Under the pieces are notes generated by a model. That model worked only from the letters and a program-made list of their open reading frames with translations. It was not told where the DNA came from and made no database searches. From positions 1 to 35,179 of the forward strand of contig JANQQN010000363.1 in assembly GCA_028289325.1 (NCBI GenBank): a stretch of 35,179 nucleotides of DNA, in the 5' to 3' direction. A program made the position numbers and the translations under genes. This document shows, one piece after another, positions 1 to 35,179 of the stretch (its first letter is position 1; every line of letters begins with the position of its first letter). The stretch is from Myxococcota bacterium. Lineage in GTDB: Bacteria; Myxococcota; Kuafuiibacteriia; Kuafuiibacteriales; Kuafuiibacteriaceae.

Positions 1-2490
1 CCCACCTCGGTCGAGCTCTACACGTGGCAAGACACCGCAGAAACGCCCAGCCAGGCTCGCCTCGCGAGCCTCGCCGAGGCGCTTCGACTCCCGTCGACCG
101 TCGACCGCATCGTGTTCGTGGTGGGTCCCGAGGGCCTGACCCCGTCCACGTCCAGCGCTGCGCCCGTGCGCACGTTCGACCGCACGGAATCCGGCTTCGC
201 GATCGACGCGCAGGTCGGGAATCTACATCCGATGGTCGCGCGACGCCTGGAGCTCGAGCGCCTGCAGGCGTTCGAACTCGAGCGAGTCGACGCCCCCGAA
301 GACGTCTACCTATTCTTGGGTCGAGGCAAGGATCAGCCCAAAGACGTGCGCGCGTTCGTGTACGCCGAGGTCCGCGCCCTCGACTCGGTTCGGGATGAGA
401 GCGGCCAAATGACCGCCATTCCGCAGCTCGAGCAGGTTTTGGGCGAAGCTCTGTCGTCCTTGCGCCGGCTCGAGGTCGAACGCGGTCTGCGGCTCGACGG
501 CGGTTCACATCGCCTCGAAATGTTCATCCGGCCGGTCATCGACGCGGACCGCGCGGATCTCGCGCGCATCGTGCGCAAGCTGGCCCCGGCCACGGTCGGT
601 TTGGGCCTCGAACAAGTCAACGTCAACACCAAGGTCGCCCGCGAGGATGGTCAGTGGGAGCCCAGAGTGCTTCGCCTGACCAACCCTTCAGGCAGCGGGG
701 TGAAGCTGAACATCGACGCGCCGTCGACGGAACCATTGCGGCCGCAGAGCCCGTACGAGCAGAAGGTGGCCAAGCTCCGTCGTCGAGGGCTGATGCACCC
801 CTACGAGCTGATCAAGATGATCACGCCCGACGCGGCCGGGATGTCCACGGACATCCCTCGCGGCGAGTTCGTAGAGCACGACTTCGATGAGCAAGGTCGC
901 TTGACGGTGGTCGAACGCCCGTCGGGCACGAATACGGCCAACATCATCGTCGGGGTGATCAAGAGCTTCACCAACAAGTATCCGGAAGGGATGACCCGAG
1001 TCGCATTGCTCGGGGATCCGAGCCGGGCCATGGGTTCCTTGGCCGAGCCCGAGTGCCGGCGAATTCTCGCCGGACTCGACCTGGCGGAGGCGATGGGCGT
1101 CCCTCTCGAATGGTACGCCGTCTCCGCGGGAGCGGAGATCGCCAAGGACCGAGGCACGGAGAACATGGACTGGATCTCCGCGGTGCTGCGTCGGATCATC
1201 GAGTTCACGCAGGCCGGCCACGAGCTCAACGTGGTCGTATGCGGCGTCAACGTCGGCGCGCAGCCCTATTGGAACGCGGAAGCCACGATGCTGATGCACA
1301 CCAAGGGCATCTTGATCCAGGTCCGCGGCACCGCGATGGTCCTGACCGGCAAACAAGCCCTCGACTTCTCGGGCGGGGTGTCGGCCGAGGACAACGCAGG
1401 AATCGGAGGCTACGAGCGGGTCATGGGGCCCAACGGCCAGGCCCAGTACGTGGCCGAGGACCTCGGCGAAGCGGCGTCACTGCTGCTCAAGCACTACGAA
1501 CATACATATCGCGTGCCCGGAGAGCGGTTTCCGCGATCCATGGCCACGAATGACCCGGTCGAACGGGACGTGTGCGAGTCGCCCCACCGCCCCGTGCCCG
1601 GCTCGGCGTTCACTACCGTCGGTCAGATCTTTTCGGACGAGTCGAACCCGATGCGAAAGCGTCCCTTCGACATCCGCGAGGTCATGCGGGCGGTCATGGA
1701 CGCCGATGCGGAGCCGCTGGAGCGCTGGCGGGATATGCGAGACGCGGAGATGGTGGTGACCTGGGACGCCCACGTCGGGGGCCACCCCGTCGCGCTCATC
1801 GGGCTGCAGTCGCGCCCGATTCGACGGCTCGGTTACGTCCCGGCCGATGGTCCCCAACAATGGACGGCGGGGACCTTCTTCCCCATGTCCTCGAAGAAGA
1901 TGGCGCGGTCGATCAATGCGGCCAGCGGCAATCGCCCATTGGTGGTGTTGGCAAACCTCTCCGGCTTCGACGGATCGCCGGAGAGTCTGCGCAACCTGCA
2001 GCTCGAGTACGGGGCAGAAATCGGACGAGCGATCGTCAACTTCGACGGTCCCATCGTGTTTACGGTCATTTCTCGGTTCCACGGCGGCGCGTTCGTCGTG
2101 TTCTCGAACCGCCTCAGCGAGAAGATGGAGGTCTTCGCTCTCGAAGGAACGTACGCATCGGTTATCGGTGGCGCACCGGCGGCCGCGGTCGTGTTCGCCC
2201 GCGAGCTCCGTCGGCGAATCCAGGAGGACGCTCGGGTCGTCGAGCTCGAAAGCGCGCTCAAAGAGGCGCAAGGCGCCCAAAAGGCCGAGGTCAGCGCCCG
2301 GCTGACCGAGGCCCGGGCCGCGGCGCGATCCGAGCATCTGGGCCGGCTCGCCGGAGAGTACGACGCGATTCACTCCGTGGAACGCGCCCAAAAAGTGGGA
2401 TCGGTGCACGAGATCGTGAACCCCTCTCATCTTCGTCCGACGATCGTTGCGGCCATCGAACGGGGCCTGGCCCGGACCTTGTCTACGTGA
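1..2490 (+). CDS. Eukaryote-like acyl-CoA (acetyl-CoA) carboxylase, central region plus carboxyltransferase (5' partial)
   Basis: The frame is open from base 1, so the gene begins upstream; 829 residues are visible. Residues 1 to about 290 resemble the central region of eukaryotic multidomain acetyl-CoA carboxylases (LHPMVARRLELERLQAFEL, then an LYLG-like YLFLGRGK). Residues about 305-500 are the N half of a carboxyltransferase (TENMDWISAVLRRIIEFTQ, NVGAQPYWNAEATMLMHTKG, LDFSGGVSAEDNAGIGGY). Residues about 550-740 are the C half (PMSSKKMARSIN, LANLSGFDGSPES, EGTYASVIGGAPAAAVVF). About 40 residues of charged helix follow. Family knowledge: these domains move CO2 from carboxybiotin to an acyl-CoA, giving malonyl- or methylmalonyl-CoA. 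Biotin carboxylase and biotin carrier domains, if fused, lie outside the window. The stop overlaps the start of the next gene, a phosphopantetheinyl transferase, which supports a role in fatty acid or polyketide supply. The acyl-CoA substrate cannot be fixed from sequence. Confidence 0.88.
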   Translation, partial: PTSVELYTWQDTAETPSQARLASLAEALRLPSTVDRIVFVVGPEGLTPSTSSAAPVRTFDRTESGFAIDAQVGNLHPMVARRLELERLQAFELERVDAPEDVYLFLGRGKDQPKDVRAFVYAEVRALDSVRDESGQMTAIPQLEQVLGEALSSLRRLEVERGLRLDGGSHRLEMFIRPVIDADRADLARIVRKLAPATVGLGLEQVNVNTKVAREDGQWEPRVLRLTNPSGSGVKLNIDAPSTEPLRPQSPYEQKVAKLRRRGLMHPYELIKMITPDAAGMSTDIPRGEFVEHDFDEQGRLTVVERPSGTNTANIIVGVIKSFTNKYPEGMTRVALLGDPSRAMGSLAEPECRRILAGLDLAEAMGVPLEWYAVSAGAEIAKDRGTENMDWISAVLRRIIEFTQAGHELNVVVCGVNVGAQPYWNAEATMLMHTKGILIQVRGTAMVLTGKQALDFSGGVSAEDNAGIGGYERVMGPNGQAQYVAEDLGEAASLLLKHYEHTYRVPGERFPRSMATNDPVERDVCESPHRPVPGSAFTTVGQIFSDESNPMRKRPFDIREVMRAVMDADAEPLERWRDMRDAEMVVTWDAHVGGHPVALIGLQSRPIRRLGYVPADGPQQWTAGTFFPMSSKKMARSINAASGNRPLVVLANLSGFDGSPESLRNLQLEYGAEIGRAIVNFDGPIVFTVISRFHGGAFVVFSNRLSEKMEVFALEGTYASVIGGAPAAAVVFARELRRRIQEDARVVELESALKEAQGAQKAEVSARLTEARAAARSEHLGRLAGEYDAIHSVERAQKVGSVHEIVNPSHLRPTIVAAIERGLARTLST

Positions 2491-3170
2491 TGTCCGAGCC
2501 TCAACGTCACTTCGTGCCCCCCCACGACTGGTGGTTGGTTTCGTCCACCGACGTTCCGGCGGGGTCCGCCTGGCTCGGGCCTCGGGAGCGCGAGGTGGAA
2601 CGCGGCCTGACCATCGCTCGACGCCGCCGCGATTGGCGGGCCGGGCGGTGGGCGGCGAAGAGTCTCGGCCCCACGAATGGCCAACCCTCGGAGTGGGAGA
2701 TTATTGCGAGCGAGGACGGCAGTCCGCAGGTGTGGTTTCGCGGGCACAAAGTGGGTAGCCCGCTGTCGATCAGCCATCGCGGCGAGTTCGCCGCCGCGGC
2801 GCTTTCGGCCGACGACCGGGAGATCGGCATCGATTTGGAGCTGTGTGAACCCCACACCATGCGATTCGTCCGCGACTTCTTCGCGCCGCCGGAGGTCGAC
2901 CGGGCGGAGCGCCTCGGGTCGTCGCTGCGGGATCGCTACGCTTCCTTGGTGTGGAGCGCCAAGGAAGCGGTGCTCAAGTGTCTGCGGCAAGGCCTGAACC
3001 GGGACACCCGCAGCGTCCTCATCGACGTCGACCCCGCCGCCCCCCGGGCCCGCGAGGGAGGGTGGTCGCCGTTCGTGGCCATGGACCGCCAGACCGGATC
3101 CACCTACGATGGCTGGTGGACGTCGCGAGGCCATCTCCTCGTCACCCTCGCCTCGACCCAGCGACGCTGA
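2490..3170 (+). CDS. 4'-phosphopantetheinyl transferase (Sfp-like)
   Basis: 226 residues. The ATG shares its A with the TGA of the carboxylase (TGATG), which fixes the start and implies translational coupling. The family motifs are intact: GIDLE with Asp115 and Glu117 (Mg2+ ligands), and WSAKEAVLK with Glu159 and Lys163. A substrate-side SISHRGEF motif lies before them, and AGRWAAK near residue 50 matches the N-terminal CoA-binding segment. Family knowledge: transfers the phosphopantetheine arm from CoA to a serine of acyl or peptidyl carrier proteins in the cytoplasm. The length fits the Sfp class rather than the roughly 120-residue AcpS class, so it may act on carrier domains of multidomain synthases. 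Pairing with an acyl-CoA carboxylase suggests one operon supplies both extender units and active carrier proteins (inference). A hairpin with a T run follows the stop. Confidence 0.9.
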   Translation: MSEPQRHFVPPHDWWLVSSTDVPAGSAWLGPREREVERGLTIARRRRDWRAGRWAAKSLGPTNGQPSEWEIIASEDGSPQVWFRGHKVGSPLSISHRGEFAAAALSADDREIGIDLELCEPHTMRFVRDFFAPPEVDRAERLGSSLRDRYASLVWSAKEAVLKCLRQGLNRDTRSVLIDVDPAAPRAREGGWSPFVAMDRQTGSTYDGWWTSRGHLLVTLASTQRR

Positions 3171-3182
3171 GGAGCTCCACTG

Positions 3183-3221
3183 GCGCCAACCCGCGCCCGG
3201 TTGGCGCAGTAGGACGTTTTT
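3183..3221 (+). terminator. Probable intrinsic terminator after the carboxylase/PPTase operon
   Basis: GCGCCAACC (3183-3191) and GGTTGGCGC (3199-3207) form a perfect 9-bp stem with a 7-nt loop. Five T residues lie at 3217-3221. The T run is 9 nt from the stem, so termination may be partial. It sits 12 nt after the PPTase stop and before the next gene. Confidence 0.55.
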
Positions 3222-3236
3222 CGATACTTTCGCGCG

Positions 3237-4307
3237 ATGCGCGGCCGGCACCTATCGAGAACTGCACAATTCCTTCTGCTCACCGCGGCGTGCGCGGCGC
3301 CGGCCACCCCGTCGACGACGACGTCGTCGTATCTGGATTCGACCGGCCGAGTTGACCGGGCAACCGGAGGCATTCGAATGATACCGATCACCACTCCGAA
3401 AGGCACCTTTCGCGTGTGGACGAAGCGGGTCGGCAACAACCCCCGCGTGAAAGTGCTCTTGCTTCACGGCGGTCCGGGCGGGACGCACGAGTTCTTCGAG
3501 GTGTTCGACACCTTCTTTCCCGCCGCGGGCATCGAGTATTACTACTACGACCAGCTCGGCTCTTACTACAGTGACCAACCCAAGGATCCGAGCCTGTGGA
3601 CCCTGCCTCGGTTCGTCGAGGAGGTGGAGCAGGTCCGGCAAGCGCTCGGCCTCGGCGCCGACAACTTCTACCTGTACGGACAGTCTTGGGGCGGGCTACT
3701 GGCCATCGAGTACGCGCTTAAGTATCAGCAGCATCTCAAGGGCCTCATCGTCTCCAATATGATGGCCAGTATTCCTGCGTACAATGACTATGCGACGTCG
3801 GTCCTGATGCCGGCCATGGACCAGTCGGTGCTCGCCGAGATCCAGCGGCTCGACGAGGCCGGCGAGTATACCAATCCCCGCTACATGGAGCTGCTGATGG
3901 AACATCACTACGTGGACCACGTCCTCCGAATGCCCGCCGACGAATGGCCAGAGCCGGTCTTACGCGCGTTCAAACACCTCAACCAAGACGTGTATGTTCG
4001 GATGCAGGGGCCCAGTGAGCTGGGGGCCCGCGGCTTGCTCGTCGACTGGGACCGAACGGCGGATCTCGGTCGGATCACCGCGCCGACCCTGGTCATCGGC
4101 GCCGAACACGACACCATGGACCCCAAGCATATGAAGTGGATGTCCGAGCAGTTCGCCAACGGTCGTTATCTGTACTGCCCTCGCGGGAGCCACTTGGCGC
4201 AGTACGACGATCAGGAGACCTATATTCGAGGCCTGATGGACTTCATCGAGGATGTCGACAAGGCCCGCTCAACGGGCCCGGCCGAAGCGCGCGTCTCCGT
4301 GGACTAG
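3237..4307 (+). CDS. Alpha/beta hydrolase, proline iminopeptidase-like (S33), probably exported
   Basis: 356 residues. The full S33 catalytic set is visible: oxyanion motif HGGPGG at 77-82, nucleophile Ser150 in GQSWGG, Asp292 in GAEHDTMDP and His319 in GSHLAQYDD. The cap region between about 170 and 270 is alpha-helical in character, as in prolyl aminopeptidases. Family knowledge: these enzymes release N-terminal proline or similar residues from peptides; relatives act on other amides and esters, so the substrate is uncertain. The N-terminus MRGRHLSRTAQFLLLTAACAA has a short basic part and a hydrophobic stretch ending at Cys19, so it may be a lipoprotein or Sec signal. An internal ATG at 3378 (MIPITTPKG) would give a cytoplasmic 309-residue form that starts where family homology starts. 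The gene stands alone, with a terminator upstream and a leftward gene facing its 3' end. Confidence 0.82.
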   Translation: MRGRHLSRTAQFLLLTAACAAPATPSTTTSSYLDSTGRVDRATGGIRMIPITTPKGTFRVWTKRVGNNPRVKVLLLHGGPGGTHEFFEVFDTFFPAAGIEYYYYDQLGSYYSDQPKDPSLWTLPRFVEEVEQVRQALGLGADNFYLYGQSWGGLLAIEYALKYQQHLKGLIVSNMMASIPAYNDYATSVLMPAMDQSVLAEIQRLDEAGEYTNPRYMELLMEHHYVDHVLRMPADEWPEPVLRAFKHLNQDVYVRMQGPSELGARGLLVDWDRTADLGRITAPTLVIGAEHDTMDPKHMKWMSEQFANGRYLYCPRGSHLAQYDDQETYIRGLMDFIEDVDKARSTGPAEARVSVD

Positions 4308-4343
4308 AGCGCCCACCGTTAGACGCTCTAGAGCCGCTCTGGC

Positions 4344-4484
4344 TTAGCGCTCGATCCGCAGGGCGCCTGAGCGGCTGCGAAAAAAAGTCGGCACGTTCAT
4401 CGAGAACGGTCGCACGCCATCGAAGACCGCGTACACCACACAGATGGCCGCGGTGAATAGGGCTGTGATTTCAACCATGTTCAT
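4344..4484 (-). CDS. Possible 46-residue single-pass membrane protein
   Basis: A short leftward frame begins at ATG 4482-4484 and stops at 4344. It encodes a short N-terminus, one hydrophobic segment (about residues 5-22, ITALFTAAICVVYAVFDGV) and a basic tail with four Arg. GAGGG at 4493-4497 lies 8 nt before the ATG, good spacing for a ribosome binding site. It sits 116 bp downstream of the DUF3445 gene on the same strand and faces the end of the hydrolase gene. A longer frame reaching 4649 lacks the binding-site support. I do not recognise a family. The TM-plus-basic-tail layout and the ribosome binding site make it more credible than a random frame, but with only 46 codons it is unproven. 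Confidence 0.4.
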   Translation of the reverse strand: MNMVEITALFTAAICVVYAVFDGVRPFSMNVPTFFRSRSGALRIER

Positions 4485-4600
4485 GTTCGTGTCCCTCACG
4501 ATCTCAGTGCCCTCCAGCCGAGTAATGTGAACGGACCATGGCGAAAAAGAGTCGACGACATGACCTAAGTGGGTCAGCGACGCCGAGGGGGTGACCCAGC

Positions 4601-5539
4601 TCAATGCTCCCGACGGCGAGAAGAGTCGATGACGACCCGGTCCAGCCACGCCAGAACCGGGGTCCGGAGGGCGGGAATCGCTTTGTAGATCGCCAGGTCG
4701 GAAGGCAGCGTGCGAAGTTCCTCCGCCAGGTCGCGCGCCGCGTCGGGATGGGCCCGCAGACGATGCAAGCGATCGCGAAAGGTACGAATCGTAAAGAGAA
4801 TAGCGTCGCTGTGCGCAAGGCGGCGCAAGGTCTGACGCTCCGTCCGCAGCACCACCCGCTGTCCAACATTGTCGACGGTCAGGGTCCCACGTTCGTGCGA
4901 CGGCATCACCGTCGGTTGAAACAACTGCGGCGCGTCCATCAGCGACCAGTTGGCGCGAACGGCGATCCGCCCGTAACGAAGGCGATCAAAGAACTGCTCC
5001 GCCGACCGGGCGAGCCGATGACCGTAGCCAGGCACGGGACGGTGAATGCCGGCCAGGGTGTCGCCGAGCTTCGACGGCAGATCCCAACGACTCGGGAAAC
5101 ATACGCTGGCCGCGGTCAACCGCCACCTGCCGCCCGCGTCGCGCTGCATCAAGCAGAGATCCTCCTGCACCAGCCAGCTCGCCTGCAGCAGGGGTGGCCG
5201 CGACGGGTCGATCGGACCGGCGTCGACCCCGGGAACCCAAAACCCGGCCTCGTCGCGTCGCAGCCCGTCGGTGAAATGGGCCTGCACGTGCGCGATGACT
5301 TCGTCTCGAACCTCACATTGAGCGGCCCGAGAATCCGATTCCTCGACGAACACTTGGTGAGGCTGACGCGCGTACAGAGCCCGTTTGTGTTCGAGGTCAG
5401 AGCGCCGGTCTCGATCCGGCACCAACCACGTCGACGGCTCCTGAAGAAACGACATCCCCATCTTCAAACGATGCGGGGGCCTCAGCGGTGCGTGACGGAT
5501 GGCCGCGTCTTGGACCTCCGATTCCAACCGCGCATTCAT
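4601..5539 (-). CDS. Heme-dependent oxidative N-demethylase-like protein (DUF3445)
   Basis: 312 residues from ATG 5537-5539. A TTG 13 codons upstream (5578) is possible but would crowd the divergent gene. Recognised by the DUF3445 pattern: KMGMSFL near residue 26, QEDLCLMQRDAGGRWRLTAA ending in CFPSRWDLPSKLG at about 123-159, IHRPVPGYG at 165-173, RANWSL near 195, and TERQTLRRL followed by AILFTIRTF toward the C-terminus. Family knowledge: DUF3445 includes the heme-binding subunit of a dimethylamine-type oxidative N-demethylase, but most members have no assigned substrate. The partner reductase or ferredoxin subunits of the characterised enzyme are not adjacent here, so either they are elsewhere or this member acts alone. 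It is divergent from the 5' nuclease, with 53 bp between the start codons. Confidence 0.78.
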   Translation of the reverse strand: MNARLESEVQDAAIRHAPLRPPHRLKMGMSFLQEPSTWLVPDRDRRSDLEHKRALYARQPHQVFVEESDSRAAQCEVRDEVIAHVQAHFTDGLRRDEAGFWVPGVDAGPIDPSRPPLLQASWLVQEDLCLMQRDAGGRWRLTAASVCFPSRWDLPSKLGDTLAGIHRPVPGYGHRLARSAEQFFDRLRYGRIAVRANWSLMDAPQLFQPTVMPSHERGTLTVDNVGQRVVLRTERQTLRRLAHSDAILFTIRTFRDRLHRLRAHPDAARDLAEELRTLPSDLAIYKAIPALRTPVLAWLDRVVIDSSRRREH

Positions 5540-5592
5540 CCTGGTACCGTAGTGACTGCGTCCGCGATGCGGAATCAAGAACCGACGGCCCG

Positions 5593-6468
5593 GTGAAGCT
5601 TCTCCTCGATACGTTCTCCCTAACGTACCGCGCGTTCTACGCGCTGCCGGCCATGCACACGTCGGCCGGCACGCCCTCGGCGGCCCTGTACGGCCTGTCT
5701 GTCCTCCTCCTCAAGGTGCTCCGGGAACACCAACCGACGGATATCGCGTTTGCCCTCGACCGGGGCCCGAGCTTTCGCCGGGCCGCCGACCCCAGCTACA
5801 AAGCGAACCGCGCCCGAACCCCCGACGAACTTTCGTCTCAGCTGTCCGCCCTCCCCGCCCTGTTCTCCGCCCTCGGTACACCCGCCCACTCGGCGGAAGG
5901 CTTCGAAGCCGACGACGTGATCGCCACCTTGTCCCGTCGCTGGTCGGCGGACGGCGAAAGGGTGTTGGTCGTCAGCGGCGACCGCGACCTGTTTCAGGTC
6001 GTCGATCCCCGGGTACGGGTGCTGTTCGTGGGCCGTCGCGGTCAGGACCACGTGATGTACGACGAGCACCAAGTGCAGCGCCGATATGGGCTGTCCCCCG
6101 GACAGTTGCCCTCGTTCATCGCGCTGGTCGGCGACAAGTCTGACAACCTTCCCAAGGTACCGGGGGTGGGCGATAAGACCGCATCGCGATGGCTGGCCAG
6201 CCACGGTGATCTGGACGGCGTGCTCGCTCACATCGACGGCCTGGAACCGAAGCGACTGCGGGCTACGCTCGAAGACCACGCGGAGCAGGCCCGGCGCTGC
6301 CGCGTCCTCGCGACCCTCCGCACCGACGTCCCCGTGGCCGACGACCCCGACGCAGCACCCCTGACGTCGACGGCCATCGATGGCCTTCGCCATTGGTTCG
6401 AACGGTGGGAGTTTGCGAGCCTGGTCGACCGTCTTGGAGGTCTTCCTCAGGCCGCGCCCGAACGGTAA
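5593..6468 (+). CDS. Stand-alone 5'-3' exonuclease (PolA N-terminal domain type)
   Basis: 291 residues from GTG 5593. The frame stays open upstream, but family homology begins at this codon (KLLLDTFSLTYRAFYALP, matching the Asp-containing N-terminus of PolA 5' nucleases) and an earlier start would overlap the divergent gene. Acidic metal-binding segments follow in family order: FEADDVIATL, then VVSGDRDLFQVVD, then VGDKSDNLPKVPGVGDKTA, the helix-3-turn-helix DNA-binding motif. No polymerase domain follows; the protein ends after a short C-terminal extension. Family knowledge: removes 5' flaps and RNA primers during lagging-strand maturation and repair. Stand-alone forms coexist with full PolA in many bacteria, so this may be auxiliary. 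No convincing ribosome binding site precedes the GTG. Confidence 0.88.
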   Translation: MKLLLDTFSLTYRAFYALPAMHTSAGTPSAALYGLSVLLLKVLREHQPTDIAFALDRGPSFRRAADPSYKANRARTPDELSSQLSALPALFSALGTPAHSAEGFEADDVIATLSRRWSADGERVLVVSGDRDLFQVVDPRVRVLFVGRRGQDHVMYDEHQVQRRYGLSPGQLPSFIALVGDKSDNLPKVPGVGDKTASRWLASHGDLDGVLAHIDGLEPKRLRATLEDHAEQARRCRVLATLRTDVPVADDPDAAPLTSTAIDGLRHWFERWEFASLVDRLGGLPQAAPER

Positions 6469-6533
6469 ACGTCTCAACGTTGGCTGCAACGCGGGCTTAC
6501 GTGGCTCGGTCGGCGGCGTGTACTGTGTTCTTC

Positions 6534-7946
6534 ATGACCTATCGACCCGCGTTCGCGCCGGCTTCCGGTCGGTGGGCCCCACCCCTCCGTTCGCTGGCCG
6601 CGGCCCTTCTCGTGGCGGCCGCGGGGTCCGGTTGCGGCGATGACGAGGCCTGCCCCGGCGCAAACGAGTACGGTGTTTGCGACATCAGCGATCCCGCTTG
6701 CGTTCGCCAGGTCGCGGAGGTGCTCGGGTGTCGACGGGAAGTCGATGCGGCCCCCGACGTGCCGATCCGTTTCACCACCCGCGACGCGCTGGCCTCGGAG
6801 CTCTTCGGCTCATCGGACAACGTCAGCGACGACGAGATCCTGTGGACGAACCGGGCCTATGCAGCGCTCGCGAACTTCTCGCTGCTACCGCCCGACTACC
6901 GCTTCGAGGCCGCCCAGGCCGACTTCAGTGCAACCATCGGGGCCTACTACGACCCCACCGCCAAGCAGATTGTCGTCGTCACCGACAGCGACGACAGCGC
7001 CCGCGACGCGTATGTGACCTTGGTTCACGAGATGGTCCACGCCCAACAGGACGCCGCCTTCGGCCTCGACCGATACGCGCGCGAACACGCGTACACCGAA
7101 GACCGAAGCCTTGCCGTCCGGGCCGCGATCGAAGGCGAGGCCATGACCTACCAGCTGCTGGCCGAAGTCGAGCTCGAAGGGCTCAGCGCGGCCGAGATCA
7201 ACTGGGACGTGTACTTCTCCAACTGGCAAGCCGGGATGCTCAGCATCGCTTCGGAGACCGACATTCCGCTCATCCTCGCTTCCCGCCTGTTCCCCTATGC
7301 GTTCGGCGGACAGATGGTCTTCGATCGCTGGTTCACGTCCGGGCGCGGCGGCGTCGCGGTGGCCCTGGAACCCCCGCCCACCAGCACTCGCCAGGTCCTC
7401 GCGTGGCCCCGAACCGATGCTCCGGTGCCCCCTTGGAATCAGGACGAGGCATTGATGGATCGCATCGCGCCCGAGATGCCCGAGTCTTACGTTTCCCTGG
7501 GCTGGTCGTTCGAAGGCACGTGGCTGATCCGGGCCATGGTCGAGCGCAAGGGTCGGGATTTCGGTCCCGCCGAGCAGCGCGCCGTCGAGCTGATTCACGC
7601 CGACGTCCTATCGCTGCACTACGAGGCGAGCACCGACACCGCGGTCGCCGTATGGCGGCTGAGCTTCGATGACGACGACGCTCGGTCGGTGATCCAGGCC
7701 AGCCTGGAGGAAACATCGGATATGCAGACCGTGGTCCTCACCGGCGGCGACCTCGTGCTCATCGCCGGCGGGCCGCCCAACTTGGTCGACGAGACCACGC
7801 CGTGGCAGGCGCTCGACGAAGCTCGAACCAGACTCGTCGATTTTTCCCGGCCGCCGCTGTGGCCAAACCCTCGTCGACGGTCCTACCGTCACGTGGGCTG
7901 TCAGCACCGGCATCTCATTCGACACGCTCTGGTCCGCGTCCCTTGA
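6534..7946 (+). CDS. Lipoprotein with HExxH zinc metalloprotease motif
   Basis: 470 residues from ATG 6534. The signal sequence ends in LVAAAGSGC (Cys33), a lipobox-like site with Gly at -3, so I infer an envelope lipoprotein. A Cys-rich segment follows (CPGANEYGVCDISDPACVRQ). The core motif is HEMVHAQQD with His165, Glu166 and His169 as candidate zinc ligands and base. A nearby IEGEAMTYQ (Glu200, Glu202) has the spacing of the third ligand in gluzincins. The preceding segment AYYDPTAKQIVVV is typical of the strand before HExxH in such proteins. I do not recognise a named family. The middle region (about 250-400) lacks recognisable motifs. The C-terminal ~25 residues are basic and His-rich and may be non-structural. 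It is transcribed with the 5' nuclease (65 bp upstream) and the aminotransferase (44 bp downstream). Confidence 0.75.
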   Translation: MTYRPAFAPASGRWAPPLRSLAAALLVAAAGSGCGDDEACPGANEYGVCDISDPACVRQVAEVLGCRREVDAAPDVPIRFTTRDALASELFGSSDNVSDDEILWTNRAYAALANFSLLPPDYRFEAAQADFSATIGAYYDPTAKQIVVVTDSDDSARDAYVTLVHEMVHAQQDAAFGLDRYAREHAYTEDRSLAVRAAIEGEAMTYQLLAEVELEGLSAAEINWDVYFSNWQAGMLSIASETDIPLILASRLFPYAFGGQMVFDRWFTSGRGGVAVALEPPPTSTRQVLAWPRTDAPVPPWNQDEALMDRIAPEMPESYVSLGWSFEGTWLIRAMVERKGRDFGPAEQRAVELIHADVLSLHYEASTDTAVAVWRLSFDDDDARSVIQASLEETSDMQTVVLTGGDLVLIAGGPPNLVDETTPWQALDEARTRLVDFSRPPLWPNPRRRSYRHVGCQHRHLIRHALVRVP

Positions 7947-7990
7947 CACGCGACGACGAGCTCCGCACCAACCGACGAGGAGACCTACCC

Positions 7991-9172
7991 GTGTTTGATT
8001 CCCTGGAGCTACTTCCCCCCGACGCCATCATTGGCCTGATCGCCGAGTACAAGAACGACGGCCGAGATCCCAAGGTCGACCTGGGGATCGGCGTCTATCG
8101 CGATGCGACCGGCGCCACCCCCGTGCTCCGTTCGGTGAAGACGGCGGAAAAGCGTTTGCTCGAAACGCAGGATTCCAAGGCCTACCTGGGCTCGGCAGGG
8201 TCGGCCGACTTCAACGCGGCGATGCGCGACCTCGCCTTCGCAAACTCAACGGACAAGGATCGGGTCGCGGTCATTCAGACCCCCGGCGGCTCGGGATCGC
8301 TGCGGGTCGCAGCGGGGGTCATCCTCCGGACCAAACGCGTTCCCAAAATCTGGGTCAGCACGCCGACATGGGCCAACCATCGACCGCTGCTGGGCGGCGC
8401 CGGCCTGACCTTGGAGAACTATCCGTACTACGATCCGAAGACTCGAGGCCTCGACTTCGACGCCATGGTGAGCGCGTTGAAGTCGGCCCCCGAAGGCGAC
8501 ATCGTCCTGCTCCACGCGTGCTGCCACAACCCGACCGGAGTCGATCCCGACCGGGCGCAGTGGCAGACGATCGCCGACGTGGTCGTCGATCGGGGCCTCA
8601 TCCCCTTCGTGGACATGGCCTACCAGGGCTTCGCCGCCGACCTGGATGACGACGCGTTCATCGTTCGGCATCTGGCCGAACGAGTGCCGCAGATGATCGT
8701 GTCCAGCTCTTGCTCGAAGAACTTCGGACTGTACCGAGATCGAGTCGGTGCGCTGATGATCATGGCCAGTGACCCGAAGACCCGAGACGTCGTTCAGTCC
8801 CAAGCCAACAACGTCGTCCGCACGATGTACTCCATGCCGCCCGATCACGGCGCGGCCGTCGTCGCGGAGATCCTGGGTGACGATGAGCTGCGGCAGGGGT
8901 GGCTGCAGGAGCTGACCGAGATGCGGAATCGGCTCCAGGACATGCGGCGCCTGCTTCACCGGGCGGTCAGCGACGCGGCCTCCGGGCACGACTTCGATCA
9001 TCTCGTTCGAGCCAAGGGGATGTTCAGCTTCCTCGGCCTGTCCCCCGAACAAGTGCGCCGGGTGAAGGCGGATCACGCCGTTTACATGATCAACTCGAGT
9101 CGAATCAATCTCGCGGGCATCACGCCGGCCAACGTCGAGCACGTCGCGCGAGCGATCGCCGCCGTTCTCTGA
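7991..9172 (+). CDS. Class I aspartate/aromatic aminotransferase (PLP)
   Basis: 393 residues from GTG 7991. The ribosome binding site GAGGAG ends 8 nt before the GTG and fixes the start, and MFDSLELLPPDAIIGLI matches the AspC/TyrB N-terminus (usual length ~396). Family features: VDLGIGVYRDATGATPVL, TPTWANH, CCHNPTGVDP (cofactor region), DMAYQGF, and the PLP Schiff-base Lys243 in SCSKNFGLY. RINLAG near the end carries the substrate carboxylate-binding Arg. Family knowledge: reversible transfer of the amino group between aspartate or aromatic amino acids and 2-oxoglutarate in the cytoplasm. Sequence alone does not separate AspC from TyrB specificity. It is downstream of the HExxH lipoprotein by 44 bp, so it may be cotranscribed, but its own strong ribosome binding site is the clearest control seen. 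Confidence 0.9.
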   Translation: MFDSLELLPPDAIIGLIAEYKNDGRDPKVDLGIGVYRDATGATPVLRSVKTAEKRLLETQDSKAYLGSAGSADFNAAMRDLAFANSTDKDRVAVIQTPGGSGSLRVAAGVILRTKRVPKIWVSTPTWANHRPLLGGAGLTLENYPYYDPKTRGLDFDAMVSALKSAPEGDIVLLHACCHNPTGVDPDRAQWQTIADVVVDRGLIPFVDMAYQGFAADLDDDAFIVRHLAERVPQMIVSSSCSKNFGLYRDRVGALMIMASDPKTRDVVQSQANNVVRTMYSMPPDHGAAVVAEILGDDELRQGWLQELTEMRNRLQDMRRLLHRAVSDAASGHDFDHLVRAKGMFSFLGLSPEQVRRVKADHAVYMINSSRINLAGITPANVEHVARAIAAVL

Positions 9173-9628
9173 CCCTCATCGACTCGCACCGTTCGACGAT
9201 CCGCAGGCTTCGACGCGCTGCGCCGCGACACGATGCCTCTTGATGGGGCTGCGCCGACGCGCGCCCGTCGGAGGTCGCCTGGTCCGAGGGTCGGGCACGG
9301 CCATGGCGCCGGCGGCTTGAGTGACCTTCACGCGCCGAGTGTGACGAAGTCTCTCGCGGATCATCACGCGACTCGTGGTTTCCCGAAGAGTCCCAACATA
9401 AGATCATCTCAAGCCGAGCAACGACCTGTGCCACGCCGTTCACTGGGCCCTCAGCGGAGCAAACGGGTGAGCGAAACCATTCGATGTCCGCGCCATTTTG
9501 GGTGATGTCCAACACCGAGTCTGCTTCTTCACGGGGAGTTTTTGCTGTATGAGAACGAGGCGGTTCCCAATCCGTCACAATTGTTACGAGGGAGACGCCT
9601 GATTCGAGCAATCAGAGGGAGGTTTTAC
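9173..9628 (+). other. 456-bp noncoding leader before the subtilase gene
   Basis: No frame here looks coding. Near the gene, CTGATT and AATCAG (9599-9604 and 9610-9615) can form a 6-bp hairpin that abuts the ribosome binding site AGGGAGG (9616-9622). Further up, GCGGA (9454-9458) pairs with TCCGC (9487-9491) and encloses CGGGTG/CATTCG (9464-9469, 9478-9483, with two G-U pairs). I could not match it to a known riboswitch. It probably holds the promoter and leader of the protease gene. Confidence 0.4.
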
Positions 9629-12600
9629 GTGTTCCGAAAATTAATGGCATTCGCCGCGGCCGGCGTTGTCGCGAGCGGTATTTACGCGTCCGCGACAACG
9701 GCCGGACCGTCGGTGGACCCGGGGCTGCTGAAGTCGGCCAGCCCCAAAAAGAACGTCAAGTGGGTTCGCCCTGTGGGCGCACCGTCGCCGGACGACAACC
9801 AAGAGCACCGCTACATCATCCAGTTCAACGAAGAGCCGCTTCCCCTGTATGAAGGTGGGGTTGCAGGCCTCGCCGCCACCCGGGTGCCGGCCGGCGAGAA
9901 GCTAGATCCAAACTCTACTGCGGCCCGCGCTTACGTCGATTTTCTTAAGCAGCGTCAAGAGGCCATGCTGAGCCGCATCTCCGACAATGTCGGGGGTATT
10001 CAGATTCTACGCCGCCATCAGCACGCCGTGAACGCGGTGACCGTCCGGATGACCGAGGTCATGGCGCGTAAGGTCCGACGCATGGAGGGCGTTCGATTCG
10101 TGGAGCGTGACCGCGCGATGATGCCGTCGACGCCCACCAGCATCGGATTCATCGGCGCGAGCCTGGTCCACACCGGCGACGCGACCGGCGTCCCCTACCA
10201 AGGTGAAGGCGCCGTCGTCGGCATCATCGACTCCGGTATCAACCACGAGCATCCCTCGTTCGCGGCCACCGGCGCCGACGGCTACACCGTCGAGAACCCC
10301 CTCGGCGACGGCAACTATCTCGGCGAGTGCGCGACGATCCCGGGCCTCTGCAATAGCAAGCTGATCGGCGCCTACACCTTCCTCGACAGCCAGGACAGCG
10401 ATCCGCCGGATGAGATTTTGATCCCCGGCGACCCGCCGTCGAGCGACACCGACGGCCACGGTAGCCACGTCGCCTCCACCGCGGCCGGCAACGTGCTGGA
10501 AGGCATCGCTTTGCCCGATGCCGACGGCAACCCGAGCTCGGTCCTCTTCTCGCGGATGTCCGGCGTCGCACCCCACGCCAACATCGTCGCCTACAAGGTC
10601 TGCGCGCCGTCGTGCTTCTTCTCGGACATCGCCGCCGCCGTCGACCAGGCGATCGCGGACGGCGTCGTCGACGCGCTCAACCAGTCGATCGGCTCCCCCG
10701 CCGGCAGCCCGTGGGAGTCGACCACGGCCCAGGCGTTCCTCTCCGCGCGCGCGGCCGGCATCTTCGTGGCCAACTCCGCCGGCAACGCGGGACCGGGCGT
10801 CGGCACCGCGGAGCGGTCAAACAACGCGCCTTGGTCCGCCGGCGTCGCGGCGACGACCCACGATCGCTCGTACCCCCCGAAGACCTTGGGTGACTTCTCC
10901 GGCGGCGATACCGCGCCCCCGGCCGAGATCTCGGGTCGCTCGATCTCGGGCGCCATCACCGGCGAGATCGTCTACGCCGGTGACTTCCCCATTGCCGGCG
11001 GCGGCGACAATGAGACGCAGCCCGAGCAGTGCTTGGTGCCGTTCCCTCCCGGCACGTTCACCGCCAACCAGATCGTGGTTTGTGATCGCGGTACGATCGC
11101 TCGTGTAGCCAAGGGTCAGAACGTTCGCGATGGTGGCGCCGGTGGCTTCATCCTCGCCAACACCGACGGCGGCGCGACCACCGTCAACAACGATCCCCAC
11201 GTCATCCCGTCGATCCATATCGCGGCCGCCGAAGCCACCGCTCTGCGCGCCTGGCTGGCCAGCGGCTCCGGTCACACCGGCACCATCACCGCCGTGACCG
11301 AGCAGATCTCGGATCCCGCGGCCGGCGACAACATGGCCGGCTTCAGCTCCCGAGGCCCGTACACCGGCTTCGAGTTCCTCGCCCCGAACATCGCCGCGCC
11401 CGGCGTCGAAGTTTTCGCCGCCGGCGCAGAGCTGACCCAAGCGCAGGTCGACCTCGCGGCCGAGCTGTACGCCGGTACGCCTTCCGAGAATCCGTCCGTC
11501 CCCGACGAGTTCGGTCAGATCGGCGGCACCTCGATGGCCAGCCCCCACATCGCGGGAACCTCGCTTCTGATCCGTCAGGCCCATCCCGACTGGACGGCGG
11601 CGGAGATCCTGTCTGCGATGATGACCACCGGCACGTACGTCGGGGTCAAGGAAGACGGCACCACGCCTGTTGACCTTCACGACGTCGGTGGCGGCCGCGT
11701 TCAGGTCGACAAGGCCATCAACGCAGGCCTGGTGCTCGACGAGACCGCGAGCAACTTCGAATCGGCCAACCCCGCCGAAGGTGGCGACCCCAAGACCCTG
11801 AACGTCGCCGCGATGGTCAACATCTCTTGCGTCGGGGTGTGCAGCTGGAGCCGAACCGTGCGGGCGACCGTCGACGGAACCTGGACCACCTCCGGTCTCG
11901 ACCCCTGGGTGAGCGTCTCTCCGGCCGAGTTTACGTTGGCCGCGGGCGAGACCCAGACCGTCGAGATCACCGCCGAGGTCTCCGGGCAGCCGAACGGCGA
12001 GTGGGCGTTCAGCCGCGCCCTGATCACCCCCGCCGACGAGAGCATCCCGACCACCCACATGGCGGTCGCGGTTCTGCCCGCGTCGGGCTCGCTGCCCAGC
12101 GCGGTCAACCTCGTGGCCACCCGAGACGCGGGTTCGCAGCTGTTCACCGACCTGACCGCGCTGAGCCTCGATGGCTTCAACGTGCGGATCTACGAGCCGG
12201 CCAAGGTCGAGGGCCAGGAGTTCGCCCTGCCTGGGGATAGCGACAACTCGTCGGCGTTCGATGACCTGACCGACGGCGTCACCTTCATCACCCAGGACGT
12301 GGGGCCGGACGCGCAGCGCGCGCTGTTCCAGGTTCTGACTTCCGAGTCGCCGGACCTCGATCTCTTCGTAGGTGTGGTGGTCGACCCGGGAACCCCGGTG
12401 CAGGAAGACTTCCTGGTCTGCGTTTCCGCGACCGCGACCGCTATCGAGTCCTGCGACCTCGACGCGGCGTTCCTCAACACCCTTCGTAGCGTGTTCGGCG
12501 AGAACCTGACCTTCTACGCGGTCATCCAGAACTGGGCGCCCAGCGCCCCGGATGCGGTGGACGCCTTTACGTTCGCGTCGACGGTGGTCGGCGGGGCTGA

Positions 12601-14182
12601 TGCCCAAAACATCGTGGCCCAGGGCCCGACCGGCGCCTTGCCGCCGCTCACCCCGTTCGACGTCCGGTTCTTCTGGAACTTCCCCGCCGAGCCCGGCGAC
12701 CTCTACATCAGCGCCACCGAGTGGTACGCGGATTCGGGTCGCACCCAGCTCCTGGGAACGGCGCCGCTGCAGTTTGCTCGCGGCGAAGACGACATCGCGA
12801 TCTCGGCCAGCACCACGGAGGCGAAGGTGGGCGACACCATCGATTTCGCGGTGACCATCTCGCCGAACTTCACGCCCAGCGACCGGACGTACACCATCGC
12901 GGTGCCGATCCCCGACGGGCTGGAGGTCGATCCCGATTCGATCAGCAACGGCGGCTTCAGCCTCGGCAACGTGGTCTTCTGGCCCGCGGTCACTCAGGCG
13001 ACCCTCGTCGGCCAGTTCGGCGAGTACTTGACCAGCACCAACGCCGACAACCCGGCCTGCGACATGCCGTTCGGCGGGGGCTACATCGACCTCGCCGGCT
13101 TCGGCATCCTGCCCCAGGCCGACCTCACCGGCGATACGTTCACGGCCACGTTCTTCAGCACCCAGAACCCCGTCGAGTTCTACGGCGCGCCGAAGAGCGG
13201 CCTGACGGTCACCGACGATGGCTTCGCCTTCTTCGAGTCGAGCCCCGGCTTCCTGCCGTTCATTCCGTTGCCGATCCCGGATCCGACCGAGCCCAACGAC
13301 ATGCTGGCGCCGTTCTGGGCGGACTGGTTCATCAACTTCAACGACGGCAGCGATGGAAATCGCATCCGTGGCATCTCGGCGGCGACGGCGGGGCTGGACA
13401 TCTCGATCATCGAGTGGGACGGCGTCGAGCTGTGGCCGGGCGCGGGCGGCAACCCGATCTCGGGTGACTTCGAGCTGCTGATGTACAGCACCCCAGCGCC
13501 GGATCGCCCCGAGTTCCTGTTCGCGTACAACAACCTGGACGCCGAAACCAACGCGGCCATCGAGGCGGCGCTCGGTCCGATTCGAACCGGCGTGGAGAGC
13601 ATCGACGGTTCCGTGGGCACGGAGTACACGGGCGAGCACACCGATGGGCTCATCGTTTGCTTCGACTACGTCGCGCCGGTGTCGAACCCGATCCCGCTGA
13701 CCTTCTCGGCCAAGGTGAAGGACATCGCGCACGGCACGACCATCGAGGTGGCCGAGTTCAACACCGTCGACGACCCCGGCGCGGCCGAGGAGTCGAGCAG
13801 CGTGGAGATCTCGGTGGAGCGCCTGCCCTACGAGTTCCAGGGCTTCCTGGGCCTCGAGGACGGGGACATCATCAACCTCCGGAGCCTGCTGACCCGCTGG
13901 TTCGGGGTTGATGTGAAGTTCCGCCTCCTGGATCCGGTGACCGGGGCTCGGGTGAGCACTGCAGAAGCGTTCGTGACCGTGACCGACGCGAACGGCCACG
14001 TCGTCCGCGAAGGCCAAGCCAAGTACCGGTCCTGGCGCGGTATCTACAGGTACAACTTCCGTACGCAGGGCCTGAAGAAGGGTCTGTACACCATCACGGC
14101 CAGCTTCGACGACGGCACGTCGCGTAGCATCCAAGTCGAGATGGTCAAGCGCCGCCGGCCTTGGTGGTGGTTGTTCTGGTAG
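9629..14182 (+). CDS. Giant secreted subtilisin-family (S8) serine protease
   Basis: 1517 residues from GTG 9629, chosen for AGGGAGG 6 nt upstream and the signal peptide that follows (FRKLMAFAAAGVVASGIYASATTA). Order: signal (1-28); I9-type propeptide (about 61-164, HRYIIQF to VRFVERDR); S8 catalytic domain with Asp201 (GIIDSGIN), His277 (DGHGSH) and Ser635 (GGTSMASPH); and a protease-associated insert (about 450-555, IVVCDRGTIARVAKGQNV). About 850 residues follow: beta-rich Fn3-like regions, a segment beginning DIAISASTTEAKVGDTIDF that resembles DUF11/CARDB-type repeats, and a C-terminal FQGFL/VKFRL/YNFRTQGLKKGLYTI module that weakly recalls PxKF domains. The chain ends KRRRPWWWLFW. Family knowledge: broad endopeptidase, matured by propeptide removal, probably extracellular. 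The oxyanion Asn region NSAGNAGPG is present, so it should be active. A 12-bp hairpin follows the stop. Confidence 0.93.
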   Translation: MFRKLMAFAAAGVVASGIYASATTAGPSVDPGLLKSASPKKNVKWVRPVGAPSPDDNQEHRYIIQFNEEPLPLYEGGVAGLAATRVPAGEKLDPNSTAARAYVDFLKQRQEAMLSRISDNVGGIQILRRHQHAVNAVTVRMTEVMARKVRRMEGVRFVERDRAMMPSTPTSIGFIGASLVHTGDATGVPYQGEGAVVGIIDSGINHEHPSFAATGADGYTVENPLGDGNYLGECATIPGLCNSKLIGAYTFLDSQDSDPPDEILIPGDPPSSDTDGHGSHVASTAAGNVLEGIALPDADGNPSSVLFSRMSGVAPHANIVAYKVCAPSCFFSDIAAAVDQAIADGVVDALNQSIGSPAGSPWESTTAQAFLSARAAGIFVANSAGNAGPGVGTAERSNNAPWSAGVAATTHDRSYPPKTLGDFSGGDTAPPAEISGRSISGAITGEIVYAGDFPIAGGGDNETQPEQCLVPFPPGTFTANQIVVCDRGTIARVAKGQNVRDGGAGGFILANTDGGATTVNNDPHVIPSIHIAAAEATALRAWLASGSGHTGTITAVTEQISDPAAGDNMAGFSSRGPYTGFEFLAPNIAAPGVEVFAAGAELTQAQVDLAAELYAGTPSENPSVPDEFGQIGGTSMASPHIAGTSLLIRQAHPDWTAAEILSAMMTTGTYVGVKEDGTTPVDLHDVGGGRVQVDKAINAGLVLDETASNFESANPAEGGDPKTLNVAAMVNISCVGVCSWSRTVRATVDGTWTTSGLDPWVSVSPAEFTLAAGETQTVEITAEVSGQPNGEWAFSRALITPADESIPTTHMAVAVLPASGSLPSAVNLVATRDAGSQLFTDLTALSLDGFNVRIYEPAKVEGQEFALPGDSDNSSAFDDLTDGVTFITQDVGPDAQRALFQVLTSESPDLDLFVGVVVDPGTPVQEDFLVCVSATATAIESCDLDAAFLNTLRSVFGENLTFYAVIQNWAPSAPDAVDAFTFASTVVGGADAQNIVAQGPTGALPPLTPFDVRFFWNFPAEPGDLYISATEWYADSGRTQLLGTAPLQFARGEDDIAISASTTEAKVGDTIDFAVTISPNFTPSDRTYTIAVPIPDGLEVDPDSISNGGFSLGNVVFWPAVTQATLVGQFGEYLTSTNADNPACDMPFGGGYIDLAGFGILPQADLTGDTFTATFFSTQNPVEFYGAPKSGLTVTDDGFAFFESSPGFLPFIPLPIPDPTEPNDMLAPFWADWFINFNDGSDGNRIRGISAATAGLDISIIEWDGVELWPGAGGNPISGDFELLMYSTPAPDRPEFLFAYNNLDAETNAAIEAALGPIRTGVESIDGSVGTEYTGEHTDGLIVCFDYVAPVSNPIPLTFSAKVKDIAHGTTIEVAEFNTVDDPGAAEESSSVEISVERLPYEFQGFLGLEDGDIINLRSLLTRWFGVDVKFRLLDPVTGARVSTAEAFVTVTDANGHVVREGQAKYRSWRGIYRYNFRTQGLKKGLYTITASFDDGTSRSIQVEMVKRRRPWWWLFW

Positions 14183-14202
14183 GTCTCCGCTAACCCTCCC
14201 AT

Positions 14203-14232
14203 GAGTCCCGGCGCATCGTCGCGCCGGGACTC
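14203..14232 (+). terminator. Strong hairpin after the subtilase gene
   Basis: GAGTCCCGGCGC (14203-14214) and GCGCCGGGACTC (14221-14232) form a perfect 12-bp stem with a 6-nt loop, 20 nt after the protease stop. No T run follows on either strand, so it may act as a weak terminator, a 3'-end stabiliser or a bidirectional block facing the leftward gene at 14292. Confidence 0.6.
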
Positions 14233-14291
14233 GTCCTTCGCCTTCCTCCCTCGCCCCCAGTCCTGAAGCTCGCGGCCCCGCGGCGCGTGGG

Positions 14292-14747
14292 CTATGTCGG
14301 ATCGTTGGGATCGTGCCCCGACGTTTTGGGCGCCGGGCTTTCCGGCTGACCGGGCGCCTCGCACATGAACGGCGGTCCGCGGCGGCCGCTGTGGTAGTTG
14401 TACGTCTCGCCGTCGACCGACAGCCGGATCAACGCCCCCGGCGTGATCACCATCGGATAGGCGCGGTCCGGATACGGGCACCCCATCGCCGCCGACCGCC
14501 ACGAGACGTACTCGGCGCTAACCACGGTGATACCAGCATCACTTTGGCGCTTGAGGCGCTTTTGCAGGTCGGCTTTAGCCAGCTCGACGAGATCGGACAG
14601 TTTCGATGTCTTCATCTTTGGCCTCCTGGTGGTGGGCGGAGCCGACGCCGCTTGCGCCGTCTTGGTGTCTTTCACGGTCGCGGAAGGCGGGCATGCGGTC
14701 GCCATCACGAACAACACCCCCCCTGAGCCCCAGTACGCCCGCTTCAT
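14292..14747 (-). CDS. Small exported lipoprotein, unnamed family
   Basis: 151 residues from ATG 14745-14747. An ATG 11 codons upstream (14780) is the alternative; neither has a clear ribosome binding site, and the shorter form gives a conventional signal (MKRAYWGSGGVLFVMATAC). After a low-complexity linker comes a charged helix (LSDLVELAKADLQKRL), then a compact domain: ITVVSAEYVSWRSAAMGCPYPD, then YPMVITPGALIRL and DGETYNYHSG. This resembles short periplasmic domains of the form V-x-A-E-x-V-x-W...LGCP...Y...PG-x-I, known from cyanobacterial and myxobacterial hypothetical proteins; their function is not established. The C-terminus is Pro-rich. The gene lies between the subtilase and the Kunitz/Kazal inhibitor, antisense to both and divergent from the inhibitor. 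Confidence 0.75.
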   Translation of the reverse strand: MKRAYWGSGGVLFVMATACPPSATVKDTKTAQAASAPPTTRRPKMKTSKLSDLVELAKADLQKRLKRQSDAGITVVSAEYVSWRSAAMGCPYPDRAYPMVITPGALIRLSVDGETYNYHSGRRGPPFMCEAPGQPESPAPKTSGHDPNDPT

Positions 14748-14915
14748 GATGGAAGCGACCGTTCGGTCGTATACGCGCATAGGTAGACGCTACGTCGCGG
14801 CCACGACGAACTCAACCGTCGATAGCCAAGGCGCAATTTAAGTTGCACACGTCACACGGCGCCATGGCACGCGGGCCTCGACGAGGTCTTCGACCTTGGG
14901 TATCATCGTGGGATT

Positions 14916-16145
14916 ATGCCGTGCATCCGTTCAGGGCTCATCGTCGCCCTTACCGCGGTCGTGCCCATCGGCTGCAATGACCCGGCCATCGCCACGCTGG
15001 AGACGAGCTTCGTCTGTCGCCTGCCCACCGATATCGGACCTTGCGACGCGGACATCCCGCGCTGGACGTACGACGCGGTATCCGGCCGATGCGTGTCATT
15101 CACCTATGGCGGATGCGGGGGCAACGCGAACAACTTCGAGTCGTCGGACGCCTGCGTTGACGCCTGCGGCGGCACGCCCCCGCCCAGCCTGTGTGGCGGG
15201 CCCGACGGATTGCCCTGCGGCAACGACGAATACTGTGACTCGCCCGATCCTGCGTGCGGAGACCCTGAACAAGCCGGTGTCTGCCGCCCCCGACCCGAGA
15301 GCTGCGACGAGGCGACGCCCAATCCGGTGTGCGGCTGCGACGGACGCACCTATGACACGCCGTGTGATGCCCATCAACAGGGCATCGAGATCGACCGAGA
15401 AGGCGCGTGCGCCGGCCCACCGCCAACGGCCTGCACCAACCCGGCGGACGCCGCGTGCGGGCCCTTGGAGTTTTGTGAGTTCGACGGCGAACAGTGCGGC
15501 GCCGACGGTAACGGCGGTTTTTGCCAGCCTCGCCCCGAGGCCTGCACCGACGTCTTCGATCCGGTCTGCGGCTGCGATGGACGAACCTATAGTAACCAGT
15601 GTTACGCACAGTCGGCAGGCGTCGATATTCGCTTCGTCGGCACCTGCGACAGCGACAATGGCACCAGCGTCGATGTCTGTACCGACGCCGATCGATCGAC
15701 CCTCATCCAAGGCGCCAGCAAGACCTTCAGCTTCTGCACCCACGACTGCCGGTTCGAGCTCTCGGTCCTCGCTTCGCCGTCGTCGACTTCAGGTGAGTGC
15801 GACGTCGCTCAGCTCGAGATCTGCAACAACGTCCCGAATCCTGCCTGCAGTATCATCGTCGCTCGGCTCTCCTCCGCCGGTCACGAACGCCTGCGGGCCC
15901 TCGCCCACGACCTGGAGGGCGCTTCCCTCAAGCCGCCATTTGCCTGCCCGGACTGCGCCGACGGCGGGTCGGCCACCCTCGATGTCGTGCGCGACGGCGC
16001 ATCGGTGAAAATGCTCTATCCGTTCTTTGCACCGCCCGCCCCGCTCGAGACGGCCCATGAGTTCGTCCAGTCGTTGATCGAAGACGTCCGCGCGTGCCGC
16101 ACCACGACCTGGGTGACGGCGGACAGCGCCTGTGAGGCCCGATGA
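14916..16145 (+). CDS. Kunitz-Kazal-Kazal protease-inhibitor lipoprotein
   Basis: 409 residues. The signal ends at VVPIGC (Cys20), a probable lipidation site. Residues 34-84 are a Kunitz/BPTI domain: cysteines 34, 43, 59, 67, 80 and 84 have spacings 9-16-8-13-4, identical to BPTI, with GPC, FTYGGCGGNANNF and a final DAC. Two Cys-rich repeats follow (about 93-165 and 173-244), each ending in a Kazal-type domain with PVCGCDGRTY (cysteines 130, 139, 141, 150, 165 and 210, 218, 220, 229, 244). The last ~160 residues, with several Cys, are unassigned. Family knowledge: both folds present a loop that blocks serine proteases in a substrate-like way, with specificity set by P1. By alignment P1 is Asp44 (Kunitz), probably Glu132 (first Kazal, one residue longer in the loop) and Asp212 (second Kazal). 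Kunitz domains are rare in bacteria. Likely anchored at the cell surface or in the periplasm. Confidence 0.88.
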   Translation: MPCIRSGLIVALTAVVPIGCNDPAIATLETSFVCRLPTDIGPCDADIPRWTYDAVSGRCVSFTYGGCGGNANNFESSDACVDACGGTPPPSLCGGPDGLPCGNDEYCDSPDPACGDPEQAGVCRPRPESCDEATPNPVCGCDGRTYDTPCDAHQQGIEIDREGACAGPPPTACTNPADAACGPLEFCEFDGEQCGADGNGGFCQPRPEACTDVFDPVCGCDGRTYSNQCYAQSAGVDIRFVGTCDSDNGTSVDVCTDADRSTLIQGASKTFSFCTHDCRFELSVLASPSSTSGECDVAQLEICNNVPNPACSIIVARLSSAGHERLRALAHDLEGASLKPPFACPDCADGGSATLDVVRDGASVKMLYPFFAPPAPLETAHEFVQSLIEDVRACRTTTWVTADSACEAR

Positions 16146-16202
16146 CCCCCCTGAGCGCTCCGCTCGCGGTTGCGCCTCGGCGTCACGCGGGCCATGAATA
16201 AA

Positions 16203-16222
16203 CGGACGGTCTCAACCGTCCG
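16203..16222 (+). terminator. 8-bp hairpin between inhibitor and chalcone-isomerase-like genes
   Basis: CGGACGGT (16203-16210) and ACCGTCCG (16215-16222) form a perfect stem with a CTCA loop, 58 nt after the inhibitor stop and 50 nt before the next start. There is no T run, so it could be a terminator or part of the next gene's leader. Confidence 0.4.
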
Positions 16223-16271
16223 ATGGCGAGGACTCGAGCTCTCCGGCTCGACCAGGAGGAGTATTCCGATC

Positions 16272-16856
16272 ATGTACAAGATTCATTTCCGAGCGGGGAC
16301 CGCGATCGCCGCCCTGGCGCTACTTCTGTCGACGACCCCCGTCGAGGCCGCCGAACGCGACGGGATCAAGCTGCCCGACACCCAAACCGTCGACGGCAAG
16401 ACCTTGGTCCTGAACGGCATCGGCATCCGCGAAGCCACGATCTTTCAAATCGACGTGTACTTCGCCGGCCTCTATCTCGAGAAGAAGACCAAGGATGCGA
16501 AGTCGATCATCGACGGCGGCACGAAGCGGATCCTGATGCACTTCGTGCGCGGTGTCGACAAAGACCAGATCGCGGAAGCGTACGAAGAAGGCTTCGAAAA
16601 GAACGCCGGCGACAAGCTTCCGAACCTCAAGAAGAAGATTGCGCAGCTCAACAGCCACATGGCCGACATGAAGGAAGGCGACAAGATGAGCCTGACCTAC
16701 GTCGCAGGCAAGGGCGTGTACACCGAAGTGAAGGGCAAGAACTACGGTCCCATCGAAGGTGAAGACTTCGCGAAGGTTCTTTTCCTGATCTTCTTCGGCG
16801 AAAAGCCACCGAACTCGGACCTCAAAGAAGGCATGCTGGGGCTGCTCAAGAGCTGA
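16272..16856 (+). CDS. Exported chalcone-isomerase-fold protein
   Basis: 194 residues from ATG 16272, with AGGAGG at 16254-16259 (12 nt away, rather long) and a clean Sec signal (MYKIHFRAGTAIAALALLLSTTPVEA, cleavage before AERDG). The mature part carries the bacterial chalcone-isomerase-like pattern: GKTLVLNGIGIREATIFQIDVYFAGLYLEK, then KRILMHFVRGVDKDQI, EAYEEGFEKN, GDKMSLTYVAGKGVYTEVKGK, and FLIFFGEKPPNSDLKEGMLG. Family knowledge: bacterial members of this periplasmic family (chalcone_isomerase/Chalcone_3) share the fold, but their activity is unknown; they lack proof of flavonoid isomerisation and may bind fatty acids or lipids. Its strand and position after the inhibitor gene suggest but do not prove cotranscription, given the hairpin between them. 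Confidence 0.85.
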   Translation: MYKIHFRAGTAIAALALLLSTTPVEAAERDGIKLPDTQTVDGKTLVLNGIGIREATIFQIDVYFAGLYLEKKTKDAKSIIDGGTKRILMHFVRGVDKDQIAEAYEEGFEKNAGDKLPNLKKKIAQLNSHMADMKEGDKMSLTYVAGKGVYTEVKGKNYGPIEGEDFAKVLFLIFFGEKPPNSDLKEGMLGLLKS

Positions 16857-16917
16857 TCTGACCCCCTTCCCGCCTGGCGTACGGCGCCGAGGGGCCACCC
16901 GCTCGCCCCGCGGCTCG

Positions 16918-19380
16918 TCACTCGTACCGCAGCGCCTCCGCCGGCGCGGTGGCTGCGGCCCGCATCGCATTGGCGAGGACGGCGACCGTCGCCACCGCCG
17001 CCACGACCAGCATCGCTTCGATGAACCAGCTCGGGCTCAACGAAGTGCGCACCGCGAACCCCGACAGCCACCGGTGGGACACCACGAGCCCGAACGGAAG
17101 CGCCAACACCGACGCGATGAGCGCAGGACGAACAAAGGCCGCGATCATCAGCCGCAGAATGTCCGACCACTCGGCGCCCAGCGCCTTTCGAATGCCGATC
17201 TCTCGGGTTCGACGCTGAGCCGCGAAGGCGCTCATTCCGTACAGCCCCAGACAAGCAAGAAGAACGGCCAGGACCCCGAACCCCGCGATGAGGTGAAGGA
17301 CCCGACGGTCTTCTTCGTACAGCTCGGCCATCTGGTCATCCAGATACGCCGAGGTCATGAGGTGCATCGGGTACGCGCGGTCCCAGCTTTGCTCGACGCT
17401 GTCGCTCGCGGCCTCGCGCCGCTCGGCGTCGAAATGCACGATGTATGTCTGCGCGGCCGCAGTGTTGGGTAAGAACACCATCGGCTCGATGGCGAAGCGG
17501 AGACTGCGATAGTGCAGGTCTTCGACCACCCCCACCACTTCGACCTTCTGCGGCCCGCGTTGAGCGTCGTTGATGGTGACCACCTTGCCCACCAGCGACT
17601 CGTAGTCCGAGCCCACCAACCGCTGCGCGGTCTGCCGAGACACCACCACCGACAGCAGATCGGCCTTGGCCATCGGGTCTTCGATCAGCAGTCGGTCTCG
17701 CGCGTAGTCTTCACCGAACGTTCGTCCGGCCAGTAGCCGCACCTCCAACGTGGAAAAGAAATCCAGGCCCACGTCGAGATAGATGACTTGGGTCTTCGGA
17801 GCGAGGGGAAGATCCGGGGCCGACAACGTCACTCTTCGTTCGAAGTTCCAGTTGGGAAGCGCGCCAGCGGCGGTCACCCCGCGGACGTCAGGACTGGCCA
17901 GGGCCAAGCGTTTGAAGGTCTTGAACCGCTGGGGCGTCTGCGTCGGACCATAGTTCACGCCGACCAGCACCATCCGGTTCGCGCGATCGAAGCCCAGCGG
18001 CTGCTCGGCCACGAAGCGAGCCTGCGCCATCATCACAAAGACGAAGCACAGCAGCACCGTCGCCGTCGCCAGCTGAATCAAGAGCAGACCTTGATTGACG
18101 AAGGCGAGGCCTCGCCCTTGCGCGATCCGACCCTTGAGCGCAGTGGCGGCCGGCTGTCGAGCAAGGTACATCGCGGGATAGATCCCGACCGCCAACGCCA
18201 ATCCGACGCCCCCCACCACCGCCGCGAGAAGAAACTCTGGGTGGTGCAACGAGCCCATCGTCAGCTCGCGTCCGATCCCCAGCGCAAACCACGGTAACAG
18301 CATCTCCGCCATTGAAAAGCCCAGCAGGACGGCGAGGCCGGTAAAGATGAAGCTACCGCCGAGGTAGTGCAGCGCGACGTCGGCCGGCGTCGCGCCCAGC
18401 GCCTTACGTAGCCCCACCTCCCTAGCTGCGGTCACCGAGCGCGCCAACGACATGGTCACGTAGTTGAACGCCGAAACAGCGAGAATCAACAGGGCGATGG
18501 CCCCGAACAACGCCAGCTGGTTCGCATCCCCGTGAGCCGCGTACTCGTTCAGCTTCGCGTCGTTGAGGTGGATATCGACGATCGGCGTCGCGAAGAACTC
18601 CACCTTCGGACGAAGCTCGTCGTCCCCATCGTCGAGTCGCTTTTGTACCGTCGCGCGAGCGATGCTCACGATTGAAGAGAAGCAAGCCTCCTCGGTGCCG
18701 GGCGTGGCCCGCACGTAATACAGAGTGTTGGCCCGAGTGAGATTCGTCTCGGCACTGCGCCGATCCGACCGCCGAGCCACGCCCGTGGTCGGCGCGAGCA
18801 TATCGATCTCCAGATGCGTGGTGCGGGCCAGCGGCTCCAGAACCGCAGCCACGCGCAGCTCTGCATCAGGCGGGAGGCGCAGCGTTCGGCCGACAGGGTT
18901 GACGTCGCCAAACAGTTTCTCGGCCACCCGGGCGGTGAGGACCACGTTGGACGGCTCCGACAGGGCGTCCTCGGCGTCTCCGAATTTGGCCGGCAAGGGA
19001 AAGACCTTGAACACATCCGGATCCACGTACGAGATCCGATGATTGTACTTCTGGTCGCCGACCTGCACCGTGTACCACTCGGCCTGCATCCGGGTCTGCG
19101 CTTCGATGCAGTCGACACCTTCGGCGATGACCGACGACAGCCCGCTGGGTGCATACGCGGACTCCCGCGGCGACTCCCCCGGCCGGACCACCGTCGTTTC
19201 GATCCGGGCCACCTGCTCCGCCCCCGGCAACCATCGCTCGAAGCTCAACTCTTCTCGAACGTAGGCCCCGACCAACAGCGCGGTGGTACACCCCACGGCC
19301 AGGCTCAAGACCGTAATCACCGAAAAGAACAGGTCGCTCCTGAGGAGCCGCCACCCGGAGACGATGATGTGACGAATCAT
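16918..19380 (-). CDS. FtsX/MacB-type ABC transporter permease (820 aa, double-unit)
   Basis: 820 residues; the ATG overlaps the ATPase stop by 4 nt (ATGA). Architecture: N-terminal TM (about 18-42), large extracytoplasmic MacB-PCD-like domain (about 45-270), a first FtsX three-TM unit (about 285-400, ALFGAIALLILAVSAFNYVTMSLARSVTAAREVGLRKALGA), then a second N-terminal-type TM (about 430-450), a second extracytoplasmic domain and a final FtsX unit (about 700-815, IAGFGVLAVLLACLGLYGMSAFAAQRRTREIGIRKALGAEWSDI). The GLRKALGA and GIRKALGA coupling helices that contact the ATPase occur in both halves. Family knowledge: such mechanotransmission permeases drive export or extraction of peptides, antibiotics or lipoproteins rather than classical channel transport. 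The substrate is unknown. Last gene of the exporter operon. Confidence 0.9.
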   Translation of the reverse strand: MIRHIIVSGWRLLRSDLFFSVITVLSLAVGCTTALLVGAYVREELSFERWLPGAEQVARIETTVVRPGESPRESAYAPSGLSSVIAEGVDCIEAQTRMQAEWYTVQVGDQKYNHRISYVDPDVFKVFPLPAKFGDAEDALSEPSNVVLTARVAEKLFGDVNPVGRTLRLPPDAELRVAAVLEPLARTTHLEIDMLAPTTGVARRSDRRSAETNLTRANTLYYVRATPGTEEACFSSIVSIARATVQKRLDDGDDELRPKVEFFATPIVDIHLNDAKLNEYAAHGDANQLALFGAIALLILAVSAFNYVTMSLARSVTAAREVGLRKALGATPADVALHYLGGSFIFTGLAVLLGFSMAEMLLPWFALGIGRELTMGSLHHPEFLLAAVVGGVGLALAVGIYPAMYLARQPAATALKGRIAQGRGLAFVNQGLLLIQLATATVLLCFVFVMMAQARFVAEQPLGFDRANRMVLVGVNYGPTQTPQRFKTFKRLALASPDVRGVTAAGALPNWNFERRVTLSAPDLPLAPKTQVIYLDVGLDFFSTLEVRLLAGRTFGEDYARDRLLIEDPMAKADLLSVVVSRQTAQRLVGSDYESLVGKVVTINDAQRGPQKVEVVGVVEDLHYRSLRFAIEPMVFLPNTAAAQTYIVHFDAERREAASDSVEQSWDRAYPMHLMTSAYLDDQMAELYEEDRRVLHLIAGFGVLAVLLACLGLYGMSAFAAQRRTREIGIRKALGAEWSDILRLMIAAFVRPALIASVLALPFGLVVSHRWLSGFAVRTSLSPSWFIEAMLVVAAVATVAVLANAMRAAATAPAEALRYE

Positions 19381-20072
19381 GACGCGACCAATCTCCGTCG
19401 ACGCGACTCATCGGCGACGATCGCCCCGTCACGAAGGGACACGAGGCGTCCGACGACGTCGGCATGCTGAACGGAATGCGTCACCATGATCACCGTCGCG
19501 CCTTCGTCGTTGAGCGAGGCGAGGGTATCGAGCACTTCGCGCCCGTGGTGGCTATCCAGATTCCCTGTCGGCTCATCGGCGAGGATGATCGATGGTTCGG
19601 ACACCAAAGCGCGAGCGATAGCAACGCGCTGCTGTTGCCCACCCGACAGCTGAGCCGGCCGGTGGCGAGCGCGATGGCCCATTCCTACTCGGTCCAGTAC
19701 CGCATCGACCTTCGTTCGACGCAACTTCGGCTTCACGCGTCGATAGAGCAGCGCGAGCTCCACGTTCTCGCGAACACTCAGGGTGTCGACAAGATTGAAG
19801 CTCTGAAAGACGAACCCGATATGGCGCCGGCGGAACGCGGCCAGGGTCTTCTCGTTTCGACCGGTCAGCAGCTCGCCGTTGATCGAATAGGTCCCCGAGG
19901 TCGGCGTATCGAGCGTGCCGAGAATGTTGAGGAGCGTGGACTTTCCGCAGCCCGACGGCCCCATGATGGCCACGAACTCCCCGTCCGTGACACTGAGGTC
20001 GACGTCGCGCAGCGCCGTCGTTTCCACATCAACGGTGCGATACACTTTGGTGATGCCCTTCAGTTCCAGCAC
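19377..20072 (-). CDS. ABC transporter ATP-binding protein (LolD/MacB type)
   Basis: 231 residues from GTG 20070-20072, chosen because AAGGAG (20079-20084) lies exactly 6 nt upstream and because the protein then begins [11 protein letters not shown], the usual start of this family. A GTG at 20088-20090 that overlaps the preceding stop would add six residues but lacks a binding site. Motifs: Walker [10 protein letters not shown] (38-46), Q-loop [16 protein letters not shown], signature [15 protein letters not shown], Walker [13 protein letters not shown] and switch [15 protein letters not shown] near the N-terminus is typical of LolD/MacB. Family knowledge: ATP-driven dimer that powers the FtsX-type permease encoded next. 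The charged tail [10 protein letters not shown] is ordinary. Confidence 0.93.
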
Positions 20073-20086
20073 AAGTAACTCCTTGA

Positions 20087-21358
20087 TCACTTCGGTCCCG
20101 ACACCAAGACGAGTTGGTCAACGTCGTCGAAGCTCGAGTAGTTTGAAACGATGACGCGATCGCCCTCGGCGAGCCCGCTGAGAACCTCCACGAAATCCGT
20201 GTTGCGGCGACCGGTTCGAATCGAGCGCCGGGTCGCGACGGTGCCGTCTTCATCGACGGCGTAGACCCAGTTGCCGCCCGTCCGTTCCAAGAACGGGCCG
20301 GTCGGAATGAGGAGTGCAGGCATAGGATCGCCGAGGTACAGCCGCAGGGTCAGCGACTGCCCCCGGCGCAAAGCCGGCGGCTGCCGCCCACTGAACTGCA
20401 GATCCGCCTCGAAGAAGCCTTGGGTCACCTCCGGAGACACCGGTCCCACGCGCAGGGTGTAGGGCTTACCGTCGATCTCGGCCTCGGCGGCCAGCCCCGG
20501 CGACACCCGGGCGAGATAGAACTCGTCGATCTGGGCCACGATCTTGAATTCGTCGGGGGCGTCGATTCGACCGATGCGCTCGCCCCGCTGCAGCGACTGT
20601 CCGACCTCCACCGAAAACGCGGTGAGGGTCCCGGCGACCGGTGCGGTCACCAACAGTGAGGCGAGGTTGTTGCGCGCGATGTCCAGGTTGCGCTGCAGAC
20701 GCGCCGCCGAGTCGCGCAGCTGCTGGACCTGGGCTCGGGTCATCCGTTCGTCCGAATCGCGAGCGCGAACGGTGACCGTGCGCAGCTTCCGCTGGTAGGC
20801 GAGCTCGTCCTGGGCGTCCTCGACTTCGACTCGGGAGATGGTGCCGTTGTCGGCCAAGGCTCGGTTTCGCTCGAGAAAACGGCGCAACCGCTGAATCTGA
20901 TAGTCGATGCCCACCAGCGCGCGCGCGTGATCCAAGCGGTTCCGCTCCAGGTTGAGCTCCAACGTGCGAAGGGTGTTGAGCTGCTCTTCGACCTGCGCTT
21001 CACGCGACAGGACGTCGAGCTGCAGCTGCACGTTGGACAGCTGCACGAGCTGCGCACCGACCTCCACCGCGCCGCCATCGGTCGCGAGCACCTTCTCCAC
21101 TCGTCCGCCTTCGACGGCGTCCAGAAAGACCGTGCGCGCGGGTTCGACCCGTCCCCGCATGGGAACGAAGTCTTCGAACGGTCCGGTAATGACCGAGGCG
21201 ACCCTGATTCGACCGCGGGCTGCCGTTCTCGACGCCCCGGAAGGGGGCCACAGCGCGGCGATCGCCCAACCCGCCAGCGCGACGAGGACCACCCCCACCG
21301 CCCAAACCGCTCGTCCGGAGGGGCGGGCGACCACGCGGTCCATGGCCTGGCCACTCAT
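20087..21358 (-). CDS. Periplasmic membrane-fusion protein (HlyD/MacA-type)
   Basis: 423 residues from ATG 21356-21358. One N-terminal TM segment (about 17-37, GRAVWAVGVVLVALAGWAIAALWP), then a barrel/lipoyl region (VRPARTVFLDAVEGGRVEKVLATDGGAVEVGAQLVQL-type pattern), a long alpha-helical hairpin (about 110-230, rich in Leu, Arg and Glu), the second lipoyl half (VTAPVAGTLTAFSVEVGQSLQRGERIGRI) and beta-barrel domains (LIPTGPFLERTGGNWVYAV, TDFVEVLSGLAEGDRVIVS). Family knowledge: such adaptors bridge a MacB-like transporter to an outer membrane channel. No outer membrane TolC gene is in view. It is the first gene of the leftward operon, 14 bp before the ATPase. The start agrees with a predicted sigma-54 transcript beginning near 21375, although no clear ribosome binding site precedes it. 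Confidence 0.88.
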   Translation of the reverse strand: MSGQAMDRVVARPSGRAVWAVGVVLVALAGWAIAALWPPSGASRTAARGRIRVASVITGPFEDFVPMRGRVEPARTVFLDAVEGGRVEKVLATDGGAVEVGAQLVQLSNVQLQLDVLSREAQVEEQLNTLRTLELNLERNRLDHARALVGIDYQIQRLRRFLERNRALADNGTISRVEVEDAQDELAYQRKLRTVTVRARDSDERMTRAQVQQLRDSAARLQRNLDIARNNLASLLVTAPVAGTLTAFSVEVGQSLQRGERIGRIDAPDEFKIVAQIDEFYLARVSPGLAAEAEIDGKPYTLRVGPVSPEVTQGFFEADLQFSGRQPPALRRGQSLTLRLYLGDPMPALLIPTGPFLERTGGNWVYAVDEDGTVATRRSIRTGRRNTDFVEVLSGLAEGDRVIVSNYSSFDDVDQLVLVSGPK

Positions 21359-21385
21359 GTCGTTGATGGTCACGACGGCGGGTAG

Positions 21386-21402
21386 AGCGGGAATCGTGCC
21401 AG
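21386..21402 (-). promoter_or_regulatory. Sigma-54-type -24/-12 promoter element for the exporter operon
   Basis: Read leftward, 21402 to 21386 is C-TGGCACG-ATTC-CCGCT. The -24 half TGGCACG is perfect, and the invariant GC of the -12 half falls at the exact position required (CCGCT against TTGCW). The predicted start of transcription is near 21375, some 17 nt before the MFP ATG. A divergent NtrC-family activator gene and an upstream palindrome strengthen the call. The two T to C changes in the -12 half make it weaker than consensus. Confidence 0.65.
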
Positions 21403-21451
21403 CGCCGGTCCGGCCTTTTGCGATTCGATTTCGGCCCGTCGACTGGTGTAG

Positions 21452-21471
21452 GGTGTTCGATATCGAACACC
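21452..21471. promoter_or_regulatory. Perfect 20-bp palindrome, candidate NtrC-family enhancer/operator
   Basis: GGTGTTCGATATCGAACACC is its own reverse complement over 20 bp. It lies in the divergent gap: centre about 86 bp upstream of the predicted exporter transcription start and 34 bp upstream of the regulator ATG. This position suits an upstream activating site for the adjacent sigma-54 activator, and could also autoregulate the regulator gene. Confidence 0.7.
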
Positions 21472-21495
21472 TTCTGCCCGAAATCAAACGGTGTG

Positions 21496-22857
21496 ATGTC
21501 CGGAAGACTCCTGATCATCGATGACGATCCCCATGTGCTGGAGGCGGCCCGTTTGGCGCTGCAGCCGCAGTTTTCGTCCATCCAGACGGCTTCGTCGCCG
21601 GCCGCGCTCGACGGCCCCCGCGACGTCGACGCCGTTCTGCTCGACATGAACTACGGACCGGGGGAGCACACCGGACGCACCGGTCTCGCGGCCCTGGACA
21701 CGGTTCGGGCGCGGGATCCCACCCTGTCCGTCGTGTGTCTGACCGCCTACGGGGAGATCGATCTCGCGGTGGAAGCGATGCGTCGAGGCGCGGTCGATTT
21801 TCTGGTCAAACCCTGGGAGAACGAGCGGCTGAAGGCGACCGCGACCAACGCGGTCGCGTTGACCCGGGCCCGTCGGGAGTCCGCCGAACGGCAGGAGGTC
21901 GTAGATGCGCTCGCCGCGCCCCCTCTCGGCTCGGCGCCGGTGGCCGCATCGGTGGCCATGCGTCGGTGCTTGGCGCTCGCCCAGCAGGTCGCGAAGAGCG
22001 ACGCGAACGTCTTGATCCTCGGTGAGAACGGGGTCGGAAAGGAGATCGTCGCCCACGAAGTCCACCGCTGGTCGCTGCGCCGCCGGCAACCGTTCGTCGC
22101 CGTCGATCTCGGCGCCCTCCCGGATACGATCGCCGAAAGCGAGCTGTTCGGTCACAAAAAGGGCGCCTTCTCAGGGGCCGCGGAAGACCGGGTGGGTCGG
22201 GTCATCGCCGCGGACGGCGGGACCCTGTTCCTCGACGAACTCGCGAACGCGTCGTTGGCGCTGCAAGCAAAACTGCTGCGGGTCATCGAGCAGCGCAAGG
22301 TCGTCACCTTGGGCTCGGACGTCGAACGCGGAGTCGACGTCCGGTTCATCGCCGCCACCAACGCGACCGACGAGCATCTCTATGACCGAGAGCGGTTCCG
22401 CGTCGACCTGCTCTTTCGCCTGCGAACGATCGAGATCCGCGTTCCGCCCCTGCGCGAACGGCCGGAAGACATTCGCGCCTTGGTTCCGCACTTCCTCGAG
22501 CAGTTCGCGACCAAGTACCGTCAAGGCGCGGTGCCCACGATCAGCGACCAGGCCTGGCGCCACCTTCTCGAACATCGGTGGCCGGGCAACGTTCGTGAGC
22601 TCCGTCAGGCCGTCGAGCGCGCGGTCATCGTGTCATCGCGGGCGGCGCTCGGACCGGACGACTTCCAGCTCGTCGCGCCGCCACCGCGGCACGACTCGCT
22701 CGACGCTCCCGGCGGCGCGATGACCCTGGAAGCGCTCGAGCGGTCAGCCGTGAGCCGGGCCCTCGCTCGCCATCAAGGCAACGTTACCCGCGCCGCGGCG
22801 GAGCTCGGCATCACCCGGTCGGCGCTGTACCGGCGAATGGAAAAGTATGGGCTCTAG
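21496..22857 (+). CDS. NtrC-family sigma-54-dependent response regulator
   Basis: 453 residues from ATG 21496. Receiver domain (1-120): acidic IIDDDPH, phospho-acceptor Asp50 in VLLDMNY, conserved Lys in FLVKPW near 105. AAA+ sigma-54-interaction domain (about 150-380): Walker A GENGVGKE, GAFSGA loop (223-228), Walker B GGTLFLDEL, arginine-finger segment RFRVDLLFRLRTIEIRVPPLRERPEDI, and HRWPGNVRELRQAVERAV. C-terminal Fis-type helix-turn-helix GNVTRAAAELGITRSALYRRMEKYGL. The loop has Ser226 where most activators have Thr, a conservative change, so sigma-54 contact is probably kept. Role inferred: when phosphorylated by the kinase encoded next, it binds the palindrome and activates the exporter promoter. 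It overlaps the kinase gene by 11 nt. Downstream of the palindrome, so autoregulation is possible. Confidence 0.92.
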   Translation: MSGRLLIIDDDPHVLEAARLALQPQFSSIQTASSPAALDGPRDVDAVLLDMNYGPGEHTGRTGLAALDTVRARDPTLSVVCLTAYGEIDLAVEAMRRGAVDFLVKPWENERLKATATNAVALTRARRESAERQEVVDALAAPPLGSAPVAASVAMRRCLALAQQVAKSDANVLILGENGVGKEIVAHEVHRWSLRRRQPFVAVDLGALPDTIAESELFGHKKGAFSGAAEDRVGRVIAADGGTLFLDELANASLALQAKLLRVIEQRKVVTLGSDVERGVDVRFIAATNATDEHLYDRERFRVDLLFRLRTIEIRVPPLRERPEDIRALVPHFLEQFATKYRQGAVPTISDQAWRHLLEHRWPGNVRELRQAVERAVIVSSRAALGPDDFQLVAPPPRHDSLDAPGGAMTLEALERSAVSRALARHQGNVTRAAAELGITRSALYRRMEKYGL

Positions 22858-24193
22858 CGCCTGGCGACAGCTCGGATGGGCGTCGGCCGCCGCCGCCGCG
22901 CTGGCGGGGGCGGTGGTCGTGGCCGTCGAATATTACGCCTACGCGACCGCCGCCGTTCTCACGCTGACCGCTTTAGGGTGCGGTAGCGCGCTGTGGCTGG
23001 AGGTCCGGCGGCCGATCGCCGAGCTCCGCGATTTTCTCGGCGCGCTGCGGGGAGGCGAGCTGGCGGGCATCGGTCCGTCCACCGCCACCACATCGCCGCT
23101 GGGCACGGAGATCCGGCGTACGGTCGAAGCGCTTCGGCAGCGGTTCATGGCCGTTGAAACGGAAGTATTGAGGCTCGATGCGATTGTACAGCACCTGCCC
23201 GACGCGCTGGTCGAGATCGACGGCGACCACATCGAACCCCTCAACCACGCGGCTCGGCGCTTACTCGGGTCCACCCGTTCTCTCGCCGCGCTCGACGACC
23301 TCGAGCCCGACCTCGGCCAGACCCTCCGGACCATCCGGCCCGGCGCCCCGGTCTTATGGCGAACCGCCGAGGGTGCGCGACGGCTGCATATGAACGCAAA
23401 GTGGCTCCGCACCGCCGATGGCCGCCGGACCATCGTATCGCTCAAGGATATCGACCATGCGTTGGGCCGAGCGGAGTTCGATGCATGGAGAGATCTCATC
23501 CGGGTCGTCAATCACGAGATCATCAACGCCCTGACGCCGATCTCTTCGCTGGCCGAAACGAGCCGGTCGCTGGCCATGGACCTTCCCGACGAGCTTCCGA
23601 CCGCGCCCTCTCTGCGCCAAGTGACGTCGTCGCTGGTGGACCGAGCGCGGAGCCTTCGCGCATTCATCGGCAAATACCGTGACCTGTCGCGGCGACCCTC
23701 GCCGCACCTGGAAACCGTCCATCTCGACGCCTTACTGCGGTCTTTCGTTACCGAGTTGAACGCCCAGCCGGGAGCGCGAGTGATCCTCCGGAGCGAAATC
23801 GAGCCTCTGGTCGCCGAACTGGACGCCAGCCTCATCCAACAGGCCGTCCTCAACCTGATCGTCAATGCGCAGGATGCCTTGCCCGACCCGAAGACCTCGG
23901 ATCCTATCGTGGTGACCCTTCGTCGTCGAGAGACGACCATCGGTGATCGCGAGGTGGTGATCGACGTCGAAGACCGAGGCCCCGGCGTCCCCGCTGCCGC
24001 GGCCGAACAACTGTTCGTGCCTTTCTTCACCACGAAGGCCCACGGTACGGGGGTTGGCCTGAGCGTGGTGCGGCAGATCTGCCTGGCCCACCGTGGCTAC
24101 GTTCAGTGGGAGAACCGCGCTGAGGGGGGCGCTCGATTCTCCATCCATCTTCCCGAGCGCACGGTCGACGACGGCGGCCTCACCGCCCGCTGA
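22847..24193 (+). CDS. Membrane sensor histidine kinase, partner of the NtrC-type regulator
   Basis: 448 residues; the ATG lies 11 nt inside the regulator gene, a sign of translational coupling. Two TM segments separated by only a few residues (about 10-30 and 32-50) leave almost no periplasmic sensor loop. A HAMP-like linker (VRRPIAELRDFLGALRGGEL) and a PAS-like domain (about 108-210, LDAIVQHLPDALVEIDGDHIEPLNHAARRLLG) follow. The catalytic part has His223 in VVNHEIINALTPISSL, N-box NLIVNAQDAL, G1 DVEDRGPGVP, F-box LFVPFFTTK and G2 GTGVGLSVV. Family knowledge: autophosphorylates His and transfers to the regulator's Asp50. With no sizeable external domain, the signal may be sensed within the membrane or by the PAS domain, or passed on by the ABC permease itself, as in antimicrobial-peptide detox modules (inference). 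Confidence 0.92.
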   Translation: MGSSAWRQLGWASAAAAALAGAVVVAVEYYAYATAAVLTLTALGCGSALWLEVRRPIAELRDFLGALRGGELAGIGPSTATTSPLGTEIRRTVEALRQRFMAVETEVLRLDAIVQHLPDALVEIDGDHIEPLNHAARRLLGSTRSLAALDDLEPDLGQTLRTIRPGAPVLWRTAEGARRLHMNAKWLRTADGRRTIVSLKDIDHALGRAEFDAWRDLIRVVNHEIINALTPISSLAETSRSLAMDLPDELPTAPSLRQVTSSLVDRARSLRAFIGKYRDLSRRPSPHLETVHLDALLRSFVTELNAQPGARVILRSEIEPLVAELDASLIQQAVLNLIVNAQDALPDPKTSDPIVVTLRRRETTIGDREVVIDVEDRGPGVPAAAAEQLFVPFFTTKAHGTGVGLSVVRQICLAHRGYVQWENRAEGGARFSIHLPERTVDDGGLTAR

Positions 24194-24308
24194 CCAGCCG
24201 GTCATGCCCGACGGCAACCATCGGACACCGTCCGCGTCTGTCGAGCCGCGGCCGGACGATGACGCCGGGCGCCAGTGATGGTACCGAAACACTCAGGTTC
24301 GTATCGAT

Positions 24309-25727
24309 ATGAAGCCCACCGACCTCGCGCGCTGCCCCCGCCTCCCTTTCTTCGTTGCGCTCCTGGCGACCACCAGCTGCGTGGCCGGGCAGAACCAACC
24401 CCCGGCTCCATTGGCCAGTGCCCCCGCGTCCCAAGCGGCCTCTGGCCCTCGCGACGACGCGACTGAAGCTCGACCGAAGGCCATTGCCCGTCCCGTGGTG
24501 TGGGCCGTGAACATCGGTGGTCCCGCCCACGTCGGGGTCGACGGAACGCACTACGAAGCCGAGTCGATGACCCGCGGTGGTCGGGCCGGGACCCTCGCCA
24601 CCGTGAAGGGTTCGCAGGATCCATTGCTCTATCGAACGTATCGGGTCGGCGACGTCGAGATCTCCCGCCCCATCGACAACGGGATCTACGACCTGACCTT
24701 TCATTTTGCGGAACCCGAAGACATTTCCGGCGGGGCGCGGATCTTCGATGCCTTCGCCGAAGGGCGACGGGTGATCGACGACCTCGACGTCATGGCATCC
24801 CGAGACGGCAAGGTGTACTCCGCGCTCACGGTCACCGTGGCCGGCGTCGAAGTCACCGACGGAGCCCTCGACGTTCGGCTGGCGGCCAAGGTTCGGCAGC
24901 CGGTCCTGAACGCGCTGGTCGTACGCAGCCAGCGCCCGCGGGCCGCCGAATGGACGCTGATGTGGCAAGACGAGTTCAACACCGGACCCGGCATCGACCC
25001 CGACAAATGGGCGATCAACGTCTGGTCCCCGCGAAAGGTGAACGACGAAGACCAAGCCTATACGCCGCGGGCCAAGAACCTCCGGGTCGAGAACGGTCAC
25101 TTGGTCATCGAAGCCCACAAAGAAGCCTACGAAGGCGCGAGCTACACGTCGGGCCGGATTCACTCCCATGGGGACGGTGGCTTTCTATACGGGCGCTTCG
25201 AGATTCGCGCTCAGCTGCCGAGAGGTCGCGGAACATGGCCCGCGATCTGGATGTTACCTGCCAACCCATTCAAGTATGCGACCCGCTGCAAGGAGGGCGA
25301 AGACTGGCAAGGCAGCTCGACCTGCGATGCGTGGCCGAATTCCGGCGAGATCGACATCATGGAACACGTCGGTTACCAAATGGGCCACGTACACGGCACC
25401 GTACACAATGAGGCCTACTACTGGGTGAAGTGGGAGCAACGCAAAGGTCGCGTCCTGATCGACGACGTCGACGATGCCTTTCACGTCTACGCCCTCGAAT
25501 GGACCCCCGACCGAATCGATATCTTCGTCGACGATACGCTTTACTTCACCTACGTCAACGAGGGCACCGGCTGGAACGCTTGGCCCTACGATCAGCCGTT
25601 TCAGTTGATCTTGAACGTCGCCGTAGGCGGCGTTTGGGGGCGCGCGGGCGGCGGGATCGACGATGCCATCTTCCCGCAGCGGATGCGGGTCGACTACGTT
25701 CGGGTCTACTCGAGGCCGAGTCTCTAG
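24309..25727 (+). CDS. Malectin-GH16 beta-glucanase-like lipoprotein
   Basis: 472 residues. The signal ends at LLATTSC (Cys25), a probable lipidation site, followed by an Ala/Pro-rich linker. Residues about 60-205 form a malectin-like carbohydrate-binding domain (VVWAVNIGG, YEAESMTRGG, LLYRTYRVGDVEISRPIDNGIYDLTFHFAEPE, with RIFDAFAEGRRVIDDLDV). Residues about 215-472 are a GH16 catalytic domain (WTLMWQDEFNTGPGIDPDKW, LVIEAHKE, GRFEIRAQLPRGRGTWPAIWMLP) with the signature GEIDIMEH: nucleophile Glu347, Asp349 and acid/base Glu352. The C-terminal WPYDQPFQLILNVAVGG and RMRVDYVRVY complete the fold. Family knowledge: GH16 lipoproteins of this kind cut laminarin, lichenan or related beta-1,3/1,4 glucans. 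The external substrate is not determined. Transcribed rightward, 115 bp after the kinase gene. Confidence 0.92.
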   Translation: MKPTDLARCPRLPFFVALLATTSCVAGQNQPPAPLASAPASQAASGPRDDATEARPKAIARPVVWAVNIGGPAHVGVDGTHYEAESMTRGGRAGTLATVKGSQDPLLYRTYRVGDVEISRPIDNGIYDLTFHFAEPEDISGGARIFDAFAEGRRVIDDLDVMASRDGKVYSALTVTVAGVEVTDGALDVRLAAKVRQPVLNALVVRSQRPRAAEWTLMWQDEFNTGPGIDPDKWAINVWSPRKVNDEDQAYTPRAKNLRVENGHLVIEAHKEAYEGASYTSGRIHSHGDGGFLYGRFEIRAQLPRGRGTWPAIWMLPANPFKYATRCKEGEDWQGSSTCDAWPNSGEIDIMEHVGYQMGHVHGTVHNEAYYWVKWEQRKGRVLIDDVDDAFHVYALEWTPDRIDIFVDDTLYFTYVNEGTGWNAWPYDQPFQLILNVAVGGVWGRAGGGIDDAIFPQRMRVDYVRVYSRPSL

Positions 25728-25770
25728 CTCGGCCCTGAACGACGCGGCCCACCCCCCCTTGGATACGACG

Positions 25771-26784
25771 ATGTCGACGCGAAAACGGATCAACCTCGCG
25801 CTTCAGGGCGGCGGTGCTCACGGTGCCTTTACGTGGGGCGTTCTCGACCGCCTGTTGGAAGAAGGAACCTTCGACATCGACGCCCTCAGCGGCACTTCGG
25901 CCGGCGCGATCAACGCCGTGGTGTTGGTGGCCGGATTTCAGGCTGGCGGCGTCGACGGCGCTCGCGAGAGCCTGGAGACCTTCTGGCGAGAAGTCAGCCG
26001 TCAGGCGTTCTTCAGCCCCCTTCGGCGATCGCCGATCGACATCGCGCTCAAGAGGTGGAGCCTGGATTTCTCGCCCGCGTACATGGCAATGGATCTGCTG
26101 TCTCGGTTCGCATCGCCCTACGAGCTGAATCCGCTCAACATCAATCCCCTGCGAACCCTCGTCGATCGATGCGTCGACTTCGATCTCGTACGCTGCTGCT
26201 CGCGCCTGAAGGTGTTCGTGGCCGCGACCAACGTCTTCACCGGCAAGATCCGAGTATTCAGTGGCGCCGACCTCACGCTCGACGCAGTGATGGCTTCCGC
26301 GTGTCTGCCCCACCTGTTTCAGGCCGTACAGATCGACGGCGAGCCCTATTGGGACGGGGGCTTCATGGGCAACCCACCCCTGTATCCCCTATTCTACGAG
26401 ACGCGAACGCCAGACGTGGTGCTCGTTCAGATCAACCCCGTCGAGCGCCGACAGACCCCCCGCACGGCGCGCGAGATCCTGAACCGCGTCAACGAGATCA
26501 CCTTCAACTCGACCCTCCTTCGCGAACTGCGGGCGATCGACTTTGTCGCTCGGCTGATCGAGGAAGGCCGTCTTTCGACCGATGAGTACATGAGAGTTCG
26601 AATGCACCGTGTCTCGGCCGAGGGGCTCAAGCCGCTGCAGGCCTCTTCCAAGTTCAACGCGGAGTGGGCCTTTTTACAGGAACTCAAGACGATCGGACGC
26701 CAAGCCGCCGACGACTGGCTGCGTACCCATGGCCACGCTGTCGGCCGCCGGTCGACGTTCGACCTCAGGTCCGAGTTCCTGTAG
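25771..26784 (+). CDS. Patatin-like phospholipase (bacterial RssA/NTE type)
   Basis: 337 residues from ATG 25771. The patatin catalytic dyad is intact: oxyanion loop GGGAHGAF (13-20), nucleophile Ser43 in GTSAG, and Asp195 in DGGFMGNPPL. LALQGGGAHGAFTWGVLDRLLEE and ALSGTSAGAINAVVL are close to family consensus, and no signal peptide is seen. The C-terminal third (about 235-337) is helical and includes LRAIDFVARLIEEG, typical of bacterial patatin-like proteins related to those annotated in polyhydroxybutyrate operons. Family knowledge: cleaves acyl ester bonds in phospholipids or other lipids; some members are secreted effectors, but nothing here points to secretion. It starts 43 bp after the GH16 gene. 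No ribosome binding site is obvious. Confidence 0.9.
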   Translation: MSTRKRINLALQGGGAHGAFTWGVLDRLLEEGTFDIDALSGTSAGAINAVVLVAGFQAGGVDGARESLETFWREVSRQAFFSPLRRSPIDIALKRWSLDFSPAYMAMDLLSRFASPYELNPLNINPLRTLVDRCVDFDLVRCCSRLKVFVAATNVFTGKIRVFSGADLTLDAVMASACLPHLFQAVQIDGEPYWDGGFMGNPPLYPLFYETRTPDVVLVQINPVERRQTPRTAREILNRVNEITFNSTLLRELRAIDFVARLIEEGRLSTDEYMRVRMHRVSAEGLKPLQASSKFNAEWAFLQELKTIGRQAADDWLRTHGHAVGRRSTFDLRSEFL

Positions 26785-26940
26785 CCGCCGACGTCGAGTC
26801 ATTGTTCACCTATATCGTATCGAAATCAATTGAGCCCTTCGCCGTCATGCGTCATCCGGTCGCCGCGGTCTGTCGGAACCCAATGGTGTCTCGCTGCGCG
26901 ATGGCGCGAGGCCCAAGCGCCTCGGGATCCGCGACCGACG

Positions 26941-28215
26941 TCAGGCCGATTCGGAGCGCGTAAAGTAGAAGTACAGCCCCGATTCGACGTCGGTGTTCGC
27001 GTGCCATCCGGAGGGAACGGAGGCTTCGTCCCAACGAAACAGCCATTGGGCGTCCACCGGGGAGACGTTGGTGCAACCGTGGCTGCGGACGTTTCCGAAG
27101 CTCGAGTGCCAATACGCGCCGTGCACGGCGTAGTTACCATCGTAGTAGAGGACCCAAGGAATTTCTTCGACGCGATACCGTCCGTGTTTGTCGTCGGGCC
27201 CTCGCATGGTCTTCGTGAGGTACTTACGCTGGGTCCGATATAGCCCTACTGGCGTTTCGTACCCCTTCGCCCCCGACGAAATCAGGCTTGCGTAACGTGG
27301 GCTCGAACCCTCGTAGGCGACGAAGGTCTGCTCATCGAGATCGAAATGTACCCAACGCGCGCCGGAGGGAACCGTCGCCGGCCGGCGGGTCATTCGCGCG
27401 ACGCGCACCCGCTCTTGGGGATGTAAGCGGCCTGACGAATCGCGCACGAAGGACCGACCGCCGACTCGGACCCGTCCTGCCGGTCGAAACGGGGTGAATC
27501 TCGGCGTGGTCCCGCACTTCGCGGCGGCGCCGTCCCGGCGACAAAACACCGGCACCATGGGCTCCTGACCCACGACGAAGGCGATCGGCTCCCGGCGACC
27601 CGCGAGGTCCACTCCCCTAAGTGTGGGGGGTGACACGCGGCGGGTAAACCGAGCGAGGACGTACTCCCCTTTGACCGTTCGAATCCAATCGGCGCCGCCC
27701 TCGGAAACCCGCTGATCGACAGCCAAGAAGAACGCCTTGGTCTGACTCTCCACCCGCGCCCTCGCCGCGATGGAGGGCCGATCATGCCGCCAGACGCCGG
27801 CTTCGGTCACCTTGACGTAGTTGAACGGCAGGGGCTTATCAGGGTCGACGGGGCGAAATCGCGGGACCAGGCTCGCCGCACTGCGGCCGACGACGATGCC
27901 GCTGGCCGAGCAGATGTAGCCGTTCGGGCTCTCGAGCCACTGCCCCTTGCGCTCTTCACCGACGCAGGCGCGCTTCGTCGCCGCCGGCCGGACCGGGAGA
28001 CGCTGTCCGCGACGGGTCCGCCCCACCACTTGGCCCGTCGCGGCCGCGGCATCGAAGATCGGGACGTCGAACTGACTGATGTATCCCCAGTCTTCGTACC
28101 CCGAGGGAAGCTGGGCCTCGATGTCGGCGGTGGTCCTTCGTTCCCAGCCGTCGGGGATCCCGACGTAGGCCGCAGAAAGGACCACTGCGGCCAACACGAC
28201 AAGGGGTCGAATCAT
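26941..28215 (-). CDS. Exported YkuD-type L,D-transpeptidase-like protein
   Basis: 424 residues from ATG 28213-28215; a TTG 13 codons upstream is the alternative. The signal segment MIRPLVVLAAVVLSAAYVGIP is followed by a long region without recognised motifs (about 25-290), including a possible SH3-like part (FDVPIFDAAAATGQVVGRTRRGQRL). The C-terminal YkuD domain (about 295-410) carries WVHFDLDEQTFVAYEG, SSGAKGYETPVGLYR and the catalytic signature HGAYW...SHGC with His365, His379 and Cys381. Family knowledge: forms 3-3 peptidoglycan crosslinks or attaches proteins to peptidoglycan in the periplasm. The residue after Cys381 is Thr-Asn-Val, where Ile-Arg-Met or Val-Arg is more usual, and Arg is missing at that place, so the acceptor or activity may differ. 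It is convergent with the patatin gene and downstream of the rhodanese fusion gene by 69 bp. Confidence 0.85.
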   Translation of the reverse strand: MIRPLVVLAAVVLSAAYVGIPDGWERRTTADIEAQLPSGYEDWGYISQFDVPIFDAAAATGQVVGRTRRGQRLPVRPAATKRACVGEERKGQWLESPNGYICSASGIVVGRSAASLVPRFRPVDPDKPLPFNYVKVTEAGVWRHDRPSIAARARVESQTKAFFLAVDQRVSEGGADWIRTVKGEYVLARFTRRVSPPTLRGVDLAGRREPIAFVVGQEPMVPVFCRRDGAAAKCGTTPRFTPFRPAGRVRVGGRSFVRDSSGRLHPQERVRVARMTRRPATVPSGARWVHFDLDEQTFVAYEGSSPRYASLISSGAKGYETPVGLYRTQRKYLTKTMRGPDDKHGRYRVEEIPWVLYYDGNYAVHGAYWHSSFGNVRSHGCTNVSPVDAQWLFRWDEASVPSGWHANTDVESGLYFYFTRSESA

Positions 28216-28284
28216 TACCGCCGACAAGAATATCAGGACCTTCAGGGAGTACAATCGAAGGTTGAGATCACGGAGCGACAGCGG

Positions 28285-30003
28285 TCACAGACTCGATGGC
28301 CCCTCGGGCGACGTCGTTGGCACCTCGGGAAACGCGGCCGCCGTCTGGAACCCTCCCGACAGGTTCTTGACCGAAAAACCGCGCTGCATGAGCAATCGCG
28401 TCGCATAGTAGGCCCGCTGACCGACGGCACAGTACACGAACAGCGTCCCTTCCGATGGTAGCTCGTCGATTCGATCCCGGAGAGCCTCGAGGGGGATGTT
28501 CTTGGCCCCCGCCACCGCGCCGCGGATCACCTCGCTCGGGCCACGCACGTCGACCACCGTCACCCCATCCGGCGCGCCGCCGGCCATCGCGGCCCAGCTC
28601 TCGACCGGGAGGTCTCCCCGCACCACGTTCGCGGCGATCATGCCCGCGAGGTTGACCGGGTCTTTGGCGGCGCCGAACTGCGGCGCGTAACACAGCTCGG
28701 CTTCCTCGAGGTCGAATACGGTCCCGCCCAGCTGAACCACGGTGGAGATCACGTCGATTCGACGCGCGACGCCCTCCTCTCCTATCGCCTGCGCGCCCAG
28801 TACCCGGCCGTCGGCCGGCCGGAAGATCAGCTTCATGTGAATGGGCTTGGCCCCTGGATAGTAACCAACGTGGTGCCCGGGGTGCAGATAGACGGCCTGG
28901 TACCCGCGGTCCCCGGCGCCGCCGCGCTCGAAGCCGAGCTTGGTCAGCGTCCGCTCGTTCGCCCCCGTACACGCCGCCGTAAGCCCGAAGCACCCCACGA
29001 CCGCCGTCCCCTGCACGCCCCGAAACGCGGTCGACCGCCTGCAGATCGCGTCGGCCGCGATGCGCCCCTGGCGATTGGCGGGGCCCGCGAGGGGAAGCAT
29101 AACCTCCACCCCGGTAATGGTCTCGTGAACCTCGATCGCATCGCCGACCGCCCACACGCCGGCGGCGCTGGTCCGCATCTGTTCGTCGACCTGAATGCCG
29201 CCCCGACGTCCGATGGCCAAGCCTGCGTCGCGGGCCAGCTCGACGTTGGGCCGAAGCCCGACCGCCATGATCACGAGGTCTGCATCGAGGGCGACGCCGC
29301 TTCGGGTCCGGACGATCAGTCGATCTGCGGTCCCGCGTTCGAACGCGACCACCGCATCGCCGAGGTGCAGCGCCACGCCCCGATTTCGGAGTCGGTCCTC
29401 GACCAACCGCGCCATCTCGGGGTCGAGGGGGGCCATGACGTGGGGCGCCAACTCGACCAGGGATACCAGCAAACCCCGATGGGCGAGGTTCTCGGCCATC
29501 TCTAGACCGATGAAACCACCCCCGACGACAACGGCGCGGGTCGCTCGATGCTCGCTCAGCCACCGCCGGATCCGCGTCGAGTCGGGAATCGTGCGGACGC
29601 TGAAGATCCCGGCCAGATCCGTCCCCGGAATCGGGGGGATGAGCGGATCCGCCCCCGGCGACAACACGAGCGCGTCGTAACCCTCGGTCCTAACCTCGCC
29701 CGTCGGAAGATGGCAAACCTGAATCGTCCGTCGCTCGGTATCGATCGACGTCACCTCGGTCATCACCTGGACATCGATTCGAAATCTCGACCGAAACAGC
29801 TCGGGCGTCGCGACCAGCAGATCCGCCTCGTCGCGGATGACGTCGCCGACGAAGTACGGCAGACCACAGTTGGCGAAAGAGACATGAGGGCCGCGGTCGT
29901 ACACGACGATCTCCGCCGCTTCGTCGAGCCGGCGTAGGCGCGCCGCGCACGATGCGCCGCCAGCGACCCCGCCCACGATGAGGATTCGTTTGGGTGCTGT
30001 CAT
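28285..30003 (-). CDS. CoA-disulfide reductase-like flavoprotein fused to rhodanese domain
   Basis: 572 residues. N-terminal FAD/NAD(P)H disulfide-oxidoreductase part (about 1-445): FAD motif ILIVGGVAGGASCAARLRR, redox Cys46 in SFANCGLPYF, NAD(P)H motif VVVGGGFIGLEMAENL and FAD segment GVWAVGDAIE, as in the CoA-disulfide reductase/NADH oxidase group that has one active Cys. A C-terminal rhodanese domain (about 475-560) has VTVVDVRGPSEVIRG and Cys525 in VYCAVGQRAYYATRLL. Family knowledge: fused forms (for example in Bacillus and Shewanella) reduce CoA disulfide or CoA persulfide/polysulfide using NAD(P)H, which links sulfane sulfur handling to CoA thiol balance. Both active Cys residues are present. 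It is divergent from the hotdog-fold gene, with only 39 bp between start codons. Confidence 0.92.
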   Translation of the reverse strand: MTAPKRILIVGGVAGGASCAARLRRLDEAAEIVVYDRGPHVSFANCGLPYFVGDVIRDEADLLVATPELFRSRFRIDVQVMTEVTSIDTERRTIQVCHLPTGEVRTEGYDALVLSPGADPLIPPIPGTDLAGIFSVRTIPDSTRIRRWLSEHRATRAVVVGGGFIGLEMAENLAHRGLLVSLVELAPHVMAPLDPEMARLVEDRLRNRGVALHLGDAVVAFERGTADRLIVRTRSGVALDADLVIMAVGLRPNVELARDAGLAIGRRGGIQVDEQMRTSAAGVWAVGDAIEVHETITGVEVMLPLAGPANRQGRIAADAICRRSTAFRGVQGTAVVGCFGLTAACTGANERTLTKLGFERGGAGDRGYQAVYLHPGHHVGYYPGAKPIHMKLIFRPADGRVLGAQAIGEEGVARRIDVISTVVQLGGTVFDLEEAELCYAPQFGAAKDPVNLAGMIAANVVRGDLPVESWAAMAGGAPDGVTVVDVRGPSEVIRGAVAGAKNIPLEALRDRIDELPSEGTLFVYCAVGQRAYYATRLLMQRGFSVKNLSGGFQTAAAFPEVPTTSPEGPSSL

Positions 30004-30042
30004 AGTGTGTTAAAGCCTGCTGTCGTCGATTGGATTCGAACC

Positions 30043-30780
30043 ATGAACGAAACGATCGTTATCGACCCACGCTTTTGCGGACCCCGACGCTCCGGCAACG
30101 GGGGATATGTCAGCGGGCTCATGGCCGCGTTCATCGACGGCCCGGCCCGAGTGTCGCTTCGCTCCCCGCCTCCCCTGTCTACCCCCATCCGAGTCGAGCG
30201 GGATAGCCAGGGGATCGTGGCCGTCCACGGTGACACGATGGTCGGAACGGCAGCACCGGCGACCGTCGCCGCACAGATCCCCTCCATCCCCGAGGTATCG
30301 GCCATCGAGGCCGCCCGTGCCCGTTACGAGGCCGAAAGCGATGATCACGCGCTCCCGTTTTGCTTTGTGTGCGGTCCGCGCCGCACGGCGGGCGACGGGC
30401 TGCGATTGTTCACCGGTCCCGTCGACGGCTCGCCGGTCAACGCGGACTTCTGGACCCCGGATGAGACCCTCGGTGACGAGCAAGGCCTCGTCCGCCCGGA
30501 GTTCCTGTGGGCCGCCCACGACTGCCTGGGGGCGTTCTCACTCCGAATGAGCGACCGACTGTGTCTGCTCGGTGCCCTGGCCGCCGATGTCCGCCGGCGA
30601 CCGAAGGTCGGTGAGCGCCTCGTCGTCCTGGCTTGGCCCACCGGTTCCGAGGGCCGCAAGCACGGCGCCGACTCGGCCCTCATCGACGCCAACGGCGCCC
30701 CGGTCGCCATCGCGAACGCGCTGTGGATCGAGATTCGGGACCCGGCTTTTCTGAAGAAGCTCAAGTCCGGCGACGCCTGA
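30043..30780 (+). CDS. Double-hotdog thioesterase-like protein
   Basis: 245 residues from ATG 30043; a GTG at 30007 would add 12 residues but would nearly touch the divergent start codon. Two hotdog-like halves can be seen. The first (about 1-95) has CGPRRSGNGGYVSGLMAAFIDG and PLSTPIRVERD. The second (about 100-240) has the PaaI-type metal-free signature CFVCGPRRTAGDGLRL, WAAHDCLGAFS and LAADVRRRPKVGERLVV, and ends NALWIEI. CGPRR occurs in both halves, which suggests duplication. Family knowledge: hotdog proteins mostly hydrolyse acyl-CoA thioesters, but others are dehydratases or bind CoA without catalysis. No signal peptide. Its divergence from the CoA-disulfide reductase hints at a shared CoA role, but no direct evidence exists. 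Confidence 0.7.
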   Translation: MNETIVIDPRFCGPRRSGNGGYVSGLMAAFIDGPARVSLRSPPPLSTPIRVERDSQGIVAVHGDTMVGTAAPATVAAQIPSIPEVSAIEAARARYEAESDDHALPFCFVCGPRRTAGDGLRLFTGPVDGSPVNADFWTPDETLGDEQGLVRPEFLWAAHDCLGAFSLRMSDRLCLLGALAADVRRRPKVGERLVVLAWPTGSEGRKHGADSALIDANGAPVAIANALWIEIRDPAFLKKLKSGDA

Positions 30781-30842
30781 CCGCCCCCGTGGTGGCCGCG
30801 CTGCCGTAGACCGGCCCGTTCGAGCCCTCCGGGGCGCGGTTG

Positions 30843-31595
30843 TTACCGCAGCCTGAGAACGTCGGAGGCGGCGAAGATCGGCGGGACCTGGAGGCCCAGC
30901 GCCGCCGAGCTGTACAGGCCGGGCGGCACGCTAATGTCGGCCAGATAGAGCTCCCCGACGTGCTCCGACACCCCAGGCGCCCGAAGGCCTTCCTTGGGCA
31001 GGGCGAGGGTCACCGTGGCGTCCGCCTGAATCGCGGGCGAGAACACCTGTCCAGTCGTGGTATCGACCCCGGAGGGCGCATCAAGGGCGAGGATGGACGC
31101 CGCGTGGCCGTTGGCCCACTCGATGGCCGTCGCGGCCAAGCCCCGAGGGTCGCCGCGTAAGGCATACCCGATCACCCCGTCGAGAATCAGCGCCACATCG
31201 AGGTCGGGCGCCAGGGCATCGGCCCGCTGCACCGGCACGTCCATCGACTTCAGAATGGAGAGCTGATGGGCGGGCACCGGGGTCATCTTATCCTCCGCGG
31301 TGACAAACACCTGCACGTCAGCGCCCCACGCCGCGAGCCGTCGGGCCGCGACCATCGCCCCCCCGCCGTTGCCCCCCGGGCCGGCGAGCACCGCCACCCG
31401 ACGCCCCCCTGGCGCCCCCTGCAGGAAACGAAGCTTCGCCACGAGGGCAAGGCTTCGGCCCGCGTTCTCCATCATTTGGATGAGTTCGATCCCGTAGTCT
31501 TCGATCATCGCGCGGTCGACCTCGATCATCTGCTCGGTCGTCAGCCACGGGATCTCGGCATCAAGGCGGGGAAATGGGGCGTTCGTGTCGTTCAC
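30843..31595 (-). CDS. nnrE: NAD(P)H-hydrate epimerase (YjeF N-terminal domain, stand-alone)
   Basis: 250 residues from GTG 31593-31595; no clear ribosome binding site. The YjeF_N domain is whole: LTTEQMIEVDRAMIEDYGIELIQMMENAGRSLA, VAVLAGPGGNGGGAMVAARRLAAWG, DVALILDGVIGYAL and ILALDAPSGVDTTTG. Family knowledge: epimerises damaged (R)-NAD(P)HX to the (S)-form that the dehydratase repairs. In many bacteria the domain is fused to the ADP-dependent dehydratase (YjeF C-domain); here it is alone, so the dehydratase must be elsewhere or absent. The usual GNNGGDG loop reads GGNGGGA, i.e. Asp is replaced by Gly, a deviation in a segment that helps bind the substrate and metal. It is divergent from the saccharopine-dehydrogenase-type gene. 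Confidence 0.8.
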   Translation of the reverse strand: MNDTNAPFPRLDAEIPWLTTEQMIEVDRAMIEDYGIELIQMMENAGRSLALVAKLRFLQGAPGGRRVAVLAGPGGNGGGAMVAARRLAAWGADVQVFVTAEDKMTPVPAHQLSILKSMDVPVQRADALAPDLDVALILDGVIGYALRGDPRGLAATAIEWANGHAASILALDAPSGVDTTTGQVFSPAIQADATVTLALPKEGLRAPGVSEHVGELYLADISVPPGLYSSAALGLQVPPIFAASDVLRLR

Positions 31596-31771
31596 GCGAG
31601 TGAGATGGGCTGGGCGGGCAAAAGGTTACCAGGACCTACTCGCATTTCGGCTCGCCAATGCCACTTTCGCTTAAAAAGACCGCCCTGGACCTCCGATACA
31701 GCTCTCGCCTCGGCGAAGCCCCGACGTTGATTCGGCTCGCCAACGACCGATACCTGAATTAGGGCGAAGGC

Positions 31772-33109
31772 ATGCAGCGGATCTTGGTCATCGGCGCCGG
31801 CAAGTCCACGAGTGTGCTCATCGAGTACTTGCTCGAGCAGGCCGAGGCCCTCGACTGGGGAGTCACGGTCGCCGACCGCGACCTCGAGCTGGCCAAGGAG
31901 CGAATCTCGGGCCATCCCCGCGGAGATGTCGCAGAGCTCGACGCCGCCGATACATCCCTGAGAGACCGTCTGATCGACAGCGTCGACCTCGTCGTCAGCA
32001 TGCTTCCTGCCCATATGCATCCCCCGGTGGCCCAGGCCTGCGTCCGCTACAAGAAGCACTTCGTGACCGCTTCCTACGTGTCATCGGCGCTTCGAGATCT
32101 CGACGAGGCCGCGGCTCGGGCGGGGATCACAATGCTCAACGAGATGGGGGTCGACCCGGGCATCGACCACATGTCGGCGATGAGAGGCCTCGACGAGCTG
32201 CGCAATGGCGGCGCTCGAATCATCCGGTTCGAGACCTTTACCGGGGGCTTGGTCGCGCCCGAATCCGACGACAACCCGTGGCGCTATAAGTTCACGTGGA
32301 ACCCGCGCAACGTCGTGTTGGCGGGGCAAGGCGGCGTCAAGTTCAAGCATAATGGCCGGTACAAATACATCCCGTACCATCAGCTGTTTCGTCGCTACGA
32401 GCCGATATCGATCCCTGACTACGGCGACTTCGAGGTCTATCCGAACCGTGACTCGCTGCGCTACCGAAGCCACTACGACCTGTGGGACGTCGAAACCATC
32501 TATCGAGGCACGCTCCGACGGCCGGGCTTCTGTTCGGCGTGGGATGGGCTGGTGCAGCTTGGCTTGACCGACGATTCCTACGAGCTCGAAGACGTCGCGA
32601 CCATGACCTACCGTGACTTCGTCAACTCGTACCTCTGGTACGATCCCGATATCTCGGTCGAGCTGAAGCTGCGTGCCTACCTGAAGCTCGAACTCAATTC
32701 CGCGGTCTTCGACAAGATCGAGTGGCTCGGTTTGCTCGAACGGGAGCCGATCGGCCTCGATCGCGCCACGCCGGCCCAGGTGCTTCAAAAGCGCCTGGAG
32801 CAGAAATGGGCGCTCGGCCCCGCCGATAAAGACATGATCGCCATGCTTCACATCACCGAGTACGAGGCGGACGGCCAGCGGTGGCGGAGCCAGTCTTCGA
32901 TGGTGACCCTCGGCAGCGACCCGGTCCGAACCGCGATGGCCAAGACGGTGGGGCTGACCACCGGTATCGGCGCCAAGCTCATCTTGACCGGGGTCATCGA
33001 TCACCGCGGGGTGGTCATTCCGACCCGTCCCGAGGTCTACGGACCCGTCCTATCCGAGCTCGAGCGGTATGGCATCCGGTTCCGTGAGGATCGGCAGCGC
33101 GTCGAATGA
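31772..33109 (+). CDS. Saccharopine dehydrogenase-type (LYS9-like) oxidoreductase
   Basis: 445 residues from ATG 31772, with GAAGG close before it. The N-terminal Rossmann domain has ILVIGAGKSTSVLIEYLL, then LVVSMLPAHMHPPVAQACV, HFVTASYVS and LNEMGVDPGIDHMSAM. A substrate domain follows (RFETFTGGLVAPESDDNPWRYKFTWNPRNVVLAG), and GVDPGIDHM plus WRYKFTWNPRNV are close to fungal/bacterial saccharopine reductase patterns. Family knowledge: interconverts saccharopine with a glutamate/aminoadipate semialdehyde pair using NAD(P); in bacteria it serves lysine catabolism or alpha-aminoadipate metabolism. The direction cannot be read from sequence, and the partner ketoglutarate reductase is not in view. 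A long hairpin after the stop separates it from the convergent OmpA operon. Confidence 0.9.
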   Translation: MQRILVIGAGKSTSVLIEYLLEQAEALDWGVTVADRDLELAKERISGHPRGDVAELDAADTSLRDRLIDSVDLVVSMLPAHMHPPVAQACVRYKKHFVTASYVSSALRDLDEAAARAGITMLNEMGVDPGIDHMSAMRGLDELRNGGARIIRFETFTGGLVAPESDDNPWRYKFTWNPRNVVLAGQGGVKFKHNGRYKYIPYHQLFRRYEPISIPDYGDFEVYPNRDSLRYRSHYDLWDVETIYRGTLRRPGFCSAWDGLVQLGLTDDSYELEDVATMTYRDFVNSYLWYDPDISVELKLRAYLKLELNSAVFDKIEWLGLLEREPIGLDRATPAQVLQKRLEQKWALGPADKDMIAMLHITEYEADGQRWRSQSSMVTLGSDPVRTAMAKTVGLTTGIGAKLILTGVIDHRGVVIPTRPEVYGPVLSELERYGIRFREDRQRVE

Positions 33110-33122
33110 CGCGGCTGGGAAG

Positions 33123-33159
33123 CTCGTGTCCCGTCCGGGAAGGAAGTACGGGACACGAG
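33123..33159. terminator. Long inverted repeat between convergent genes
   Basis: CTCGTGTCCCGT (33123-33134) and ACGGGACACGAG (33148-33159) form a perfect 12-bp stem with a 13-nt loop, between the SDH stop (33109) and the OmpA stop (33171). There is no T run. The placement suits a bidirectional terminator. Confidence 0.6.
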
Positions 33160-33170
33160 ACGACGCGGGT

Positions 33171-34040
33171 TCAGCGGCCGGCGGCCGTATTGAGCGAAGC
33201 CGCCGACGCCGTGGCGGGGTTGACCACGTGGATCTCGACCCGCCGATTGCTGGCGCGCCCTTCCGCCGTATCGTTCGGCGCGACGGGCTCGGTCTCCCCC
33301 CTGCCGATGGCCTGGACCCGCGATGAAGAAAGGCCGCTTCGAACCAGATACGCGCGAACGACCTCCGCCCGCCGAAGCGACAGTTGCTCGTTGTACGCTT
33401 CCTTCCCGAGGCTGTCGGTGTGGCCGATGACCTCGATGCGTCGATCTGGCGCTTGCTCCTCGAGGACCCCGGCGACCTGACGAAGCCGAGTCTTGGCGAT
33501 CGGCCGCAGCTTGGCCTTGTCGAATCCGAACAGCACCGAGCCGTTGATGGTGAGGATGAGTCGATCCTTCTTGCTTTGCACGTCGACGAACTTCGCGAGC
33601 CTTCGGTCGACCTCGACCAGCCGCCCCTGCATGCGTTCGCGGTCCGCTTTGAGCGCCGCGATGCGAGCCTCCAGAGCTTCGGCCCGCTTCTCAGCCTTGC
33701 GCCGTGCCTCCTCGAGGATCGCGGTTCGCGTGTCGCCCGCCGATTCGACCTCCCTTTTGAGCTTCCTACGCTGACCGTCGGACTCCGCGACCTGCGCTTG
33801 TCGCTGAGCAAGGTACGCGAAGTGGACTTCCTCCGGAGACTGCGGCCCCGCCGCTTCCGCCTTCTTGAACAGCTCCTTGGCGCTCTCCAGCTCTCCGGGC
33901 GCGTATTCTCCGCCCGCCCCCTCCTGCGAGGAGGAAATCGCTTTCGCGGCGTCGCTGAATTGCACCGACCTTTGGGCCGTCCCGCACCCGACGGCAACGC
34001 CCATGATTCCGATCATCAACAGTCGTTTGGCGCCTCTCAC
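33171..34040 (-). CDS. OmpA-domain peptidoglycan-associated lipoprotein with coiled coil
   Basis: 289 residues from GTG 34038-34040; GAGGAGGGG, a very strong ribosome binding site, lies just upstream and the start overlaps the preceding stop (GTGA), so the pair is translationally coupled. The signal ends at GVAVGC (Cys19), a probable lipidation site. Residues about 25-80 resemble DUF4398; 80-155 are charged coiled coil (EEARRKAEKRAEALEARIAALKADRERMQGRL); and 165-275 are an OmpA C-terminal domain (LTINGSVLFGFDKAKLRPIAKTRL, RIEVIGHTDSLGKEAYNEQLSLRRAEVVRAYL, AIGRGETEPVAPNDTAEGRASNRRVEI). Family knowledge: the OmpA domain grips meso-diaminopimelate of peptidoglycan, while the lipid anchors the outer membrane. 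Role: likely outer membrane-cell wall tether. Confidence 0.92.
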   Translation of the reverse strand: MRGAKRLLMIGIMGVAVGCGTAQRSVQFSDAAKAISSSQEGAGGEYAPGELESAKELFKKAEAAGPQSPEEVHFAYLAQRQAQVAESDGQRRKLKREVESAGDTRTAILEEARRKAEKRAEALEARIAALKADRERMQGRLVEVDRRLAKFVDVQSKKDRLILTINGSVLFGFDKAKLRPIAKTRLRQVAGVLEEQAPDRRIEVIGHTDSLGKEAYNEQLSLRRAEVVRAYLVRSGLSSSRVQAIGRGETEPVAPNDTAEGRASNRRVEIHVVNPATASAASLNTAAGR

Positions 34041-34414
34041 TTGATCCCCTCCTCCATCGTCCGAACGCGCAGCGCGTCAATCTCCTTGTTGATCCGGCCA
34101 AGCTCCGCCCGCATCTGATCCTCCTTGGCGATCGCGAGGGCCAGCCGAGCGTCGTACTCGGCTTTCTCCAGGGCGCGATGCGCGTCTTCGTGATCCCCGT
34201 CCTCGATCAACGACCGTGCCGACTTGAGCGACGTCCGCGCCTTCTCCAGGTACAGACGGGCCTTCGGGCTGTTCTCGGTGTCGACGGCCTCGACGGACTT
34301 TACCGCGGCCTCCGACTGAATGAGTTGTTTGCTGGGGACGGGCGCGCTCGCGCACCCTGAGCTGGCCAGGATACCGGCGGCGCCGCATAGCGAAACCACG
34401 ATTGCTCTACGCAT
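34037..34414 (-). CDS. DUF4398-type lipoprotein, first gene of the OmpA operon
   Basis: 125 residues from ATG 34412-34414. The signal MRRAIVVSLCGAAGILASSGC ends in a lipobox-like site at Cys21. The rest is helical: LIQSEAAVKSVEAVDTENSPKARLYLEKARTSLKSARSLIEDGDHEDAHRALEKAEYDARLALAIAKEDQ-type pattern, the signature of DUF4398 (helices rich in Ala, Leu and Arg), as also found at the N-terminus of its OmpA partner. Family knowledge: DUF4398 proteins are common beside OmpA lipoproteins in myxobacteria and gammaproteobacteria; function unknown. A sigma-54 consensus lies just before the start. If that promoter is used, the ATG is within 2-3 nt of the transcript end. A longer frame to 34591 adds only low-grade sequence and no signal, so I reject it. 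Confidence 0.85.
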   Translation of the reverse strand: MRRAIVVSLCGAAGILASSGCASAPVPSKQLIQSEAAVKSVEAVDTENSPKARLYLEKARTSLKSARSLIEDGDHEDAHRALEKAEYDARLALAIAKEDQMRAELGRINKEIDALRVRTMEEGIK

Positions 34415-34426
34415 GGGCGGCAATTC

Positions 34427-34443
34427 AGCAAAGGTGGTGCCAG
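34427..34443 (-). promoter_or_regulatory. Consensus sigma-54 promoter upstream of DUF4398-OmpA operon
   Basis: Read leftward, 34443 to 34427 is C-TGGCACC-ACCT-TTGCT, a match to TGGCAC-N5-TTGCW in every fixed position, in the intergenic gap and in the correct orientation. The predicted start of transcription (about 12 bp beyond the GC) is near 34416, almost at the ATG (34414). Confidence 0.7.
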
Positions 34444-34912
34444 GCCTACGACTGAGGATTTGGCGCCAATGCGTGACAATATGTCTCGGTGGGGAGAAAT
34501 GGATGAGACAAGTCCGCTTCGCGCTCGATCTCCGGCCCATTCCCGCGACGCATCGCTTCAGTAGATTGACGGGACCGGCGCCGGCATCCATGGCCGGGAC
34601 GCCCGGCTTCAGGCCAACTTTCGACGCGGCTGGCCAGGTTCGCCGGCGCCCTTCTGCACTCGAGCGTTCTTCGCGAAGGTGATGGCCATGACCTTTGGGT
34701 TCGGACTCGGCGCCGACCGGTGGCGGTACCGCCGCGGTGGGGTCAGGCGCGGTGCGCCGACCGAGTGGTCAAGCCTGACCGCTCCGGGGGCCCCTTTCGC
34801 CATAGTCGTATCGAGGAGAGAGCGCGGGAAGGTCTGCCCGGGGGGCTCGGTTGACGGCCGTGAAGCTCTCTGGAATGACACCGGCGATGGCGAGGCCGCC
34901 GGCAGGAGCTGC
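34444..34912. other. About 470 bp noncoding divergent region
   Basis: No convincing gene or RNA. It should hold the enhancer for the sigma-54 promoter at 34427 and the promoter of the gene at 34913. The only symmetric site I see is GGCGGTACCGCC, a perfect 12-bp palindrome at 34722-34733, about 310 bp upstream of the predicted sigma-54 start. Confidence 0.4.
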
Positions 34913-35179
34913 ATGACCGAAAGACCTGACGTGATCCCTCTCGTGGTCGACCTGGACGGAACCCTCGTCGCCACCGACACCCTGTGGGAGTCGGCGGTGC
35001 TCGCGGTTCGCAATGTCCCGCTCGCGTGTCCAGGCCTCGCCCTGTCCCTGTTTTCGGGCAAGGCGGGGTTCAAAGCGGCCCTCGCAGGGCGAGTGCTTCC
35101 CGACGCCTCGACCCTCCCCTACCGCGCGACGGTGCTGGAGTACATTCGCGCTGCGCGATCCCGCGGGCGTTCCGTGTAC
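34913..35179 (+). CDS. HAD-domain protein, probably HAD-UbiA prenyltransferase (3' partial)
   Basis: 89 residues are visible, cut by the window end; ATG 34913 with AGGAG 4 nt upstream. The HAD motif I VVDLDGTLVATDTLWES supplies the nucleophile and acid Asp pair (Asp13, Asp15). The segment that follows, LALSLFSGKAGFKAALAGRVLPDASTLPYRATVLEYIRAARSRGRSVY, is close to the usual N-terminal HAD part of UbiA-family proteins, where the pattern KAxFKxxLA and LPYxxxxLxYIxxxxxxG recurs. Family knowledge: in such proteins a HAD phosphatase-like domain precedes a membrane prenyltransferase domain that transfers polyprenyl groups to aromatic or sugar acceptors. Whether UbiA follows cannot be seen. No other frame is competitive. 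Confidence 0.75.
   Translation, partial: MTERPDVIPLVVDLDGTLVATDTLWESAVLAVRNVPLACPGLALSLFSGKAGFKAALAGRVLPDASTLPYRATVLEYIRAARSRGRSVY

Follow-up and report, generated by a model that had tools for sequence, protein, structure and literature searches.

Here we describe a perfect 20 bp palindrome that is very probably the enhancer of the adjacent NtrC-type response regulator, from which sigma-54-dependent transcription of a divergently encoded adaptor-ABC-permease operon would be activated. It lies in a window of 35,179 nucleotides, the whole stretch of DNA analysed, from the genome of a member of the Myxococcota. Conservation of the operator across phyla, together with the joint loss in some relatives of a regulator loop and of the promoter, leads us to read the palindrome as an enhancer and the exporter as its sigma-54 target. 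The overall architecture is classical and its comparative support unusually strong; the comparisons place the putative circuit in at least three phyla, and its operator and cognate regulator appear to be undescribed in the open-access literature. The features concerned are as follows.

16918-19380, minus strand: permease of 820 amino acids with two MacB_PCD and two FtsX stretches, ADOP/DarB-like
19377-20090, minus strand: ABC ATPase (ABC_tran; MacB/LolD/DarD-like), exact start uncertain
20087-21358, minus strand: membrane-fusion/periplasmic adaptor (HlyD_3 and HlyD_D23), DarC-like, start codon uncertain
21386-21401, minus strand: sigma-54 -24/-12 element TGGCACGATTCCCGCT, facing the exporter operon
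21452-21471, no strand: putative palindromic operator/UAS GGTGTTCGATATCGAACACC, perfect over 20 bp, with core TGTTCGATATCGAACA at 21454-21469
21496-22857, plus strand: NtrC-type response regulator with REC, AAA+ Sigma54_activat and HTH_8 domains
22847-24193, plus strand: sensor histidine kinase with two TM helices, a weak PAS domain, HisKA and HATPase_c

A preliminary description of this DNA had placed, in a 137 bp gap between the divergent exporter operon and an NtrC-type regulator, a -24/-12 element pointing at the exporter (TGGCACG and a correctly spaced GC) and, about 60 bp further upstream, a perfect 20 bp palindrome, the whole lying beside its own regulator, kinase and ABC exporter. Direct reading of the sequence confirmed the gap, which spans 21359-21495 between the adaptor start at 21358 and the regulator start at 21496, as well as both elements at the coordinates given above, and domain matches bore out the identity of the genes. 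Read on the minus strand, TGGCACGATTCCCGCT has its GG at 21400/21399 and its GC at 21388/21387, with the canonical 10 bp between them; the -24 half, TGGCACG, is perfect and the -12 half, CCGCT, is weaker than the consensus TTGCW. Measured from the palindrome centre, the -24 is 60 bp away and the predicted transcript start of the exporter, near 21375, about 86 bp away. A GG-N10-GC element that has an operator 50-150 bp upstream and is conserved in orthologs is the arrangement of a sigma-54 promoter with its enhancer, and this is the arrangement found; rpoN is present in the genome, and the 137 bp gap yielded no sigma-70-like promoter. No other perfect palindrome in the window reaches 20 bp, the next longest being 16 bp, and base composition predicts 0.08 perfect palindromes of at least 20 bp per 35 kb, or 0.0003 per 137 bp gap.

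The regulator has the domain set of the NtrC family (PF00072, 1.4e-15; PF00158, 6.3e-57; PF02954, 4.2e-14), with ITRSALYRRMEKYGL as the recognition helix region of its HTH_8 domain. Its sigma-54 contact loop is present as GAFSGA, a conservative variant of GAFTGA, and relatives carry GAFTDA, GAFTGA or GSFTDA; in a regulator tree the protein has a long branch. Near the adaptor start, relatives share a G-x-AMDR-like motif. PADLOC returned only ATPase matches of the kind given by any ABC/AAA ATPase. Among neighbouring genes, a large subtilase (9542-14182; S8, PA and I9) adjoins the gene for a 409-aa protein (14916-16145, plus strand) with a Kunitz/BPTI domain (1.2e-19) and Kazal domains, which are protease-inhibitor domains unusual in bacteria. 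A chalcone isomerase-like protein (PF16036, 2.6e-48) is encoded at 16170-16856 on the plus strand, convergent with the exporter operon, and the gene directly 3′ of the kinase gene (24309-25727, plus strand) encodes a glycoside hydrolase of family 16 that has a malectin domain at its N terminus and also an SKN1/KRE6-like match.

The exact palindrome is a single copy in the 8.93 Mb genome; a genome-wide search also gave a copy with two mismatches, on contig C181, which was set aside as it apparently lies within coding sequence. The core recurs beside the protein of the same genome that best matches the regulator, a paralog on contig C301 (about 47-48% identity) with the same divergent gene order, whose adaptor, ATPase and permease are 49%, 62% and 29% identical to those of the window. 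The intergenic region of C301 holds TGTACGTAGGCGTACA and TGTTCGAGCGCGTACA, 21 bp apart and 69 and 48 bp from TGGCACGCGACGTGC, a perfect -24/-12 element. These sites gave the operator-core hypothesis TGTWCG-N4-CGWACA, later widened to TGTNCG-N4-CGNACA, the family consensus. The widened motif occurs 23 times in this genome, and in 17 locus records covering most of these sites a convincing -24/-12 element was found only at C301 and C456; no larger regulon was seen among the motif loci examined in this genome.

Conservation in relatives, set in advance as a test, was upheld, the core being found at the same position in orthologs of three phyla as well as in the same-genome paralog. Scanning GTDB genomes with an alignment of the adaptor gave 11 clear orthologs (34-41% identity), from five Spirosoma, a Cytophagaceae MAG, Sphingomonas koreensis, an Undibacterium MAG, two alphaproteobacterial MAGs and a Myxococcales MAG. 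In each of the 11, which together span Pseudomonadota, Bacteroidota and Myxococcota, a site differing from the motif at no more than one position precedes the adaptor, and in eight of them GG-N10-GC follows roughly 55-80 bp downstream, with a weak match in the Myxococcales MAG; the exceptions are one Spirosoma in which it is off by one (L136), L142, which lacks the GC, and Sphingomonas, which has none. In the Myxococcales MAG the exporter is near a contig end, its operator TGTTCACGAACGGACA and -24/-12 element are both weak, and no regulator was found beside the exporter.

Statistical support comes from 34 regulator-adaptor intergenic regions (29 from Sphingomonadales, the window, C301, L132, L134 and L142), which were chosen through protein homology and not by the motif, two of them being those that had suggested it. 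Of these regions, 31 contain the exact motif against 0.02 expected from dinucleotide shuffles, and with at most one mismatch it is present in all 34 against 0.55 expected; as the regions are related to one another, they do not amount to 34 independent trials. The sites recur within unrelated flanking sequence in three phyla, typically with the operator centre 47, 70-72 or 91-93 bp from the -24; A/T is frequent at the four central positions. The site is doubled or tripled at many loci, at intervals of 21-24 bp (about two helical turns), as is frequent among relatives; the window has a single copy.

The sigma-54 reading of the window element is supported by regulators in which the loop has been lost. 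In Sphingomonas the regulator lacks the whole stretch holding GAFTGA despite the presence of rpoN in its genome, for which reason 30 Sphingomonadales homologs of the regulator were collected by protein similarity. All 26 regulators with an intact GAF/GSF loop face a divergent TGG-N10-GC element, whereas none of the four loop-less regulators does, and the operator is kept at each of the three loop-less loci in which the regulator lies beside the adaptor. The four form one clade in the tree and so probably represent a single evolutionary event. On an Acetobacter tropicalis plasmid with a loop-less regulator the gap likewise contains TGTCCGTTTCTGGACA and no -24/-12 element; this conjugative plasmid carries a complete exporter together with TolC, regulator and kinase (1739-10140). 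Where no regulator lies next to the exporter, as on a Janthinobacterium plasmid, no operator was found upstream of the adaptor. That exporter relative (J. lividum plasmid p356839, 877-10104) is accompanied by a phosphopantetheinyl transferase and a cyclic-peptide exporter, and its position in a peptide biosynthesis cluster suggests that the family exports peptide natural products.

More distant loci show drift of the site. In Myxococcaceae-like relatives (family name inferred; regulator 45-47% and adaptor about 25% identical), the regulator and kinase genes follow those of the exporter and are co-directional with them. TGTNCG-N4-CGNACA was not matched within one mismatch in these orthologs; about 80-100 bp upstream of TGGCACG they have TGTCCGNTYCTGGGACG, the same half-sites with one extra base between, and a further half-site. 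TGTCC...GGAC half-sites with a 7 bp spacer occur in Myxococcaceae and Bacteroidales, while Phocaeicola and Parabacteroides have similar half-sites at a spacing unlike TGTNCG-N4-CGNACA, and a Hymenobacter plasmid copy has also diverged. The gammaproteobacterium Pseudoalteromonas piscicida has TGTACGATATCGTACA with a good -24 and TTGA at the -12, which lacks the GC.

Blind DNA scans need to be read by location. In 396 Bacteroidota genomes, GTCCG-N4-CGGAC followed after 45-75 bp by TGGC-N9-GC gave 25 matches against about 54 for a reversed-pattern control counted by hand; this total is not above the control, so that the counts alone prove nothing and only where the matches fall is telling. Ten of the 25 adjoin adaptor, ATPase, permease or regulator genes, and most others lie inside long ORFs. 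One (L171) carries GGTGTTCGATACCGAACAC, almost the palindrome of the window, before another adaptor (26% identity), and three (L167, L172 and L173) place the operator and a -24/-12 element before stand-alone FtsX-type permease genes, which suggests regulons of several FtsX permeases in some Bacteroidota genomes. The equivalent scan of 399 Pseudomonadota genomes gave five matches, two of them before an adaptor and ATPase. Taken together, these comparisons delineate a putative operator, its pairing with this type of regulator and exporter, its position relative to the -24/-12 element and the coupled loss of loop and promoter.

Because the palindrome sits 25-44 bp upstream of the regulator start codon, it may tune the regulator's own expression. 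This short distance and the imperfect -12 half would also suit an arrangement in which the palindrome serves mainly for autoregulation of the regulator-kinase operon, with the -24/-12 match due to chance and the exporter transcribed from a different promoter. We consider this improbable, as the geometry from operator to -24/-12 is conserved toward the adaptor in relatives, the regulators of operator-bearing loci retain the GAF/GSF loop unless the -24/-12 has gone as well, the gap has no detected sigma-70-like promoter, and the Myxococcaceae half-sites are upstream of the adaptor even though the regulator there follows the exporter genes co-directionally. Binding by some other global or unrelated dimeric regulator, whether repressor or activator, is very improbable. 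Perfect palindromes with a 16 bp core are also typical of many HTH repressors, but the site tracks the regulator/exporter pair across phyla, is absent where the Janthinobacterium exporter lacks an adjacent regulator, and, in the own-genome locus records described above, is accompanied by a convincing -24/-12 element only in the window, besides the paralogous C301. Finally, the palindrome folds as RNA (-19.4 kcal/mol, z -2.1), yet a hairpin or terminator stem, or a chance feature, is contradicted by the cross-phylum pattern and can be practically dismissed: there is no T-run and no terminator was found, the outer bases are conserved at fixed spacing around variable, often A/T-rich centres, copies recur in tandem 21-24 bp apart, and the exact motif is in 31 of 34 regions against the 0.02 expected.

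The enhancer reading itself has points against it, namely the off-consensus -12, the single operator, the GAFSGA loop, the long-branch regulator and the drift in relatives. Under this reading the neighbouring kinase would phosphorylate the regulator, whose dimer would bind TGTNCG-N4-CGNACA; an AAA+ ring would assemble on the operator-bound regulator and remodel sigma-54 RNA polymerase at the -24/-12 element (21386-21401) about 60 bp away, and the adaptor-ABC-permease operon would be switched on from about 21375. Regulator binding, phosphorylation and dependence on sigma-54 in vivo are what we infer from the sequence comparisons.

The kinase had been described as having almost no periplasmic loop, and hydropathy agrees: two hydrophobic stretches lie within residues 8-53 with few residues between, and two TM helices with a very short loop are seen in nearly all kinase relatives. 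A loop of this size makes periplasmic ligand binding by the kinase alone unlikely. The signal may come from a partner (perhaps the transporter), from the membrane or through the PAS domain; it is probably a compound that acts on the envelope or is exported, with sensing in the membrane. The Bce modules of Firmicutes (BceAB-BceRS) combine an FtsX-superfamily ABC transporter with a kinase nearly devoid of an extracytoplasmic loop (PMC10314905, PMC3023708), and by hydropathy the kinase of the window has the architecture of such an intramembrane-sensing kinase. The retention of the short loop in nearly all relatives makes Bce-like sensing plausible, and by analogy the signal is possibly sensed by way of the transporter. 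Unlike a Bce module, the window encodes a Gram-negative tripartite-type exporter with an adaptor and a sigma-54 output. It is conceivable, if rather doubtful, that a Gram-negative counterpart of Bce extends across phyla, in which the adaptor/FtsX exporter would sense and signal through an intramembrane kinase to sigma-54 at one operator, with at least one lineage rewired to another sigma factor while retaining the operator. The system makes the question of transporter-sensed (Bce-like) two-component systems in Gram-negative bacteria directly testable.

Among named exporters, the darobactin system (DarB permease, DarC adaptor, DarD ATPase; NF038008, NF038010, NF038007) has the same set of adaptor, ATPase and large permease. 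The Dar models are the best named NCBIfam relatives of the adaptor and ATPase, with scores that stay below their cut-offs (adaptor 203/450, ATPase 262/375 and permease 90/700 bits), and the window exporter differs in having a dedicated sigma-54 two-component system. The permease shares its duplicated MacB_PCD/FtsX arrangement with ADOP (TIGR03434), which it matches over its full length at 267 bits, below the cut-off of 622. In contrast to MacAB, ATPase and permease are separate genes and not fused as in MacB, and the MacB equivalog score is far below its cut-off. The regulator resembles those of the NtrC/ZraR type, which likewise combine REC, an AAA+ sigma-54 activation domain and a Fis-type HTH, bind palindromes located about 70-110 bp before the start and have a divergent or adjacent histidine kinase; it differs in its TGTNCG/CGNACA half-site, and NCBIfam equivalog cut-offs are not reached. 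Among named enhancers we know of none that has this sequence.

The closest published observation comes from a study in which predicted sigma-54 promoters are reported to be enriched before FtsX-like permeases of COG0577 in Gammaproteobacteria, Opitutia and Bacteroidia, a link which that study, in its available text, calls the first of its kind (PMC12316311, 2025). The same text names no operator, regulator or kinase for these permeases, and the window is Myxococcota-like. According to that paper, rpoN is essential in Myxococcus xanthus. Beyond that paper we found no publication on the operator motif or the regulator-exporter pairing in the open-access literature, which includes few subscription journals. 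The present analysis would give a large and poorly understood set of sigma-54-controlled FtsX/Dar-like exporters its cognate operator and regulator, and TGTNCG-N4-CGNACA with a -24/-12 element offers a motif for finding target exporters in many phyla. HupR and TyrR are NtrC-family regulators that have lost the interaction with sigma-54, in an account whose available text makes no mention of ABC transport, efflux or MacB (PMC3162934). The loop-less regulators of Sphingomonadales and Acetobacter are alike in this respect and show cleanly, in a natural setting, how an enhancer-binding protein can lose its contact with sigma-54 and still keep its site; in contrast to HupR and TyrR, conservation of the operator here makes it possible to trace the promoter switch inside a single system.
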